This document shows, piece after piece, positions 1-64,000 of a stretch of 64,000 bases of DNA. Numbering within the stretch: the stretch's first letter is position 1; each line of letters starts with the position of its first letter. This DNA is from Luteolibacter luteus (GTDB lineage Bacteria > Verrucomicrobiota > Verrucomicrobiia > Verrucomicrobiales > Akkermansiaceae). The position numbers were made by a program, and so were the translations under genes. Location of the stretch: the NCBI RefSeq assembly GCF_012913485.1, contig NZ_CP051774.1, forward strand, positions 3,968,001 through 4,032,000. Direction: 5' to 3'. Below the pieces are notes generated by a model, which was not told the origin of the DNA, made no database searches, and saw only the letters and a list, made by a program, of their open reading frames with translations.

Positions 1-965
1 AGGTCGGCCGCGCCTTCTTGCAGCATCTCTTCGGCCAAGGCCGGGGTATTGATGTTCCAAGTGGTGGAGCCGGGCAGACCTGATTCCTCGAGCACACGCT
101 TGGAGATCTGGCGCAGTTGACCCGGTCCCCAAGGGATCTTTGCCCCGGGAGTCGAGAAGCCCATGCTGACATCGAGGAAATCAAGGCCGAGTTTCTTGAA
201 GCGCTTTGCCAAGGCGATGGATTCCGCGACCGTTTCTTCATCCTGATCATCGAACTCGATCACGCCGAGCCGAGCTGCAAGCGGCAGATGCGCGGGCCAG
301 ACGGCACGAACGGCTTCGAGTGTCTCAAGAAGGAAGCGGGCACGATTTTCCATGCTGCCGCCATAATCATCCGTGCGCTGATTTGACCATCGCGAGAGGA
401 AGTTCTGTGCGAGATAGCCGTGCGCGAAGTGGAGCATGAGGAACTCGAAGCCTGCGTCGCGGGCACGCTTCGCGGCCGCCACGAAGTCCTCCTTCACGCG
501 CTCGATGTCCGCACGGGTCATCTCATGCGGCACGCGGGAAAGGCCGTCGCCATAGGAGACCGGGCTAGGGGCGATCGTCTCCCAGGCTCTGGGATCCGCT
601 GCGGGGATGTGGTCATCACCTTCCCATGGCAGGTTGGCAGAAGCCTTCCGTCCGGCGTGTCCAATCTGGATGCCTGGGACCGCACCACCTGCCTTGATGC
701 CATCGACAATCGGCTTGAGCGCCGCAGCGTGGGCGTCGCTCCAGAGTCCGAGGCAGGCGGGGGTGATGCGTCCTTCCGGGCTCACTGCGGTGGCCTCGAC
801 AACGACGAGGCCGGCACCGCCGCGGGCGAGCGAGAGGTAGTGGGCCGGATGCCAATCGGTTGGGAGACCATCGATCGCCTGATATTGGCACATCGGGGAG
901 ACGGCGATGCGGTTGCGCAGAGTGAGGCGACCGAAGGACAAGGGTGTGAAGAGTTTCGGTGTCAT
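1..965 (-). CDS. NADH:flavin oxidoreductase / Old Yellow Enzyme (YqjM-like), 3' end beyond window
   Basis: FMN-dependent ene-reductase that reduces activated C=C bonds with NAD(P)H in the cytoplasm. The minus-strand reading from the ATG at 963-965 gives MTPKLFTPLSFGRLTLRNRI, then RIAVSPMCQYQA, the typical OYE N-terminus with the YqjM-type Cys near the flavin. Further on are QIGHAGRKA and LHFAHGYLAQNFLS, which carry the substrate-binding His residues and the barrel core. The frame is still open at base 1, so the C-terminal part lies outside. It follows the DJ-1-like gene by about 40 bp on the same strand, suggesting an operon driven from the divergent LysR promoter region. The family assignment is firm; the physiological substrate is unknown. 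Confidence 0.9.
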   Translation of the reverse strand, partial: MTPKLFTPLSFGRLTLRNRIAVSPMCQYQAIDGLPTDWHPAHYLSLARGGAGLVVVEATAVSPEGRITPACLGLWSDAHAAALKPIVDGIKAGGAVPGIQIGHAGRKASANLPWEGDDHIPAADPRAWETIAPSPVSYGDGLSRVPHEMTRADIERVKEDFVAAAKRARDAGFEFLMLHFAHGYLAQNFLSRWSNQRTDDYGGSMENRARFLLETLEAVRAVWPAHLPLAARLGVIEFDDQDEETVAESIALAKRFKKLGLDFLDVSMGFSTPGAKIPWGPGQLRQISKRVLEESGLPGSTTWNINTPALAEEMLQEGAAD

Positions 966-1006
966 GGGTCCTAGGAGGGGTTAGACGGTTTGTTCTCCGG
1001 AAAAGT

Positions 1007-1804
1007 TCAGCGGGCGATCAGCCAATCCTTCACGGCGACGGAGAAGTCCGCGACGTCGATGGGGTGGCGGCTGGTGATGAGATTGCCATCCACGACGACC
1101 GCTTGCTCGAGCACTTGCCCTCCGGCATTGGTGAGATCGCTCTGGATGTTCCAGTATCCGGTGAGCTTCTTGCCCTTCAGAATGTCCGCGGAGGCAAGCA
1201 CGAGCGGAGCATGACAGATGGCAGCGATGAGCCTTCCGGACTTGTTGAACTCTTGGACGAAGCGGATCACGTCCTTGTCGTAGCGGAGGTTGTCGGGATT
1301 CCACGCTCCTCCGGGGATGAAGACGGCATCGTATTCGCTCACCTTGATCTGGTCAGCGGTGCGGTCCACTTTCACCCAGCCCACGGGATTGAGATACTGG
1401 ATGGCCATGATGTGATCCTTTGCCATTTCAGGAGTGCTGAGGCCGTATCGGGCCGGGGCCGGATTGAACTTCGGGGCGACGATGTCGACTTGGGCGCCGA
1501 GGGCCTTGAGATACCAAACAGGGCCGGTGAGCTCGATTTCCTCGAAGCCGTCCGCCGCGAGAACGGCGATGCGCTTTCCCTTGAGGGCGCTGCTGTCCTT
1601 CACCGGGGTGAAAAAGAAGGCCTTGAGTGCTTCATTCCCCGGGGCGTTGAGCAACTGGGAAACCGGCATCGATGAAACGGCCGATCGGGTGGAGAGCTGG
1701 TTGATGACTTCCAATTCGTGGGTGCTGTTGCTCTGGGCGGCTGCGGGGGATGCGGTGAAGAGGCTGAGCGTGGCGAGGGCGAGGAGTTGATTTGTGATTT
1801 TCAT
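1007..1804 (-). CDS. exported DJ-1/PfpI family protein
   Basis: 265 residues. The first 23 form a signal peptide (MKITNQLLALATLSLFTASP, cleaved near AAAQ). The DJ-1/PfpI fold occupies about residues 75-265, with RIAVLAADGFEEIEL at its start (conserved Glu in GFEE) and the nucleophile elbow AAICHAP, whose Cys197-His198 fit the family's reactive cysteine pair. About 50 extra residues lie between the signal peptide and the fold. Family members include glyoxalases, chaperone/deglycases and amidases; which activity applies cannot be told from sequence. Export is less usual than a cytoplasmic location. It is divergent from a LysR gene and probably cotranscribed with the Old Yellow Enzyme downstream, which suggests a reactive-carbonyl or electrophile response (inference). 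Confidence 0.88.
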   Translation of the reverse strand: MKITNQLLALATLSLFTASPAAAQSNSTHELEVINQLSTRSAVSSMPVSQLLNAPGNEALKAFFFTPVKDSSALKGKRIAVLAADGFEEIELTGPVWYLKALGAQVDIVAPKFNPAPARYGLSTPEMAKDHIMAIQYLNPVGWVKVDRTADQIKVSEYDAVFIPGGAWNPDNLRYDKDVIRFVQEFNKSGRLIAAICHAPLVLASADILKGKKLTGYWNIQSDLTNAGGQVLEQAVVVDGNLITSRHPIDVADFSVAVKDWLIAR

Positions 1805-1836
1805 GAGTCAGTTGGCTCGTTGTTTTTTGTTCGGAT

Positions 1837-1854
1837 TGAATCTCTGAGGATTCA
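1837..1854. promoter_or_regulatory. inverted repeat, candidate LysR operator
   Basis: TGAATC-N6-GATTCA, a perfect 6-bp dyad in the 138-bp divergent intergenic region, about 33 bp upstream of the DJ-1-like start and 89 bp upstream of the LysR start. LysR regulators usually bind interrupted dyads between divergent genes. Placement and symmetry fit; binding is inferred. Confidence 0.4.
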
Positions 1855-1942
1855 TCACGGAGCGAGACTGCCATGTGAGCGCTTATCGCGGAAATTGAAT
1901 GATTCTATTGTGGTTAGCGTATTTTTAGATAAGCATCCCCCG

Positions 1943-2824
1943 ATGGAACTTCGCCACCTCCGCGCCTTTGAAGCCGTAGCCGAAGAGCTGAACTTCAGCC
2001 GTGCCGCGGAGAGGCTGCATGTGGCTCAATCGGCCTTGAGCCGGACGATCGCAGACCTGGAGTCGGAGATGGAGGTAAGGCTTCTGGATCGGAATACCCA
2101 TGGTGTGGCTTTGACCGAGGCAGGGGCGCTCTTTCTCCATCGGGTCCGGGAGATCCTCGATGATGCGCGGGATGCGGTGCTGCAGGCGCAGCGCCGCTCA
2201 CGGGGTGAGACAGGCACGCTCCGCATCGGCTTCATCGGGACCTTGAGCCAATCCTTGCTCCCGAGCCTGCTGCAGACTTATCGGGCCGCCTATCCCGCCG
2301 TGGAGTTGGTCTTGCACGAGCTGGGGCCGACGCAGCAGCGGGAGAGGCTGCTCGCGGGTATCTTGGACTGCGGCTTCATCGGCCTCGCCATGGATTCTCC
2401 GGATCCGGAACTAGAGACAATCGTGGTGGCGGAAGATGAACTGGTCGCGGCGGTTCCGGAGAATCATCCGCTGGCCAAGCACGAGGTGTTGCGCCTCCCC
2501 GACTTGAAGCATGAGGCGATCTATCTCACGGCGCAGGCGAATGCGCCGATCTTTAATCCGTGGTTGGTGAGGCTTTGCCAGAAGGCGGGATTCGAGCCGC
2601 GGATCCATGGCCAGACGGATCGGGCTGCCACAGTCCTGAACTATGTGGCCGCGGGATTTGGCGTTTCCCTTTTCCCCGCGAGGATCGCGGCGCAGGCGAC
2701 CTTCGGCGTGCGGTTCATACCTTTGAAGGGGCGTCTGCCGAAGTATCAATACAAGTTTGCCTGGCCGCGGCGAAGCACGAACCAGGCGCTGTCGGAGTTC
2801 GTAAAGATGGTCCGGCGGCGGTGA
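1943..2824 (+). CDS. LysR family transcriptional regulator
   Basis: 293 residues from the ATG at 1943 (MELRHLRAFEAVAEELNFSR). An upstream in-frame extension exists but lacks LysR homology, and this start gives the standard family length. The N-terminal winged helix-turn-helix covers residues 1-60 (AAERLHVAQSALSRTIADLE) and is followed by the linker helix. A periplasmic-binding-like effector domain starts near residue 90 (TLRIGFIGTLSQSLLP). The protein most resembles the BenM/CatR-like or general LTTR class; the effector is not predictable. It is transcribed away from the DJ-1 and ene-reductase genes, the classical arrangement for a LysR regulator and its target operon. Confidence 0.92.
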   Translation: MELRHLRAFEAVAEELNFSRAAERLHVAQSALSRTIADLESEMEVRLLDRNTHGVALTEAGALFLHRVREILDDARDAVLQAQRRSRGETGTLRIGFIGTLSQSLLPSLLQTYRAAYPAVELVLHELGPTQQRERLLAGILDCGFIGLAMDSPDPELETIVVAEDELVAAVPENHPLAKHEVLRLPDLKHEAIYLTAQANAPIFNPWLVRLCQKAGFEPRIHGQTDRAATVLNYVAAGFGVSLFPARIAAQATFGVRFIPLKGRLPKYQYKFAWPRRSTNQALSEFVKMVRRR

Positions 2825-2846
2825 GAAGATCGCTGTTCCTGCTATG

Positions 2847-3539
2847 TCAGGCGAAAAACTGGGGGTGGTTCAGATACTCATCCTCCGTATACAAGAACGG
2901 GGAGCGCTGGATGGAGAGGCTGGGGGGATGATAGGTCACGCTGTCCATGCCCATGGTGATGGCCCTGATCGCGCCGTCCCATGTCATCACCCCGGGATTG
3001 GGGCGTCTCCACGCTTCGCCGCGATCGGGCGCGGGTTGGTAGATTTTGATCTCGGGCTGCCAGAACCCGAGGAGGGCTTGTAGCAGGTAGTCCGGGAATT
3101 CCGCGTGATAGATGCAGGGCTCGTTGAAATCCAATTCGGCCGCCACCGCGTCCGGTGTAGCGAGAAACTCGCGGAATGCCGAGACCCCGGGCACCCGTTT
3201 TGGAAAGGGCACAGGAAGCCCTTTTTCGCCGATGTCGAAATCGGTGTCGGGGAACGCATGGCGGAGCAGCGCGAGGCCTTCTTCGAATTGGCTGCGGGCG
3301 GTTTCGATGTCACAGCGGATTTGGGAGGTGCTGTCGAAACCTCCGTCTCCTCCCTTGATGATGTCCGAAGGGCGAAAGCAGGCGAGCCAGAGCATTCCGA
3401 CGCAGCCTCCCTTCATCATGATGCTTTCGTTTTTTCCATCCGCCTTCTTTAGCTCAAGATGTGTATAAACGCCCACGGCGTGATACCGCTCAGAAAAGGA
3501 GGGGCAGAGGAAGGAGGATGTTCTTGGGAGTGCTCCCAT
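2847..3539 (-). CDS. hypothetical protein
   Basis: Up to 230 residues; I recognise no family. The first 40 residues look unlike the rest, and an internal Met pair at 3414-3419 (MMKGGCVGMLWLACF) could be the real start, giving about 190 residues. The body is soluble-looking and rich in aromatic residues and proline, with FREFLATPDAVAAELDFNEP in the middle and the end YTEDEYLNHPQFFA. There is no clear signal peptide from the long start. It converges with the LysR gene, with 22 bp between stop codons. The coding call rests on length and on protein-like composition. Confidence 0.6.
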   Translation of the reverse strand: MGALPRTSSFLCPSFSERYHAVGVYTHLELKKADGKNESIMMKGGCVGMLWLACFRPSDIIKGGDGGFDSTSQIRCDIETARSQFEEGLALLRHAFPDTDFDIGEKGLPVPFPKRVPGVSAFREFLATPDAVAAELDFNEPCIYHAEFPDYLLQALLGFWQPEIKIYQPAPDRGEAWRRPNPGVMTWDGAIRAITMGMDSVTYHPPSLSIQRSPFLYTEDEYLNHPQFFA

Positions 3540-3783
3540 GATCGGCGGCGTTTTTCACAAGCCGCGATCGCGATCTGCGCAAAGATTTCCCGCTTTCACG
3601 GCTTCGGGGCAGCGGAAGCCGGTCTTATCCATAGTCCGGCGGATTGTAGTCTAAGCGGATTTCGTAACGGTGGGAGAATACCCCTATGCACTATCGGTCC
3701 CATCTCTTTATGGCCGAACATGGGACTTGGGGAATGGTGCGAATCGATCCCTCCCGTTTCGATGAGGGCCTAATTCAAAATCC

Positions 3784-4743
3784 ATGAAAACGACAACCGA
3801 CTCAGGGCTCCCCGTTTCCTCACTTGGCCTCACTCCGCGCGGGGGACGTCGCGCCTTCCTCCGCTCCCTTGGGCTGGGCGCAGGTGCTGCCGCCCTAGGT
3901 TCCACCATGCCCGAGGCAGAGGCTGCCTCTGGTTTCGGTTTTGCCTTTGGACTTGGGAACAAGAAAGCAAAGCGAGATGCCGACATCCTGAATTTCGCAC
4001 TGAACCTCGAATACCTGGAAGCGGAATACTATTTGCGCGCGACTACCGGGCAAGGTCTTGAGGCCGCCGGCATCGGAGTCGACGGCAATGGCACGACCGG
4101 TGATGTGGTGGTGAAGGCCAATCCCCAAGTGACTTTCACAACAGCCGCGGTCCAGCAATACGCCAACGAGATCGCTCAAGACGAGGCCAACCACGTCCGC
4201 TTTCTTCGCACCGCGCTGGATTCTACCCGCTTTGGGCAAGTCGCACGGCCGCAGATCAATCTCCTCGATAGCTTCAATGCATTGGGTGGTCTTCTCGGTA
4301 TCGGCAACTTCGATCCTTTTGCAAACGAGGCTAACTTCCTTCTGGGTGCCTTCATCTTTGAGGACGTCGGCGTTACAGCTTACAAAGGAGCAAGCCCGCT
4401 GGTGTCGAACAAAGCCTACCTTGAGGCGGCAGCAGGGATACTTGGAGTGGAGGCCTATCACGCGGGCACCATCCGCACCCTCATTTACCAAGCTGGCACC
4501 ACGGCCCAGAACACGGCCAATGCCATCTCGGCCCTTCGCGCTTCGCTCGACAACCAGCCTTCGGGATCGAACGCCCTTGATCAGGGAGTCACGGTGGGAG
4601 GGTTGGCGAATATCGTTCCTGCAGATGCCAATTCCATCGCCTTCAGCCGCACCACCGACCAAGTGCTGAACATCGTCTATGGCGGCGTCAACGCTTCCTC
4701 CGGCCTGTTCTTCCCGAACGGGCTAAACGGCAACATCCGCTGA
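3784..4743 (+). CDS. Tat-exported ferritin-like domain protein
   Basis: 319 residues. The N-terminus has a twin-arginine signal ([20 protein letters not shown], residues 20-39), so export as a folded and possibly metal-loaded protein is likely. The ferritin-like four-helix bundle begins near residue 64 with [18 protein letters not shown], the typical helix-1 motif with Glu ligands, and continues with [16 protein letters not shown] (E and H ligands) and [16 protein letters not shown]. This matches the Ferritin_2 type (PF13668) common in soil bacteria and yeasts, whose function is poorly defined (stress or desiccation response is often proposed). The 244 bp upstream hold no gene. It appears monocistronic. 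Confidence 0.9.
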
Positions 4744-4916
4744 TTTCTGCGACGATAGGACTTACGGCTTTGTCGCGGTGGATGGCGCTAGCGCTTCCGC
4801 CGCGTTCAAATCCGGCTTCGCAGGGCTCAGCAAGGATTGTCATCCCTCCCTGGACTCGGGGTAGGGGTGAGCTGCCCTGAGGTAGGGGCGCTCTGAGAAA
4901 CGGGAAAATCTTACCG
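4744..4916. other. intergenic, nothing recognised
   Basis: Short stretch between the ferritin-like gene and the tRNA. I see no open frame of note, and no convincing stem followed by a T-run. Confidence 0.5.
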
Positions 4917-5003
4917 CGGACAGGGAGGGATTCGAACCCTCGGTACTATTGCTAGCACACACGCTTTCCAAGCGTGCTCATTCGACCACTCTGACACCTG
5001 CCC
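4917..5003 (-). tRNA. tRNA-Ser (GGA anticodon)
   Basis: The 87-nt minus-strand product folds as a class II tRNA. The acceptor strand GGGCAGG pairs with CCTGTCC (one G-U), the anticodon stem CACGC/GCGTG holds the loop TTGGAAA (anticodon GGA), and a long variable arm follows, ending in the T-arm GGGTTCGAATCCC. The discriminator base is G, as usual for serine tRNAs. The 3' CCA is not encoded. Confidence 0.95.
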
Positions 5004-5100
5004 TAAGCGGAAGGGCGCGCACCCTAGGGGCCGACCGCGGACTTGGCAACCCGATTTTCCGAGAGAAATCGAGAAGCGGGGAAAAGCTGCTCCAAGTCCT

Positions 5101-7560
5101 TCATTTGCCGTCGTTTCGTGGAATGACGAATCCTTCCTGATCGAGGCCGTAGCCAGGCGGAAGCTTCAGTCCTTCGGGAGCGGCGGGACCTCGGGCGATC
5201 GGTCCGTCCGGGGTTTCCTCGATGGCGAAGCCGGGGAGGAGGATGCCGAAGGATCCCGCTTTCCGGCCGACCTGTGGCTTGCTGCCTTCGCGGGGTGTCG
5301 GCGGGTCGGGCATCGACATGGCCACGATGACGCCATCGATGGCCAGGCAGGGACAATGGATCCAGTCAGAGCGATCAAGCGGCTGCGTGGCGCGGTGGCT
5401 GAAATCGAAGAAGACGCCTGTCGTGGGGGAGGGGATCGACTTTTCGATTTGTGAGCGCAGGGCATCGCCTCCCAGCCAGTGGATGTCCGAGGAGGCATCG
5501 GCGGCGAAGGATTCGCGCGGGATGGCGCGGTAGAGGCGCTGGAATTCGACGAGGCCTGGCAGGGAACCGGGAAGCGGGTCGCCTTCCAGCACGCCGAAAT
5601 CACCACCGCGGGGCAGGGCGTTCACTTGGGCGAGTTGCAGGCCGTTGGCGCGGGCTGCGCGTCGGGTGCCGCGGAACATCCCGACGCGGACATCAAGCGC
5701 CAAGGCGGAGGCTTCCATCATCCGGTGGCGCACCAGATCGATGTCCGCTTCCGCGGGCGGGATCGGTTTGCTGAAGCCGACCGTGATGCCGTAGCGGAGG
5801 CGCTTCGGAAACTTCGTGAAGAAGCGGTTGCCTTCGAAGGAGAAGATCGAGCCCCAGGCGCCATCGGTCCAGGTGGGCAGCATCGGGCAGCCGGCTTGGC
5901 GGGCGATGAGTTCGAAACCGCGCTTCAGTTCGTGCAGGGTGCCGGTGCGGGTCAGTTGTCCCTCCGGGAAGATGCAGACGACGTGGCCCTCCTTCAGTGC
6001 CTCTGCGGAAATCTTCAGCGCCTCACGGGGCTTTGCAGAAGAAATCGGCACGGTGTCGAAGAGCTGGCAGAAGACCCGGATTGCCGCCGTGCCCATGAAG
6101 CTCTGCTCCATCACGAAGCGCACCGGACGCGGGCAGGCCGCGGTCAGAAAAAAGGCATCCGCCCAGGTGATGTGGTTCGGCAACAGGAGAACGCCGCCCT
6201 TGGCCGGGAAGTTCGATTCTCCCGCGGTTTTCACGCGGTAGAAAAGGCGCAGGATGGTCAGCCCGATCACCCGCACCAGATCCGCCGGAATCAGTTTCGC
6301 GATGAAGATGGTGGCGAGGCCGCAGGCGATCGCGGCGAGCAGCAGTTGGGAATGTACTCCGAGCCACCACGGGTCGTCCAACGCGGTGCGGGCCGATCCG
6401 ATGAAGTAGAGGGCCGCCACCACGATGACTCCTGCAAGGCAATCCTGGAGATTTGCCCCCGCGAGGAGTTCTCCGCGTTGCCCCGCGGGACAGCGGTCTT
6501 GGAAAAAGGCATTCAGCGGTGTCAGGAAAATCGCGGCGCAGAAGGCGGTAAGGGCAAGAAGTACGAGGAATGCCGTACTCGCCGGATGGGGCACCGCCAG
6601 CAAGAGCGTGCTGGCCGTCATCGCAATGCCTGCGACCGGCACCCAGCCGAGTTCGATGCGCCGCTTCATGAGCAGCGAGGCCACTCCAAATCCGCCGGCC
6701 ATGCCCAGCGAGGCGGCGATCATGAAGCGCGAGGCCATGCTGCCGAAGCCGCTACCACCGCCCGTCAATTCCTTGGCCACGGTGATGGACCACAGGTTGA
6801 TGAAACCGGCGAAGGCCCAGAAGAAAGCGATGCCGAAAGAAGTCCGCCGCAGGACGGGATCGCGCCAGAGGTCCTTGAGCTGCCGGAAGTGTCGCACCGC
6901 CAGCATGCCAGTGAGCGGTTCCGCCGCGCCGCTGGGGGTGCGCGGGATGAACCAGGAAAACAGCAGTCCGAAGACGGCGATTGACGCGATCACCAGCAGG
7001 GGGCCTGCGGCCGCCTGCCAGCCATCGTCCAAGCGATCCAGCCGCCGATCGAAGATGAAGCCGGACAGAATCTGTCCGCTGAGCAGCGCCAGCATTGCTG
7101 CCATCTGCTGGACCCCGCTGGCGAAGCCGAGGTGGCGGGAGCCTACCAGCTCCTTGATCAGGCCCAGCTTTGCCGGACTGATGAAAGCACTCTGAACTGC
7201 CAGCGCGAAGAAACCGGCAAGAGCCAGGCTGAAGTTCTTCATCGCGATCGCCACGCAGAGCGAGACGAGGATGGCAAGCTGTGCGATCGCCGAGCCGATC
7301 ATGACATTGCGCTTTGAAAAGCGGTCGCTCAGCCAGCCTGCAAGGGGAGCGAAGAGGACGTAGGGAAGGGAAATCAGGAAGCCGGCCACCAACTCAACCT
7401 TCGACGCCTTTCCCATCAGCCACCCTCCGAGGGGGATCAGCAGGAATTGGGCGGCCTTGTCGTTAAAGGCATTCAGGGTCTGCTGGAGAATCATGCTCCA
7501 GTAGCCCGTCCACTCGCGCCGCGTCGGCTCCCGCTGCTCTTCGTCCCGGGCTTCGTCCAC
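5101..7560 (-). CDS. MFS transporter / 1-acylglycerophosphate acyltransferase fusion (LplT-Aas-like) with remnant AMP-ligase tail
   Basis: 819 residues in three parts. Residues about 15-430 form a 12-helix MFS domain of the LplT lysophospholipid-flippase type (QQTLNAFNDKAAQFLLIP at the start; LSDRFSKRNVMIGSA is the loop 2-3 signature). Residues about 445-640 are a PlsC-type acyltransferase with block I NHITWAD (the H-x4-D pair) and block III FPEGQLTRTG. In E. coli Aas the acyltransferase is followed by an acyl-ACP synthetase. Here only about 165 residues remain, and their end (GRKAGSFGILLPG, then LDQEGFVI) resembles the middle of that enzyme without its ATP-binding signatures. Likely role: import and re-acylation of lysophospholipids at the inner membrane; the acyl-activating step is probably supplied elsewhere. 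Confidence 0.88.
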   Translation of the reverse strand: MDEARDEEQREPTRREWTGYWSMILQQTLNAFNDKAAQFLLIPLGGWLMGKASKVELVAGFLISLPYVLFAPLAGWLSDRFSKRNVMIGSAIAQLAILVSLCVAIAMKNFSLALAGFFALAVQSAFISPAKLGLIKELVGSRHLGFASGVQQMAAMLALLSGQILSGFIFDRRLDRLDDGWQAAAGPLLVIASIAVFGLLFSWFIPRTPSGAAEPLTGMLAVRHFRQLKDLWRDPVLRRTSFGIAFFWAFAGFINLWSITVAKELTGGGSGFGSMASRFMIAASLGMAGGFGVASLLMKRRIELGWVPVAGIAMTASTLLLAVPHPASTAFLVLLALTAFCAAIFLTPLNAFFQDRCPAGQRGELLAGANLQDCLAGVIVVAALYFIGSARTALDDPWWLGVHSQLLLAAIACGLATIFIAKLIPADLVRVIGLTILRLFYRVKTAGESNFPAKGGVLLLPNHITWADAFFLTAACPRPVRFVMEQSFMGTAAIRVFCQLFDTVPISSAKPREALKISAEALKEGHVVCIFPEGQLTRTGTLHELKRGFELIARQAGCPMLPTWTDGAWGSIFSFEGNRFFTKFPKRLRYGITVGFSKPIPPAEADIDLVRHRMMEASALALDVRVGMFRGTRRAARANGLQLAQVNALPRGGDFGVLEGDPLPGSLPGLVEFQRLYRAIPRESFAADASSDIHWLGGDALRSQIEKSIPSPTTGVFFDFSHRATQPLDRSDWIHCPCLAIDGVIVAMSMPDPPTPREGSKPQVGRKAGSFGILLPGFAIEETPDGPIARGPAAPEGLKLPPGYGLDQEGFVIPRNDGK

Positions 7561-7962
7561 CGGCAGGATGTTAGGAGACGGGTCGAGACTGGCAAAGCCG
7601 GATTTGGTGGTGCGAATTCTGCGGCCTCAAATGCCGAATCGGCATATTGAAAGCTAATCTCAAATTAAAACCCGTTTGACTTGTGGGTAAGAGACCTTGG
7701 GAAAGGTGATAACTATGTTCTCACGGCAAAGCGGTTGGGTGAATCTGTATTACAGGATGGAAACCATCGTTTGGTGGAAAGATACCAAGCCATGGTGCGC
7801 GGATACAAGCGTACTGACTGATATGGTCCACAGGTAAGAGACGGAATTCTACCGCTTTCCGATCCGCCGGAAAGCGGCGCCCGATCCCGCGAAATGCGGA
7901 AAAAGGCAGCATCCCGCTTCGCCCGGTCCCTGACCCAGGGCCGGTTTACCCCGATCAAACTC
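7561..7962. promoter_or_regulatory. intergenic leader of the secreted LamG/TSP3 gene
   Basis: 402 bp without a credible gene. It separates the divergent MFS fusion from the large secreted protein. It holds the decamer GGATACAAGC at 7801-7810, 153 bp before the downstream start; the same decamer lies upstream of two further large exported-protein genes. The segment around 7640-7675 is AT-richer and could hold the promoter. No -35/-10 pair is convincing. Confidence 0.45.
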
Positions 7963-10770
7963 ATGAAATCCAAGAACCGTATCCCGGGCGTAGCCTGGGC
8001 TCCGATCCTACCGTGCGCCCTTGTGGCTTCGTCGCTTCACGCGAATACCATCGCCTATTGGCGATTCGAAGGGGAGGGTGCCACCCTTCCGACCAATGGT
8101 GCTTTCGTTCAGGACACCAATAGCCGGGCCGCTGTTCAGGCTGCCGGAGTTCCGGTGCCTGACCTCTCGGGCAACGGGAACCGTCTCTACACTTGGGACG
8201 ACAACGTCACCGGGCACGTCTACCGCCCCGCGCTTGCGGGTGCGCCTTTCACCGCCGTGCCGCAGACGGGCGAGGCGAATGGCTGGTATATCGAGAACTC
8301 AGGTGCGTATCCAGCCAGCTTCACTTGGTCCAATCAGTCCGCGCCCACCGGCACGAACCTCGATACCTGGACCTCGCTTGCGTGGACCATCGAAGCATCT
8401 TGCTATACCGATGTGCTCGATGGCTTTCGCACCGTGGTGGGTCGTGAGGGCAACGATCTGAAGACGGGCGAGGCGGCACACGCGGCGCTCTATTTCCAGA
8501 AGATGTCGAACAACCAGTTCCGCATCGCCTATGTGGATGCCAGCGGCGTCGCACATGAGGCCTTGGACCCGACGGCGATGAGCAGTGCGACCTGGTATCA
8601 CTTCGCGGCGACCTGCGATGGTGTGACACTGAAGCTTTACAAGAAGACCGGCAGCACCGGTGCCTATGCCCTCGTGGCATCGACCGATGTAAGCGGCAGC
8701 AGCAATCCCGCGCTGATCAATCCCGGCAACGATGGTACGGGCCAGCCTTGGGGGTGGACCGTTGGTCGCGGCCGCTATGGCACCAACGATGATCCGAATC
8801 AGGATCATGGAGATCGCTGGGACGGCGGGATCGATGAAGTCCGCATTAGCGATGTGGCGCTTGATCCTGGCCAGTTCCTCGCAGCCTTCGGCGCGAGCGA
8901 TAGCGATGGAGACGGCTTGCCGACCACCTGGGAAAGCGAGAACGGTCTCGATCCGAACGACAATGGCCTGAATCCGAACAACAACGGCGTCGCCGGAGAT
9001 CCGGTAAACGGTGCCGCGGGAGATCCCGACGGCGACACCTTCAGCAACCTTCTTGAATACGAAGCGGGATCGGATCCACAGAACCAAGCGTCGGTGCCCG
9101 GTGATACCGATGGCGACACGCTGCCTGACCAGTGGGAACAGGATCATTTCCAAAGTCTGGCCCAAGGACGTTTCGACGATCCGGACAACGACTTCACTGC
9201 AAATGACGAGGAATACGTGGCGAACACCGACCCGAACAACCGGCTCGTCTTCCCTGAATTTGAAGCGGCACCCGATGGTATCCCTGACGGCTGGGAAATG
9301 CTTCACTTCACGAATACCGATCGCGATGGCTTCGGCGACTTCGATGGCGATGGCGTGATCGACCTGCAGGAGTATCTCGACAACACCAATCCCGAAGACC
9401 CGCTTTCCAACAGCTCCACCAATGGTGACGTGGATGGTGATGGCTTGGACGACCGCTGGGAGATCCAGCACTTCGGTGACATCACGAGCCAGGGTGCCGC
9501 GGATGACTTCGACGGTGACGGCTCGACGAACCTTCAGGAGTACCAAGCAACATCGGATCCGAAGTTGGCTTCCTCGAAGCATACCGACGTCAATGGTGAC
9601 GGAACCGATGACGTGGTAAGCTTCATGGATTTCACCACCGCAGGTGATGCCGGAACGATCTCCGATGTGGATGCGGAAGCGACCGGACTAGTTCGCCTGG
9701 CGAATACCGGCACGAATCCCGCCTACCTGCCGAACGATCCGAATATCAACCTGAACACGTCGGGCACCGGCACGTTCACCTTCCGCACCGAGACGACGGA
9801 CTTCAATGGCCAGCAGTTCATGTCGAACATGGCGGCCCTTGGCATCAATCTTTCCTCGCTCGGCTTTACAGGCGGCCAGGACTTCAAGGTCCGGGTGAAA
9901 TTCGTGAATACGCCGGCAATGGGTGGCGCGGACCAGATCGGCATCTTCGCCGGTGCCAGCTCCACGCAATTGGTTCGCGGCGGGCGCATCGGCGTGAATG
10001 GCTCGCTCGGGGTGAACACGAACGGCGACAATGACTCCGCCGCGGTTTTCCCGGGCAATCAGGATTCACTGGCGGCCGCTCGTCCGATGACCGCAGAGCT
10101 TTCGCGGGTTGGAGGTGTCTGGGCGCTCTCGCTACATGGCGTGGACATCACTCCTTCCGAGCAACCGGGCTTCCTCAACGGCCTCACCGATCTCACGGTC
10201 GGCTTCTTCGGGGCGGACTGGAATACCGGGAATGCTCACAAGTTCCCTGTGGTTGAAAGCCTGACCGTCGTTCGGATGGGCAGCGCTGGTTCTGGTGCTG
10301 ATGCGGATGGGGACGGGATGGATGATGCCTGGGAAGCCGACAAGCTGGCAAACTCCGGCGGCACCGCAGCTACGGCGACGGGAGATCCGGATGGAGATGG
10401 CGTGGATAACCTCACCGAGTTCGCCTTCAACGGCGATCCGGAAAATGGTGCGGACCGGGGTGGCATCGTTTCCTCGTTGGCGGATACCAATGGCGATAGC
10501 CAGCGTGAGCTGACGCTGACCGTTCCGGTGAGAGCGGGTGCCATCTTTGCCGCAGGAGCCAATGGAAGCCAGGTGGCGACAGTGGGATCGGTAACTTACA
10601 CGATCCAAGGCTCACAGGATCTGTCGTCCTTCACCGATGCTGTGGAGCGGGTATCCTCCGCGGCTTCCGGAGATCCGGCGTATGAACTCCATACCTTCCG
10701 CCTCGTCTCATCGGACGGGTTGGCTGGCAAAGGATTCCTTCAGGCGCGCGCAACTATTGCCTCGCCCTGA
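7963..10770 (+). CDS. secreted LamG and thrombospondin type 3 repeat protein
   Basis: 935 residues from the ATG at 7963. An in-frame upstream extension exists, but this start begins a signal peptide (MKSKNRIPGVAWAPILPCAL, cleaved near SLHA). Residues 26-310 form a LamG/concanavalin-like domain (IAYWRFEGEG at its start, IDEVRISDVALDPGQF at its end). Then come calcium-binding TSP3-type repeats: DSDGDGLPTTWE, DTDGDTLPDQWE, DVDGDGLDDRWE and others to about residue 546. A second beta-rich domain follows at about 550-770, then one more TSP3 repeat (DADGDGMDDAWEAD). The C-terminal 85 residues form a beta module ending FLQARATIASP that recurs in neighbouring giants. No catalytic signature is visible. 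It is probably a cell-surface or matrix adhesin; the function is inferred. Confidence 0.85.
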   Translation: MKSKNRIPGVAWAPILPCALVASSLHANTIAYWRFEGEGATLPTNGAFVQDTNSRAAVQAAGVPVPDLSGNGNRLYTWDDNVTGHVYRPALAGAPFTAVPQTGEANGWYIENSGAYPASFTWSNQSAPTGTNLDTWTSLAWTIEASCYTDVLDGFRTVVGREGNDLKTGEAAHAALYFQKMSNNQFRIAYVDASGVAHEALDPTAMSSATWYHFAATCDGVTLKLYKKTGSTGAYALVASTDVSGSSNPALINPGNDGTGQPWGWTVGRGRYGTNDDPNQDHGDRWDGGIDEVRISDVALDPGQFLAAFGASDSDGDGLPTTWESENGLDPNDNGLNPNNNGVAGDPVNGAAGDPDGDTFSNLLEYEAGSDPQNQASVPGDTDGDTLPDQWEQDHFQSLAQGRFDDPDNDFTANDEEYVANTDPNNRLVFPEFEAAPDGIPDGWEMLHFTNTDRDGFGDFDGDGVIDLQEYLDNTNPEDPLSNSSTNGDVDGDGLDDRWEIQHFGDITSQGAADDFDGDGSTNLQEYQATSDPKLASSKHTDVNGDGTDDVVSFMDFTTAGDAGTISDVDAEATGLVRLANTGTNPAYLPNDPNINLNTSGTGTFTFRTETTDFNGQQFMSNMAALGINLSSLGFTGGQDFKVRVKFVNTPAMGGADQIGIFAGASSTQLVRGGRIGVNGSLGVNTNGDNDSAAVFPGNQDSLAAARPMTAELSRVGGVWALSLHGVDITPSEQPGFLNGLTDLTVGFFGADWNTGNAHKFPVVESLTVVRMGSAGSGADADGDGMDDAWEADKLANSGGTAATATGDPDGDGVDNLTEFAFNGDPENGADRGGIVSSLADTNGDSQRELTLTVPVRAGAIFAAGANGSQVATVGSVTYTIQGSQDLSSFTDAVERVSSAASGDPAYELHTFRLVSSDGLAGKGFLQARATIASP

Positions 10771-10784
10771 GGTTTTCAATGGCG

Positions 10785-10825
10785 AGTCCGCACCTGTCGC
10801 AAGGCGGGTGCGGACTTCTTCTTTT
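10785..10825 (+). terminator. Rho-independent terminator
   Basis: GTCCGCACC at 10786-10794 pairs with GGTGCGGAC at 10807-10815, followed by a pyrimidine-rich run (TTCTTCTTTT). It lies 15 bp after the stop of the LamG/TSP3 gene. Confidence 0.8.
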
Positions 10826-11441
10826 GCGGCTTTGTCGGAGCTTCTAACAAAGCAGGCGAGGAAGGATGGAATAAACGGGTCAGGGCAGGGTCTTATCCGC
10901 AGGTTCCAATTCAAGGTGGTGCGCGTGAATCGAGGACACGGTTTGCTATAATTCATCTCCCCCGATAGGGTTATTTAAAGCCTTCGGATGTCTGTTATTT
11001 GTATGACAGCGACAGCGGGGTGGCGAAATCATCAGGGTAATATGCGGCAGTATTGTCCGAAATAAGTTTGGATGTAGGGTGAGTGTAATTCTGATTTTGA
11101 GGGGCAATTTCTTTACTTTGAGCATATAAGGAAGATTTGCTGGAATTTCAGTTAACGTGGGAAGCGGCGGAAAGATACAAATGGCAGGTTAGTGGATACA
11201 AGCCGCTGAAGACGGCTGACTTAGGATGGAAGAGATCCTTCCTCCGTTCTGCACGGACCCAAACATGCCAGCGGCGGGAGCGATCAAGAACCCGAAATCA
11301 CTCCGTCGAAAACCCAATCGCGCCGGTTCTGGATCTCCCTGCCAGAACAATCCCGCAACCGCTCCCGTTAGATATCGGACAGCGGTGTCGTGGCCCGGTG
11401 GTGTTGCCGTTTTCGGCTTCCTCAACCCCAATACACGATCC
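10826..11441. promoter_or_regulatory. long AT-richer leader of the autotransporter-repeat gene
   Basis: About 600 bp with no credible gene. It contains a TATAAT hexamer at 10947-10952, the string TTGTCCGAAATAA near 11055 (a near copy, TTGTCCGAATAA, lies upstream of the 17498 gene) and the decamer GGATACAAGC at 11194-11203. An open frame reaches back to 11226, but its residues lack a signal peptide, so I treat that part as leader. Confidence 0.45.
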
Positions 11442-14400
11442 GTGAAGCCCACTGTATTTCATAGTCGCCGCAACCTTCTGGAGACCGCGCTGGGTCTCGG
11501 TTGCGTCCTCGCTTCCACTGCCTCCGTCTCCCAAGCGGCCTCGCTCTACTGGGATGGCACCAATGCGGGATGGGAAGCGGTCGCCAACTGGTCCACCGTG
11601 GCCGAGGCTACCACGCCCGATCCGGCAGCCATTCCCGGTGCCGCCGATGATGTGATTTTCAACATCGATCCTGTCGATGCCGCGGTCACCGTGGGTTTGA
11701 ATGGAGCCCAGTCCGCAAATTCGCTAACCTTCAACAACACCGGTACGACCTCGCTCCAAGGCGGTGGTGCCAACCGGACGCTCGCCATTGGCGCGGGTGG
11801 TATCGTGATGGATGCGGCTGCCGGTGCGGCCACCATCGGTTCGGGCACGGCAAATCAGAACGTCGCGGTCTCGCTCACCGCTACGCAGACGTGGACCAAC
11901 AATTCGACGACTGCAGCCCTGTCGATCGCGAACCCCTTTACTGCTGGTGCGGGCATCGGCCTGACTAAGGCAGGCGCAGGGGATGTGGCGATGACGAATG
12001 CGCTGAACACGACGAACATCGGCGGGGTGCTCAACGTGCAGGCAGGACGCTTGCTGATGTCGGGTGATATCACCGCGGGCGGCCTCACCGGGGCGGGAAC
12101 ATTGGCCGTTGCCGGTGCGGCTTCGAAGTGGTTCTTCGTGAACAATCCCGCTGACAGCGATTTCTCGGGCAGCCTCCAGAACGCCAGCGCCACGGTGCGT
12201 CTCGGTCTGGTGAAGCGTGGAATCGGTACACTGACGCTGAGCGGGACCAATACGCTGGGTGACAACCTCGGTGTGGAGAACGGCCTCATCAAGATCACCG
12301 GGTCGACCACCGCGGGTGTCGGAGGAGCGAATGGCACTGCTTCCGTGGGAACTGTCGGCAACCAGAACGGGCGCATCTTGATTGACGGCGGGACCTTGGC
12401 TGCCACCAAGAACACCAGCCCCTCCGTGGCGATTGCCACGGCAGCGAACTCGCAGGGATTCCTGAAGATGACCACGGGGTCGATCACGACCACCAGCGAG
12501 TTCCACATCGGCCGGGGACAGACCGGATCGTTCTCGGCCTACACCCAAACCGGCGGAACCTTGACCTCCGGCAACTGGCTAGTGGTGGGTCTGAACAATG
12601 ACCGCGCGGTGCTGAACCAAAGTGGCGGCTCCATTACCGTGAGCACCAACCGTATGACCATCGGCGCCGGTGGTAATGCCTCGATCGGTGTGGCGAACCT
12701 CAGCGGAGGCACTTTCACGTCGGTCGCTGGCACCAACACCGGCGTTTTCGTCGGCGAAAACGGCACTGGCACCCTTAATGTAAGCGGCACGGCGAATGTC
12801 AGCCTGGCCACGAACGGCGGAGCGACGAGCGGCACGCTGCAGTTTGGGGGCAATGCCGTTTCCCTAGCGGGCAATGTCAACCTGCTGGGTGGCAGCATCA
12901 GTGCCTTTGCCGTCACGAAGGGAGCCTCCACCGCGGGTGCGGTCTACCGGATGAACTTCAACGGCGGCACGCTCAAGGCCGCGATGGCGAATCCGGGTTT
13001 CTTCGCGGACCTCGCAAATACCGAAGCCTACGTCTATGGCGGAGGCGGCACCGTGGATAACGGCGGTAACGCGATCACGATTTCCGAGCCCTTGCTGGCA
13101 CCGGTAGGGAATGGCGTGAGCGCCACCGGACTGACGGTGAGTGGCGGCGGCTATCAGGATACGCCTCTGGTCACCATTACCGGTGGCGGTGGAACCGGCG
13201 CCACCGCGGTGGCGACGATCGATGCCAGTGGTAACCTCACCGGCATCGAGATCACCAACCCCGGCATCAACTATATTAGTGCTCCGACCTTCGCGCTGCT
13301 CGGCGGCGGGGTGGGAAATACCGGTGCTCTGGGTGGTGCCGCGACGCTAGTTCCGAATGCCAGTGGAGGCATGACCTTCACGGGTGCTGGCGCAACCCGT
13401 GTGGGTGGCACCAATACCTTTACCGGGCCGATTGCGGTGAACCAAGGCAAGCTGGGGATTGCCCAGACACTGGTGAATGCGGTGTCCGTGGCTTCCGGAG
13501 CGACGCTCGAAGTCTGGGATCCGATCGGGTCTCCTTCCATCCTTGAAGTTCCGACCCTCAACCTGGCGAATGGATCGCGCGTGGATCTCGATGTCTCCGC
13601 GTTCAGCGGCCTCAACGACACGATCACGGTTAGCAATGTTTCGGGCCTGACCCTCGGAACGGCTTCGATCGGTCTCTACGATGACGGCACTACGAACGCG
13701 CTTACCACCGCCGGGGTCTATACGCTTTTCAACTACAGCGGGACGCTGAATGGCGGCACTGCCGGACTCACCGTGGCGAATCCGGTGAGCGGCTACAATT
13801 ATGCGTTCAGCGCAGTCTCCGGGCAGGTGAAGGTCACGATCACCTTCACGGATACCGATGGCGACTTGATGCCGGATATTTGGGAGACGGCAAACGGCTT
13901 GAACCCTAACGATCCGAGCGATGCGACCGGCACGATCACCTATCCGCCGACGCCTTCGCCCTTCAACACCGACGGCGATTTCACGACCAACTTGGAGGAA
14001 TTCCAGGCAGGCACGAATCCTAACAGCGCCACTTCCGACGGCTTCAATACAGACAACGACCTGCTGCTCGACAGCTGGGAGGTTTCCAACTTCGGAAACA
14101 TCACCGCACGTGACGGCACGGGCGATTATGACGGGGATCTCGCCACCGATGCCGCGGAGTTCTACGCCTCCACCAACGTGAAGGGTGCGAGCCCGCTGTC
14201 GGCTGCCGATTGGCCGGACGCGGACCTCGACCAGCTCAACGATGCGTGGGAGGTAACGCACTTCACGAATATCACCGCCAAGGATGGCAGCGCGGACTCC
14301 GATGGCGACGGTTTCTCCGACTTGCAGGAGTTCCAGGCGCTCTCGAATCCCGGTGACGCGGCTTGGACGCCGGCGAAGGCGCAGATCATCCACCGCTGGG

Positions 14401-16598
14401 ACTTCAACGGTGATCTCGATGATTCCATATCCGGGGTGACCGGCGTGACGAATAGCCCGGCGGAAATCGTCGATCCGAACGGGGAGACTGCGAGTTCGGC
14501 TGTGACGCTCGGAACGACCGACGTATTGCTCACGGGTGGTGCCAGTGCCACTTCCGACTATGTGAAGCTGGGTTCGAATCTCCTGAATGGCCGGTCCACT
14601 CCGGTTACCATCGAGGTCTGGGCCACTCAGGTCACGGTGCAGAACTGGGCACGCATGTTCGACTTCGGCAGCGCGGAAACGGAGAATTTCTTCGCTTCCT
14701 GGACGCAGGGCACGACTCTCGCCAGCAGCCGCCAGGAGTGGCGCGATGTGGTGACCAGCACTTCCAACGTCACGAGCGGCTTCACGCTGAACAAGGAGTA
14801 TCATGTGGTCTTCACCTTTGAGCCGGGCGCCGGCTTCCTGGGGACAAACAAGGTGACCTACTACGCGGCACCCGCTCTTGCCGCCGAGCTTGGGACCCCA
14901 CTCGGGACCTTTGACACGGCGAACAATCTGGTGAACTTCACTGACACGCTTGATGCTCTGGGACGTTCCTCCTACGCGGGCGACAACGTGGCGAATGCCC
15001 GCTACAATGACGTCCGCATCTGGCACGGAGCGCTGACCGGTGATGAACGCGAGAAGCTGCATGACGCCGGCGCGGATTCGCTTAACACCGCTGATACCGA
15101 TGCGGACGGCCTGGTGGATGCATGGGAAATCGCGAACTTCGGCAGCATCGCAGCTACCACCGGTGCTGCGGACTCCGATGGGGATGGTTTCACCAATGCC
15201 GAAGAGCAGGATGCGAGAAGCAATCCGAACTCCAATGCCTCCAAGCCGGACAACACCGACGGCGACACGTTGTCCGATGCCTGGGAAGTGGCAAACTTCA
15301 CCAGTCTCGACCAGCTGCCCAACGGTGATCCGGATGGTGACCTCGCCACGAACGAGGAGGAGGAGACCGCGGGTACCAATCCGAACAATGCCGCTTCCTG
15401 GCCGGATACCGACGGTGACTTGCTGAAGGATGCCTGGGAAGTGCTCTACTTCGGCGACCTCGATATCGACAACGATTCGAACAATGCCAACGACGGCAAT
15501 GCGGACTTCGATGGTGATGGTGCCACGGATGCCGCGGAGTTCGCGGCCGGCACGAATCCGGTGCTGGCGGGCAGCTTGCCCCCTGTGATCGTCGATCTGC
15601 CTGCTACGGGAACGGATGCGGCTTCCGACATCTCCAGCACGAAGACCTACACCCACGCGTTGGACTTCGGGGCGACGATCGTGCCCGTCACGCTGAATGG
15701 TGTGAGCTTCCATCAGACCAACGTCCCGCCTACCGGCAATGATGCCGCGGGCACCGACAACGATCGTTGGGATAGCACCGATACGACGGGCGGACGCAGC
15801 GGTGTCTTCACCATGACGAAGTCGTTGGCCAATGACTGGCCGCAGAATACCAACGGCCAGGCCGCTGGTGCGGACGGGGAAATGTTCAACCTGCTGACCG
15901 ATTTCAGCCACATCAACGGCTCGGTGGTCGGTTCGACGCAAACCATCACCCTCGGCGGATTGGTTCCAGGAACGCGCTACAGCACGCGCCTCTACTACCG
16001 TCCTTGGGGACTCGCGGGTAACCGGAGCACGACCCTCATCTTCAATGGTGAAGGGTACAACGTGACCTACACGATGAATCCGGACCAGTCGGCAATCGCC
16101 TCGGCGCACTACGTGAAGTTCGACTTCACCGCGAACGACAGCGACCTCACCCTCACGTTCTCCGTGAATTCCGCAGGGAACTCGTGGCACCAGTATGCAT
16201 TGACGAACGAAGTGGTCCCGGCCGGTGATTCCGATCTGGATAACCTTCCGGATGCGTGGGAAATCGCGAACTTCGGTAACGTCACCTCGCAAAATGCCAC
16301 CGGCGATGCGGAGGGAGACGGTACGGACAACCGGACGGAGTATCTGCTCGGACTGAGCCCCGTGAATGGCACCCAGCGCTTCGCTGCGAAGGAAAGCAAT
16401 GCGACGCCGGGTAGCGGGGTGACCCTCACTTGGCCCGCGCAGAATGGCCTGACCTTCACCGTCTGGCGCTCCACGAACCTAGGGGCGTGGACCCAGATCG
16501 GAGGAACGATCACTGCTAGCGGAACGACGGCAAGCTACACGGATAACACCGCTCCCGTTGGCAAGTCCTTCTATCGGGTCACCCTGACGACTCCCTAA
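11442..16598 (+). CDS. giant secreted autotransporter-associated beta-repeat / TSP3 / LamG protein
   Basis: 1718 residues if started at the GTG at 11442, which gives the signal peptide MKPTVFHSRRNLLETALGLG cleaved near VSQA. The frame is open from 11226, but that upstream part is not signal-like. Mature protein: the opening SLYWDGTNAGWEAVANWS is the standard start of autotransporter-associated beta-strand repeat proteins. A Gly/Thr/Asn-rich beta-helix follows to about residue 800 (repeated forms such as LTLSGTNTLGDN and MTFTGAGATRVGGTNTF). TSP3 repeats run from about 804 to 1380, interrupted by a LamG domain at about 981-1210 (IIHRWDFNGDLDDSISG to VRIWHGALTGDEREKL). A beta domain follows, then one more TSP3 repeat, then the shared C-terminal module ending YRVTLTTP. 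No autotransporter barrel is visible at the C-terminus. Probably an adhesin or surface-layer/matrix component. Confidence 0.85.
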   Translation: MKPTVFHSRRNLLETALGLGCVLASTASVSQAASLYWDGTNAGWEAVANWSTVAEATTPDPAAIPGAADDVIFNIDPVDAAVTVGLNGAQSANSLTFNNTGTTSLQGGGANRTLAIGAGGIVMDAAAGAATIGSGTANQNVAVSLTATQTWTNNSTTAALSIANPFTAGAGIGLTKAGAGDVAMTNALNTTNIGGVLNVQAGRLLMSGDITAGGLTGAGTLAVAGAASKWFFVNNPADSDFSGSLQNASATVRLGLVKRGIGTLTLSGTNTLGDNLGVENGLIKITGSTTAGVGGANGTASVGTVGNQNGRILIDGGTLAATKNTSPSVAIATAANSQGFLKMTTGSITTTSEFHIGRGQTGSFSAYTQTGGTLTSGNWLVVGLNNDRAVLNQSGGSITVSTNRMTIGAGGNASIGVANLSGGTFTSVAGTNTGVFVGENGTGTLNVSGTANVSLATNGGATSGTLQFGGNAVSLAGNVNLLGGSISAFAVTKGASTAGAVYRMNFNGGTLKAAMANPGFFADLANTEAYVYGGGGTVDNGGNAITISEPLLAPVGNGVSATGLTVSGGGYQDTPLVTITGGGGTGATAVATIDASGNLTGIEITNPGINYISAPTFALLGGGVGNTGALGGAATLVPNASGGMTFTGAGATRVGGTNTFTGPIAVNQGKLGIAQTLVNAVSVASGATLEVWDPIGSPSILEVPTLNLANGSRVDLDVSAFSGLNDTITVSNVSGLTLGTASIGLYDDGTTNALTTAGVYTLFNYSGTLNGGTAGLTVANPVSGYNYAFSAVSGQVKVTITFTDTDGDLMPDIWETANGLNPNDPSDATGTITYPPTPSPFNTDGDFTTNLEEFQAGTNPNSATSDGFNTDNDLLLDSWEVSNFGNITARDGTGDYDGDLATDAAEFYASTNVKGASPLSAADWPDADLDQLNDAWEVTHFTNITAKDGSADSDGDGFSDLQEFQALSNPGDAAWTPAKAQIIHRWDFNGDLDDSISGVTGVTNSPAEIVDPNGETASSAVTLGTTDVLLTGGASATSDYVKLGSNLLNGRSTPVTIEVWATQVTVQNWARMFDFGSAETENFFASWTQGTTLASSRQEWRDVVTSTSNVTSGFTLNKEYHVVFTFEPGAGFLGTNKVTYYAAPALAAELGTPLGTFDTANNLVNFTDTLDALGRSSYAGDNVANARYNDVRIWHGALTGDEREKLHDAGADSLNTADTDADGLVDAWEIANFGSIAATTGAADSDGDGFTNAEEQDARSNPNSNASKPDNTDGDTLSDAWEVANFTSLDQLPNGDPDGDLATNEEEETAGTNPNNAASWPDTDGDLLKDAWEVLYFGDLDIDNDSNNANDGNADFDGDGATDAAEFAAGTNPVLAGSLPPVIVDLPATGTDAASDISSTKTYTHALDFGATIVPVTLNGVSFHQTNVPPTGNDAAGTDNDRWDSTDTTGGRSGVFTMTKSLANDWPQNTNGQAAGADGEMFNLLTDFSHINGSVVGSTQTITLGGLVPGTRYSTRLYYRPWGLAGNRSTTLIFNGEGYNVTYTMNPDQSAIASAHYVKFDFTANDSDLTLTFSVNSAGNSWHQYALTNEVVPAGDSDLDNLPDAWEIANFGNVTSQNATGDAEGDGTDNRTEYLLGLSPVNGTQRFAAKESNATPGSGVTLTWPAQNGLTFTVWRSTNLGAWTQIGGTITASGTTASYTDNTAPVGKSFYRVTLTTP
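13852..15570 (+). repeat. TSP3-type repeat tract interrupted by a LamG domain
   Basis: At least seven copies of a degenerate unit of about 45 residues, D-x-DGD-x-L-x-D-AWE-(I/V)-x-NFG...DGDG...N-x-EE-x-GTNP. Aspartate spacing fits calcium-binding TSP3/dockerin-like loops. Two blocks flank the LamG domain at about 14385-15075. Confidence 0.75.
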
Positions 16599-16622
16599 CC
16601 CTTTCCTTGGGTTACGAACCGC

Positions 16623-16660
16623 GCGGCCGAGGGCTTTGGGTTGCCCTCGGCCGCTTTTTT
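16623..16660 (+). terminator. strong Rho-independent terminator
   Basis: A perfect 12-bp stem, GCGGCCGAGGGC (16623-16634) with GCCCTCGGCCGC (16643-16654), an 8-nt loop and six T's. It lies 24 bp after the stop of the giant gene. Confidence 0.93.
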
Positions 16661-17497
16661 GTGCGCTTGGGTAAAGGGTTTTCGTTCCAGAGCGCAGAAT
16701 TCCCAGCGGCTCTCAAAAGCTCTTGGGAATGAATGAAGAATCGAAAAAAGAAAGTTCGCGTGCCGCGGTGTGGCCCAGTTTTAAGCAAAAAGTTGCAATC
16801 TAGCGCCTGTTTTACCTGAAAAACTCGTCCAGAAAAATCGACCAAATTTGTCTGGTGATTTGATCATATCGAAGGCGTTCGCTGGGTAAAACGCACCGTT
16901 TTCTGAGGGTGGGGGAAATTTGTCATACAATTTATGACGAGTTATCAGAATCGTCTCTTAACCCAAAACGGGGACAAGCGATCAATCGATGCTTTAGGCC
17001 GAGGTTTCCTAGGCTCGCGTGGACTGAATCGGTAAAAAGATGCAAATGAGTTTTGCGGGTCCTTACGTAGTGGGTAAAGGGAATTTGGTCAATTTACGTA
17101 TGAAATAGTGCGTATTTGTGGTGATTGTGCGGAGTCGGTCTTTGTCCTACGTAAAACGTCTTGGGGATGTCGATCCTCTTGATTCCTTGGGTTTTCTGGC
17201 TTGAGAACCAGTGCGCCCACCAAGCGAAGATATAACGTTTACGGGTGAGGGAAATGTCCGCGGATCAAACGCAGTTGGGTTTTTGTCCGAATAATTGTGA
17301 TTCCTTTTGGCGCAATCATACCGGCGTTAACCGCATGGATACAAGCGTTCACGAAATTACATGGTAAGGTCTTTCACGAAACTCAAGAAACGTCCCGTGG
17401 TAGTCCCCCCCACACCCGCCGGGAGCTCCCCGTTCCGGAGGAAGGCTGACAGAAAAACACGTTTGATGTATTCTCAAAGTAGGTACACGATTCTCTT
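16661..17497. promoter_or_regulatory. long AT-rich intergenic region with repeated short motifs
   Basis: About 840 bp with no credible gene. Three copies of GGGTAAA (16669, 16884, 17072), three TACGTA palindromes within 90 bp (17064, 17095, 17148), a dyad GTCATA-N5-TATGAC at 16922-16938, TTGTCCGAATAA near 17283, and GGATACAAGC at 17337-17346 (152 bp before the next start). Density of such sites suggests regulator binding or an untranslated leader; a small RNA cannot be excluded. Confidence 0.45.
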
Positions 17498-20400
17498 GTG
17501 ATGAAACCCAATAGATCCAATCGCCCCCGTCGGCGCGCGTTGCGCCGCGGTTTCGCCTTGGTCATCTCACTTTCGCTCATGGTGCTGCTCACCGTGCTCG
17601 CAGTGGGTCTCTTGACTTTGTCCGCAATGTCGCTTCGTGCGAGTGGAGCGGGGGAAGCTAGGGCAGAGGCTGAAGCGAATGCCCGGATGGCACTCTTGAT
17701 GGCCATCGGTGAGCTGCAGACTTCGATGGGCCCCGATCAACGGGTTTCAGCGCGCGCATCTTCGATTAGCGAGAATGCTGCCGAGCCAAACATGCTGGGA
17801 GCATGGGATGGCTGGCGATGGGCTCCGGGCTCCGGCAGCCCCAGCTATTCCGAGAAGAAGCGAGGCTTCCGCCGCTGGCTGGTTTCGAGCGCTGACCAAA
17901 ATGTGGTCGAGTCGGTGGATTCCTCCCCGAGTGAACTCGCCGATCCAGTATGGCTGATCAATCCCGAGACTGTGGGGTCGCCCTCCGGCACTTCCCGTGG
18001 ACCAGGTCTGCGCGGCAGCAAGGTCCCGATGGAACTCTCCGAGACCCGGAAGGGCGCCTACGCCTGGGCAGTGATGGACGAGAGCTTGAAAGCTCCGGTG
18101 CAGCTTGAGGACAGGCTGACGGAGAACGGCCAGCCTCGCGATTTGACCAATGGTGAAAAGATCGCCCAGCGGCAGGCTCCGATGCGTGCCCGGCCGGAGC
18201 AAATCCTGGCCGCGCTTTCCCCCGAGAAGCTTGGCGATCCTGCCAAGCTGGTTTCCGTAGATAGTGCCGTGATCGCCGCCGAACTCAACGGCGGCCAAGG
18301 CTCGGGCAAGGAGATCCTGAAATACCAAGCGGATGTGACTCCTTACTCGGTGGGCTTGCTTACCGACACGGCGAACGGTGGCTTCAAGACCGACCTGACC
18401 ACGATCTTCGAATCATCGACCGCTTCGCCGAACGTCAACGACCAAGCGACCGTCTACGGTACCGTGAACGACGGCGCACCTCGCTGGGACTACCTTCGGA
18501 GTCACTACCAGCTCAATCGCCGCGTTTCGGGTGCTGCCACCGGCAATCCGACGCTTACCCTGAGCAGTTCGACGGATCTTCGTCCTGCAGCCACAGGTAT
18601 CATTGCATCACCCTCCACCGAGCGTCTTCTCCCGGTGGTGGCGAAGTTGCAGGTGATGTTCTCGATGGTGTCGCACTACGCGCACATCGGCGACCGCGTG
18701 ACTTTCTTCAATACCAAGGGCAACCCGCTGGGGAATACCAACTATGGCGTCCCTCACTTGGCCTATGACCCGGTTGTCACGCTCTACAATCCGTATGACG
18801 TGACCCTCAATCTTCAGAAGCTGCGCATCCGCGTGTGGGATCCGCCGGTTCTCTTCGCGATGAAGAAGAACACCGAATGGCTCCGCCCTGAATTCGGTTC
18901 GGGTGATTTCCACGGCTTGGCCCGCTTCCAGATCGCCAACGAGAAAAACACTGCAGCGCGCCGCTTCTTCACGATGTATCTGCGCGAGATGTCGGGCTCC
19001 GTTCCGGGCAAGGCGATCACCCTGCAGCCGGGCGAGGTGAAGGTGTTCTCTCCATGGGTCGAGACCGACTGGACCTGGGGCAAGGAAACGGCTGGTGGCT
19101 ACACTCCGAAGACTTTCTTCGACTGGGATGCCGCGCTCGACTTCGGCAACAAGGATGGCCGCACTGGCCAGACCTTCGGCCTTGAAACGGTTCCTGGTTG
19201 GGACCCACGTGCCGGCCTTCAAGCGGACCACCTGAGCTACGCCAGCCGCCCGGATCCAACCCGCTACGATTTCGAAAAGAGCAACAACTGGAACGGTGGA
19301 TGGCTGGGCATCAAGATCACCGATACGTTCACCGTCCAATCCAAGCCAGGCAAGGCTCACACGAATGCCAGCCGTCCTGACTTCCGCGTCGATATCCTTG
19401 CTGGCTCGGTCAACGACTACGTCCAAGCAAACCCGGTCCAGAGCGCCGAGAACTCGCGCGATATTCTTCGCACCTACCAGTTCCGTTTCTCCAACCCGAC
19501 CGCGGAAATGAGCTCGAACCCCTCGAACCCGGTGATTTCCCGGACTTTCAAGGTCGGCGACATCCTGCAGGCCCCCGGCGACAAGACCGTGGGTGGCAAG
19601 ACTCCCTTCGCGATCCTCACGATGGGCGCGAAGACCACCACCGACCCGCGTGACGTTTCGATGCCATGGCTTCACAACCATCCGGTGATGGAAGGTGCTG
19701 ACCAGAACAGCACCAAGGTGGGCAACGCGCTCGATACCTACGATGTGAGCGTGAACGAGGTGGCGGACTTCGCCAGCTTCCCGAACGGTATCGAAATCGA
19801 TCCGGGTTCGAACCGCGGTTTCTTCGGAGCCAGCTCCTTCTCCACCCGTGGCGTCACGAACGTGCCAATGTTCCGCGTGCCTCTGATCCCGGCTGCCAGC
19901 TTGGGTGATCTGATTCCGGCGAACCTCACTGCAAGCGCCAACCTGCCACGCGTGACCCACGCTTTCGGCAACTCCCGCTCGCATCCGCTGATCCCGAGCA
20001 ATGCCGTCAGCAAGGGTGCCCTGATCAGCACCGGCCAGATGCTCGACCATTCCTACCTGCTCAACGATGCGTTGTGGGATAGCACCTACTTCTCCACCGT
20101 CGCCAACTACAGCAACTCCCTCGTCTCCGGTCCGAATCGCGGTAATCTGCTTACCGAATTCCTAAAGGGTGAGAAGAAGCTGCTCAATCCGCGCCTGATG
20201 CCCATGCTCAGCGGTAGCGGCGGTCCGGAAGAAGTGGCGTCTGAACTTGATGGAAGCGATGACGTCGAGTTGAGCCGCAAGCTTGCCAGCGTCCAAGCGA
20301 TCCAAGGGCCTTTCAACGTGAACTCCGACTCGGTGGAAGCTTGGAAGGCATTCCTCTCCTCGCTCCGCGACAAGGATCTGCTCGGCTGGGGCAATACCGA

Positions 20401-21112
20401 CAAGTCTCCCGATGGCAAGACCGGTTTCCCGCGCGCCACCCTGCCGCTGGCTGGCGATCCGCTCAGCAACAACTCCCAGAGTTCGATCGCGGTTGCCGGT
20501 CAGGCTCGCTGGGCCGGTTTCCGTGCCCTTGACGACGACCAGATCGCCACGCTTGCAACGAACATCGTGAAGGAAATTCGCCTTCGCGCAGCCGCAGACA
20601 GCGCTCCCTCGACGACCGTGGGTGAGTTCGTGAACCGCCGCATCGGCGCAGCGAGTGCCCTGCAGGTGAAAGAGGGCCTGATCCAGACCGCGATCAATGA
20701 GTCGGGCATCAACGGCTCCATGCACGCCGATGACTCGAAGGATCTTCGCAGCACCACCGTGGATGGCTCCCGCTTGACGGGTATCGCGAATCCGGATGCC
20801 CGTGCCGGCTATTCCGGCGAAGGTGCTCCCTCGATGCTCACCCAAGGTGACATCATGATGGCACTGGCTCCGGTGATCACCGTGCGCGGCGATACCTTCC
20901 GGGTGCGCGCCTATGGCGAATCCCGCAATCCGGAGGGCGAAGTCATCGCCAAGGCATGGTGTGAAGCGATCGTGCAGCGCGTTCCGGAGTATCTCGATTC
21001 CGAGGACAAGGCGGAAGTGAAGCCGGGTGCCCTGCAATCTGAGGTCAACCAGCGTTTCGGACGCCGTTTCAATATCACCTCGTTCCGCTGGCTTTCTCCC
21101 GAAGAGGTGTGA
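17498..21112 (+). CDS. Verru_Chthon cassette protein A-like exported protein
   Basis: 1204 residues. The N-terminus has a pilin/PilX-like signal: a basic stretch (RPRRRALRRG), then FALVISLSLMVLLTVLAVGL and a helical stalk with RAEAEANARMALLMAIGELQ. This fits the Verru_Chthon cassette protein A family (TIGR02600) known from Verrucomicrobium and Chthoniobacter, where A is encoded beside three smaller proteins with prepilin-like N-termini (B, C, D). Length and N-terminus match what I recall of the family. The large C-terminal part has no recognisable enzyme motif and probably lies outside the inner membrane. No B, C or D gene is nearby; two small secreted paralogues follow 22 bp downstream and are probably cotranscribed. 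Likely role: envelope or pseudopilus-like assembly (family-based inference). Confidence 0.75.
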   Translation: MMKPNRSNRPRRRALRRGFALVISLSLMVLLTVLAVGLLTLSAMSLRASGAGEARAEAEANARMALLMAIGELQTSMGPDQRVSARASSISENAAEPNMLGAWDGWRWAPGSGSPSYSEKKRGFRRWLVSSADQNVVESVDSSPSELADPVWLINPETVGSPSGTSRGPGLRGSKVPMELSETRKGAYAWAVMDESLKAPVQLEDRLTENGQPRDLTNGEKIAQRQAPMRARPEQILAALSPEKLGDPAKLVSVDSAVIAAELNGGQGSGKEILKYQADVTPYSVGLLTDTANGGFKTDLTTIFESSTASPNVNDQATVYGTVNDGAPRWDYLRSHYQLNRRVSGAATGNPTLTLSSSTDLRPAATGIIASPSTERLLPVVAKLQVMFSMVSHYAHIGDRVTFFNTKGNPLGNTNYGVPHLAYDPVVTLYNPYDVTLNLQKLRIRVWDPPVLFAMKKNTEWLRPEFGSGDFHGLARFQIANEKNTAARRFFTMYLREMSGSVPGKAITLQPGEVKVFSPWVETDWTWGKETAGGYTPKTFFDWDAALDFGNKDGRTGQTFGLETVPGWDPRAGLQADHLSYASRPDPTRYDFEKSNNWNGGWLGIKITDTFTVQSKPGKAHTNASRPDFRVDILAGSVNDYVQANPVQSAENSRDILRTYQFRFSNPTAEMSSNPSNPVISRTFKVGDILQAPGDKTVGGKTPFAILTMGAKTTTDPRDVSMPWLHNHPVMEGADQNSTKVGNALDTYDVSVNEVADFASFPNGIEIDPGSNRGFFGASSFSTRGVTNVPMFRVPLIPAASLGDLIPANLTASANLPRVTHAFGNSRSHPLIPSNAVSKGALISTGQMLDHSYLLNDALWDSTYFSTVANYSNSLVSGPNRGNLLTEFLKGEKKLLNPRLMPMLSGSGGPEEVASELDGSDDVELSRKLASVQAIQGPFNVNSDSVEAWKAFLSSLRDKDLLGWGNTDKSPDGKTGFPRATLPLAGDPLSNNSQSSIAVAGQARWAGFRALDDDQIATLATNIVKEIRLRAAADSAPSTTVGEFVNRRIGAASALQVKEGLIQTAINESGINGSMHADDSKDLRSTTVDGSRLTGIANPDARAGYSGEGAPSMLTQGDIMMALAPVITVRGDTFRVRAYGESRNPEGEVIAKAWCEAIVQRVPEYLDSEDKAEVKPGALQSEVNQRFGRRFNITSFRWLSPEEV

Positions 21113-21134
21113 TCTTGAGGGCCGAACCCGACCG

Positions 21135-21881
21135 ATGAAAATCCGCAATCTCGCACTTCTCGCGCTGTCCCTGATCTCGGTCAGCGCCGTTCAGGCCCAG
21201 CAGCCGGCTCCGGCCGCTCCGGGGCAGCAGGCTCCCGCTCCTGACCAGGGGATCCGCGTGCGTGGCTTGGCCTTCCAGCTCGCCACCACGCCTACCGACG
21301 TCTTTGTCCACGATGCCGTTCCGGCTCCGGGGATTCTCGGTGCCAAGCTGGATCTGAAGGTCTACCTCAATCACGAGTTCAGCCTTCTTCCGATCAGGGG
21401 CAAGAGCGTGGTCATTACCAAGAGTTCTGACCCGGCGAGCGTCAAGGACACGGCAAGCGTTCTCGCGAAGGCCACCTTGCCGGATAACTTCAAGAACGGG
21501 ATCTTCATGTTCCTGCCTGGTAGCGGCGCTACGGGTGCCACGCCGTATCGCGTGCTGGTGATCGACGATAGTACCCGCGCATTCCCGCGTGGTTCCTATA
21601 AGGTGATGAACCTGAGCCCGGCGACCGTGCGTATCCAGCTTGAGAAGGAGACCTTCGAATTCAAGAGCGGCGAAATGAAGCTGATTGAAGATCCGCCGAC
21701 CGGAGAGAACCAGAGTTCGGGCATGCGGGCATTCTCCCAGTTGGGAAGCCAGTGGCAGAAGATCGGCTCCGGTATCTGGCCGCATCCGGGTGACAAGCGG
21801 GGCCTTCAGGTCCTCTTCGAGAATCCCGGAACCAAACAGATCCAGCTTCAAGGCATCCGCGACGTTGCGGTTGAGTATTGA
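21135..21881 (+). CDS. secreted protein of a tandem paralogous pair (first copy)
   Basis: 248 residues from the ATG at 21135. The frame is open upstream, but inside the preceding gene. The signal peptide is MKIRNLALLALSLISVSAVQ, cleaved near AQQ, followed by a Pro/Ala/Gln spacer (PAPAAPGQQAPAPDQ). The mature domain is beta-rich and ends LQGIRDVAVEY. It is clearly homologous to the next gene: shared blocks are (Y/F)LNHE(F/Y)xLL, RAFPRGSYKVMNLSP versus KAFPPGSFKVINTTT, GExKLIE, GENQ(S/T)(S/A)GM, and SG(I/V)WPxPGDKR. I do not recognise a named family or catalytic residues. Close linkage to the Verru_Chthon A gene suggests a partner in the same envelope structure. Confidence 0.8.
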   Translation: MKIRNLALLALSLISVSAVQAQQPAPAAPGQQAPAPDQGIRVRGLAFQLATTPTDVFVHDAVPAPGILGAKLDLKVYLNHEFSLLPIRGKSVVITKSSDPASVKDTASVLAKATLPDNFKNGIFMFLPGSGATGATPYRVLVIDDSTRAFPRGSYKVMNLSPATVRIQLEKETFEFKSGEMKLIEDPPTGENQSSGMRAFSQLGSQWQKIGSGIWPHPGDKRGLQVLFENPGTKQIQLQGIRDVAVEY

Positions 21882-21890
21882 ACCTCTTCA

Positions 21891-21925
21891 CGCCGCGTTC
21901 CTCCCGGAACGCGGCGTTCTTGTTT
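21891..21925 (+). terminator. Rho-independent terminator between the tandem paralogues
   Basis: CGCCGCGTTCC (21891-21901) pairs perfectly with GGAACGCGGCG (21906-21916) around a 4-nt loop, followed by TTCTTGTTT. It may attenuate transcription between the two paralogues. Confidence 0.85.
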
Positions 21926-21942
21926 CCAAACCCTGCAAACCC

Positions 21943-22632
21943 ATGAAAATCCGCTTCGTGATTGCGATCGCGGCGGCGGCGATCTCTTGGGCCCTGCCTG
22001 CGGCAGGTGCTCCTGAAGAGTATCGCGTCCGCGCGCTCAGCTTGCTGCCGACTCCGCCCGCCGAGGTTCACCTGCACGATGCAGGCGGAAAGGGAACGGC
22101 CGGTGTGGTTCATCCCAAGTCTTTCCTGAACCACGAATATGAACTCCTGAAGACCAAGGGTGGTGCCGTCGTGCTGACCACCAAGGCCGATCCCGGGAGT
22201 GTGAAGGTGGACGGAGACGTGGTGGGTGAATGTGAACTTCCTGCCAAGGCCGGCTCCTACATTCTCTTGATGTTACCCGAGGATGGGTCCGAGACGAAGT
22301 CGAAGGTCGTTGTCGTCGATTCGAGCGCCAAGGCTTTTCCTCCGGGCTCTTTCAAGGTGATCAATACCACGACCGTGCCGGTAAAGATCGAGCTCGAGGG
22401 TAAGCCCTTCGAATTCGCGGCGGGGGAAACCAAGCTCATCGAAAAAGCCCCGATGGGCGAAAACCAGACTGCGGGCATGAAGGCGAGCTTCGAGCGGGAC
22501 GGGAAATGGACCACCATTTCTTCGGGCGTCTGGCCTGCTCCCGGTGACAAGCGCGTGCTGCAGATCCTGATTGAGAGCGGTGCCAACAAGCGCATCGAGC
22601 TGCGCGGCATCCGTGACGTGGCGAAACCCTGA
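21943..22632 (+). CDS. secreted protein of a tandem paralogous pair (second copy)
   Basis: 229 residues from the ATG at 21943 (MKIRFVIAIAAAAISWALPA, signal peptide cleaved near AAGA). It is the same fold family as the preceding gene but lacks the Pro/Gln spacer, so the mature domain starts directly with EEYRVRALSLLPTPPAEVHL. Conserved blocks shared with the paralogue include FLNHEYELL, AFPPGSFKVINTT, FEFAAGETKLIEKAPMGENQ and the end RIELRGIRDVAKP. The pair probably arose by local duplication. A strong terminator separates the two, so this copy may have its own promoter or depend on read-through. Function unknown; exported. Confidence 0.8.
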   Translation: MKIRFVIAIAAAAISWALPAAGAPEEYRVRALSLLPTPPAEVHLHDAGGKGTAGVVHPKSFLNHEYELLKTKGGAVVLTTKADPGSVKVDGDVVGECELPAKAGSYILLMLPEDGSETKSKVVVVDSSAKAFPPGSFKVINTTTVPVKIELEGKPFEFAAGETKLIEKAPMGENQTAGMKASFERDGKWTTISSGVWPAPGDKRVLQILIESGANKRIELRGIRDVAKP

Positions 22633-22706
22633 GCCGCGTCTTCCCCCCTCCATAACGTGAAGCCGGGCACTCACCCGGCATTGGTGCTGTACGTCCGCAT
22701 TTTTCC

Positions 22707-25700
22707 ATGAATCGATTCTCTCGCGTTTTTCAGTCTCTGCCCGGGTTTGCTCTCAAGGCGAGCTTGGCGGCGGCCTGTGCTGGCGCAGTCATTCCGAAAG
22801 CGGGGGCCGATCTGGTCCACCGCTGGTCCTTCACCCACGTGGTTGGAAATGCGCCGGATGGAACTAGCCTGACCGATTCGGTCTCGGGCGCGGTGGCAAC
22901 GGTGCAGGGGAACTTCTCCGCCTTTGATGGGACGCAACTGATTCTTCAGGGCCCGGCTGGAGAGAATACCACCGTGGGAAATCGCTCGGCGAATTTCATT
23001 TCAGGTTACGTCGATCTGCCGAACGGGATCATCTCCTCGAAGACGAATCTCTCGGTCGAAATCTGGGCCACTCCGCTCTCGATCCGCACTTATCAACGCC
23101 TGTTCGATTTCGGGCGTGTAACCGGCGCAGGTTTGGGTGGTGCCACCGGAGAGGTGGTCGATGTGGTTGGGACCACACCGGGAAATACCACGGCATCGGA
23201 CAACCTGATGCTCTCCTTCTGCCGGGGGGACAATCTGGACCAGCAGCGTCTGGAAGCAGTTCTGGATGGCGGTAGCGCGGCTACGGTGGACACCGGGGAG
23301 GTGACGGACGCGGGCACCCAGTATCACTACGTCATGACCTTCGAGGATGGCGCAGGAGCCTTTGGGGCTGCCGGTGGCCGGATGACTTGGTATCGCAACG
23401 GCATCCAAGTCGGTTCCGGTGACGTGGCTTTCCATCTTTCCCAACTGGAAGACGTCAACAACTGGCTGGGGCGCTCGCAGTGGGGAGCCGACCGCAATAG
23501 CCACGCGGCTTACAATGAGGTCCGCATTTACAACCACGTCCTGAGCTCGGCGGAGATCGCGACAAATCTCGCAGCGGGTCCAGATGTCATCGGCACACCG
23601 CCGGAGCCCGAACCGGCACCGGTTCCGGACCATCTTTGGGTGTTCAATGATGCGGCGGATTCCACGGTTTCGCCGGGACTCTCGTTCACGGATAGTGTGG
23701 GTGGCATGGTTGCGACCCTTCGCGGAAATGGCGCGACCCTCACCGGCACTTCCCTGCGCCTACCCGGCTCTAGCAATGGCGACCAAGCCGCTTCCACCAT
23801 CTCCGCTTATCTGGATCTTCCGAACGGGCTCATCTCCGCGCAGCCCAGCATTACGCTCGAAGCATGGGTCACCCCGCTTTCTTCGAAAGCCTACCAGCGG
23901 CTCTTCGATTTCGGTCGCACCAATATCACCAGGGGCACGGGAGCGGCACCCGGAGAGATCATTGATGGCAGCGGTGCGCCAGGTGCCTTTGGCGGCTATG
24001 ACAACTTCGTGCTCTCGCTGAATGTCGCGAACAATCTCGGGACGCACCGTTTGGAGGGGCAGATCAACAACGGAGAAGCGATCTTCACCGATTCCACGGC
24101 GGCGACTGCCACGGGCACGCAGTATCATTACGTCCTGGTGCTTCAAGATGGCGCGGGAACTTACGGCGCAAACGGTTCTCAGATCCGGTGGTATCGCAAT
24201 GGGGTCCTCCAGAACACCCTCAGTCTCGCCTTCCATCTGTCCCAGATGCAGGACGTGAACAACTGGATCGGGCGGTCCCAGTATTCAGGCGATTCCTGCT
24301 CGAATCTCTCGCTGAACGAATTGCGGATCTACCGGCGCGCGATCACTCCCGGGGAAGTCACGGCGAGCTATCTGGTGGGACCGGATCTGAATTCCGGTCC
24401 GTCCGAGCCCCCGGTGCCGGCGCCTGCCCCCGTGCACCGCTGGTCCTTCGATGGGAATGCCGGTCCGGTGGTTTCTGGCACGTCCTTCCATGACAGCGCT
24501 TCAGGGGAAACGGCAACGCTCATGGGTGCGGGCGGTAGTCTGAATGGCAGTGCTCTGATCCTTCCCGGAACAACCAATGGCAACCAGACCGCCGAGAACA
24601 TCTCGGCTTATCTGAATCTGCCGAACGGCCTGCTCTCGACGAAGAAAAGCGTGACCTTGGAAGCTTGGGTAACGCCGCTGTCCTCGAAAAACTGGCAGCG
24701 CATCTTCGACATCGGCAGCACCAGCCTCACCAGCGGCAGTGGTGCGGTTTCAGGCGAAATCATCGATGGTCCTGCAGCACCGGGTAATTTCGTCGCGGCG
24801 GACAATCTTCTGCTTTCGCTCAACAAAGACGGCGTTCTCGGGAGCCACCGCCTTGAGTCGCGTTTGAACGGTGGTTCGGTCCTTACCGTTGATACGGATC
24901 TCTCCGCTTCGACCGCCGTGGGTACAGAGCATCATTATGTGCTCAGCGTTCAGGATGGAGCCGGGGCGGCGGGGACCTCGGGCTGTCAGGCGAGATGGTA
25001 CCGCGATGGGGAGTTCCAAGGGTCGCTCGACCTGAACTATCGGCTCGCTGACATGAAGGACGTCAACAATTGGATCGGCCGTTCCTTGTGGGCTGCCGAT
25101 ATGAACTCGAACCTCGCACTCAATGAGCTGCGGATTTACTCCCATGCGCTTTCCTTCGGGGAGATCACGTCGAGCTACCTAGCGGGAGCCGCCGCGGTTT
25201 TCCCGGCTCCGGTAACCCAATCGGATTCCGCGACAATCCATGCAGGACAAAAGGTGCGAATCCCAATCTTGGCGAATGACAGTGGCGCGATCAATCCGGG
25301 GTCGCTGGTGATCGTCACGCCTCCCGCTCACGGTACGGCGACGATCGATGATGAGGGGCGGATTCTCTATTCTCATGGTGGAGGATCGCAGGACGACAGT
25401 TTCGCGTACCGCGTGTCCGGCGAAGGCGGGATGTCTCCGGTCACAAACGTTTCGATTTCGGTCAGCAGTGAGCTGCGGATCCCAAGCCCCACGCTGAATG
25501 TCCCCTCGACGCCACCGGCGACGTCGATCCAAGTCGTGCCTGCTTTCCCTGGGGTCGGCTTCACCAAGGCGCTGTGCTTCGCTTCGCCTCCGGGTGATAC
25601 GAAGCGGCTCTTCGTTTGCGAGCTGGGTGGCAAGCTGAAGGTCATCCCGGATGTGACGTCGGCCACGCCGAGTTCTTCGGAAGTGCTTGATATGCTTTCT

Positions 25701-28118
25701 GTCATCGCGAATCCGGCGCGCACGCCCGCGGAAACGATTACGCCCGGACCAGACGGAGAGTGCGGCTTGCTCGGCATCGCGTTCCACCCCGACTTCGCCA
25801 GCAACGGCTACTTTTATGTGACCTACTCGGTCGTAAAGTCCGGCTCGAGCGGCTGGTTCCAGCGCCTCTCGCGCTTCACGGTTCCGCCCGCCCAGATCGC
25901 CGCTGCCAATCCGGTGGCGGATCCCGCTTCCGAATTAATCCTCATCGAGCAGGCCGACCGCGAGGACAACCACAATGGTGGCGACCTGCATTTCGGCGCG
26001 GATGGCTACCTCTACTACTCCGTGGGCGACGAGGCCAACGCCAACGACAAATACGTCAATAGCCAGGACATCGATAAGAACATCTTCTCTGCGATGCTCC
26101 GCATCGATGTGGACAAGAAATCCGGCAACCTGGAACCGAATCCCCATGTTTCAGTGCCCACGGATGCGGGTCTCGCCCGCTATTCCGTGCCTGCGGACAA
26201 TCCCTACGTGGGAGCCACCACCTTCAATGGCCTGCCGGTCAATCCGGCAGCGGTGCGAACCGAGTTCTGGGCCGTCGGGTTGCGAAGCCCTTGGCGCTTC
26301 TCCTTCGATCCCCCCACCGGCGAGCTCTGGCTTGGTGATGTGGGTCAGGATCAGTATGAAGAGGTCGATCTGATCGTGAAGGGCGGCAATTACGGCTGGG
26401 TCTACCGTGAAGGCCTGCACAATACCAATTTCAGCAACCCGGTACCGCCCGCGAAGCCTGCCGGCTTTACCTCGATCGATCCGATCTACGAGTACGTCCA
26501 TAATGGCATGGCGGGCGATTCCAACTACAAGGGGAACTCTGTGATCGGCGGCGTGGTATATCGCGGGTCCCGGATTCCCAGCCTCTACGGTGCCTACATC
26601 TTCGGCGATCAAGTCTCGGGTAACATTTGGTCGCTTACCCGGGAGGGAGGTGTTCCGGGCGGCGCAGTTACAGTGCAACGCATTGGCGGGCAGGCTTTCC
26701 TTTCGAACTTCGGGAAGGATCCTTCGAATGGAGACGTGCTTGTTTCGGACTATTTCGGTGGCCGCATCATGCGCATCGTCTCCTCCACGCCCGATGGAAG
26801 CTTCCCGACCAAGCTGAGCGAGACCGGATTGTTTGCGGATCTCACGGATCTCTCGCCCTCGCCTGGTGTGCTGCCCTATGAGCCAAACCTGACTTTCTGG
26901 AGCGACCACGCCGTGAAGCGCCGCTGGTTCGCGATCCCGGACCTTCCCGGAAAAATGACATGGTCCCGCGATGGGACGTGGAGCTTCCCGGACGGACAGA
27001 TCTGGGTGAAACACTTCGACCTTGAAACGGAGGGTGGCAATCCGGCCTCGCCAAAGAAACGGATCGAGACCCGCGTGCTCGTGAAAAATTCCACCGGGAT
27101 GTATGGTGTCAGCTACCGCTGGAACGAGGCCCAGACCGAAGCGACCTTGGCGGCAGACGGGGGTGAAGATTTCCCGGTGAATCTCACGGTGGATGGCCAG
27201 CCGTATTTCCAGCAATGGCGGATTCCCAGCCGGGCTCAGTGCCTCACCTGCCACTCGCCGCAAGCGGGTCATTCGCTGTCCTTTGACACCCGGCAGCTTA
27301 ATTTGGTGAAGAACATCAATGGCTTTCAGGGCAACCAACTCGATCTCCTCAGGGAGGCTGGCTACTTCTCCAATGCTCCGGCCTCCCCCAATCTCCTGCC
27401 GCGGCACCTCAGGCCGGATGAGGCGAGCTATCCTCTGGAGGAGCGGGTTCGTTCTTACCTCGCGGTGAATTGCTCCTACTGCCATGCCGGTACCGGCGGT
27501 TCGGCGCCTGCCTCGTGGGATGGACGCCATCACCTGACGCTGGAGCAAACCGGGCTCATCAACGGCGACGCGAACGCCAACGGGGGAAATGCGCTGAACA
27601 AGCTGATCGTGCCGGGTGACACCACGCATTCGATTATCCTGAATCGCATCGCGGTGACCAATGGCTTCACCCGCATGCCTCCTCTCGGGAGCAATGAGAT
27701 CGATCATGCCAGCGTGGCCATGCTCACCGCTTGGATCAATGGGCCTGCGACCACCCGTCAGACCTACCCTGAATGGAGGCAGGAGTTTTTCGGCGTGTCC
27801 ACCGATGGCGATCCAGCTGCTGATCCGGATGGAGATGGCGCGAGCAATCACGACGAATTCCTCGCGGGTAGCTCTCCCCTGAATGGTGCCAGTGCTCCGG
27901 GATCCAGCATTACCCGCAACGGGTCGAATGTGTCGCTTGGTTTCTCGGTTCCGGAGAACCGCTCGGTGAAAGCCGAGACTTCTCTGGATCTCAGCAACTG
28001 GTCGCTGTGGGACATTCCCGGGAACGATGGAGTTTCGTTGCCTGCCGGTGCCCATTCGCTTGAAGGGAGTTCGCCTGATGCAGCGCGTTATTTCCGTCTC
28101 CGGATCGAAGAACGCTGA
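22707..28118 (+). CDS. secreted triple-LamG / PQQ sugar dehydrogenase / diheme cytochrome c fusion
   Basis: 1803 residues, signal peptide within the first 35. Three tandem LamG units cover about residues 35-305, 306-575 and 576-830. A short Ig/cadherin-like domain (about 830-920; HAGQKVRIPILANDSG) follows. A glucose/sorbosone-dehydrogenase beta-propeller (about 940-1360) carries HNGGDLHFGADGYLYYSVGD and EFWAVGLRSPWRFSFDPPTG, typical of PQQ sugar dehydrogenases. Next is an SO2930-type diheme cytochrome region (TIGR03806-like; about 1370-1690) with heme motifs CLTCH and CSYCH and RMPPLGS, a candidate Met ligand. A TSP3-like loop (DPDGDGASNHDEFLAGSSP) and the shared C-terminal beta module (ETSLDLSNWSLWDIP) close the protein. 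Likely an extracellular or periplasmic sugar oxidase that passes electrons to its own hemes while the LamG domains bind glycan (inference). Confidence 0.88.
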   Translation: MNRFSRVFQSLPGFALKASLAAACAGAVIPKAGADLVHRWSFTHVVGNAPDGTSLTDSVSGAVATVQGNFSAFDGTQLILQGPAGENTTVGNRSANFISGYVDLPNGIISSKTNLSVEIWATPLSIRTYQRLFDFGRVTGAGLGGATGEVVDVVGTTPGNTTASDNLMLSFCRGDNLDQQRLEAVLDGGSAATVDTGEVTDAGTQYHYVMTFEDGAGAFGAAGGRMTWYRNGIQVGSGDVAFHLSQLEDVNNWLGRSQWGADRNSHAAYNEVRIYNHVLSSAEIATNLAAGPDVIGTPPEPEPAPVPDHLWVFNDAADSTVSPGLSFTDSVGGMVATLRGNGATLTGTSLRLPGSSNGDQAASTISAYLDLPNGLISAQPSITLEAWVTPLSSKAYQRLFDFGRTNITRGTGAAPGEIIDGSGAPGAFGGYDNFVLSLNVANNLGTHRLEGQINNGEAIFTDSTAATATGTQYHYVLVLQDGAGTYGANGSQIRWYRNGVLQNTLSLAFHLSQMQDVNNWIGRSQYSGDSCSNLSLNELRIYRRAITPGEVTASYLVGPDLNSGPSEPPVPAPAPVHRWSFDGNAGPVVSGTSFHDSASGETATLMGAGGSLNGSALILPGTTNGNQTAENISAYLNLPNGLLSTKKSVTLEAWVTPLSSKNWQRIFDIGSTSLTSGSGAVSGEIIDGPAAPGNFVAADNLLLSLNKDGVLGSHRLESRLNGGSVLTVDTDLSASTAVGTEHHYVLSVQDGAGAAGTSGCQARWYRDGEFQGSLDLNYRLADMKDVNNWIGRSLWAADMNSNLALNELRIYSHALSFGEITSSYLAGAAAVFPAPVTQSDSATIHAGQKVRIPILANDSGAINPGSLVIVTPPAHGTATIDDEGRILYSHGGGSQDDSFAYRVSGEGGMSPVTNVSISVSSELRIPSPTLNVPSTPPATSIQVVPAFPGVGFTKALCFASPPGDTKRLFVCELGGKLKVIPDVTSATPSSSEVLDMLSVIANPARTPAETITPGPDGECGLLGIAFHPDFASNGYFYVTYSVVKSGSSGWFQRLSRFTVPPAQIAAANPVADPASELILIEQADREDNHNGGDLHFGADGYLYYSVGDEANANDKYVNSQDIDKNIFSAMLRIDVDKKSGNLEPNPHVSVPTDAGLARYSVPADNPYVGATTFNGLPVNPAAVRTEFWAVGLRSPWRFSFDPPTGELWLGDVGQDQYEEVDLIVKGGNYGWVYREGLHNTNFSNPVPPAKPAGFTSIDPIYEYVHNGMAGDSNYKGNSVIGGVVYRGSRIPSLYGAYIFGDQVSGNIWSLTREGGVPGGAVTVQRIGGQAFLSNFGKDPSNGDVLVSDYFGGRIMRIVSSTPDGSFPTKLSETGLFADLTDLSPSPGVLPYEPNLTFWSDHAVKRRWFAIPDLPGKMTWSRDGTWSFPDGQIWVKHFDLETEGGNPASPKKRIETRVLVKNSTGMYGVSYRWNEAQTEATLAADGGEDFPVNLTVDGQPYFQQWRIPSRAQCLTCHSPQAGHSLSFDTRQLNLVKNINGFQGNQLDLLREAGYFSNAPASPNLLPRHLRPDEASYPLEERVRSYLAVNCSYCHAGTGGSAPASWDGRHHLTLEQTGLINGDANANGGNALNKLIVPGDTTHSIILNRIAVTNGFTRMPPLGSNEIDHASVAMLTAWINGPATTRQTYPEWRQEFFGVSTDGDPAADPDGDGASNHDEFLAGSSPLNGASAPGSSITRNGSNVSLGFSVPENRSVKAETSLDLSNWSLWDIPGNDGVSLPAGAHSLEGSSPDAARYFRLRIEER
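22804..25196 (+). repeat. internal triplication of LamG units (about 800 bp each)
   Basis: The units start near 22815, 23625 and 24434. Each contains the forms YLxLPNG(L/I)(I/L)S, EAWVTPLSSK (first copy EIWATPLSIR), GEIIDG (first copy GEVVDV), QDGAG and DVNNW(I/L)GRS, ending in a sentence such as LNELRIYxxA. Copies two and three are closer to each other than to the first. Confidence 0.85.
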
Positions 28119-28163
28119 GCGTTCTTCCTTTGGCAGGCGGGGAGGACCGGCCATGCTCCGCGC

Positions 28164-28412
28164 ATGCAGATCCGCGTGCTCGCCGTTCCGAATTCCAAGA
28201 CCAGCGAGGTCGTTGGCTGGGAAGATGATCCGCGTGCGGGGAAGGTGCTGCGCGTGAAAATCGCCGCGCCGCCTGTGGACGGAAAAGCGAATGCGGCGCT
28301 GCGTGAATTCCTTGCGAAGCATCTCGGCGTTCCGAAATCGCGGGTGACTCTGGAGAAAGGCGACAGCGCCCGTATCAAGACCCTCACTGTCCCCGATGAT
28401 GCGGTGTGTTAG
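28164..28412 (+). CDS. DUF167 (YggU) family protein
   Basis: 82 residues, the family's usual length. MQIRVLAVPNSKTSEVVGW gives the first strand, and the core APPVDGKANAALREFLAKHL is the DUF167 signature; RVTLEKGDSARIKTLTV forms the last strand. YggU-type proteins are small cytoplasmic alpha/beta proteins of unknown biochemical role, often encoded near division or envelope genes. It stands 45 bp after the giant dehydrogenase gene but is unlikely to be functionally linked. Confidence 0.9.
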   Translation: MQIRVLAVPNSKTSEVVGWEDDPRAGKVLRVKIAAPPVDGKANAALREFLAKHLGVPKSRVTLEKGDSARIKTLTVPDDAVC

Positions 28413-28498
28413 TCGCAGCGGGTACTTGGAAAAAATCCAACAGGAAAATTCGCTACCGCATTGCCAGTCGGCAAGTGTCTTGCTAGTAGCCCGCTTGG

Positions 28499-29086
28499 AT
28501 GGCGTGGTCGTTCCGACAGATGGAGTTCGCTTGGGGAAGAAGATCCCGGGCCGTGGCACCGTCATCGGATCGGAACAGGGGGGGGAAGAATGATGGTGGA
28601 CTCACCGAATGGTGCCGCGAAACCGCGGCCTCGATGGGCTTGCTGGAACTCTCACGGAAGGTGCGCGTCGGATGGAACTCCCGGATGCAAACGACAGCGG
28701 GCCGAGCGTGGTGGCCGGATCGCCTGATCGAGCTCAATCCGAAATTGAAGGAACTGCCGCCGGAAGAGATGTGGCGGACCTTGCGTCACGAGCTTGCCCA
28801 CCTTGTTGCCTACGAGCGCGCAGGACGCCGCCGGATCGAAGTGCACGGCGATGAATGGCGTGCGGCCTGTGCCGAACTCGGCATCCCGAACGAGCAACCT
28901 TTCCACAATCTCCCCTTCAAGCGGAAGCGGATGAAGCGGAATTTCGCCTACATCTGTCCCCAGTGCTACACCACCATTCGGCGCGTGAAGAAGATCTCGC
29001 GGGTGGTGGCCTGCTACGCCTGCTGCCGGAAATACAGCGGTGGCCTCTTCGATGCACGCTTCCGGCTGGTGGAGGAGAAGCTGTAA
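28499..29086 (+). CDS. SprT-like zinc metalloprotease domain protein
   Basis: Up to 195 residues. The metalloprotease motif HELAHLVAYE starts at residue 97 (His97, Glu98, His101), and HGDEWRAACAELGI carries the likely third ligand. Then comes a basic linker (FKRKRMKRN) and a zinc ribbon of two cysteine pairs (CPQC and CYACC). This is the SprT/Spartan layout: a protease-like domain plus a Zn ribbon, associated in eukaryotes with DNA-protein crosslink repair. The bacterial role is less certain. The first 30-35 residues are not conserved-looking, so translation may start at a later codon. Cytoplasmic. Confidence 0.85.
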   Translation: MAWSFRQMEFAWGRRSRAVAPSSDRNRGGKNDGGLTEWCRETAASMGLLELSRKVRVGWNSRMQTTAGRAWWPDRLIELNPKLKELPPEEMWRTLRHELAHLVAYERAGRRRIEVHGDEWRAACAELGIPNEQPFHNLPFKRKRMKRNFAYICPQCYTTIRRVKKISRVVACYACCRKYSGGLFDARFRLVEEKL

Positions 29087-29266
29087 GGGGCTTTTCGGCA
29101 GGCCGAGGCTATATTTTTCCATAGGACGCGGTCGGCGCATGTCCCGATTTTGGCGGGCATGACCGGGAATCGGCGGAGAAAGCGCTTCGGACCTACGTGA
29201 ATGCGCGTGTTTGACTGAGCGAACGTCTTGAAAACGAGGCGAATTCGAGTCCGTATGGAGCCACGT

Positions 29267-32218
29267 ATGCGACGATTCATGGCGGCGATCTGTGCCGTTT
29301 TCACTCTTCAGGCCGCGGAACTGCCCGCGAATGAGCCGGTGGCGCACTGGCTATGGAAAAGCGCGACCCCATCTTCCGGAGAGAAGGTCTACTTTCGCCG
29401 CGAGTTTGAACTGCCCCAGGACATTGCCAGCGCGGCCATCACCGTGGCCTGCGATGACTGGCACCGCATTTGGTTCAATGGCAAGGAACTCGGCTTCGCC
29501 GGGGATTGGACGAATTCACGGGGCTACGATGTTGTCGCTCACCTCAAGCAGGGTGGCCGGAACGTGATCGCCGTGGAGGGGCGGAACGAGCAGGGCGCTG
29601 CGGCGATGGCCCTGAGATTCCGCGCCACCCTGAAGGACGGCCGGAAACTTTACGTGATGTCGGATGGGAATTGGAGCTGCAATACCGAGGCTCCGGAAAA
29701 CTGGCCGAGTCCCGATTTCTCCGATGATGCGTGGCCCAAGGCGGAGGTCGTCGGCAAGATGGGCGATGCTCCTTGGGGAACCCTGATTGCGCCGGAGGGC
29801 CATGGGCCGGCGGCACCGGAGGACGTCACTTCCAAGTATCAGGTTGCGGCGGGTTTCAAACTGGAGCGCCTCTATCGCGTGCCGAAGGACCAAGGGTCTT
29901 GGGTGGCGATGACGGTCGACGGCAAGGGCCAGCTGCTCTGCGCGGACCAGTATGGAAAGATCTACCGCGTGAATCCTTCGAAGGATGCCTTTGGCAGCAC
30001 CTCCGCGGAACCGACGAATATCCCCCTCAGTGGAGCCCATGGCCTGCTGTGGCACCAAGGTGTGCTCTACGTGACGGTGAATGAAGGGACCGATCAAAGT
30101 GGCGTCTGGCGGGTCACTGATACCAACGGTGATGGCGAGCCGGATAAGCCGGAACTTCTCAAGGCCTTCACGGGCCGTGGCGAACACGGACCGCACGGTC
30201 TGGCTGTTTCTCCGGATGGCCAGTGGATCTACTGCGTGCTGGGGAACCACACGGACTACACGCCGATGGACTCCTCTTTGGTATCGCTCAAGTGGGGCGA
30301 GGATCAGCTTCTGCCACGGCGCCCGGATGCGCGTGGCCATGCGCGGGATCGCTTTGCTCCCGGCGGCTACATCGTCCGCTTCAAGCCCGACAATTCCCAC
30401 TGGCAGCTTTTCTCGATCGGTTATCGGAATCAGTATGACCTCGCCTTCAACCAGCAGGGCGACCTTTTCACCTATGATTCCGACATGGAGTGGGATCTCG
30501 GGATGCCTTGGTATCGTCCTACGCGCATCTGCCATGTCGTGCCGGGATCGGAATTCGGCTGGCGGAATGGCAGCGGCGTTTGGCCGGAATACTATGAAGA
30601 TAGCATGGGCACGCAGCTTGATATCGGGCCTGGTTGCCCGACCGGCGTGCTTTCGGGGAAAGGGGCAAAGTTCCCGGCGAAGTACCAGCAGGCGATCTAT
30701 GCGCTGGATTGGACCTACGCGACCATCCACGCGATCCATCTCGTCCCGCACGGCGGTGGCTACAAGGCCGAGCGGGAAGAATTCATCGCGGGCAGTGGCT
30801 TGCCACTCACGGATGCGGTGATCGGGCCGGATGGCGCGATGTATTTCCTCACCGGTGGACGCCGCACGGATTCCGCGCTGTGGCGCGTGACTTACGGTGG
30901 CGGCGACAAGGTGGATCCCGTGGAGTTTGCCAGCAAGACGCTGGAACTCGAAGACCGCGCGAAGGCGTGGGAAGCTCTTGGCTCGAATGAGCGTATTGTC
31001 CGTTACAAGGCTCACGTCGCGTTGGAGGCGGGGGATCCCGCGGAAGTAGCCGCGGAGCTGGCGACGGAAAATGATCCTTGGCGCATTATCGGCGGCGCGA
31101 TGGTGCTGGCCCGCACCGGAGGCCCCGAGCATCGAGGTACCATCTTGGAAGCGCTAGGCCGCTTGGATGAATCGAAGACAGATCTTCAGCAGAAGCTCAA
31201 TGCCCTGCGCGCCTGCGGCTTGGTTTTCATCCGTCATGGCGAGCCTGCTCCCCAGGAACGCGAGGGTTTGCTCGCCCGCCTGAACGGCGCGTTCCCCACC
31301 GGTGAGCCGGTTTTGGATCACGAGCTCTGCCGTATGCTTTGCTACCTGCAGGCACCCGGCATCGTGGGCCGCACCCTTGCTTTGATGGATGCCTCTGGCC
31401 CCACGCCAGTGCCGGATTGGCTCAGCTTGGCCAAGCGGAATGCGGACTACGGCAAAGTGGTGGAGGAAATGATCGCGAATCTCCCGCCGGCGGAGGTCAT
31501 CCACTACATCTACTGCCTGCGGGTGGTGAAAGGTCCTTGGGAGCAGGAGGAGCGGAAGCGTTTCTTTGCTTGGTTCGAAAAGCTTCTTAGCAAGAAGGGA
31601 GGCGCCAGCTACGCCGGATTCATCGAGGACTTGAAGAAGGAGACTCTGGCGACCGCTACTCCCGAGGAGCGCGAGTGGATCGCGAAGCTCGCCACTGCCC
31701 CGGCGACGAACGCGCTGGCGGATCTTCCCAAGGCTCAAGGCCCGGGCCGCGAATGGACCATCGATGAGGTGGTCAAGCTTGCGGATGAAGGCCTGACCGG
31801 CCGTAACAAGGAGAACGGCCGGAAGATGTTCCAAGCCAGCCTCTGTGTCGCCTGCCACCGCTTCGGCGCGGAAGGTGGTGCTACCGGGCCGGATCTGAGC
31901 GCCCTCGGTGGCCGCTTTAACGTGCGGGATCTGGCGGAAGCCATTCTCGATCCGAGCAAGGTGGTGTCCGACCAGTATGCCTTTGATCTGATCACGAAGA
32001 CCGACGGATCCCAGGTCACGGGCAAGCTGCTCGATGAGAAGGATGACCACTGGATCATCGCGACCAGTCCCTTTGACTTTAGCCAGACCGTCGAGATCGA
32101 GCGGAACCAGATTAAGGACAAGAGGCTCTCGCCGGTCTCGCCCATGCCGCCGGGCTTGATCAATAGCCTCAATCCAGACGAACTGAAGGATCTGCTGGCC
32201 TACATTCTCGGCAAGTGA
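29267..32218 (+). CDS. secreted PVC-type heme-binding protein with membrane-bound dehydrogenase-like propeller
   Basis: 983 residues from the ATG at 29267, which has GGAG six bases upstream and opens a signal peptide (MRRFMAAICAVFTLQA); in-frame ATGs at 29228 and 29255 are possible alternatives. A beta-sandwich near the N-terminus (YFRREFELP to VIAVEGRNEQG) is followed by a beta-propeller (about residues 200-550) of the kind annotated as membrane-bound dehydrogenase in Planctomycetes. A helical HEAT-like region (about 570-850) precedes the C-terminal cytochrome domain with CVACHR and the ending MPPGLINSLNPDELKDLLAY, the TIGR02603 hallmark. Such proteins are abundant in PVC bacteria and are thought to serve exported oxidation of sugars or alcohols. 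Its stop abuts the convergent sulfatase stop. Confidence 0.88.
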   Translation: MRRFMAAICAVFTLQAAELPANEPVAHWLWKSATPSSGEKVYFRREFELPQDIASAAITVACDDWHRIWFNGKELGFAGDWTNSRGYDVVAHLKQGGRNVIAVEGRNEQGAAAMALRFRATLKDGRKLYVMSDGNWSCNTEAPENWPSPDFSDDAWPKAEVVGKMGDAPWGTLIAPEGHGPAAPEDVTSKYQVAAGFKLERLYRVPKDQGSWVAMTVDGKGQLLCADQYGKIYRVNPSKDAFGSTSAEPTNIPLSGAHGLLWHQGVLYVTVNEGTDQSGVWRVTDTNGDGEPDKPELLKAFTGRGEHGPHGLAVSPDGQWIYCVLGNHTDYTPMDSSLVSLKWGEDQLLPRRPDARGHARDRFAPGGYIVRFKPDNSHWQLFSIGYRNQYDLAFNQQGDLFTYDSDMEWDLGMPWYRPTRICHVVPGSEFGWRNGSGVWPEYYEDSMGTQLDIGPGCPTGVLSGKGAKFPAKYQQAIYALDWTYATIHAIHLVPHGGGYKAEREEFIAGSGLPLTDAVIGPDGAMYFLTGGRRTDSALWRVTYGGGDKVDPVEFASKTLELEDRAKAWEALGSNERIVRYKAHVALEAGDPAEVAAELATENDPWRIIGGAMVLARTGGPEHRGTILEALGRLDESKTDLQQKLNALRACGLVFIRHGEPAPQEREGLLARLNGAFPTGEPVLDHELCRMLCYLQAPGIVGRTLALMDASGPTPVPDWLSLAKRNADYGKVVEEMIANLPPAEVIHYIYCLRVVKGPWEQEERKRFFAWFEKLLSKKGGASYAGFIEDLKKETLATATPEEREWIAKLATAPATNALADLPKAQGPGREWTIDEVVKLADEGLTGRNKENGRKMFQASLCVACHRFGAEGGATGPDLSALGGRFNVRDLAEAILDPSKVVSDQYAFDLITKTDGSQVTGKLLDEKDDHWIIATSPFDFSQTVEIERNQIKDKRLSPVSPMPPGLINSLNPDELKDLLAYILGK

Positions 32219-33715
32219 TCAGGGATTGATCCGTTTTGAACGAAGGGCGGCGTAGTCATCAAGTCGCCGCTCGAGTTCTTTTGACATGGAGGCTGCTCGC
32301 TCCGCTCGGTCGGTTGCGAGGTTCTTCGACTCGGAAAGATCCTTGGATAGATCGTAAAGCTCCGTGGAAGCATCCGCGTAGTTGTGGATGAATTTCCATG
32401 TTCCTTCATGGAGCACGGAAAAGTGGTCGTTGTTGTGACCGTGCGGGTAGTGGGTCACGAGCCATTGCGGGCGATGGTAGCTGGTGTCCCCCCTGAGGTA
32501 AGGAGTAAGATCATGGCCATCGGCGGAAGCGACGTCCTTCACTCCAGCCAGGCTGAGCAGGGTAGGGAAGAGGTCGGCGATGTGAACGAGATCGTCCGTG
32601 CGGGAAGCGGCTTGAACGGGCAGTGCGGATTGCAGCGGATTCACAGTGTCCGCTTTGGCCCATGAAGCGATCATCGGCACGCGCATGCCTCCTTCATAGC
32701 GCATGCCTTTCTTTCCCCGGAGCGGAGCATTGCCCGAGACTGCCGGATTCATGTTGTTGTTGGGGATCGGCGCATCCCCGCCATTGTCCGATATAAAGAT
32801 GACGAATGTCTCGTCGGCGATTCCGAGTGCCTCGAGCTTGGCGAGGATGTCGCCGAGCGAGCGGTCCATCCCCTCGATCAAAGTCGCGTAAGCGTGTTGT
32901 GGAGGCGTGAGGTCGGGATAGTTTGCGGCGAAGCGTGGATCGGTCTGGAAGGGGGAATGCACGGCATAGTGGGCCATGTAGGCGAAGAACGGCTTCTCAT
33001 CCTTGGCGGACTTCTCGATCTCGGCACATAGTTCTTGAGTCAGCACGTCGGTAAGGAATCCGTCGCTGCCTTGCCATTTTTCGAGGCCGGTGACGTGATT
33101 GGATCCCTTGCCGAAGTTTTCCTTTGCGAAATAAGACGCCGGATGACCGATCTCATTTCCGGCGATGTTCACGTCGAATCCAATCCCCTTCGGATCGGCT
33201 GCCCAGGTGCCCTTGCTGCCGAAGTGAGCCTTGCCGCAGTGAATCGTGTGATAGCCGGCGGCATGGAGAATCGACGGCAGTGGTTTCTCGGATTCGGCCA
33301 TCCCCTTGCGTAACCATTCATCCGGCGAGCGCAGGTTCGGCACATCATTGTCACCATTCTCCGCGCCGGTCGGGCTGGTCCAATTCGTTACCCGATGCCG
33401 GGCAGGGTTTTTCCCGGTCATCAGGCTCACTCGTGATGGCGTGCAGACGGGGTGGGCGTAGGCTCTCGTGAACTTCATTCCGCGTGCGGCCAGTGCTTCC
33501 ATATTTGGAGTCCGGTAGCGGCGGTTCAGATCCGTGGTCACGGGTTTGCCATTTGCATCATGAAGGAAAGGTAGCGAGGTATCTTGCCAGCCCATGTCGT
33601 CCACCAGGAAGACAAGCAGATTTGGCTGCTCCATGGCGGATGCGGTCCAACTGCAGCTGATGATCAGAAGTGAAACGAGTGCCTTCACGGATGCCGATAC
33701 ACCTCTCCGCAGCAA
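32219..33715 (-). CDS. secreted type I sulfatase
   Basis: 498 residues. The signal peptide (VKALVSLLIISCSWTASA) is followed by the sulfatase core. NLLVFLVDDMGWQD provides the metal-binding Asp pair, and CTPSR with Cys91 is the site converted to formylglycine by the maturation enzyme. FVIFISDNGGDAP and HYPHGHNND supply later active-site residues. It hydrolyses sulfate esters, probably of algal or other sulfated polysaccharides, in the periplasm or outside the cell. The formylglycine-generating enzyme is not in this window. Convergent with the PVC heme protein and divergent from the DUF1800/DUF1501 genes. Confidence 0.93.
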   Translation of the reverse strand: MLRRGVSASVKALVSLLIISCSWTASAMEQPNLLVFLVDDMGWQDTSLPFLHDANGKPVTTDLNRRYRTPNMEALAARGMKFTRAYAHPVCTPSRVSLMTGKNPARHRVTNWTSPTGAENGDNDVPNLRSPDEWLRKGMAESEKPLPSILHAAGYHTIHCGKAHFGSKGTWAADPKGIGFDVNIAGNEIGHPASYFAKENFGKGSNHVTGLEKWQGSDGFLTDVLTQELCAEIEKSAKDEKPFFAYMAHYAVHSPFQTDPRFAANYPDLTPPQHAYATLIEGMDRSLGDILAKLEALGIADETFVIFISDNGGDAPIPNNNMNPAVSGNAPLRGKKGMRYEGGMRVPMIASWAKADTVNPLQSALPVQAASRTDDLVHIADLFPTLLSLAGVKDVASADGHDLTPYLRGDTSYHRPQWLVTHYPHGHNNDHFSVLHEGTWKFIHNYADASTELYDLSKDLSESKNLATDRAERAASMSKELERRLDDYAALRSKRINP

Positions 33716-33807
33716 GGTCCTGCAAGGAATTTCCTGAAAGCGGCAAGGGCTTGCGCAACCATCCCGCCGCGCGGCGGTTACCCTTCCGCAACGCGACTCC
33801 TACCGCC

Positions 33808-35355
33808 ATGCTCCAAGCTGCACCCGAAGAATGGACGATCTTCGAAGCCGCGCACCTGCTCCGCAGGGCCGGATTCGGCGGATCTCCCGATGAGATCAGG
33901 CTCTTTCATTCAATGGGTCGCCGGAAGGCGGTGGAGAGTCTGCTGGCCGCGGATGAAGAACTCGATGCCTTTCCTCTTCCTGGATGGGCGACGTCGGAGG
34001 AAGCTGCAGCTGAAGCCCGTGAACGGGTTGCGCAAGCCCGCGAACTGCGTCAGTTGACCCGCGATCTGTCTCCGGAAGAAGCAGACAGGAAGCGCCGCGA
34101 ATTTCGTCAGAAGCAACAGCGGACGGAACGTCAGCATTCGGTCGAAGGCCAGGGTTGGTGGTTCAACCGCATGCTGAGAACTCATGCGCCCTTGCGCGAG
34201 AAGATGGTGCTTTTCTGGCACGATCACTTTTCCACTTCCTTCCAGAAGGTGAAGCAGCCGGTTCTGTTGATGAAACAGAATGAACTCTTCCGGAAATACG
34301 CCATGGGATCCTTCAAGGACCTCACGCATGAGGTCGTGAAGGATCCTGCGATGATGCTCTATCTCGACACGCAGAATTCGAGAAAAGGCAAGCCGAACGA
34401 GAATTTTGCCCGTGAGGTGATGGAGCTCTTCACTTTGGGTGAGGGGAATTACACGGAACAGGACATCAAGGAAGCCGCCCGCGCTTTCACCGGCTATCAG
34501 ATCAATCGCCTCGATGGCACGGTCACCCATAACAAACGCCAGTGGGACAATGGCGAGAAGGCGATCTTCTCCAAGAAAGACCGCTATGACGGCGATGGAG
34601 TGGTGGACTTGATCTTCGAACAGAAGTCCGCAGCCACTTATCTTCCGGGCAAGCTCTGGGAATACTTCGTCGCGGAGAATCCGCCGCAGGAAGGCGTCGA
34701 TGCCTTGGGCAAAAGCTTCCGCGCCGCGAACTTCCGAATCGAGCCACTGCTTCGGGAGATCTTCCTTTCGAAGGCTTTCTATGCGGAAAGCGTGATGCAC
34801 AACCAGATCAAGAGTCCGATCCAGTATCTCGTACAGATGCTGAAGGAACTCGAACTCCGCCAGGCTCCAGCTGCTTACATCCTCTCCGCCCAGCAGCAGC
34901 TTGGGCAAGTTCTCTTCATGCCGCCTAACGTTGCGGGCTGGGACTGGGGAAAGGCTTGGATCAATACCAATACCCTGCTCTCCCGCTACAACGTCGCAGG
35001 CTTCATTACCAAAGGCTCTCAGGACGACACGCCTCTTGCCAATAATGATGACGGCGCAATGATGGACATGGAAATGGACCGCAAGCAGATGCGGGTCAGC
35101 AATGCCATGCAGCGCGCCGCGCAGCGCTGGGAGGGGCCGGACTTCGAAAGGATCGCGCCGCGTGAGCTGCGGGAGGATCCTGAGAAGCTAGTGGATGCTC
35201 TGATCTTCCGCTTCTTCCAGATGCCGCTCTCCGGGAAAGAGCGCGAGACCTTCGTCGAATACGCACGTTCGAAGAAGGGTGCCATCTTCACGAACAAGGA
35301 AACCGGCGAACTGTGTCACCTGATGCTGAGCACCCCTCGCTATCAGCTCGACTGA
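33808..35355 (+). CDS. DUF1800 family protein
   Basis: 515 residues from the ATG at 33808; the frame extends back to 33670 into the sulfatase leader, but family similarity starts here (EEWTIFEAAHLLRRAGFGGS). Further conserved blocks: WWFNRMLRTHAPLREKMVLFWHDHF, split here as the family's central helix region, and NENFAREVMELFTLGEGNYT with EAARAFTGYQ. DUF1800 proteins (PF08811) are nearly always encoded next to DUF1501 proteins, as here. Their function is unknown; export and a role in envelope-linked polymer or metal metabolism have been suggested. No clear signal peptide from this start. Confidence 0.9.
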   Translation: MLQAAPEEWTIFEAAHLLRRAGFGGSPDEIRLFHSMGRRKAVESLLAADEELDAFPLPGWATSEEAAAEARERVAQARELRQLTRDLSPEEADRKRREFRQKQQRTERQHSVEGQGWWFNRMLRTHAPLREKMVLFWHDHFSTSFQKVKQPVLLMKQNELFRKYAMGSFKDLTHEVVKDPAMMLYLDTQNSRKGKPNENFAREVMELFTLGEGNYTEQDIKEAARAFTGYQINRLDGTVTHNKRQWDNGEKAIFSKKDRYDGDGVVDLIFEQKSAATYLPGKLWEYFVAENPPQEGVDALGKSFRAANFRIEPLLREIFLSKAFYAESVMHNQIKSPIQYLVQMLKELELRQAPAAYILSAQQQLGQVLFMPPNVAGWDWGKAWINTNTLLSRYNVAGFITKGSQDDTPLANNDDGAMMDMEMDRKQMRVSNAMQRAAQRWEGPDFERIAPRELREDPEKLVDALIFRFFQMPLSGKERETFVEYARSKKGAIFTNKETGELCHLMLSTPRYQLD

Positions 35356-35383
35356 ACCTGAATTTCCGAAACTGCTTCATCCG

Positions 35384-36691
35384 ATGAAAACTCGACGCGA
35401 ATTCCTCCGCTCGACCTTGCTTGGTGCTTCCGCGACTTGGACGGTGCCGATGTTCGTCGAACGCACCTTTGCCGACCTGCACATGGGTGCCCGCGACCTT
35501 GCGACCCAGCCGGTGACGGGAAAGGACGGTACGATCTTGGTCGTACTCCAGCTTGCCGGTGGTAATGATGGTTTGAATACCCTCATCCCTTTTGCCGACG
35601 ACGCTTATCACAATGCCCGTCCTCGGCTGGCGAAAAAGGAGAAGGAGATCATCACGCTCGGTGATCACGTGGGCTTGAATGGCTCGATGCCATTTCTTGG
35701 CAGCCTGTTTAAGGAAGGAAACCTTGGTGTGGTCCAAGGCGTGGGTTATCCGAATCCGAATCGCTCGCACTTCGTATCCACCTCCATATGGGAAACAGCA
35801 GATCTTGAGAATCGCTCCAGCACCGGTTGGATCGGCCGCTATTTCGACAATGCCTGCTCCGGTTCTGATCCGACGGTCGGCATCAGTCTGAACAAGACCC
35901 AGCCCGAGTCCTTCGGTGCGATGAAGAATCCCGGAGTATGCCTTAGCTCTCCCGAGCTCTATCGCTGGATTCACGGCGGCGGCGAGAAGGCGCAGGCCGA
36001 GGAGTTCTTCGCTTCCCTCAATTCTCCGGAGGATGACGACGATAGCCCGGTTGATGGCGCATCAATCGACATGCCTGCAGGTGGGCGGACCGGTGGCATC
36101 GAGGGCGAAAGCAACCTCGCATTCCTGGAGCGTGTGGCGATGGATGCCCGGGTCAGCTCCGCCAAGATCCTTGAGCTCGCAGCCAAGTATAAGACGAAAG
36201 TCGCTTACGAGGGCACACCGATCGCCCGCAGCCTGAACATGGTCTCCCGTCTTATCGCCGGTGGCATGCCGACCCGCGTCTACTACGTGAGCCATGGTGG
36301 CTTCGACACCCACAACCAGCAGGTGAACTCGCACGACCGCTTGCTGGGCCAGCTTGACCGTGCGCTGAAGTCCTTCTTCGCCGATCTCAAGGCGCAGGGA
36401 AATGCGGAGCGTGTGGTGCTGATGACCTTCTCCGAGTTTGGCCGCCGCGTTGCGGAGAATGCCAGCGCCGGTACCGACCATGGTCGCGCGTCCTGCCTCT
36501 TCGTGGCCGGCGAAGGCGTGAAGGGCGGCCTCTACGGCAAATATCCAAGTCTTACCGACCTCGACCAAGGCGATCTCAAGCACACCGTCGATTTTCGCGG
36601 AGTGTACGCCTCCGTGCTGGAGGGATGGCTGAAGACTCCATCGAAGCCAGTGTTGCGGGGCGACTTCGCGAAGCTCGGCTTGATTGGATGA
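35384..36691 (+). CDS. DUF1501 family protein, Tat signal
   Basis: 435 residues. The twin-arginine signal is MKTRREFLRSTLLGASATWT, so export in a folded state is expected. The fold is alkaline-phosphatase/sulfatase-like: ILVVLQLAGGNDGLNTLIP near residue 48 is the DUF1501 signature, with QGVGYPNPNRSHF and YYVSHGGFDTHNQQ further on, and VLMTFSEFGRRV plus GTDHGRASCLFVAG toward the end. It lies 28 bp after the DUF1800 gene and is surely cotranscribed. In PVC bacteria this pair is common and sits near sulfatases and cytochromes. The reaction is not established. Confidence 0.93.
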   Translation: MKTRREFLRSTLLGASATWTVPMFVERTFADLHMGARDLATQPVTGKDGTILVVLQLAGGNDGLNTLIPFADDAYHNARPRLAKKEKEIITLGDHVGLNGSMPFLGSLFKEGNLGVVQGVGYPNPNRSHFVSTSIWETADLENRSSTGWIGRYFDNACSGSDPTVGISLNKTQPESFGAMKNPGVCLSSPELYRWIHGGGEKAQAEEFFASLNSPEDDDDSPVDGASIDMPAGGRTGGIEGESNLAFLERVAMDARVSSAKILELAAKYKTKVAYEGTPIARSLNMVSRLIAGGMPTRVYYVSHGGFDTHNQQVNSHDRLLGQLDRALKSFFADLKAQGNAERVVLMTFSEFGRRVAENASAGTDHGRASCLFVAGEGVKGGLYGKYPSLTDLDQGDLKHTVDFRGVYASVLEGWLKTPSKPVLRGDFAKLGLIG

Positions 36692-36748
36692 TCCTGCCTC
36701 GCAAGACACGGATTTAAGCTGCAAGGCGGAAGCCGGAGGACAGTATTC

Positions 36749-37699
36749 GTGGTGATGAAACCCATGATTTCCTGCTTCGCCGCCGTGGCCGTGTTGGCCT
36801 GCCACGCTTCCGCTGCTGATGCGGTCACCGCGGTTCGGGAGGGGAGGCAGTTGGTGGTGCGGTCTGGAGCGAGAGAAATTCTCCGCTATCAGGCCGAAGA
36901 GGGTGAACTCCCACGCAAGGACATCAGGGAGATCTTTACCCGCGGCGGCTACATCCAGTCGATCCACTCGCCTGCGGGCAAGCTGGTGACGGATGATTTT
37001 CCGCCAAATCACCTGCATCACCACGGCATCTGGAGCCCGTGGACGAAGACGGAGTTCGAAGGCCGTGAGCCGGATTTCTGGAACATGGGCGACGGCAAGG
37101 GCCGCGTGGAATTCGTCTCGGTCGGCGAGACCTGGGCGAAGGACGGGAAGGTGGGATTCAAGACGAACCACCGCTTCATCGACATGACGGCGAAACCGGA
37201 GAAGGTGGCGCTATTGGAAACTTGGAACGTGTCGGTTGGCGCGGAAGAAAAAGCTTACGTCATCGACATCGACATTACCCAAACCTGCGCGACCGATTCG
37301 CCGCTGAAGCTGCCGGAGTATCATTACGGCGGTTTGGGATTCCGGGGGAATCGTGCTTGGGATGGTGCGGCAAATCTCAAGGTGCTCGCGGCTTCCGGCC
37401 TCACGGATCGGGACAAGGTGAATACCGCGAAGGAGCCGTGGTGCTGGGTCGGAGGTGAAGTGGAAGGTGCGGCTTGTGGTGTCACGATCCTCAGCCATCC
37501 CTCGAATTTCAGGGCGCCGCAGCCGATCCGGCTTCATCCTACGGAGCCGTTTTTCTGCTATGCGCCCCAGCAGACCGGGGCGATGGAGATTGTTCCCGGA
37601 AAACCGTATCAGGCGCGCTACCGGATCATTGTGACGGATGGCGAGGTGGACGTAGAGGCGATTAGGAAGTGGGCGGAGGATTACGCGAAGGTGAAGTGA
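36749..37699 (+). CDS. exported DUF6807 / PmoA-family protein
   Basis: 316 residues from the GTG at 36749, which has GGAGGA eight bases upstream; an ATG at 36755 is the alternative. The signal peptide is MISCFAAVAVLACHASA. The mature beta-sandwich has NHLHHHGIWSPWTKTEFEGR (a His-rich stretch conserved in this family), LLETWNVSVG, and GGLGFRGNRAWDG. This is the family named after PmoA but not shown to be a methane monooxygenase subunit. In PVC genomes it occurs beside sulfatases and glycoside-degrading genes, and a carbohydrate-binding or lyase-like role is plausible. It probably ends the DUF1800/DUF1501 transcript (57 bp gap). Confidence 0.82.
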   Translation: MVMKPMISCFAAVAVLACHASAADAVTAVREGRQLVVRSGAREILRYQAEEGELPRKDIREIFTRGGYIQSIHSPAGKLVTDDFPPNHLHHHGIWSPWTKTEFEGREPDFWNMGDGKGRVEFVSVGETWAKDGKVGFKTNHRFIDMTAKPEKVALLETWNVSVGAEEKAYVIDIDITQTCATDSPLKLPEYHYGGLGFRGNRAWDGAANLKVLAASGLTDRDKVNTAKEPWCWVGGEVEGAACGVTILSHPSNFRAPQPIRLHPTEPFFCYAPQQTGAMEIVPGKPYQARYRIIVTDGEVDVEAIRKWAEDYAKVK

Positions 37700-37711
37700 T
37701 GCGACTTCTTC

Positions 37712-38482
37712 TTGGCGAAGCCCATCCCCTGCGGGTTCAATTCCCGCGTGACCGATGACCTACGCGCCAAGTTCGACCGCGGCCTCGCGCTCTTCGATCT
37801 GGATGGCACCCTGATCGCTTGGGACACGCAGATGCTTTTCTGCGATCATGTCCTGAAGCGGGAAGGGTGGCGGCGTGCCTATCTGCTGTTCTTCTCCGCG
37901 TTCCTGCCGGCTGCGAAGGTGCTGGGCGATGAAGGGATGAAGCGGATTTTCCTTTGCTACCTTTGGCGCGTAGACCGGCAGAAGCTGGAGGAATGGGTGC
38001 GGGAGTTCGTGGCGAACTTCTTTCCCGGCCGATGCTATCCGGAGCTGCTGGAGAAGCTGAAGGCTCATCAGGAAGCGGGGCATCTCACGGTGCTCGCTTC
38101 CGCGAGCCCCGAGTTCTATGTCGTCGAGGTCGCGCGGGTGCTTGGCTTCGACATCGCGCTGGGCACACCGGTGGAGAGCGGGGATGTGATGCCGCTGCTG
38201 CCGGAGCTGACCAATCACAAAAGCGGGGAGAAAGTACGACGTCTCTCGGAGATCCTCGGCTCCCCGATCGAAGGCGCTTGGCCATCGAGTCATGGTTACT
38301 CCGATAGCACGGCGGACCTGCCGATGCTGGAGTGCTGCATGGAAAACACCCTGGTAAACCCGTCCTCGCGGCTTACAGCCATAGGCGAGAGCCGTGGCTG
38401 GGAGATCGTCCGCCCTGCCAAGCCATGGAAGGGCCGCGGAGGACATGTGGTGGAGGTGCTGCGGCGCATTGCGGGGCTGTAA
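37712..38482 (+). CDS. HAD superfamily IB phosphatase
   Basis: 256 residues with the TTG at 37712, or 244 from the GTG at 37748; neither has a good ribosome binding site. Motif I is ALFDLDGTLI (Asp29 nucleophile, Asp31 acid/base on the long form), motif II is LASAS, motif III uses the Lys of NHKSGEKV, and motif IV is YSDSTADLPML. The helical cap between motifs I and II places it in subfamily IB with phosphoserine phosphatases. Substrate unknown; members may dephosphorylate phosphoserine, phosphoethanolamine or lipid precursors. Cytoplasmic. Its start lies 12 bp after the DUF6807 stop. Confidence 0.88.
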   Translation: MAKPIPCGFNSRVTDDLRAKFDRGLALFDLDGTLIAWDTQMLFCDHVLKREGWRRAYLLFFSAFLPAAKVLGDEGMKRIFLCYLWRVDRQKLEEWVREFVANFFPGRCYPELLEKLKAHQEAGHLTVLASASPEFYVVEVARVLGFDIALGTPVESGDVMPLLPELTNHKSGEKVRRLSEILGSPIEGAWPSSHGYSDSTADLPMLECCMENTLVNPSSRLTAIGESRGWEIVRPAKPWKGRGGHVVEVLRRIAGL

Positions 38483-38486
38483 AAAA

Positions 38487-38520
38487 CCAAAGCCCCCCGG
38501 CATGCACCGGGAGGCTTTGG
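38487..38520 (-). terminator. bidirectional-type terminator
   Basis: CCAAAGCC...CCGG pairs with CCGG...GGCTTTGG around CATGCA. On the minus strand it is followed by TTTTTT, so it chiefly terminates the beta-barrel gene, and it may also serve the convergent HAD gene. Confidence 0.85.
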
Positions 38521-38547
38521 CAGAACAGGATAACAACCGTTACCGAA

Positions 38548-39123
38548 TCAGAACTTGAAGCGGAGGCCCAGCTCCACGCCCACGTCGTCACCGATATCGA
38601 CCGGAACGTTGAAGATCTCGCTGTCGTCCACCCAGATGTAGCGGGCGCCGGTGTAGATCTGGAAGTTAGAGGTCACGTCGTAGCCAACGCCCACGAAAGC
38701 CTGGGCGGTGAATTCCACGGAGTCATCGCTGAAGGGACCCACTTCGGTGTCCACGAACGCAGCACCAAGGCCGACGCCGCCGTAGACGGAGAAGCGGTCG
38801 TTGATGTTGTAGTCCAGCTTGTAGTTCAGCGTGACGGGGATGACGTCGGTGGTGAGGAAGGACTCGTCGAATTCAGCGTAGGCACCTTCAAGGAAAAGGG
38901 AGTGGGTGATCGGGCCGCTTTCAGCCAGCTTCAGACCTGCGTGCAGGGTGTAGTAGGCTTCTTCGTTGTCGATCAGGTAGCCGACGGAACCACCGGCGAA
39001 CCAATTCCACAGCGACGGGGAGGCCGACGGAGCGGGGGTGTAGGAGGTGGTGGTGGACGTATCGCCGGCAAGGGCGGCTGCGCTCATACCGAGCGCGAGG
39101 CCAAGGGTAACAAGGGAGTTCAT
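38548..39123 (-). CDS. small outer-membrane beta-barrel protein
   Basis: 191 residues from the ATG at 39123; a longer frame exists, but this start gives a clean signal peptide (MNSLVTLGLALGMSAAALAG). A short Thr/Pro/Ser segment (TSTTTSYTPAPSASP) precedes an eight-strand-type barrel with alternating aromatic strands: WFAGGSVGYLIDN, YYTLHAGLKL, FSVYGGVGLGAAF, FQIYTGARYIWV. It ends in the C-terminal Phe (GVELGLRFKF) that is typical of outer-membrane proteins recognised by BamA. Resembles OmpA/OmpX-like or porin-family small barrels. Structural or adhesive function; the substrate cannot be named. Confidence 0.85.
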   Translation of the reverse strand: MNSLVTLGLALGMSAAALAGDTSTTTSYTPAPSASPSLWNWFAGGSVGYLIDNEEAYYTLHAGLKLAESGPITHSLFLEGAYAEFDESFLTTDVIPVTLNYKLDYNINDRFSVYGGVGLGAAFVDTEVGPFSDDSVEFTAQAFVGVGYDVTSNFQIYTGARYIWVDDSEIFNVPVDIGDDVGVELGLRFKF

Positions 39124-39206
39124 AACGATGCGATTTTCCCATTCGCCACGTTCATGGTAAAGGGGAATTTCGGAGGTGTTGATTTTCAGTTTTAGCAAAC
39201 CGCCTC

Positions 39207-39509
39207 TCACAGGAGCGGCGGCGGGTCTGACACCTCGGTCACCTTTACCGGTTTGGCAAGGAGGCCATCGATTTTCGTTAGAAGGTCCACAGATGGAGTG
39301 ACTTCCCCCTCTGTTAGCTCGCGCAGGAAGGTGCTCCAGTAGGCGGGAGCATGGCCTTCGTCGCGTGAAAGGATCAGCGCCAGTTCGCTCAGCCGGCCGC
39401 TTGCCGCGAGCTGCTTGCGAGTGCGGCGCAGCCAGCTCTCGAAATACGGGCGGTCCGGCTTGGCGTTGAACACGGACCGCACCTTAGCTCCAGCGCTGGA
39501 AGGCAGCAA
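39207..39509 (-). CDS. small hypothetical protein with helix-turn-helix-like segment
   Basis: 100 residues. The basic N-terminal half (FESWLRRTRKQLAASGRLSE) is followed by LALILSRDEGHAPAYWSTFL and TPSVDLLTKIDGLLAK, whose helix pattern resembles a divergent Cro/C1-type HTH. I do not recognise a named family. It lies between the barrel gene and ispF on the same strand, 9 bp after the ispF stop, so it may be read from the ispF transcript. A DNA-binding role is inferred. Confidence 0.55.
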   Translation of the reverse strand: MLPSSAGAKVRSVFNAKPDRPYFESWLRRTRKQLAASGRLSELALILSRDEGHAPAYWSTFLRELTEGEVTPSVDLLTKIDGLLAKPVKVTEVSDPPPLL

Positions 39510-39518
39510 GACGGGACC

Positions 39519-39995
39519 TCAAAGCCCAGTGGGCTCCACTTGGGCAACGGCCATTGCCGCGATGCCTTCGCGGCGACCGACGAAGCCCATCGTCTCATTG
39601 GTGGTTGCCTTGATCCCCACGCGAGCGGGATCGAGCCTCAGGGCCCGGCCGATGTTCTCTTTCATCGCTTCACGGTGCGGGAGCACCTTCGGCGCTTCGG
39701 CCACCAAGGTGCTATCAATATTGACCAGCTTGTAGCCCTGTTCGCGGCAAAGGGCGGCGGCCTTCTCCAAGATCTTCAGGGAGCAAATGTTCAGGCACTG
39801 CGGGTCACCGGGCGGGAAGTAATGGCCGATGTCCGGAAGTCCGAGAGAACCAAGCACCGCGTCCGCGATGGCATGGCACAGCACGTCCGCATCCGAGTGG
39901 CCATCCAAGCCATGGGTATGCGGGATCTCCACACCTCCCAAGATGAGAGGGCGGCCTTCCTTGAAACGATGAACGTCGTAGCCGAAGCCGATCAT
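39519..39995 (-). CDS. ispF: 2-C-methyl-D-erythritol 2,4-cyclodiphosphate synthase
   Basis: 158 residues, the family's normal length, from the ATG at 39995 (MIGFGYDVHRFKEGRPLILG). Converts CDP-ME 2-phosphate to MEcPP in the non-mevalonate isoprenoid pathway in the cytoplasm. Metal ligands are in YDVH and in HSDADVLCHAIADAVLG; DIGHYFPP and TTNETMGFVGRREGIAAM complete the signatures. The frame continues upstream without homology. It follows the inositol monophosphatase gene by about 50 bp on the same strand; ispD is not in the window. Confidence 0.96.
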   Translation of the reverse strand: MIGFGYDVHRFKEGRPLILGGVEIPHTHGLDGHSDADVLCHAIADAVLGSLGLPDIGHYFPPGDPQCLNICSLKILEKAAALCREQGYKLVNIDSTLVAEAPKVLPHREAMKENIGRALRLDPARVGIKATTNETMGFVGRREGIAAMAVAQVEPTGL

Positions 39996-40044
39996 GAAGA
40001 CAGTGAGAGTCGGGTGTTGAGAGTTGAGAGCAGGAAGCTGCGCC

Positions 40045-40851
40045 TTAGAGGATCTCCTCGATGGGGATCTGGCCGTTGGTGGCGACGATCGACCAGGCGT
40101 CGGCATCCTTCGCAGGTTCGAGGACGACCTTGCCGCCTGCGGCTTCGACGAGCAGCTTGCCAGCGGCGATGTCCCAGAGGGAGATACGGGATTCGATGTA
40201 GCCATCAAGGCGGCCGCTGGCGATGTAGGCCATGCCGAGGGCGGCGCTGCCCATCATGCGCATCTTGCGGGCCTTCAGGGAGGCCTTGCGGAAACGTTCC
40301 AAGCCGGTGGTGAGGGCTTCCTCGTCCTTGCCGCAGCCAACGAAGAGCGCGCACTCCGCGAGCTTGGTGCGGGAGCTGACCTTGATCGGCTTGCCATCGA
40401 GCATCGGCACGCCGCCTTTTTCGACGGTCCAGGTTTCGCCGATGATCGGATCGTGGATCACTCCGACCACGACTTCGCCTGCAACGCGGAGGGCGATCGA
40501 GACGCAGAAGTGGGGGATGCCGTAGTAGAAATTCACCGTGCCATCGATGGGATCGACGATCCACTGGCGATCGCTGTCCTGATTCCCGCCGATGCCTTCT
40601 TCGCCGTAAAGCGCATCGCCCGGGCGAGCGCCGAGCAGGATGTCCTCGATCAGCTTCTGTGATTCCTTGTCGAGGGCCAGCTTGATGTCGTGATGGGTCG
40701 CTTCATCGACGGCCGCTTCGAGGCCGAAGTTGGCTTTCAGCAGCTTGCCGGCTTCCTTGGCGGCGTGGATGGTGAGTTCGAGGTCGGTCACGGGCGGAGG
40801 GTGGTCGAAGTAAAGGAGGGTGCCAAGGGGAGAAACGGGGAATGGCACCAA
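40045..40851 (-). CDS. inositol monophosphatase family protein (SuhB-like)
   Basis: 268 residues from the ATG at 40851, or 248 from a GTG at 40791 directly before the conserved TDLELTIHAAKEAGKLLK; the shorter form matches the family better. Metal-binding motifs are LYGEEG and VDPIDGTVNF (Asp100 and Asp103 on the long form) with WDIAAGKLLVEAAGG near the C-terminus. This lithium-sensitive phosphatase family hydrolyses inositol-1-phosphate and related sugar or nucleotide phosphates; the substrate here is open. Cytoplasmic. Probably cotranscribed with ispF. Confidence 0.92.
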   Translation of the reverse strand: MVPFPVSPLGTLLYFDHPPPVTDLELTIHAAKEAGKLLKANFGLEAAVDEATHHDIKLALDKESQKLIEDILLGARPGDALYGEEGIGGNQDSDRQWIVDPIDGTVNFYYGIPHFCVSIALRVAGEVVVGVIHDPIIGETWTVEKGGVPMLDGKPIKVSSRTKLAECALFVGCGKDEEALTTGLERFRKASLKARKMRMMGSAALGMAYIASGRLDGYIESRISLWDIAAGKLLVEAAGGKVVLEPAKDADAWSIVATNGQIPIEEIL

Positions 40852-41023
40852 GTCGAGCAGCAGTAAGGGTTTCCACGGGAAAGACGCAGGAAGAGCCGGG
40901 CCTACGGATCGGGCTTCGGCCCTTCATGACTGCTAGGGGTCCGGACGCGCCCTTGGCGCTGAAGAGGAGAGCCGTCCTGAATCAGAGCTCTGCGGAAAAT
41001 GGGGCCGGGTATCCGGCGTCGGC

Positions 41024-41671
41024 TTAGTTGCTCGCTCGCTCTGCCGCCAAACGCTCGATCTCCCGGACGAGGCGCGGGGCGAGGTGGTGTTTTTCGTCCT
41101 CGGGCAGCGCTTCGACGTGTTCGGGGAAGACGAGGAGGACTTCATTGCGATCCGAGTCGAAGCCGATGCCGGGCTTTGAGACGTCGTTGGCGATGACGAG
41201 ATCGCAGCCCTTTTTCCTCAGTTTCTCGCGGGCGTTCTGCTGGAGATTCTGGGTCTCCGCGGCGAAGCCGACGAGGGTGCCGGTGAAGCCGAAGTCGCCA
41301 CGCACGGAACCGAGGATATCGGGGGTGCGGACGAGTTCGAGGGTCAGGGTTTCGCCGGTCTTCTTGATTTTCTGATCGGAAACCACCGCGGGACGATAGT
41401 CGGCGACGGCGGCGGCGAAGACGGCGGCATCCATCTTGCCGATGTAGCGCTTCACGGCGTCAAACATCTCCTCCGCGGTTTCGATCGGAAGGAAGTCCAC
41501 GCCCTCCGGGATATCGAGCTGCGTGGGTCCGGAAACCAGCAGCACGGCATGACCGGCGCGTGCGAAGGCGTCGGCCATGGCATAGCCCATCTTTCCGGAC
41601 GAACGGTTCGTCAGGTAGCGCACCGGATCGAGGGCCTCGCGAGTGGGGCCGGCTGTGACGAGGACGCGCAT
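41024..41671 (-). CDS. coaB: phosphopantothenate-cysteine ligase domain protein (stand-alone CoaB)
   Basis: 215 residues. Joins cysteine to 4'-phosphopantothenate in coenzyme A synthesis. Signatures: VTAGPTREALDPVRYLTNRS with SSGKMGYAMADAFARAGH at the N-terminus, VFAAAVADYRP in the middle and LVGFAAET before KGCDLVIANDVS near the end. In most bacteria CoaB is fused behind the flavin decarboxylase CoaC; here only the CoaB half is present, so a separate coaC must exist elsewhere. The stand-alone form of about 220 residues is known in some phyla. A CDS-free stretch of 170 bp precedes the inositol phosphatase gene. Confidence 0.92.
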   Translation of the reverse strand: MRVLVTAGPTREALDPVRYLTNRSSGKMGYAMADAFARAGHAVLLVSGPTQLDIPEGVDFLPIETAEEMFDAVKRYIGKMDAAVFAAAVADYRPAVVSDQKIKKTGETLTLELVRTPDILGSVRGDFGFTGTLVGFAAETQNLQQNAREKLRKKGCDLVIANDVSKPGIGFDSDRNEVLLVFPEHVEALPEDEKHHLAPRLVREIERLAAERASN

Positions 41672-41806
41672 GGTTGAGCGAAGAGCTGGGAGCGAAGAGG
41701 TGAGAGTAAGAGGGAAAGGCAGAGTGCCTAGTGATCAGTGGAAGAACGGGTGAGGCGGAGCCGGGGGTGTCTCCGGCTATTTGCTCTCAACTCTCAACGC
41801 GCTGTC

Positions 41807-43393
41807 TTACTTCTTCTCTTCTTTCGGGGCTTCGGCGGCGGGCTTGTCGGCCTGCGGTTTCTTCAGGTCTTCGAGCTGCTTCTTGGCATCGGCGAGTTGC
41901 TTTTCATCCAGCTTGCTCGTGATGTCGCCGAGAAGGGTCTTGGCATCGGCATCGCCGCGATCCACGGCGAGGGAAGCGAGGGCCCATGCCTTCGGGAGAT
42001 CTTGCGCGGTGCCGAGGCCTGCGGCGTGGAGGCGGGCCAGGCCGGTGGTGGCGGCGGCGTGGCCTTGGTTGGCCGCCAGCGAGTAAAGCTGGCCCGCGTT
42101 ATTGTAATCCACCGGCACGCCCATGCCGCGCTCGTAGAGGGTAGCCAGATTGTTCTGGGCGGCGGCGTGTCCGGCCTTCGCGGCCGCGGTGAACCATGCC
42201 ACGCCCGCAGCCGGATCGCTCAGGCCGAGATTTCCGGAGACGTAGAGCAGGCCGAGTTCGTTCTGAGCCACCGGCAAGCCGGCATTGGCGGAGGAAAGCA
42301 GATATTTGTAGGCGGCGAGGAGGTCCGGCTTCTCGTCCTTCGAGATGCGGGAGGCGAGCTCCAGTCCTGCGAGCGGGCTACCGGCTTCGGCGGCCTTGTC
42401 CAGCCACTCACGGCCTTTTTCCTCGCTCTTCTCAAGACCAGCCTTCCCTTCGAGATGGAAGCCGGCGACGCGCAGCAGGCAGTCCGGCTGTTTTTCCTCG
42501 GCACCCTTCTGGTACTGGGCGAGCGCGGCCTTATCGTCCTTCTTCACGTTTTCCTCGAAGTCGCCGAGCGCGAGATAGGCGGCGAATTGCTTTTTCTCGA
42601 CCGCCTTCTGCAACCACTCGCGGCCTTCCTTTTCATCGCGGAGTTTCTCTTCCCCATTGAGCAGGCGGGAACCAAGCGGGATCAGCGCGTTTTCATCGCC
42701 GAGGGCTGCGGCCTTCTTGTAGAGATCGAGCGACTTCTTGGCGTCGGCCTTGTCCTTGAAGCCGAAGGCGCCTTCGTAAAGACGGGCCAGCAGCAGGATC
42801 GCAGGAGTATCACCGGCTTCGGAAGCGGAGGTCCACCATTGGGCGGCCTTGTTGAAATCGGGCTTTTCGCTGAGCAGGCCGCGGAGGAAGGCCTCACCGA
42901 GGATGCGTCCGGCATTGGCCGGGTCGGTCTTTGCGGCGGATTCCAGCGACTCGCGGGCTTCCTGGCGGTCCTTCTCCTCCTTCGAGTTCAGAAGGATCAG
43001 GGCGCGGCGGTAGGTGGCGTCCTTATGACCGGCGGCAGCGGCCTTCTTGTAATTCTCCAGCGCGGCATCGCGCGAGGCGGGCAGGCCCTGGCCGGTTTCC
43101 GCGGCGAAGCCGAGAAGGAAGAGAGCATCGGCATTGCCCTTCTCCGCCAAGGGCTTGGCGAGTTCCACGCCAGCCGTGTGGCGGCCTTCGCGATAGGCAT
43201 CCATGGCGGCCTTCGCGGGTCCTTCGGGGACCGAGGGGACGGCGGCAGGAGAACTGGCACCGAGGCTGACCGCGGCAGGGGCGACGGTCGAGGTCACGGT
43301 GGCGAAGGCAAGGGCAAGCAGGAGGGCTTTAGCGGTCACGCGCCCATTTAGGGTGCGGGGACGGGGGAGCAAAGAGGAAAGAACGGGACTCAT
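41807..43393 (-). CDS. exported Sel1-repeat (TPR-like) protein
   Basis: 528 residues from the ATG at 43393, with a possible GTG start at 43339 directly before the signal-like stretch AKALLLALAFATVTSTVAPA. The rest consists of Sel1-like alpha/alpha repeats, about ten of them: ADALFLLGFAAETGQGLPAS, AALENYKKAAAAGHKDATYR, AAAQNNLATLYERGMGVPVD are the clearest. It ends in a Lys/Glu/Ala-rich tail (QADKPAAEAPKEEKK). Sel1 repeats serve as protein-binding scaffolds; an envelope-side role is likely given the signal. Partner unknown. Confidence 0.88.
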   Translation of the reverse strand: MSPVLSSLLPRPRTLNGRVTAKALLLALAFATVTSTVAPAAVSLGASSPAAVPSVPEGPAKAAMDAYREGRHTAGVELAKPLAEKGNADALFLLGFAAETGQGLPASRDAALENYKKAAAAGHKDATYRRALILLNSKEEKDRQEARESLESAAKTDPANAGRILGEAFLRGLLSEKPDFNKAAQWWTSASEAGDTPAILLLARLYEGAFGFKDKADAKKSLDLYKKAAALGDENALIPLGSRLLNGEEKLRDEKEGREWLQKAVEKKQFAAYLALGDFEENVKKDDKAALAQYQKGAEEKQPDCLLRVAGFHLEGKAGLEKSEEKGREWLDKAAEAGSPLAGLELASRISKDEKPDLLAAYKYLLSSANAGLPVAQNELGLLYVSGNLGLSDPAAGVAWFTAAAKAGHAAAQNNLATLYERGMGVPVDYNNAGQLYSLAANQGHAAATTGLARLHAAGLGTAQDLPKAWALASLAVDRGDADAKTLLGDITSKLDEKQLADAKKQLEDLKKPQADKPAAEAPKEEKK

Positions 43394-43457
43394 GTCTCAG
43401 ATGGCTGAAATGGTTGGGAAAAAGGAGGGTCGGAGGTCGGAGGAGCGGGTGGCGGCT

Positions 43458-43496
43458 CACCTGTTAAGCCTGTTAAAACAGGGAAATTAACAGGTG
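43458..43496. repeat. nested inverted repeat
   Basis: An outer dyad CACCTGTTAA / TTAACAGGTG encloses an inner one, CCTGTT-AA-AACAGG. It lies between the Sel1 gene and the end of the two-gene DUF5681 island, so it may be a terminator-like stem, a regulator site or the relic of a junction. There is no T-run after it. Confidence 0.6.
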
Positions 43497-43517
43497 GGAC
43501 GGGGTGGGGTGGTCAGC

Positions 43518-43994
43518 TCAGGCGAAACGGGCCTGCATGGCGGTGAGGTACTCCTGAACTTGGGACTCGTCGTGTCTCCCTTCGGCGCTTTGGGCGAGTT
43601 GCTCGACGAAGTCATGACGCGGGCCTCTGATGGCTTGAAGATCGTCGAAGTCGATCCCGAGCTCCCCGGCGAGCCGGCGCCATGCTTCGCGGATGCTGGC
43701 AAAAGAGCGGACGAGGGTTTTGTGGGCGTCTGTCTCCCATTTCGTGCCGGGGGAAGAGTAGCCGAGGTAGTCGATCGCCAAGCCGCGTAGATCCACTTCC
43801 ACGAAAGAGCCGATCTTTTCGAGGGCTTGCATGGTCCCGACGTAGGCATCCTCATTGGCGACGTACCGTTTCTTCGGGCAGCTTTTCTTGAGGCGCAGCA
43901 CTTCCTCGGTGTCCTTCCTCGCCAAGGCGGAGACGGTGGCCGCGACCCTGTCCCGGGCGTTCAGGGTGGTGTAGATGGTTTCCTTGATCTTCAT
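43518..43994 (-). CDS. hypothetical protein of the DUF5681 island
   Basis: 158 residues from the ATG at 43994 (MKIKETIYTTLNARDRVAAT); a longer frame to 44060 adds residues rich in Pro and Arg that look untranslated. Mostly helical and charged: ALARKDTEEVLRLKKSCPKK, SIREAWRRLAGELGIDFDDL, DESQVQEYLTAMQARFA. No family is recognised. It follows the DUF5681 gene by 34 bp and is probably cotranscribed. Such pairs can be phage- or transposon-derived; the role is unknown. Confidence 0.6.
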   Translation of the reverse strand: MKIKETIYTTLNARDRVAATVSALARKDTEEVLRLKKSCPKKRYVANEDAYVGTMQALEKIGSFVEVDLRGLAIDYLGYSSPGTKWETDAHKTLVRSFASIREAWRRLAGELGIDFDDLQAIRGPRHDFVEQLAQSAEGRHDESQVQEYLTAMQARFA

Positions 43995-44028
43995 GATGGG
44001 ATCCGGTTCTGCGGTGCGGGTTCCGTTC

Positions 44029-44517
44029 TCAGGCCTTGGTATTCTTGCCGGAGACCGCACGCTCGAGAGCTTCGAGGCGTGCCTTGAGTTCCTCAGCCTC
44101 GGCGATCCGGACGAGCTGGCTGGCGAGGCCGACGAGTTGGGCGGCGGTGTCCGGTGAAATCATTCCGGCGAGCGCCGCGCGAAGGACGGCCTCTGCCATG
44201 GGGTAGGGGCCGGAGTCCGGGGGCAGCTCCACCACAATGGGGGCGGCGGCCGATCTGAGCCGCGGGTGAACGCGTTCCATCACCAGCTTGGCCGCGGACA
44301 CATCTCCGGCCATGGCTTTGCTCACCATGACTTCGGCGATGGAATCGGCGTCCTCCTTCAAGAACAGGGGCGGACCACCCTGAGCGATGCGGGGCCTGCC
44401 ATTGGGATTGCCGGAGCGGCCCGGGAGGAATTGGCCATTTGGCGTGCGAGGGGTTTCAGCGGATCCGGAATTCCGGGCGGCGGTTCCCGATGACGGGAGA
44501 TTTGTTGAACTAGACAT
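44029..44517 (-). CDS. DUF5681 domain protein
   Basis: 162 residues. The N-terminus is polar and disordered, then GQFLPGRSGNPNGRPRIA is the DUF5681 signature (PF18932). A helical region (AEVMVSKAMAGDVSAAKLVM, then AEAVLRAALAGMI) and an end with coiled-coil character (AEELKARLEALERAVS) follow. DUF5681 proteins are widespread near phage packaging genes and mobile islands and may act as DNA-binding adaptors; this is not proven. No integrase, terminase or capsid gene is nearby. Confidence 0.82.
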   Translation of the reverse strand: MSSSTNLPSSGTAARNSGSAETPRTPNGQFLPGRSGNPNGRPRIAQGGPPLFLKEDADSIAEVMVSKAMAGDVSAAKLVMERVHPRLRSAAAPIVVELPPDSGPYPMAEAVLRAALAGMISPDTAAQLVGLASQLVRIAEAEELKARLEALERAVSGKNTKA

Positions 44518-44641
44518 GCGGCGAGCATGCCATCGGGGGATGGGGAGCGATAGAATTGGCAGTGGTCCCCAAGATGCGATGGCAAGGAAGCCGGTGAAGT
44601 CTGGCTGAGTTCATCTTTGGAATTGAGAATGTTAACTAGGG

Positions 44642-45526
44642 ATGAGGTCGCTTGCGTGTCTCAATCGTCTCCACAACGAACTCGACATTCAGTCGTGCTT
44701 CACCAGTCTGCCCTCGAATTACTTCGGAGCTGCCCATGAAGTTGTGTCTACCCCGGCGCTAATTTGCGTCCTATCTTTGCTTTCGGACTCGGCCCTTTCT
44801 CAAGAAAGTGGCGCTCTCCCAATTTCTGAAATTGGGCAAAAGGAGGTTCCCGACATGATCGTGGAAGACAGCGTCGTCCGTGCCCTTGCATCGAGAACGC
44901 TCACCCTTCTTCGCGCACAGCCATCTACTCTGCCTGATCCTGCCGCGGAGCCTGTGGTGAAATCCGCCCCTTCCACCAGAACGGGTGGTGTGGATTTCTC
45001 AAGTTGGCACCGCGCTGCCAGTTATCTCGTAGGTGTGCGTGCGACGGTCTATGACAAGCGGAGAACTTTTCTCCAATGGCAGGATCCGGAGAGCCGCGTC
45101 GAGCACGAGGCGTGGAGCAATATCGATTTCAATCACCTTTCCTCGGTCAGCGATGTCGAGTCTGTTGATAGGAGGTGGATTTTGTTTCTTGTGATCGTGA
45201 ATATTGACACTTCGGTGGTCAATCCTGCTACAGGACAGGCGGTTACGGAACCCACACATCCCCCTATTCCTGAGGATGATGGTCCGAAATTTGTGGTGAC
45301 GAAGGGCGACACCACCGACCCGCGCTCTACAGCGCCCCTTCATGCGCTTCACAAGCTCTACGCGGAGAAGTCGGACGAGTTGATCGCGGCCGCTGAAGTG
45401 CAGAAGCAGACCAGGGAGCAGATGGCGCAGGAAGAAGCAGACCAGAGCCAGCCAAGAGATAATGTCATGTGGTTCCGTCCCAAGAAAGGAAGCCGTTACC
45501 TCCAGCAAGAGGGAGGTGGTCGATGA
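44642..45526 (+). CDS. hypothetical protein, first gene of the unexplained exported-protein chain
   Basis: 294 residues from the ATG at 44642; a start at the GTG at 44744 would place a weak hydrophobic signal (STPALICVLSLLSDSALSQ) at the N-terminus and is as plausible. No family is recognised. The mid part (SSWHRAASYLVGVRATVYDK, RRWILFLVIVNIDTS) is beta-like, and the end is charged (EVQKQTREQMAQEEADQSQP). Its stop overlaps the start of the next gene (ATGA), so the two are translationally coupled. Base composition is more AT-rich than in the flanking housekeeping genes. Confidence 0.65.
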   Translation: MRSLACLNRLHNELDIQSCFTSLPSNYFGAAHEVVSTPALICVLSLLSDSALSQESGALPISEIGQKEVPDMIVEDSVVRALASRTLTLLRAQPSTLPDPAAEPVVKSAPSTRTGGVDFSSWHRAASYLVGVRATVYDKRRTFLQWQDPESRVEHEAWSNIDFNHLSSVSDVESVDRRWILFLVIVNIDTSVVNPATGQAVTEPTHPPIPEDDGPKFVVTKGDTTDPRSTAPLHALHKLYAEKSDELIAAAEVQKQTREQMAQEEADQSQPRDNVMWFRPKKGSRYLQQEGGGR

Positions 45527-47726
45527 GATCGCTCATTCTTGCCTCCACGCTCCTGTGCCAGGTTCTTCACTCGCAGGTGATCCAGCCCCAGCCCCAGCTG
45601 CTGCCTGGGACGGGCGGCACGTGGAACGTCCAATGGCTAGGCATCCAAGGACGTAGCTACTTTCTTCAGGCCTCCGATGATTTGGTGAGCTGGCACTACG
45701 CTCCTCTGATCGAGGCGGGTAATGACGAGATCATCGAGTATGAGACGGGAGCCCTTGGGAGCCGCCATTTCCTCCGTTTGGCCTATGTCAATCAGACGGC
45801 GAGCAATCTCGATACTGCGGATTTTGACGATGACGATCTCGGGAACCTCGCCGAGATCAATGTCCACCACACGGATCCGCTGAAGCAAGACACCGATGAG
45901 GACGGAATGCCTGACGGCTGGGAGATCAACCACGGGCTGGACCCGAATGACAACGGCTCGATCAGTTTCGTGAACGGTCCTTCCGGAGACAAGGACGGCG
46001 ATGGCATCCCAAACATCCAAGAGTTCCAAGGGGGGACCGATCCGGTATCGCCCGGAAGTTTCCCGGTGAGCCTGATCTTTGTAGAAAGGACGGCGAACCA
46101 GAATTTCTCCACTCCTAGCGGGACCCTCCACAAGTGGGCTTCCTGGCTGCCGGAGGAGTCTTCCACGGACACCATCAGCAGCTTCTCAAGCCCCCAAGGC
46201 ATGTCGGGACAGCTTGAAAGTGCCTTCACGTTTCCGGCGCTTCCTCCGACAAAGGCCACGATCTCTCCTATCGGAGGCACGGTTGGGGCGGTAAGTGCCA
46301 ACTACGGTTCGACGGAAAGCGGGGGAGGCAGGTCAGTTCAGGGCCATGTCCAGCATGGACGTTTTTGGCTCAAGGCGACGCCCTTGGATATTGCCAAGGG
46401 AAGAGGGAGCCAGAAGTTCCTGAAGATGGTCGATCGCTATACCGGTCCTTACAGCGGAGGCTCGACACGGGTTGAACGCCTGATCACGGTTGAGAAGCTG
46501 GAAGCCCAAGCAAGCACGGGATATTCCGAACCCTTCGATATCAAGCCCGAGGTGATTACGGGTCCCGGGAACTTTTTTTCGAGCACGATCACTATTTTGA
46601 CCCCGGTGAGTATCAAGCCGGTGGAGGGAATGGCCGGGGTTGTAGGCGATATGGTCCCTAGCAACCAGACCACGGATCCCGAGCTCCATTTCGTAACACC
46701 GAAGAAAACTGTCGAGATCGCGGAGGATTATGTCACTTTCACGGCGACTGGAATTACGGAGCAGCAGATTACGAATGGTGATGCGGAGCAGATTGTGGAA
46801 TGGGATGGAGGGCAGCCGGTTCTTAATGAGCCGTTGAAACGGAAGGTGAGCCGGGCCGTTGCTGATAAAACCCCGATCCGAATCAAGACCCTTGGGAAAT
46901 TCGGCGGGCAAGAAGTCGCGAAAGTCAACGTTTGGGTGATTTGGTGTGATTGCGCTATTGAGGATTATGAGAACGTGGCATTTTTGGTGAACCGTACGCC
47001 GGACATCTTTGAGCCAGCGGGGTCTACCTACGGAGGGATAATGCTTAGGCCTCAAGAGCATTGGAGGTTTCGCTTCAAGATCTCGCCTGCGGAGATGACC
47101 TCGGGAGAGTCGGATCGACCGGATCTGGAGGGACCGAATACGACGCCTGTTCCAGGTGGTTTGAAACAACACATGATGGAGCCGCAGTTTCCTGCGGATC
47201 ATGCTGCCTTGAAGTGGGATGTTTCGAGGAGAGTAGAGTTCACGATACTGAATCCCAATCTTATTCCTAAAGAGAAGTTTCCCGGTTCTTACGTGTTTAA
47301 GAATCAACCGAAGGTGTCGGATCCAGTAGTCTCGTTCCCTCAAAATCCTGTAGAAGGCAATGATGATCCGTCTGGGCAAAACTGGCGTGATGAGGATGAC
47401 AATCCGTACCGTGAGCTGGTGGAGAACGGGCTAAGTCACTCGGTTGGAGAGATTTCGTCCTATGATGGCCCTATCTTTGGTTTCAAGGCAACGATGGGAG
47501 TCGGGGGGCAACCTTGGCTCAGGTTGCAAATTTCCAAGAATTTGCGAGGGTGGAGTTGGAGAGCGAGAACAAGGGCGGCGGAGATAGGACATGGTATAGA
47601 ATCTCCGACTACGTGGAGTGGCATCATGTGATGGCGGCGACGTTCGGAGAGGAGCCTGGCGGTGGTTCTATATGGGCCAATAGCGGTTCAACATTTGGAA
47701 GAGGTAGGTTTGAGGTCCCGGAGTAG
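45523..47726 (+). pseudogene. secreted TSP3-containing protein with a probable frameshift at a G6 tract
   Basis: The ATG at 45523 (GGGAGG just upstream; overlaps the previous stop) opens a signal peptide, MRSLILASTLLCQVLHSQ. Next is a beta module (WNVQWLGIQGRSYFLQASDD, then SRHFLRLAY) like the C-terminal module of the giants upstream, and TSP3 loops (DTDEDGMPDGWEINHGLDPN). The rest is a beta-rich region of unknown family. The frame runs to a stop at 47631, but after GGGGGG (47503-47508) the protein-like reading moves to another frame: NFQEFARVELESENKGGG, WYRISDYVEWHHVMAATFG, ending GRGRFEVPE at 47726, only 7 bp before the next start. Either the deposited sequence or the gene has an indel, or the frame is switched at the G-run. 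The in-frame product would be about 702 residues. Confidence 0.65.
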
Positions 47727-47733
47727 CAATGCG

Positions 47734-48519
47734 ATGAAAGTGATTTTTAGCTGTGTGTTTTTTTCCGTTGCAACCACGGGGATTGGTAACTGTGGGCCAC
47801 TGATGGAGATGAACAACGAAGATCTCGGGAAAGCCCTGAATGGCTGGGATGTTTCCGGTTTCGACGAAAATGTTCTGAAGGAAGAGCTTGAAGGGGATTC
47901 GGCAGCGGCATTCATTGAGAAATGCAAGAGGGACCCTCAACTTCGAAAGTCTCTCTCGGGGCTCTGTCAGCACGTTGAGAGCGACAAGTTGAGGGATGAA
48001 TTGATCCAATACGTTCTGCAAGAGCCGGACGTGTGGCTCGAGGCGAGGAACACCCCAGACTATGGGAAGGCCGCTGCAATGCAGGCTATGGTCTTTGTTG
48101 AAAAGACACTCCGCAAGGAGTTCGATCTGGATCATGGTGACATGTCGTCCCTGTGTGCTGCTGTGATGGACCGAAATGGGAGGGGGCAAATTTTGAAGCT
48201 TGTTGATCGGCTGGTCCTTTTGCCTAAGGAGCAGCGAAGGAGGGGCGATCCGGAGATGGAAGCCTTGGTGGCCAATCTTTGGAAGGTCGGAGCAGGGTTC
48301 GACATCAGCAGCGCAGAGAGCAACGTGGATTCTAGGCCCCCGAAAACTTATGTCGGGCAGGAAGTGACAGATCGAAAGGATGGTGCTGAAGCCAGACAAG
48401 TGAAGGGAGGAACAGACTCAGGCGGGAGTTCGAGTACTGCCAAGTTCGCTTTCTTGATCCTTGCAACGGTCGCTGCCGGGATTGCGGCCTTCTTTGCTTT
48501 TGGCAGAAAAAATAGGTGA
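47734..48519 (+). CDS. exported protein with C-terminal membrane anchor (member A)
   Basis: 261 residues from the ATG at 47734. Signal peptide MKVIFSCVFFSVATTGIGNC; the helical domain runs to about residue 200 (DLGKALNGWDVSGFDENVLK, VEKTLRKEFDLDHGDMSSLC); a charged and Gly/Ser-rich linker follows (GGTDSGGSSS); the protein ends with one membrane helix (KFAFLILATVAAGIAAFFAF) and the tail GRKNR. This gives a type I topology with the domain outside. I find no known family. The layout matches three further genes downstream. The start lies 7 bp after the shifted stop of the preceding gene, and its stop overlaps the next ATG (TGATG). Confidence 0.75.
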   Translation: MKVIFSCVFFSVATTGIGNCGPLMEMNNEDLGKALNGWDVSGFDENVLKEELEGDSAAAFIEKCKRDPQLRKSLSGLCQHVESDKLRDELIQYVLQEPDVWLEARNTPDYGKAAAMQAMVFVEKTLRKEFDLDHGDMSSLCAAVMDRNGRGQILKLVDRLVLLPKEQRRRGDPEMEALVANLWKVGAGFDISSAESNVDSRPPKTYVGQEVTDRKDGAEARQVKGGTDSGGSSSTAKFAFLILATVAAGIAAFFAFGRKNR

Positions 48520-48620
48520 TGAGAGTTCTTGGGCCAAAGACTTTGTTGGTTGCAGTCTTTCTGCCACTTGTTTCTATTTCCGCGGAAGACCTGCCTGATG
48601 ATTTTTCAGACAGTCTCTAA
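48519..48620 (+). pseudogene. 33-residue stub related to the 49716/50811 paralogues
   Basis: The ATG at 48519 overlaps the preceding stop. The product is a signal peptide (MRVLGPKTLLVAVFLPLVSI) followed by SAEDLPDDFSDSL and a TAA. It matches the first residues of the two later paralogues (MRVLFAAIAVAIARAEELPS and MRILVVVIFLPVAFAEELPG), so it is either the amputated start of a third paralogue or a short secreted peptide. No continuation is seen in any frame after the stop. Confidence 0.6.
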
Positions 48621-48651
48621 GCCTCGATCTTCGATTTTTTGGGTTCGGCCA

Positions 48652-49431
48652 ATGCTTGTCATTGGTTGTATCATTTTTTGCTGTCGATTGGACGGAGCAG
48701 AGTCCGAAGAATTTAGTCAGCTGAGGGTAATCGATGCGGCACGTGAATTGGATCAGTTGGAAGAGCATGCTACGGAGAAATTGAGCTTTGACTCTCCGGG
48801 AGTGAAAGAGGTGGAGGGCTTGATCCGTGAGGATATCAGGAGCAACAGGGGAAGAGGTACCGTTGTGATCCTGAGCGAGTGGGACCCGGGCAGCATGGCT
48901 TGGGAGGTTGCGGCTCAAACGATTCTTTATCGGATGAGCAATTGGGAGGCAGTTCCGATGGAAGAAGGGGAAGTGGTGGGGGAGGTTGATCTCGCGGTGA
49001 TGGTCGATCTCTTCAAAGCCACGATCCGGAAGAATGATAAAAGCGGAGATTACACCCAGAGGAGAGGGCGGATAGGGAGTCCTTACACCTTTCGAAATTT
49101 CTATTCTTCCCATCTTGCTCAAGCGGTGGAGCCCCGTCACGGGTACAGTCCTGATGCCAAGAGGGTTCACGATGATCCGAAGCAATGGCTTGAGGACGAG
49201 ATTCTATCGCGTACCGGTCCTCTGCCCTCGGTGCTGGATGAGCGCGGGGTCAAGTCCGGGGCGGCGGTGAAGACCCGGGCGCCGAAGGGATTACCTGTTC
49301 CAAAAGGTGATGGTCCGGAGGATTTGAAGGGAGAGAAGCCGGCTGGCGGATCGTTTGTCGTGATCGTTGCGGTGTTGTCGGGAGCGCTGGTTGTCGGGGT
49401 GTTTTATTTTAGGAAGGCTTTTTCGAGGTAG
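48652..49431 (+). CDS. exported protein with C-terminal membrane anchor (member B)
   Basis: 259 residues from the ATG at 48652 (MLVIGCIIFCCRLDGAES, a signal peptide); upstream in-frame ATG at 48598 is possible but gives an unusually long N-region. The domain is alpha-rich (RVIDAARELDQLEEHATEKL, WEVAAQTILYRMSNWEAVP), then a basic linker (VKTRAPKGLPVPKGDGPEDL). It ends with GG, a membrane helix (SFVVIVAVLSGALVVGVFYF) and RKAFSR. It has the same architecture as member A and the later paralogues, though the domain sequence is not clearly homologous to theirs. No family recognised. Confidence 0.72.
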   Translation: MLVIGCIIFCCRLDGAESEEFSQLRVIDAARELDQLEEHATEKLSFDSPGVKEVEGLIREDIRSNRGRGTVVILSEWDPGSMAWEVAAQTILYRMSNWEAVPMEEGEVVGEVDLAVMVDLFKATIRKNDKSGDYTQRRGRIGSPYTFRNFYSSHLAQAVEPRHGYSPDAKRVHDDPKQWLEDEILSRTGPLPSVLDERGVKSGAAVKTRAPKGLPVPKGDGPEDLKGEKPAGGSFVVIVAVLSGALVVGVFYFRKAFSR

Positions 49432-49715
49432 GCCTTCGGCAAAGCTTGGGCTTCGTTTCGATGTCCCGTTGCGACATGGGGAGGCATAGAGGGCGGGAGG
49501 ATCAATCGGAGTACGCTTTTTTCGAGAGAGCATGAGGGAGCTGTTCGCTAGTAAGGAGGGCGGTGGGGTGAGAGATGCCGCACCAGCGGTCGGCCGGGGG
49601 CGTCCGACCCTACCTCTGAGCGAGTAAATTCGGGGGGCGAAGGAGAGGTGATGGGAAATGCTTGAAGGTGCCTGGTTACCGGTAGAGACCTTGGGCACTT
49701 GTGAAAGTGGGACTG
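49432..49715. other. intergenic, contains a dispersed repeat copy
   Basis: 284 bp. It holds the 60-bp dispersed repeat (listed separately) and a short leader that is duplicated upstream of the next paralogue (GGCACT then TGAAAGTG). No gene seen. Confidence 0.5.
49559..49618 (+). repeat. dispersed GC-rich repeat, copy 1
   Basis: About 60 bp beginning GGCGGTGGGGTGAG and including GCGGTCGGCCGGGGGCGTCC. A close copy lies at about 53083-53142 and a partial copy at about 51862-51892. Confidence 0.8.
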
Positions 49716-50525
49716 ATGAGGGTTTTGTTCGCAGCGATTGCGGTTGCGATCGCACGCGCCGAAGAGTTGCCAAGTGAGGTTGAAGAGCTTCGTGCGGAAG
49801 CCATTGCATCCATCGACCAAGGTCCCCCATCCGAAGGAGAAGATTTCTTGAAGTTGGCCACTCAGCTAGGAGACTTGGGCGACTATGATTTCCTAGGGGT
49901 ATTGCTTCAACGCGCCATGACTGGGGCCGATCCTGGTCGGGCTCAGATTCTGGTGCGACGGGTGCTGGAGGCTCCAACCGGCACCGAGCTTAAACCTGAC
50001 CTTTCCGAGGCGCTGATCGACTACATTGATTTCTTACTTCGGGATACCAGACCGGGGGATGAAATCGCGACGGGTCGGCGGTTGGTAAGTCATCGCATTG
50101 CAGTGGTCTTGGAGGGCGGCTTGGGAATTTCGAGTTCTGAGTTCGATTACGAGAAGCCTCCAGTGGCGTTAAAATACATCGACGAGGCGAAGCAGGTGAT
50201 TGCGAGGTTGCGACGCGAAGGCGGGGTTTGCCGGATCACCGAGGAGGTGCAGGGAAGCAGGTCACACCACCTTGCGCGAGAATCGATCATTGCGCGGGAT
50301 GAAGCCAGAGCATCCGGTGGACAACGTGAGGAGAGGAGGGATCCGCGGGAGAGAGATAAGCTGTCGCCAGCGAAGGAGATTGGAACGAAAGCCGGGCAGG
50401 AGGAATTGGGAGCGGGGACGAAATGGGGAATCGGGTTTGGTGTGGCGATCCTCGGCGCGTGGTGTCCGCAACGGCCGGGGGCGATGATGGCCTGCGCGGA
50501 GGTCTCGTGGACTCTCGCTGCATGA
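49716..50525 (+). CDS. exported paralogue C, membrane anchor replaced by repeat sequence
   Basis: 269 residues from the ATG at 49716 (the MR(V/I)L start is shared with the other paralogues; an in-frame GTG at 49701 is possible). Signal peptide MRVLFAAIAVAIARA. The helical domain is closely related to the next paralogue: LPSEVEELRAEA, LGDYDFLGVLLQRA, DEIATGRRLVSHRIAVVLE and SEFDYEKPPVALKYIDEAKQ. A charged linker follows. The C-terminal helix begins as in the paralogue (GTKWGIGFGVAILG) but then turns into AWCPQRPGAMMACAEVSWTL, which is encoded by the repeat that starts at 50454. The remainder of the helix and the basic tail are lost, so the product is probably secreted or misplaced. Confidence 0.72.
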   Translation: MRVLFAAIAVAIARAEELPSEVEELRAEAIASIDQGPPSEGEDFLKLATQLGDLGDYDFLGVLLQRAMTGADPGRAQILVRRVLEAPTGTELKPDLSEALIDYIDFLLRDTRPGDEIATGRRLVSHRIAVVLEGGLGISSSEFDYEKPPVALKYIDEAKQVIARLRREGGVCRITEEVQGSRSHHLARESIIARDEARASGGQREERRDPRERDKLSPAKEIGTKAGQEELGAGTKWGIGFGVAILGAWCPQRPGAMMACAEVSWTLAA

Positions 50526-50648
50526 GGCGTCCTTCAGGACGCAGTGATTGGGGCGGGGTCTCCCGGGACTTCGTCCCGGGCTGTTATAAATCGTCCCTTT
50601 GGGACGAGAGAGGCAGGATCACCAATCATCAAACAGTCTGCGCTCCGC
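50454..50648 (+). repeat. about 200-bp repeat element, copy 1 (overlaps the end of paralogue C)
   Basis: Begins GGCGCGTGGTGTCCGCAA and ends CACCAATCATCAAAC followed by a GTCTGC-type stretch. It contains a perfect hairpin, CCCGGGAC (50562-50569) and GTCCCGGG (50573-50580), and the dyad GCGTCCTTCAGGACGC. No transposase; it resembles a small non-autonomous palindromic element. A second copy lies at 51622-51829. Confidence 0.85.
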
Positions 50649-50810
50649 GGAAAGTGCGGGGAGGAGGCTAGGTGATGCGAAAGCAATCAGGCGGGCTGGG
50701 CAAGGGGATCGGTGGGGGCAGATCACCTGTATCGAAGGGGGAGATGATACGGAATGCTTGAGATAGCCAAGCACCGTAAGAAATCGTAGGCACTCCTGAA
50801 AGTGAAAGTG

Positions 50811-51587
50811 ATGCGGATCTTGGTAGTGGTGATTTTCTTGCCGGTTGCCTTTGCGGAGGAATTGCCGGGTGAAGTTGAAGAAGTTAGGTCCGATGCAATT
50901 GAGGTGGTGGAAAATGCTGAGTCTGAGGGTCAAGACTTTTTGCTGTTAGTCGGCAAGCTTGCCAAGGCGGGGGAATATGACTTTCTCGGCACGCTGCTTC
51001 AAAAGGCGACAGAGAATGGCAAGTTCCAGTTTTCTGAGATTCTAGTGATGAAAGTCCTAGAGGCACCGGCAGGCACCGAATTCAAACCTGATCTTGCCGA
51101 GGCGCTGATTGAATACGTTGACTCTGCCCTGCGAAGGTCGAATCTGAGAGATGAAATCGTTACCGGCTTACGAATCGTTAGTCAGCGCATCGCTGTCGTT
51201 CTAGAGAACGGGTTGGATATCCCGAGTTCTGAATTTGACTACGAGCAGCCTCCAGTGGCGTTAAGATACATCGACGATGCGAAACAGGCCATTGCGAGAT
51301 TGAGGCGCGATGGCGGAGTTTGTCGTATTACGCCCGAGGTTGCGGGAGGCAATTCGCATCAACTCGCGCGCGAGTTAATCATCGAGCGGGATGAAGTCAG
51401 AGCTTCTGGTGGACAACGGGAAGAGAGGCGAGGTCCTCCGATGAGAGATAGGGTTCGGCCTGTGAAGGAGAATGGGGGGAAAGAAGTACGAGAGGAGTCG
51501 CCAGTGGGGACGAAATGGGGGATCGGGTTTGGTGTGGCGATCCTCGGGGTGCTGGCAGCGTTTTTTGTTTGGAGAGGGCGAAGATAG
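50811..51587 (+). CDS. exported paralogue D with intact C-terminal anchor
   Basis: 258 residues from the ATG at 50811 (MRILVVVIFLPVAFAEELPG; in-frame GTG at 50802 possible). Closely related to paralogue C through the whole domain (GEYDFLGTLLQKA, DEIVTGLRIVSQRIAVVLEN, SEFDYEQPPVALRYIDDAKQ), with a charged linker (REERRGPPMRDRVRPVKENG). The membrane helix is complete here (WGIGFGVAILGVLAAFFVW) and ends RGRR. About 75 bp of leader are also similar to paralogue C, so the duplication included upstream sequence. Function unknown; type I membrane protein with an external domain. Confidence 0.75.
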   Translation: MRILVVVIFLPVAFAEELPGEVEEVRSDAIEVVENAESEGQDFLLLVGKLAKAGEYDFLGTLLQKATENGKFQFSEILVMKVLEAPAGTEFKPDLAEALIEYVDSALRRSNLRDEIVTGLRIVSQRIAVVLENGLDIPSSEFDYEQPPVALRYIDDAKQAIARLRRDGGVCRITPEVAGGNSHQLARELIIERDEVRASGGQREERRGPPMRDRVRPVKENGGKEVREESPVGTKWGIGFGVAILGVLAAFFVWRGRR

Positions 51588-51621
51588 GGAGAATCGGACG
51601 ATTGATGGGAGGCTCGACCTT

Positions 51622-51829
51622 GGCGCGTGGTGTCCGCAATGGCCGGGGGCGATGATGGCCTGCGCGGAGGTCTCGTGGACTCTCGCTGCATGAGGCGTCC
51701 TTTCAGGACGCGGTGATTGGAGCGGGGTCTCCCGGGACTTCGTCCCGGGATATTATCAATCGTCCCTTTGGGAAGAGAGGGACTGTGTGAGAGGCAGGAT
51801 CACCAATCATCAAACGGTCTGCACTCCGC
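51622..51829 (+). repeat. about 200-bp repeat element, copy 2
   Basis: Nearly identical to the copy at 50454-50648, with about a dozen extra bases before the GAGGCAGGATCACC part. The hairpin is CCCGGGAC (51731-51738) with GTCCCGGG (51742-51749). It starts 35 bp after the stop of paralogue D. Confidence 0.85.
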
Positions 51830-51861
51830 CGAAGAGAGGAAGGAGGAGGGATTGTTTGCAA

Positions 51862-51892
51862 GCGGTCGGCCGGGGGCGTCCGACTCTACCTC
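51862..51892 (+). repeat. dispersed GC-rich repeat, partial copy 2
   Basis: Shares GCGGTCGGCCGGGGGCGTCC and the following CGACTCTACCT with the copies at 49559 and 53083. Confidence 0.7.
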
Positions 51893-52156
51893 AAAGGCAG
51901 GATCGTCGATCTAGCGGCACTTCTCGGGATGGACGAGAGGAGGCGATCGGCTTGGATGAGTCCCGCCTCCGTGTGCCCTTTCAGGGCACCGATGTCGGGT
52001 GGTGCCTTACCCAGAGCTGCGCGCTGCGCGCTTGCACCGGGCTGCCCACGTTTGCCCCTTCGGGGCATTGGAAGGAGAGGCGTTTGCTAGAGTGCGGCTG
52101 ATGCGGCGAGTTTCCGAGGTTCGTCGATTGCCGCTGCGAAGGAGCGGGGGCGGGAT

Positions 52157-52519
52157 CTATGGCTGGTTGTCTTGAGGGATGGAATTGCCGTGTTCGTCGC
52201 GGAGGCGGGAGCCGCTGTGGATGTAGAAGTGGAGGTGCTTGGTCGTCTGGTGATCGCCGCAGTTGGTGGAGAGGCGGCAGCCGCCTTCCTTTGCGGTGAC
52301 CTCGCGGCAGATGTCCGCGGCGACTGCGAGCATCTGCTGGACGATGGCCATTTCTCCTTCCTCCAAAGCGGCGAGGGAGCTGATGTGTCGCTTCGGGATG
52401 ACGACGATGTGAAGCGGCCAGTACGGCCGGGTGTGGTGGAAGGCGAGGACCTCCGGGGTCTCGGCGACGATGTCGACGGGGGTGATGCCGGGGACGACCT
52501 GATCGCAGTAGAAGTCCAT
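52157..52519 (-). CDS. HIT family hydrolase
   Basis: 120 residues, normal for the family. The N-terminal half has AFHHTRPYWPLHIVVIPKRH, the usual strand-loop before the helix, and the C-terminal part has the triad region HLHFYIH (residues 95-101). The middle His97 is the nucleotidyl-acceptor in HIT enzymes; the third His of the usual HxHxH is Tyr99 here, with an extra His101. HIT enzymes hydrolyse AMP-linked compounds, e.g. adenosine phosphoramidates. Cytoplasmic. Eight bp separate it from the membrane protein gene upstream on the same strand, so they share a transcript. Confidence 0.88.
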   Translation of the reverse strand: MDFYCDQVVPGITPVDIVAETPEVLAFHHTRPYWPLHIVVIPKRHISSLAALEEGEMAIVQQMLAVAADICREVTAKEGGCRLSTNCGDHQTTKHLHFYIHSGSRLRDEHGNSIPQDNQP

Positions 52520-52527
52520 CGAGCGGT

Positions 52528-52887
52528 TCAGTAGAGGCTGTCTGGATCTCCGCGGTACTCCTTCTTCGGGTTATTCGCGAAACGTCGCATCTTCGAGCGC
52601 TCCCACTCGGGTTGCTTCTTCGCAACAAAAAGAAGGATGAGAAACCCGGCGATGAAGAAGAGCCCCAAAAAGCCGAGCGCAGGGCTAAGTTTTGACGCGA
52701 TGGCAAAGTGGATGCAGCCCCATACCCAGATGATCGCCCCGACCAAGGAGAGGACGAGCAGCGCGGCAGGGCTGTCCGAGGTGCCGATCATGGATGTTCC
52801 AAGCTTGGCCCCGATGATGAGCAATGCACCGACCGGTAGCATCAGAAGGGCGAGGAGTTGGTGGATGGGCTTGGGTGGAGGTGTCAT
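52528..52887 (-). CDS. small integral membrane protein
   Basis: 119 residues from the ATG at 52887; a start 39 bases earlier adds residues without hydrophobic pattern. Three membrane helices: LLALLMLPVGALLIIGA, AALLVLSLVGAIIWVWGC and ALGFLGLFFIAGFLILLFVA. It ends in a charged cytosolic tail (KKQPEWERSKMRRF) and DPDSLY. I do not recognise a family. Upstream of the HIT gene in the same transcript. Confidence 0.7.
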   Translation of the reverse strand: MTPPPKPIHQLLALLMLPVGALLIIGAKLGTSMIGTSDSPAALLVLSLVGAIIWVWGCIHFAIASKLSPALGFLGLFFIAGFLILLFVAKKQPEWERSKMRRFANNPKKEYRGDPDSLY

Positions 52888-52926
52888 CTTCGGGATATCA
52901 TGGGTGAATCTGTAACCTGATGACAA

Positions 52927-53196
52927 TACAGATGATGGTCCGGGCGTGGGGGTCCGGAGGCTTACGTGACGCGAGGTCCGAGATAAGCCTGCCGTTCCTT
53001 GGCTGGGGCGTTGTCGCGGCGGTGGATCTTCGTGGCGGCAGAGCTTGAAGCAATGCGACCGCCTAAAGGCGGAACTACGTGCGGCGGCGGGGTGAGCGAT
53101 GCCGCACCTGCGGTCGGCCGGGCGTGTCCGACCCTACCTTTCGAGAGGTTTGGCGGGCGCCCTTCCTGGATGCGGATTTCTCGGAGGTGTGCGCGA
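52927..53196. other. intergenic with a dispersed repeat copy
   Basis: 270 bp between the membrane protein gene and ppc. Apart from the repeat at 53083-53142 and a short stem ACCGCCTAAAGGCGG near 53058, nothing is recognised. Confidence 0.5.
53083..53142 (+). repeat. dispersed GC-rich repeat, copy 3
   Basis: About 60 bp beginning GGCGGCGGGGTGAGCG and containing GCGGTCGGCCGGGCGTGTCC, matching the copy at 49559 over its full length with few changes. Confidence 0.8.
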
Positions 53197-55950
53197 TCAG
53201 CCGGTGGTGCGGAGGCCGGAGGCGATGGCGTTGATGGAGAGGAGCATTTTCGGGAACATGGTTTCCGCTTCGGCTTCCTTTTCATCGGCGACGAGGCCGC
53301 GCCATTGCTTGAGGATGGCGATCTGCTGGCGATGGAGGACGCGGAGGGGGGCTTCGCGAATGGCGAGGGTCTTCGCCATGCGGGGGCGGCGGTCGTCCAT
53401 GCGGCCCTTGTAGAGGCCTTCGAGGAGGTCCTGGGTGCGGCGGAACTCGGCGACGATGATATCCATGAATTTCTTCCGCAGTTCCGGGTCGTCGACCAGG
53501 GCGGCGTATTCATTCATGAGATCGAGGTTCGCGGAGGCGAGGTTGGTCTCCACATTGGTGAAGACGTAGCCGAGGAAGGTGGAGTGGGCGAGGACCTCGC
53601 GGAGGGCTTCGAATTGCTCCGGGGATTCCTTCTGCATCGCTTCGAGTGCGGAGCCGACGCCGAACCAGCCTGGGAGATAGAAGCGGGCCTGAGTCCAAGA
53701 GAAGACCCATGGGATGGCGCGGAGGTCAGCGATGGAGTGGCCTTTCTTGCCCGTACGGCGTGCGGGGCGGGAGCCGATGCGGGAATTCTCCAGTGCGTCG
53801 ATCGGCGTGACCTGGCGGTAGAAGTTGATGAAGCCCTCGGTCCTGAGCAGGGCCTGATAGGCTTCCTGGCTCTTTTCCGCCAGGAAGGGGAGGAAGGGCT
53901 CGGCGGGGTCCTTCTTCGGCGGGGTGTGGCGGTGGTTCGCGGTGGTGATGGCGGCACCAGCGAGGAGGAGTTCGAGATTGTAGGTGGCGTTGGCGAGGTT
54001 CGCGTATTTTTGCGCGATGGTTTCGCCCTGCTCGGTCATGCGGAACTCGCCGCTCATCGAGCCGTGAGGAAGCGAGGCCATGAACCAATGGGTGGGACCC
54101 GCGCCGCGCGAGATGGTGCCGCCGCGGCCGTGGAAGAAGCAGAGCTTCACGCCGCGCTCATTTCCGGTGACGGTGAGGGCTTCCTGTGCCTGATGGAGTG
54201 CCCATTGGGCGGCGAGGATGCCGCAGTCCTTATTCGAATCCGAATAGCCGAGCATGACCTGCTGGCTGGGCTTGCCGCCATTGGCGCGCTTTTCGTTGGT
54301 CTTGATGGTGAGCGGATGATCGAGGAAGGCACCGAGGATGCCGGGCGAACGATCGAGATCGTCCATGGTCTCGAAGAGCGGAACCACTTCCAATGCGCAC
54401 CAGGAGCCGGTGGCATCGTGCTCCATGAGTCCTGCCTCACGGGCGAGGAGGAAGACGCCGAGGAGGTCCGAAAGCTGGCGGGTCATCGAGACGATGAGTG
54501 CGCCGAGGCCGGCATCGGTCCACTCTTTGCGGTGTTTCGCGAGGACGCGATAGCAATCGAGGACCGCGTCCGCTTCCTCGCCGATGCGGGCGGAGTCGTG
54601 GAGGAAGGGGCGGGGTGACTTGAGCTCCTCCGTGAGGAAGGCGAGGCGCTTTTCCTCGGTCCAGGAGGCGTAGTTCCCGCCGTCTTCCAAGCCGGCGGCG
54701 GCGAGGAGGCGGGAGATGGCCTTGTCGTGGAACTCGGAATTCTGGCGGACATCGAGGAGGGCCAGGTGGAAACCGAAGATTTCCAGCTTCTGGCGGAGCG
54801 GGCGGAGGTACTGCTCATCGATGAGCGAGCAGCCGACGCCGCGGATGCCATCGGCGAGGAGGCCGAGATCGTTATCGAGGTCCTTCGGCGAGTTGTAGCC
54901 GGGATGGCCATCGATCTGGCGCTGGAGGCGCGCGGCGATGAGGCCGGAGAGGTGGCGCCAAGGTTCCTCATGATAGCGATCGTGGAGATCGTTGGTCAGG
55001 TCTTCGTCGCCGAAGGAGAAGGTCAGCTCGTCGATGCGGCGCTCAAGGGCATCCGGGATTTCATTGAGCTGGCGGGAAAGGGTGAGTTGTCCGGCGACTT
55101 GTTCGAGCTCGCGCTTGAGGAGCTGGAAGGAAGCGCGGCGGAGCATCTCGAGGGCTTTCTCGGTGACTTCCGGAGTGACGAGCGGGTGGCCATCGCGGTC
55201 GCCGCCGATCCAGGTGCCGAAGGAGAGGCGCGGGATATTGCCTGCGGCGCGGAGCATTTCCTGAGGGAAGCCGGCATTTCGCCATGCCTCGGTGAAATGA
55301 AGGTCCAGGCGATTGAGCGCGGAAGGGAAGAGGTCGCGGAGGTAGTGGATCGCATCGCGCAGCTCGCGGTAGATGTCCGGCCGGACGAGGTGGATCTCGC
55401 CGGTGCGCCAGAGGGTTTCGAGGGCGGTGACGATGCGCTCGCGGATGCGGCGGCGCTCGCGATCGGTGTATTTCGGATACTCGTTGCGGACGAGCTCCTC
55501 ATAGAGGGCGCGGTGGCGTTCGCGAACGGAGGCGCGCTTTGCTTCGGTGGGGTGGGCGGTGAGCACCGGCTGGACGTCGACGTCTGCGAGTACGGCGAGG
55601 ATTTCCTGCGGGCCGAGGCCGAGCGCGGACATATCGCGCAGTGCTTGGGGCCAGAGGCCGCGGATGGAGTCGGCACCGAGGACCTTTTCGCGTTCACGGC
55701 GGGTGGCGGCGGCGACGCGCTCTTCCACCATGTTCAGGAGCTGGAAACCGATCGAGTAAAGTTGCTGGGTGCCTTCCGGCGGGTGGTTTTCCGGGACGGT
55801 GCCGGACCATGGGAGATAGGGAATCAGGGAATCTTCGCCCAAGCTCTTCAATGCGTCGCCAAGGCAACCCACGAGGAATGAAAGGGTTTCGTCGATCAGT
55901 TCAAATCCTTCGAGGCGGAGTTGCTCGCGGGTCGGTGGGAGCTCGGTCAT
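53197..55950 (-). CDS. ppc: phosphoenolpyruvate carboxylase
   Basis: 917 residues; E. coli PPC has 883. Carboxylates PEP with bicarbonate to oxaloacetate, an anaplerotic reaction in the cytoplasm. Catalytic and binding motifs: VLTAHPTEAKRASV with the essential His, FGTWIGGDRDGHPLVTPEV, MLGYSDSNKDCGILAAQWAL, FFHGRGGTISRGAGPTHW with the flexible Gly-rich loop, and the C-terminal end IASGLRTTG, which contributes to the allosteric site. The DAIHYLRDLFPSALNRL region is the usual N-domain helix bundle. Monocistronic by position. Confidence 0.97.
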   Translation of the reverse strand: MTELPPTREQLRLEGFELIDETLSFLVGCLGDALKSLGEDSLIPYLPWSGTVPENHPPEGTQQLYSIGFQLLNMVEERVAAATRREREKVLGADSIRGLWPQALRDMSALGLGPQEILAVLADVDVQPVLTAHPTEAKRASVRERHRALYEELVRNEYPKYTDRERRRIRERIVTALETLWRTGEIHLVRPDIYRELRDAIHYLRDLFPSALNRLDLHFTEAWRNAGFPQEMLRAAGNIPRLSFGTWIGGDRDGHPLVTPEVTEKALEMLRRASFQLLKRELEQVAGQLTLSRQLNEIPDALERRIDELTFSFGDEDLTNDLHDRYHEEPWRHLSGLIAARLQRQIDGHPGYNSPKDLDNDLGLLADGIRGVGCSLIDEQYLRPLRQKLEIFGFHLALLDVRQNSEFHDKAISRLLAAAGLEDGGNYASWTEEKRLAFLTEELKSPRPFLHDSARIGEEADAVLDCYRVLAKHRKEWTDAGLGALIVSMTRQLSDLLGVFLLAREAGLMEHDATGSWCALEVVPLFETMDDLDRSPGILGAFLDHPLTIKTNEKRANGGKPSQQVMLGYSDSNKDCGILAAQWALHQAQEALTVTGNERGVKLCFFHGRGGTISRGAGPTHWFMASLPHGSMSGEFRMTEQGETIAQKYANLANATYNLELLLAGAAITTANHRHTPPKKDPAEPFLPFLAEKSQEAYQALLRTEGFINFYRQVTPIDALENSRIGSRPARRTGKKGHSIADLRAIPWVFSWTQARFYLPGWFGVGSALEAMQKESPEQFEALREVLAHSTFLGYVFTNVETNLASANLDLMNEYAALVDDPELRKKFMDIIVAEFRRTQDLLEGLYKGRMDDRRPRMAKTLAIREAPLRVLHRQQIAILKQWRGLVADEKEAEAETMFPKMLLSINAIASGLRTTG

Positions 55951-56035
55951 CGGCGCGGCCAGTGAAGCAGCCGGAGTGCCGGGGCGGGAAGCGGAATGCG
56001 CGGCGGAGTGTCATGGGGCGAGCCGGGCCGCCCGC

Positions 56036-57316
56036 TTACTCTACCACGCAAGGCAGCAGGACGGCGTCGCGCATGCCGTGGATTTTCTTTTTATCCGCGG
56101 GGGCGAGGGTAGCGAGGGCGCCGGCGATGGAGGTCTGGCCTTGGTCGTCGGTGAAGTAGTAGGGGCAGAGGCGGACGCGGCCCTTTAGCATTTCGATGCT
56201 GCCGTCCTCGCGGAAGACAGGGTGTTCGACGACGCGGCCCTCGCGGAATTCCTGCATGATCCAAGGCTGCTGGTCGAAGTCCGCCATGGCGGCGTGGACT
56301 TTCTCCGACCACTCGGCCTGCGAGAGATCGTGGCCGATGTGGACGCCGCGGGAGCCCCAGGCAGTTTCGTGGAAGCCGCTGATCTTGAGAACAAGACGGC
56401 GCTCCTTCTGGCTGAAGCGGGCGACCTCTTCCCAAGAATTGACGCCGAGGACCGGCAGTGCGGCCTGCGGGGGGAGCGGGGCGGGATCGACGACCCAGCC
56501 GTGGGGGACGATTTCCTTCACGCGGGTGAGGTGGCTGCCGCGGAGGGATTGCTCCCAGATTTGCTTGAGCGCCGGAGTCCAGAGCAGGGCGAGCCAGAGC
56601 TTGTCCTCAAGATGAGGTTTGGCTGGTGGGGTCAGGGAGATTTCGCCGGTGGCAGAGGCCTCGGCGAGGCGGCGGGCAGCGGGGATGGATTCCCAATCGA
56701 ACCACTCGAAGAAGCGGTAGAGGGCGCGGCCATCCGGCTCGTATTCCTCGGCGGATTCGACGGTGCGGCCGCCGCCGGTTTCCCGGGCGAGCCATTCCAT
56801 TTCCCGGCGGTAGTCGGTGGATTCTTCCGAGAGGAGGATCGCGCCGTTTTCCGGGAGGACCGAGGAGAAGCCGAAGATCATGCCGTCCCGGCCGCCGATC
56901 ACGGGGAAACCGGCATCCGCGTAAAGGCGGGAGAGCCATGCGGTGATGCCAATGCCGCCGGGAACCGAATCGAGCTCGGTGAGCGCGAAGCCGCCGCCTT
57001 CGGTCATGATCAGGTCCGGGCGGATGACGCGGGGCAAGGTGCCGCGGGAGGCGGGCTCCTTTTGGAGGGCGGCGAGCCAGGCGGGTTTCCCGGTATCGAG
57101 GGTCTCGGCCATCCATTTCGGCAGCTTGCCGGTGGCGCTGCGGCGGTAGAGTTCGTCGCAGACCTGTTGGAACTGGGCGAGCGGGTGGCCGAGGGTCTTT
57201 AGGAAGCGGCCTTCCGCCTTGGTGAGCTTCAGGGGCTCTGGCGAGTAGCGCCAGCCGCCGTCGAAAAGCCCGCCTTCGGGCATGGCGGCGGTGATTTGTT
57301 CGAGAGTCAGGCTCAT
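56036..57316 (-). CDS. hypothetical ATP-grasp-like protein
   Basis: 426 residues from the ATG at 57316; a longer frame reaches 57490, inside ruvA. The ATG overlaps the ruvA stop (ATGA), so translation is coupled. The middle has IRPDLIMTEGGGFALTELDS and GGIGITAWLSRLYADAGFP; the C-terminal part RLVLKISGFHETAWGSRGVH with PWIMQEFREGRVVEHPVF is reminiscent of ATP-grasp enzymes such as glutathionylspermidine synthase-like ligases. I cannot name the substrate, and the fold call is inference from these motifs. It ends RDAVLLPCVVE. Cytoplasmic. Confidence 0.65.
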   Translation of the reverse strand: MSLTLEQITAAMPEGGLFDGGWRYSPEPLKLTKAEGRFLKTLGHPLAQFQQVCDELYRRSATGKLPKWMAETLDTGKPAWLAALQKEPASRGTLPRVIRPDLIMTEGGGFALTELDSVPGGIGITAWLSRLYADAGFPVIGGRDGMIFGFSSVLPENGAILLSEESTDYRREMEWLARETGGGRTVESAEEYEPDGRALYRFFEWFDWESIPAARRLAEASATGEISLTPPAKPHLEDKLWLALLWTPALKQIWEQSLRGSHLTRVKEIVPHGWVVDPAPLPPQAALPVLGVNSWEEVARFSQKERRLVLKISGFHETAWGSRGVHIGHDLSQAEWSEKVHAAMADFDQQPWIMQEFREGRVVEHPVFREDGSIEMLKGRVRLCPYYFTDDQGQTSIAGALATLAPADKKKIHGMRDAVLLPCVVE

Positions 57317-57912
57317 TGCAGGGAGCGCAGCGCGCCGCGGATCAGTTCTTCGGTGGTGGCGGCGGGCTGCTCGTCGAGCACCTTGCGGACGGCTTTCCTC
57401 GCCTCGACCTGCTTGTAGCCGAGGGCCATGAGGGCGAGTTCGGCATCCGCGGTGGCCGGCGCGATCTGGCCGCTGGCGACTTCCTGCCAAGTATCGGCGA
57501 CGCCCACCTTGTCCTTGAGTTCCAGGACGATGCGCTCCGCGGTCTTCTTGCCGAGACCCTTGATTTTGGAGAGTTCGGCGATCTCCCCGCCGACCACGCA
57601 GGCCTTGAATCGACCGGCGGGCATCCCATTGAGCACCGCGAGCGCAACCGAAGGTCCCACGCCGCTGACGCGGTCGATCAGGAGCAGGAAAATGTCGCGT
57701 TCTTCCTCCGTGGCAAAGCCGTAGAGGGTGTGGACCATGTCCCGAGGGCTAACGTTGAGGTGGGTGCGGAGATCCACCGAAACTCCTTCAGCGGCATGGA
57801 TCCGGTCGAAGGTGGAAAGCGGTACGTGAACCTCATAACCTACTCCTCCCACATCCACCACGAGGCGATTCGGATACGCCTCCAGCACCTTCCCACGCAA
57901 CCTTGCGATCAT
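57313..57912 (-). CDS. ruvA: Holliday junction branch migration protein RuvA
   Basis: 199 residues, the standard length. Binds four-way junctions and loads RuvB for branch migration during recombination repair. Domain I starts MIARLRGKVLEAYPNRLVVD, with VGGVGYEVHVPLSTFD. Domain II has two helix-hairpin-helix motifs (LLIDRVSGVGPSVALAVL and LSKIKGLGKKTAERIVLEL). Domain III (DAELALMALGYKQVEARKAV) contacts RuvB. The ATG at 57912 is chosen because the family begins there; the frame continues upstream without homology. ruvB and ruvC are not in the window. Confidence 0.97.
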   Translation of the reverse strand: MIARLRGKVLEAYPNRLVVDVGGVGYEVHVPLSTFDRIHAAEGVSVDLRTHLNVSPRDMVHTLYGFATEEERDIFLLLIDRVSGVGPSVALAVLNGMPAGRFKACVVGGEIAELSKIKGLGKKTAERIVLELKDKVGVADTWQEVASGQIAPATADAELALMALGYKQVEARKAVRKVLDEQPAATTEELIRGALRSLQ

Positions 57913-58060
57913 CGTGCGGCCAGCTTGGACCGGCTCCGGCAACTGCCAAGGGCGAAGTTCCGTCATTCCCGGGTGCCCTGCCGGGGTGAGGAATCCGGCC
58001 GATTCCCGGGGCGAAAACCCCGCTTTACAAGGGGGATGCCGCCCATATAGTGCGCGCCCC

Positions 58061-58627
58061 ATGATTGTCTCTGCCGTTAATTGGCTCTCGATCAGCATCA
58101 ACCTGCTGCTCGCCATTTTCGTGATCGTCTGCGTCCTGATGAGCATGATCATCCTGATGCAGCGCCCGAAGAACGAGGGCCTCGGCGCGGCATTCGGATC
58201 CGGCGCCACGGACCAGCTCTTCGGAGCCCGCACCACGAACGTGCTGCAGAAGGCCACCGTCTATCTCGCCAGCTTCTTCTTCGTGCTGACACTGACCTTG
58301 GCCGTCCTGATCCAGAAGAAGAATTCGAGCAATCCGACCCTGATCGCCAAGGTGGCGCCGGCTGCAGTGGTCGCCGAGCCCGCGAAGCCGACTTCGATCG
58401 CGGACGAAGCGGAGAAGGCCGGTGAAAAGCCGCTGGAGCCTGAAGCCGTGACTCCGCCCGCTGAAGCACCTGCTTCGGCTCCGGAAAACGCGACCACTCC
58501 CGAGACCACCCCGGCCCCGGAAACCACCCCAGCGCCCGAGACGGCTCCGGAAACCAAGCCGGAAAGCGCTCCCGCCGAGCAGACCCCGCCGCCTGCCGAC
58601 GAGCAAAAGGCTCCCGAGGGACAGTAA
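58061..58627 (+). CDS. secG: preprotein translocase subunit SecG with a long acidic/proline tail
   Basis: 188 residues from the ATG at 58061. SecG is the small accessory subunit of the SecYEG channel. Residues 1-85 are SecG-like: a first membrane helix (LLLAIFVIVCVLMSMIILMQ), the loop QRPKNEGLGAAFGSGATDQLF (split: NEGLGAAFGSG is the family signature) and a second helix (ATVYLASFFFVLTLTLAVLI). The remaining 100 residues are low complexity, rich in Pro, Ala, Glu and Thr, with repeats such as ETTPAPETTPAPETAPETK. Typical SecG has 75-110 residues, so the tail is an addition. Confidence 0.9.
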   Translation: MIVSAVNWLSISINLLLAIFVIVCVLMSMIILMQRPKNEGLGAAFGSGATDQLFGARTTNVLQKATVYLASFFFVLTLTLAVLIQKKNSSNPTLIAKVAPAAVVAEPAKPTSIADEAEKAGEKPLEPEAVTPPAEAPASAPENATTPETTPAPETTPAPETAPETKPESAPAEQTPPPADEQKAPEGQ

Positions 58628-58646
58628 GCCCACGGACAATTTTCCA

Positions 58647-58680
58647 GGGCGCGTGGCGATTTCGCCGCGCGCCCTTTTCT
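58647..58680 (+). terminator. Rho-independent terminator
   Basis: GGGCGCG and GGCG pair with CGCC and CGCGCCC around ATTT (a single T-G bulge pair), followed by TTTTCTTTTC. It lies 20 bp after the secG stop. Confidence 0.9.
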
Positions 58681-58746
58681 TTTCAGCGAGATCCGTTAGA
58701 TTTCGCCTTGGACTTGGACCTGAGCCCCGCTTGATTGCACCCGGAC

Positions 58747-59997
58747 ATGACGCTTGATGCCGAGCTTCCCGCATGGGCGCGGGACGACGCCTTTCCCGAA
58801 GCCGGACCTGGTTGGGGTTGGGTGGACCGGAAGGGAAATCGCTTTGATTGCGATAGCTTCGCGGCGCTGTCCCGCGTGATCAGCGAGGATCTGGCGGCGC
58901 GCGTAGATCTGGTTTGGACCCCGGATTCGCCGGGCCTGGTGCTGCCGGAAGAAATCTCGGAGCTGCATCCCGCACTAAAAATGGCCCGCATCCGCTGGGC
59001 GGAGTGGGACATTGAGGAGGGGAGGCGGCAGATGACGATTTTCGGCATCGCGTTTGTCGTTTTGTTGGTTTTCGGCGGATTGAAGATCGAGCGCATTCTG
59101 TCCAATGGCACGCTAGGCCTTGCCGCGCTGTTGTTTGTGATTCTGGGGCTGTTTCCTTGGTATAAGGGCCGGAAGCGCCTGCAGCGGGCGCGGAAATGGG
59201 CGGCAGGGGAAATGATCGCGGACGCCCCGGCATTGAGGTTCGAGACTTGGCTCGCGATCCAGAAGGCACCGGTAACGAGGCTTCTCTTGGGACTGATGGT
59301 ATTGGCCGGTCTTACCCAGGTCGTCGTCGAGATCCACGCCTTCAATCAACGCCACTCCCTGCACGGCTTCGCTTCATTCCTCGCCTTGATCAATGTGATC
59401 CTGCACCTCGGAGCGCTTGATGGCGGCGGCCACGTGACGGTCGGCAATGCCGGGTTGTCGAAAGGAGCGCTGTTCGAGTGGTGGCGGTTGTGCACGGCCC
59501 CCTTCCTCCACGGACACTGGCTCCACTGGCTGATGAATGCCTCCGCGCTCGCCTATTTGGGCAAGCGGGTGGAAACTTTCGCGCGCTGGCCCCATCTGGT
59601 GATGGTGTTCCTGATTTCCGCATGGATTGGCGGCGAGGCTTCGGCGCGCTTCACCTCGGTCCCGTCCGTAGGCGCCTCCGGCGGCCTGATGGGTTTGCTG
59701 GGTTTCCTGCTGGTCTTCGAAACCCTGCACCGGACCCTGGTACCGGAAAGCTCACGCCGACGCTTGCTCGCGGGCGTGGTCTTCACGGGTATCATCGGCT
59801 TTCTCTTCCGGCATTTCATCGACAATGCGGCGCACGTCGGCGGTTTGGTCGCCGGGATGGTCTATGCCGCCTTCGTTTTTCCACGCTCTTCTTCGCCGCA
59901 TCGTCCACGGACGACCATGGTGGATGTGGTGCTCGGAGGGGCTGCCTTGGGACTCGTGGTCTCTGCCGCGATCTTCGCGTGCATCAAGATGGTCTGA
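58747..59997 (+). CDS. rhomboid family intramembrane serine protease
   Basis: 416 residues from the ATG at 58747. The first 90 residues are soluble, followed by two helices (IFGIAFVVLLVFGGLKI and LGLAALLFVILGLFPW) and a rhomboid core from about residue 175. The catalytic dyad is visible: Ser311 in GASGGLMGLLGF and His363 in DNAAHVGGLVAGM. WWRLCTAPFLHGHWLHWLMN is the characteristic loop-1/helix-2 region with the oxyanion-side His and Asn. It cleaves substrate membrane helices within the lipid bilayer; the substrate is unknown. The N-terminal extension and the two extra helices are more than the basic six-helix form. Confidence 0.93.
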   Translation: MTLDAELPAWARDDAFPEAGPGWGWVDRKGNRFDCDSFAALSRVISEDLAARVDLVWTPDSPGLVLPEEISELHPALKMARIRWAEWDIEEGRRQMTIFGIAFVVLLVFGGLKIERILSNGTLGLAALLFVILGLFPWYKGRKRLQRARKWAAGEMIADAPALRFETWLAIQKAPVTRLLLGLMVLAGLTQVVVEIHAFNQRHSLHGFASFLALINVILHLGALDGGGHVTVGNAGLSKGALFEWWRLCTAPFLHGHWLHWLMNASALAYLGKRVETFARWPHLVMVFLISAWIGGEASARFTSVPSVGASGGLMGLLGFLLVFETLHRTLVPESSRRRLLAGVVFTGIIGFLFRHFIDNAAHVGGLVAGMVYAAFVFPRSSSPHRPRTTMVDVVLGGAALGLVVSAAIFACIKMV

Positions 59998-60003
59998 GCC
60001 GGC

Positions 60004-61314
60004 TCACCCGGTTTGCTTGGCGGGGCCTTCGGGAAGCACGGAGTAGAATGCGGGCGGCTTGCAATCGTGGAGCATGTATTGCCGCATGAAGCGGACGAGG
60101 CCGCGGCTGTATTTCCGGCGTGTGAAGGCTCCGGATGCCATCGAGGCAATGTGCTTGGTCATGTGCCGCTCCATGAAGCCGATGCCCGGCCAGCCCTTGA
60201 AGCGGGCGGAGAACTTCGTGCCGGTCTCGAAGAGGGCGAAGATGCCGCCGTCATAGAAGTGGCGGATGAGTTCACGCCAGCTCTCATGCCAATCGTGAAG
60301 CTCTTCTTCGGCTGCCTTGAAGCCCGCGGCCATCAGGTTCGGCTGGTTGAGAACGGCCTTTCCCTTCGAGAAAACGTGCTCGTCGAAGAGCCGCGCGGAC
60401 TCGAGGGCCATGAAAAGGCCGGGTGAAAGCATGGGGTCCACGAAGCCGAAGGAATCGCCGCACGACGCCCAGCCGGGACCGTGACCACGATCCGAGACCA
60501 GCTGGTAGTTCGTGTAAGTCATCACCGGCGTCACGCGGCGTGCGTTTTTCGAGTGCTCACGGAGCAGCGGCTCGTTTTTCAGTGCGTAGTCGAGGCGTTC
60601 CTCCGGCGTCTCGCCATAGGTCTTCGCCGCGTCCTTGTGAACGACGATCCCGACCGAAAGGCGGCCGGGCAGCGGAATGCGCCAGCTCCAGCCATGGTCG
60701 AGGATACTTATGACAACCTGACCGGCAGGTTCGAAGTCGTGATGGAAGTTTTCGAAGTGTGCGAAGTAGGCAACATCGCTGCGTTCTCCGCTCTTCGCGC
60801 CGATTCCCAGCGTGCGTGCGAAGACCCGGGCGCGGCCGGTGGCATCGATGAGAAAGCGCGGATGCTCCGTTAGTCCGGCGGCAGCGAGGGTCTCCGGGAT
60901 GAGCTGGATCTCGCGATCTCCCTCGCCTTTCTCGACCGTGGCGCGATGAGTGATGAATTTGACGCCGAGTTCCTCCGCGCGTTCGCGAAGTGTGTCGTCG
61001 AATTGCGGGCGCGGGATGTTGTAGGCGTAGGTTGGCAGGAATTCCGCGATCGGCCCGAAGTGGAAATCGATCCGGCTGCCTTCACGGTGGAGGAAGCTGA
61101 CACCCGGCTTGTGCTGCGAATAGGAGGCCACCCTTTCTTCGATTCCCAAGCGGCGCATCACCGGCACCGTGGCAGGAACGAGGGATTCGCCAACCAACAA
61201 GCCGGGGCGTTTTGCATCGTCGAAGACGAGGACTTTGAAGCCGCGCTGGGAGAGGAGGGCAGCAAGCGTGGAGCCGGCAGGTCCGGCACCCAGGATCGCG
61301 AGGTCGGGCGTCAT
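60004..61314 (-). CDS. FAD-dependent oxidoreductase, flavin-halogenase-like
   Basis: 436 residues. The N-terminal FAD-binding motif is LAILGAGPAGSTLAALLSQR. GESLVPATVPVM and the WxWxIP motif (HGWSWRIPLPGRLSVG) place it in the flavin-dependent halogenase/PHBH-like group; GWASCGDSFGFVDPMLSPGL is the second FAD signature. The lysine that delivers the halogen in true halogenases sits close to GES; here I see none there, so dehydrogenase or hydroxylase activity is possible. Such proteins occur in aryl polyene, resorcinol and carotenoid-like pathways. The C-terminal 100 residues are helical and basic. Next to it, convergently, is the rhomboid gene. Confidence 0.8.
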   Translation of the reverse strand: MTPDLAILGAGPAGSTLAALLSQRGFKVLVFDDAKRPGLLVGESLVPATVPVMRRLGIEERVASYSQHKPGVSFLHREGSRIDFHFGPIAEFLPTYAYNIPRPQFDDTLRERAEELGVKFITHRATVEKGEGDREIQLIPETLAAAGLTEHPRFLIDATGRARVFARTLGIGAKSGERSDVAYFAHFENFHHDFEPAGQVVISILDHGWSWRIPLPGRLSVGIVVHKDAAKTYGETPEERLDYALKNEPLLREHSKNARRVTPVMTYTNYQLVSDRGHGPGWASCGDSFGFVDPMLSPGLFMALESARLFDEHVFSKGKAVLNQPNLMAAGFKAAEEELHDWHESWRELIRHFYDGGIFALFETGTKFSARFKGWPGIGFMERHMTKHIASMASGAFTRRKYSRGLVRFMRQYMLHDCKPPAFYSVLPEGPAKQTG

Positions 61315-61460
61315 TCGTGCGGAGAATTTCCCAGCGTGACCGCTTCGCGAAGCGAAAAACCCCGGGATGCATCGATGGTGGCAAATTTGCGGAGGACTTG
61401 CTAAGAAAGATCCTCGTCCCGGGTCTCTGCTACTGAACCTTCAACCGGATTTGTTCCGCC

Positions 61461-62303
61461 ATGAAAGCGTCACGTATCGCGATCTTCGCTGTCATGCTGC
61501 TGGGAATCGTGTTTCTCGCCATCGAGAACCTGCGGCTGAAAGCGAAGGTGGCAGGGCTGGAATCCGGAAAATCGCAGGTGCTGCAGGATGCTTTGCCGGT
61601 CCGTCAGAAGACCCAGCCACCTCCTCTTTCTCCATCAGGAAGTGAAGCCGCCCAAGCGAAGCAGGGTCCCCTGTCTTCGAAACCATCTTTGCCGAATGGG
61701 AAGGTCGAGCAGCGGATGGAGAAGGACCGGAGAGTGGTGGAGGATGAGGAGGCGAGGCTCGAGTCCATGAGGCAATCGCAGGTGGCCGAAACCTCAGCCT
61801 TGTCTTTGGCGCTGAAGTCGGCGCAGAGGGAAAAGATCGAACATTGGACCGGAGGCGACAAGCGGAGCTGGGGCCACGAGCAAGCAGCAGGAAGTCCGGA
61901 TACCGATGCGGCGGGCGATATTCCCTCGGCTTGGGCATCGAAGGCACCGGATGGCGGGGAAGAGTGGATCAAGCTCGACTACGATCGCTTCGTGGAGCTG
62001 GACAAGGTGAGCGTGGTGGAGAGCCACAATCCGGGCGCGATCAGCAAGGTGGTCGCGGTGCTTTCAGATGGAAATGAAGCGGTGATCTGGGAAGGGCAGA
62101 TGGATGCATCCGAGCAGAACGAGCTGGTGGTCTCGGATTTTCCCGTCGTGAAGGATCTCCGGGCGCGGAGCGTGAAGGTGTATCTTGATACGACCCGCGT
62201 GCCGGGGTGGAACGAGATTGATGCGGTGCAACTGGTGGGGAAGGACGGGAGCAAACAGTGGGCGAGCGCTTCTTCGTCGAGCAGCAGCTATGCAGACCCG
62301 TGA
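61461..62303 (+). CDS. exported coiled-coil protein with discoidin-like C-terminal domain
   Basis: 280 residues. One membrane helix or signal anchor at the N-terminus (IAIFAVMLLGIVFLAIENLR), then a coiled coil and Pro/Ser linker (residues about 25-120, e.g. EKDRRVVEDEEARLESMRQS). The C-terminal domain (residues 135-265) resembles a galactose-binding/discoidin (F5/8 type C) fold: AWASKAPDGGEEWIKLDYDR, VVAVLSDGNEAVIWEG and RSVKVYLDTTRVPGWNEIDA. A poly-Ser run sits near the C-terminus. Likely periplasmic, glycan- or ligand-binding; no catalytic motif. It converges with the AMP-ligase gene. Confidence 0.78.
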   Translation: MKASRIAIFAVMLLGIVFLAIENLRLKAKVAGLESGKSQVLQDALPVRQKTQPPPLSPSGSEAAQAKQGPLSSKPSLPNGKVEQRMEKDRRVVEDEEARLESMRQSQVAETSALSLALKSAQREKIEHWTGGDKRSWGHEQAAGSPDTDAAGDIPSAWASKAPDGGEEWIKLDYDRFVELDKVSVVESHNPGAISKVVAVLSDGNEAVIWEGQMDASEQNELVVSDFPVVKDLRARSVKVYLDTTRVPGWNEIDAVQLVGKDGSKQWASASSSSSSYADP

Positions 62304-62318
62304 GGAGGAAACACGGCA

Positions 62319-63758
62319 CTAGCTTACCCGCTTCAGCTTTCCCGAGGCAGTAAGCGGCAAGGATTCCACCACCTTGAATTGCATGGGCACCTTGTAGGCG
62401 GAAAGAAGGGTGCGGCAGTAGCGCTGGAGTTCGATCGCCTTTGGCGGGAGCGCGGGGTCGCTGGGGATGATCTCGGCGATGGGGATTTGTCCCATCTGCG
62501 GATGTTCGCGACCGAGGACGCGGCTGCGAATGATGCCCGGGTGCTCATTGAGCACCCGTTCAACTTCCTCGGGGAAGACCTTCATGCCAGCGACGTTGAT
62601 CACGGATTTCTTCCGGCCCATGAGGAAAAGGTCGCCATCTTCATCCCTCCGCACCAGATCGCCGCTGGCAAACCAGCCATCATTGAGGTGGGTGGGATTC
62701 CACGGCACCAGATAGGCATCTAACAGGCCCGGGCCGCGGACGTGAAACTCACCAGGCTCGCCATCCGGAGCTTGGAGGCCTTCCTCATCGAGCAGGGCCA
62801 CCTCGTAAGATGGGAGTGGCCTTCCAAGTGAGGTGGGCTTGCTTCCCGCCGCCTCCAGATTGAGGACGGAGAGGCCGACCTCGATGATGCCGAGTCCTTG
62901 GTGCAGGGGTTTGGCAAAACGCTTCTCGAAGGCGATCGCGGTGGGCTCTGGCAGGGCGGCTGCAGTGGCTACGGCGAGACGCAAGGAAGGCCACATGAAG
63001 CCGCTCTTGTCCCCGGAGAGCATCGCGAAATGAAAGGGCGAACCATAGATGACGGTTGCTTCCTCTCGTGCAGCGGTGGCCAGGATGTCCTCGCGGAGAG
63101 GCGAGTGTTCCAGCACCGTGGTCGCTCCGAAATAAAGGTAGAGCACGATCGATACCGCGAAGTGATGCGCCATCGGCAGCATCCACAGGACGCGATCCTG
63201 CTGCCCGATCCGCAGGCCTTCATTCGCGGCGGTAATGCGCGCGAGGAGTGTCTCATGGGAGAGCACCACGCCCTTGCTGGTGCCGGTGGTGCCGGAGCTG
63301 AAGCGGATGAAGGCTGGATTGAGCGCTTGGAATCCGTCCTCCGGAAACAAGAGGGTGCCCGATGCGCAGCGGTGCAGTTTCCAGCCGGTACCATCCGATT
63401 CGGAAGCAGCGACGACGGTTTCCTCACCGTGCCACGGCAAGTCATCGGCTGCGAGGATCAGGTCCAGTGCGGTGATGGATGCGATCTCCGTGCGCTCGCT
63501 TTCCGTGAGTTCCTCTGCCAAGGGAACCAAGCAGGCATCGGCGAGCAACAAACCCATCGAAAGCACGATGTAGGAGACGCCATTCGGGCATTGCAGGCCG
63601 ACCCGCGGGATGCGACCGGGGCTGCCGTGCGCGCGCATGATGGTCGCGATCTGCCGGGCTTGATCGAAAAGCTCGCCGTAGGTAACGCGCCGCTCGCCGC
63701 TGGTGACGGCGACGGTCGCGGGGTCATGGCGACGGGCAATTTCCTCGATCAGATTCAC
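62319..63758 (-). CDS. AMP-dependent acyl/aryl-CoA or -ACP ligase
   Basis: 479 residues of the ANL superfamily. RFSSGTTGTSKGVVLSHETL is the phosphate-binding loop; LGRPLPSYEVALLDEEGL and GWFASGDLVRRDEDGDLFLM contain the adenylate-binding Asp; GRKKSVINVAGMKVFPEEVE is the hinge; the final TASGKLKRVS supplies the catalytic Lys. It activates a carboxylic acid (fatty or aryl) as acyl-AMP and probably transfers it to CoA or a carrier protein. The ATG at 63758 overlaps the stop of the partial gene further right (ATGA). Shorter than acyl-CoA synthetases of about 550 residues, similar to the aryl polyene/NRPS-loading type. Confidence 0.9.
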   Translation of the reverse strand: MNLIEEIARRHDPATVAVTSGERRVTYGELFDQARQIATIMRAHGSPGRIPRVGLQCPNGVSYIVLSMGLLLADACLVPLAEELTESERTEIASITALDLILAADDLPWHGEETVVAASESDGTGWKLHRCASGTLLFPEDGFQALNPAFIRFSSGTTGTSKGVVLSHETLLARITAANEGLRIGQQDRVLWMLPMAHHFAVSIVLYLYFGATTVLEHSPLREDILATAAREEATVIYGSPFHFAMLSGDKSGFMWPSLRLAVATAAALPEPTAIAFEKRFAKPLHQGLGIIEVGLSVLNLEAAGSKPTSLGRPLPSYEVALLDEEGLQAPDGEPGEFHVRGPGLLDAYLVPWNPTHLNDGWFASGDLVRRDEDGDLFLMGRKKSVINVAGMKVFPEEVERVLNEHPGIIRSRVLGREHPQMGQIPIAEIIPSDPALPPKAIELQRYCRTLLSAYKVPMQFKVVESLPLTASGKLKRVS

Positions 63759-64000
63759 GGCAGGGGTGCTCCCAGGTCTTCAGAAAGTGTCTCCTTCAGC
63801 AGTTCCAGTTCCAGCGGGGAGAGGCAGCCGTCCTTCCATGAGAGCGTGAGGGCAAGCTGCCCTTCATGCTCGGAAAAGAAAATGCCGATTCCCGGCGGCG
63901 CACTTACCGAGGGCACGTGGTAGCCATTGGCAATCCGGCAGCCGAACATCGAATCGACGCCGGGAAGAAAGGCTCCGGTGTGCGAATGGAAGAGGCTGCA
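63755..64000 (-). CDS. condensation/acyltransferase-like protein, C-terminal part only
   Basis: The gene continues beyond the right edge; only the last 81 residues are visible (LFHSHTGAFLPGVDSMFGCR to TLSEDLGAPLP). The segment VSAPPGIGIFFSEHEGQLAL followed by TLSWKDGCLS resembles the C-terminal part of condensation-like or wax-ester-type acyltransferases (PPGIGI then a beta strand with LTLSW). This is a weak but reasonable call because of its overlap with the AMP-ligase gene, which suggests that the activated acid is transferred by this protein. Confidence 0.5.
   Translation of the reverse strand, partial: CSLFHSHTGAFLPGVDSMFGCRIANGYHVPSVSAPPGIGIFFSEHEGQLALTLSWKDGCLSPLELELLKETLSEDLGAPLP

What the first reader, a model, noticed from the sequence alone, without database searches (positions are those of the whole stretch)
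44642..51587. Chain of exported, singly anchored proteins without a known family
Five reading frames from 44642 to 49431 are linked by overlaps or tiny gaps (ATGA at 45523, 7 bp before 47734, TGATG at 48519, 31 bp before 48652). Two related genes follow at 49716 and 50811. Four proteins share one plan: signal peptide, helical domain, charged linker, C-terminal helix and basic tail (GRKNR, RKAFSR, RGRR). Base composition is more AT-rich than in the neighbours. This could be a surface-display or envelope complex, with the TSP3 protein as the structural component. No established system matches this set, so it is the best candidate for something undescribed.
Basis: partly seen in the sequence, partly recalled or inferred. 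Interest (0 to 1): 0.75.

Follow-up and report, generated by a model that had tools for sequence, protein, structure and literature searches.

The report
Verrucomicrobial secreted toxin and immunity genes
The chain of exported proteins is most likely a secreted bacterial toxin locus: a recurring two-gene front end, a swappable toxin tail, and a row of membrane-anchored proteins that probably protect the producer.

Summary
The genes are real; the surface-display reading is not supported. Gene A (44642-45526) and the TSP3-bearing front of gene B (45523-47631) recur as a pair: B's front follows A in 34 of 34 testable fetched cassettes and 19 of 20 further loci. Behind this front, B's tail and the next gene vary. 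Tails include RHS, Ntox50, HExxH and alpha/beta-hydrolase types. In one pair of relatives B is 71% identical up to residue 351, then unrelated; the new tail comes with a new downstream gene and the old one is kept behind it. That is polymorphic-toxin behaviour. The window's tail occurs in 13 other loci, each followed at once by a small exported gene; C1 is homologous to several. So C1 is best read as the inner-membrane-anchored, periplasm-facing immunity protein, and C2, D1, D2 (less surely) as orphan or spare ones. Against: A accompanies this tail in only 4 of 8 testable loci; in the window B's end is out of frame, D1 has lost its anchor, and no function was tested.

The parts
44642..45526 (+). 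Gene A: exported partner (294 aa as listed; a GTG near 44741 just before the hydrophobic segment is also possible)
   Evidence: Matches in 35 of 144 genomes and 20 of 387 sampled phylum genomes, own genome included in both; followed by the B front in 34 of 34 testable fetched cassettes and 19 of 20 further loci; no usable Pfam, NCBIfam or PDB match; model core residues 73-215 at pLDDT about 80, no fold match
45523..46077 (+). B front end (Bn, residues 1-185): signal peptide, a conserved stretch, TSP3 repeats
   Evidence: TSP3_bac 35 bits, cut-off 25; shared by the A-linked B genes
46078..46644 (+). B middle region, variable between loci
   Evidence: Comparison of B proteins
46645..47631 (+). 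B C-terminal module (putative toxin tail), in-frame part: Ig-like domain of about 118 aa, then a conserved region of unknown fold
   Evidence: Homologues in 13 other loci; Ig-like part in the model of L084
47487..47726 (+). End of the C-terminal module lying in a different frame; the listed B ORF is frame-broken relative to its homologues
   Evidence: Conserved residues in another frame; separate profile hit there; stop at 47724-47726
47734..48519 (+). C1: exported, C-terminal helix + GRKNR; putative cognate immunity protein
   Evidence: Three homologues in an array of G015; profile match to genes directly behind the same tail in other loci
48519..48620 (+). 33-codon stub: signal-peptide start only, by eye like the start of a D gene
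   Evidence: similarity to D by eye only
48652..49431 (+). C2: exported, C-terminal helix + RKAFSR; putative orphan immunity protein
   Evidence: Among 144 genomes only in the own one; a second, solitary copy (38% identical) at G000:C1:2910462-2911208
49716..50525 (+). D1: D-family protein, anchor truncated
   Evidence: 63% identical to D2; C-terminus runs into the repeat
50456..50667 (+). Repeat element behind/inside the end of D1 (edges approximate)
   Evidence: Second copy behind D2, 88% identical; two near-full copies in the genome
50811..51587 (+). D2: exported, C-terminal helix + RGRR; putative orphan immunity protein
51620..51849 (+). Second copy of the repeat (edges approximate); D plus repeat looks like a tandem duplication

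Best explanation
The locus is one member of a polymorphic toxin-immunity family of Verrucomicrobia. A and B are exported by signal peptides (predicted). A and the TSP3-bearing front of B form the constant export, assembly or delivery part (inferred). The variable C-terminal tail of B is the toxic or lytic effector, acting in the periplasm or envelope of competing cells (inferred). C1 is the cognate immunity protein, held in the producer's inner membrane by its C-terminal helix with its domain in the periplasm, where the toxin passes (inferred from topology, position and co-conservation). C2, D1 and D2 are further immunity-type genes, left from earlier toxin swaps or kept as spares (weaker inference). 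In the sequenced window the toxin tail is out of frame and D1 has lost its anchor, so the unit is decaying or the sequence carries an error there.
For: Shown: the B front follows A in 34 of 34 testable fetched cassettes (L054 reads N there and was not testable) and in 19 of 20 further loci of the phylum sample. Tails of many kinds behind the same front. Of 30 tails given to Pfam (29 readable; 5 of 35 not given), RHS_repeat passes the cut-off in L051, L060, L061, L080 and L081, Ntox50 (bacterial toxin 50) in L071, DUF900 alpha/beta hydrolase in L075, DUF2515 in L055; L052 reads HELGH and L049 ends in HEIGH. Swap: L050 and L052 B are 71% identical over residues 1-351, then no similarity (against L053: 69% to residue 387); L050 has an extra downstream gene and then L050b, 88% and 70% identical to the next genes of L053 and L052; at DNA level 91% identity stops in B and resumes at the retained gene. 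The window's tail occurs in 13 other loci (one a fragment), 13 of 13 followed at once by a small gene with a hydrophobic start; C1 group against four of those genes: hhalign probability 84, E 7.7e-6, best of 351 pairs. Tail identities to L084 34-51%, partner identities to C1 16-17%. Anchor plan 17/35 against 0/134, Fisher 5e-14; the 35 are not independent. Tandem partner arrays: L059 three, G015 four.
Against: No experiment. The window's own tail matches no known toxin domain and its model is confident only over an Ig-like part. A accompanies this kind of tail in 4 of 8 testable loci (window, L066, L069, and a fragment in L085; none found in L064, L088, L089, L094), so A is not needed for it. 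C2, D1 and D2 have no relative beside any toxin; C2's paralogue stands alone. No Pfam immunity family was hit by 20 partner or array genes scanned; only weak TPR (L129) and weak HEAT (L059) matches below cut-off. 18 of 35 immediate partners lack the anchor plan. Partner family and tail type are not strictly paired. In the window the tail is out of frame, so this copy may not work.
Confidence: 0.75

Rival explanations
1. Surface-display or envelope complex: A, B and the anchored proteins assemble into one structure, with B as the structural component.
For: All are exported; B has TSP3 repeats and an Ig-like domain, common in surface proteins; the genes are close together.
Against: The small proteins do not co-occur with A+B in relatives, and the next gene and the B tail change together in the L050 case while the front stays.
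Confidence: 0.07
2. Secreted enzymes with exported inhibitors that serve feeding or matrix turnover rather than conflict: B tails are hydrolases, and the anchored partners keep them quiet in the producer's periplasm.
For: Several tails look hydrolytic: HExxH, alpha/beta hydrolase, weak transglutaminase; Verrucomicrobia are polymer degraders (general knowledge).
Against: RHS cores and Ntox50 behind the same front, tail swapping with retention of the old partner gene and tandem partner arrays are typical of conflict systems.
Confidence: 0.12
3. A decayed island: an inactive remnant of such a locus, with the repeats and duplications as debris. This is compatible with the best explanation for the family.
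For: B out of frame, D1 truncated, stub between C1 and C2, repeat behind D1 and D2, lower G+C.
Against: A, C1, C2 and D2 are open and intact; immunity genes are expected to outlive their toxin.
Confidence: 0.3
4. The helix plus basic tail is a C-terminal sorting signal for a sortase-like enzyme, not an inner-membrane anchor.
For: Hydrophobic helix and basic tail recall PEP-CTERM-type signals (recalled).
Against: By eye no common motif precedes the helix in C1, C2, D2 or the partners printed; the L130 partner has a lipobox-like start instead.
Confidence: 0.05

Closest known systems
Polymorphic toxin systems (Zhang et al. 2012, PMC3482391; passages seen)
   Same: Constant front, variable C-terminal module, immunity-position gene directly behind, RHS cores and an Ntox50 toxin domain in the family, retained partner genes and tandem arrays ('polyimmunity loci').
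   Different: Front end is gene A plus a TSP3-bearing N-terminus, for which Pfam has only the TSP3 repeat; a term search of the paper's held text finds no thrombospondin or TSP3; many partners are exported membrane-anchored proteins; [quoted passage not shown]
RHS-repeat toxins
   Same: RHS proteins sit behind the same A+Bn front in several loci, including the second copy in the own genome (L060).
   Different: The window's B has no RHS match; in several loci Bn is a separate small gene before the RHS gene.
MtsD, CglD and Amuc_1099 TSP3 proteins (NCBIfam)
   Same: TSP3 repeats give weak hits.
   Different: 15.9-26.9 bits against cut-offs of 50-800; the matched stretches are the repeats only.

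Membership tests
Polymorphic toxin system | Constant N-terminal/trafficking part with variable C-terminal module | tested here: met
   Bn shared, tails differ
Polymorphic toxin system | C-terminal module exchanged between close relatives | tested here: met
   L050 against L052/L053 at protein and DNA level; shown for relatives, not for the window's own B
Polymorphic toxin system | Known toxin domain at the C-terminus | tested here: inconclusive
   Family: Ntox50 in L071 over cut-off. Window tail: no match
Polymorphic toxin system | Immunity-position gene immediately downstream, co-conserved with the module | tested here: met
   13 of 13 other loci with the window's tail have a small exported gene at once behind it; C1 group homologous to four of them
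Polymorphic toxin system | Toxicity and neutralisation | not testable with these tools
   Needs expression and competition assays
Polyimmunity locus | Tandem same-strand immunity genes, closely spaced, without toxin genes between | tested here: inconclusive
   C1, stub, C2, D1, D2 are tandem and same-strand, but C2/D have no immunity relatives and the C2-D1 and D1-D2 gaps are about 285 bp
RHS toxin | RHS/YD repeats in the protein | tested here: not met
   No RHS hit in window B
Type VI secreted effector | T6SS sheath gene in the genome | tested here: not met
   VipB PF05943: none in G000
Type II-type export | Secretin present | tested here: met
   Four secretins over cut-off in G000; that B uses them is not shown
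Anti-phage defence | PADLOC family match | tested here: not met
   No match for six window proteins

The most novel reading that the evidence does not exclude
A plus the TSP3-bearing front of B is an undescribed, dedicated delivery module of Verrucomicrobia: A, for which no relative of known structure was found, pairs with the Bn domain to carry any attached cargo (RHS, nuclease, peptidase, hydrolase) across the outer membrane or into neighbours, and the producers protect themselves with a periplasm-facing, inner-membrane-anchored immunity class that accumulates in arrays.
Probability: 0.3. Interest if true: 0.75.

Novelty: new variant of a known kind. Interest (0 to 1): 0.52.

Why it matters
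It would give Verrucomicrobia, whose secreted or contact antagonism is little described in the papers searched here, a recognisable weapon family with a searchable signature: gene A overlapping a TSP3-fronted B gene. The cut point in B lets anyone read off candidate toxins and their immunity genes.

Tried and rejected
Pfam, NCBIfam and PADLOC on the six window proteins: only TSP3 reaches a cut-off. Pfam on 33 A proteins: two weak single hits, DUF5946 and DUF3593, E 0.006 and 0.008. PDB by sequence: A best E 0.01 over a 37-residue stretch of an unrelated protein, tail nothing. Fold comparison of A: best Foldseek E 1.2, best Z 2.6; no proof of a new fold. Fold comparison of the tail: only the Ig-like part, Z up to 5.8, a common arrangement. 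Plasmids: no A; B only by TSP3. Viral contigs: no window-type tail; A in two IMG/VR contigs, one with a 1750-aa neighbour, one with a lipoprotein-like partner; whether these are viral was not tested. hhalign of C2 and D against the other partner groups: nothing. Pairing of partner families with tail types is not strict: C1-superfamily members also occur behind the L052-type tail by weak phmmer hits. The structural-complex rival was set aside on co-occurrence. Papers: PMC3482391 was seen as passages from two term searches; all others only as search listings and abstract starts; none listed describes this front end. Signal peptides and helices were called by a simple hydropathy script. Rows left out before counting: Pfam scan of tails was given 30 of 35 (not L045, L053, L056, L070, L079), and L054 reads mostly N; one search left out the next genes of L057, L060, L076, L080 (checked, none has the anchor plan) and cassettes cut by contig ends or N; of 62 A matches other than the window's, 33 were fetched; of the 30 loci, nine are genes already in the first set. 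Of the two further partial tail matches, L096 was checked and L097 gave no hit with the profile used there. After the recount I lowered the novel case from 0.35 to 0.3, because A is missing beside half of the testable window-type tails.
Full report
WHAT IS THERE. Six open frames lie on the + strand between 44642 and 51587. I call them A (44642-45526), B (45523-47631), C1 (47734-48519), C2 (48652-49431), D1 (49716-50525) and D2 (50811-51587). All have a hydrophobic segment of signal-peptide kind near the start; in A it begins only after about 30 residues, so its true start may be a later GTG. C1, C2 and D2 end in a hydrophobic helix and a basic tail. G+C is 55% here and 61% in the rest of the window.

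THREE CORRECTIONS. B as listed stops at 47631. In the alignment with six homologues its last conserved stretch (EFAR...WYRISDY...W) is missing in that frame and present in another, which ends at 47724-47726, seven bases before C1; a profile search of the whole genome finds the two pieces separately. Intact copies exist in other genomes. Whether this is a sequencing error or a real lesion cannot be told here. The TGATG at 48517 opens a 33-codon stub. D1 is joined, inside its anchor helix, to a repeat of about 200 bases whose second copy lies behind D2; two near-full copies and one partial match exist in the genome.

A AND THE FRONT OF B ARE A UNIT. A has matches in 35 of 144 genomes (own included), up to seven in one, and in 20 of 387 genomes drawn across the phylum (own included). 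Of the 62 matches besides the window's, 33 were fetched; with the window and L066 this gives 35 cassettes. L054 reads N behind A; in all other 34 the B front lies directly behind A (for L057, L061 and L062 the listed B frame starts inside A, but its front domain begins after A). Fifteen show a four-base overlap by the mechanical start call and the window's own ATGA makes a 16th. Of 30 loci, nine are genes already counted; of the other 21, one (L128) ends with A, one weak partial A (L118) has no B front, and 19 have it, L116 after checking the domain position: 19 of 20. The own genome has a second copy, L060, in which the B front is a gene of 211 aa followed by a 2105-aa RHS protein.

THE REST OF B IS EXCHANGEABLE. 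Complete-looking B proteins range from about 180-230 aa (front only, then a separate large gene) to 3201 aa. Pfam was run on 30 of 35 tails (L054 unreadable). Over cut-off: RHS_repeat in L051, L060, L061, L080, L081; Ntox50 in L071; DUF900 in L075; DUF2515 in L055; TSP3 repeats in several. Below cut-off: RHS in L058, L071, L076; Peptidase_M78 in L059; DUF900 in L057; transglutaminase in L074; DUF4347 in L081; DUF3238 in L076. L052 reads HELGH and L049 ends in HEIGH. Many tails gave nothing.

THE CLEAREST CASE. L050 and L052 (two genomes of the window's genus) have A proteins 95% identical. Their B proteins are 71% identical from residue 1 to 351 and show no similarity after that; against L053 the alignment runs to residue 387 at 69%. 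At DNA level L050 and L053 are 91% identical up to position 3108 of L050, differ to 5392, and are 92% identical again. The retained part is L050b, 88% identical to L053's first downstream gene and 70% to L052's. The differing block holds a new tail and a new downstream gene. So a tail and its next gene came in together and the old next gene was kept. This is how toxin-immunity pairs are exchanged in polymorphic toxin systems (established knowledge; PMC3482391).

THE WINDOW'S TAIL AND ITS PARTNER. The tail is found in 13 other loci: L064, L065, L066 (also L090), L067 (L086), L068 (L087), L069, L085, L088, L089, L093, L094, L095 and, as a fragment, L096. A further weak match, L097, gave no hit with the profile used. 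Named records are MAGs labelled Verrucomicrobiaceae, Akkermansiaceae, Akkermansia, Verrucomicrobia and one Blastochloris. In 7 of 387 phylum genomes, own included, it passes E 1e-5. In all 13 a gene of 151-301 aa (as mechanically called) with a hydrophobic start follows at once; 8 of the first 12, and C1, have the full anchor plan. A accompanies the tail in 4 of 8 loci where it could be seen, window included (L066, L069, and a 76-codon A fragment in L085); none was found in L064, L088, L089 and L094; the other six are cut too short. So this tail also rides on other fronts. C1 has close relatives only in one genome of the genus, three in a four-gene array without an A-B pair in the 19 kb read; the C1 group aligns with four of the partners at hhalign probability 84, E 7.7e-6, the best of 351 group pairs. 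Tails are 34-51% identical to L084's, partners 16-17% to C1, roughly as expected if partners evolve faster.

CONTROL FOR THE ANCHOR PLAN. Seventeen of 35 genes directly behind B show signal-like start, C-terminal helix and basic tail; 0 of 134 other ORFs of 180-420 aa in the same loci do (Fisher 5e-14). Four next genes left out there lack it too, giving 17 of 39. The 35 are not independent, since several are related, and the control ORFs are mechanical.

MECHANISM, SHOWN AND INFERRED. Shown: constant front, swapped tail, co-swapped partner, retained old partner, toxin-type domains in the family. Inferred: Sec export of A and B; passage over the outer membrane, perhaps by one of the four secretin systems, not T6SS (no sheath protein found); the tail acts in the envelope of target cells; C1 guards the producer's periplasm from the inner membrane. 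C2, D1 and D2 are placed as orphan immunity only by position and plan. C2's paralogue stands alone beside what look like acetyl-CoA carboxylase genes (recalled from sequence), and D has no match in the 143 other genomes searched.

STRUCTURE. The tail model (L084 first, 8 rows) is confident only for residues 1-118, an Ig-like domain; most of the rest has pLDDT under 50. The A model (4 rows) has a core of strands and one long helix at pLDDT about 80 between disordered ends and no match in the PDB.

LITERATURE. Zhang et al. 2012 (PMC3482391, passages) define polymorphic toxins and polyimmunity loci; a term search of the held text finds no thrombospondin or TSP3. Searches list no paper on this front end, judged by titles and abstract starts. 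That is a statement about these searches in an open-licence library only.

VERDICT. A new variant of a known kind: a polymorphic toxin-immunity family with an undescribed front end and a membrane-anchored immunity class. The chain in the window is one, probably damaged, member.

Noticed in passing
window 47487-47726: Conserved end of B lies in another frame than the listed ORF; error or lesion not decided.
   Followed up: partly
window 50456-50667 and 51620-51849: Repeat of about 200 bases with short palindromes, two near-full copies in the genome, one fused to the truncated end of D1; a partial third match at G000:C1:5001091.
   Followed up: partly
L054: Readable parts are an A gene and, at the end, a lipoprotein-like gene 43% identical to L130's partner; the stretch between reads N and was left alone.
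   Followed up: no
L130 5103-5669: The partner behind B here has a lipobox-like start instead of a C-terminal helix: another way of anchoring in the periplasm.
   Followed up: no
L063 10454-14368: Four tandem anchored proteins, three C1 homologues and one with a different domain but a similar C-terminal helix and tail, with no A-B pair in the 19 kb read: an orphan array.
   Followed up: partly
L062 6929-7828 and 8221-8745: Two related non-anchored genes in tandem behind a B gene, sharing their C-terminal sequence.
   Followed up: no
L085 6466-6696: A 76-codon fragment of A directly before an intact window-type B gene: A may be decaying here too.
   Followed up: no
window 11226-16598 and 22707-28118: Two very large ORFs (1790 and 1803 aa), one with TSP3 repeats, one with laminin-G-like, Ig, GSDH and weak cytochrome-c matches; not linked to A.
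   Followed up: no
window 44029-44517, minus strand: DUF5681 protein next to gene A.
   Followed up: no
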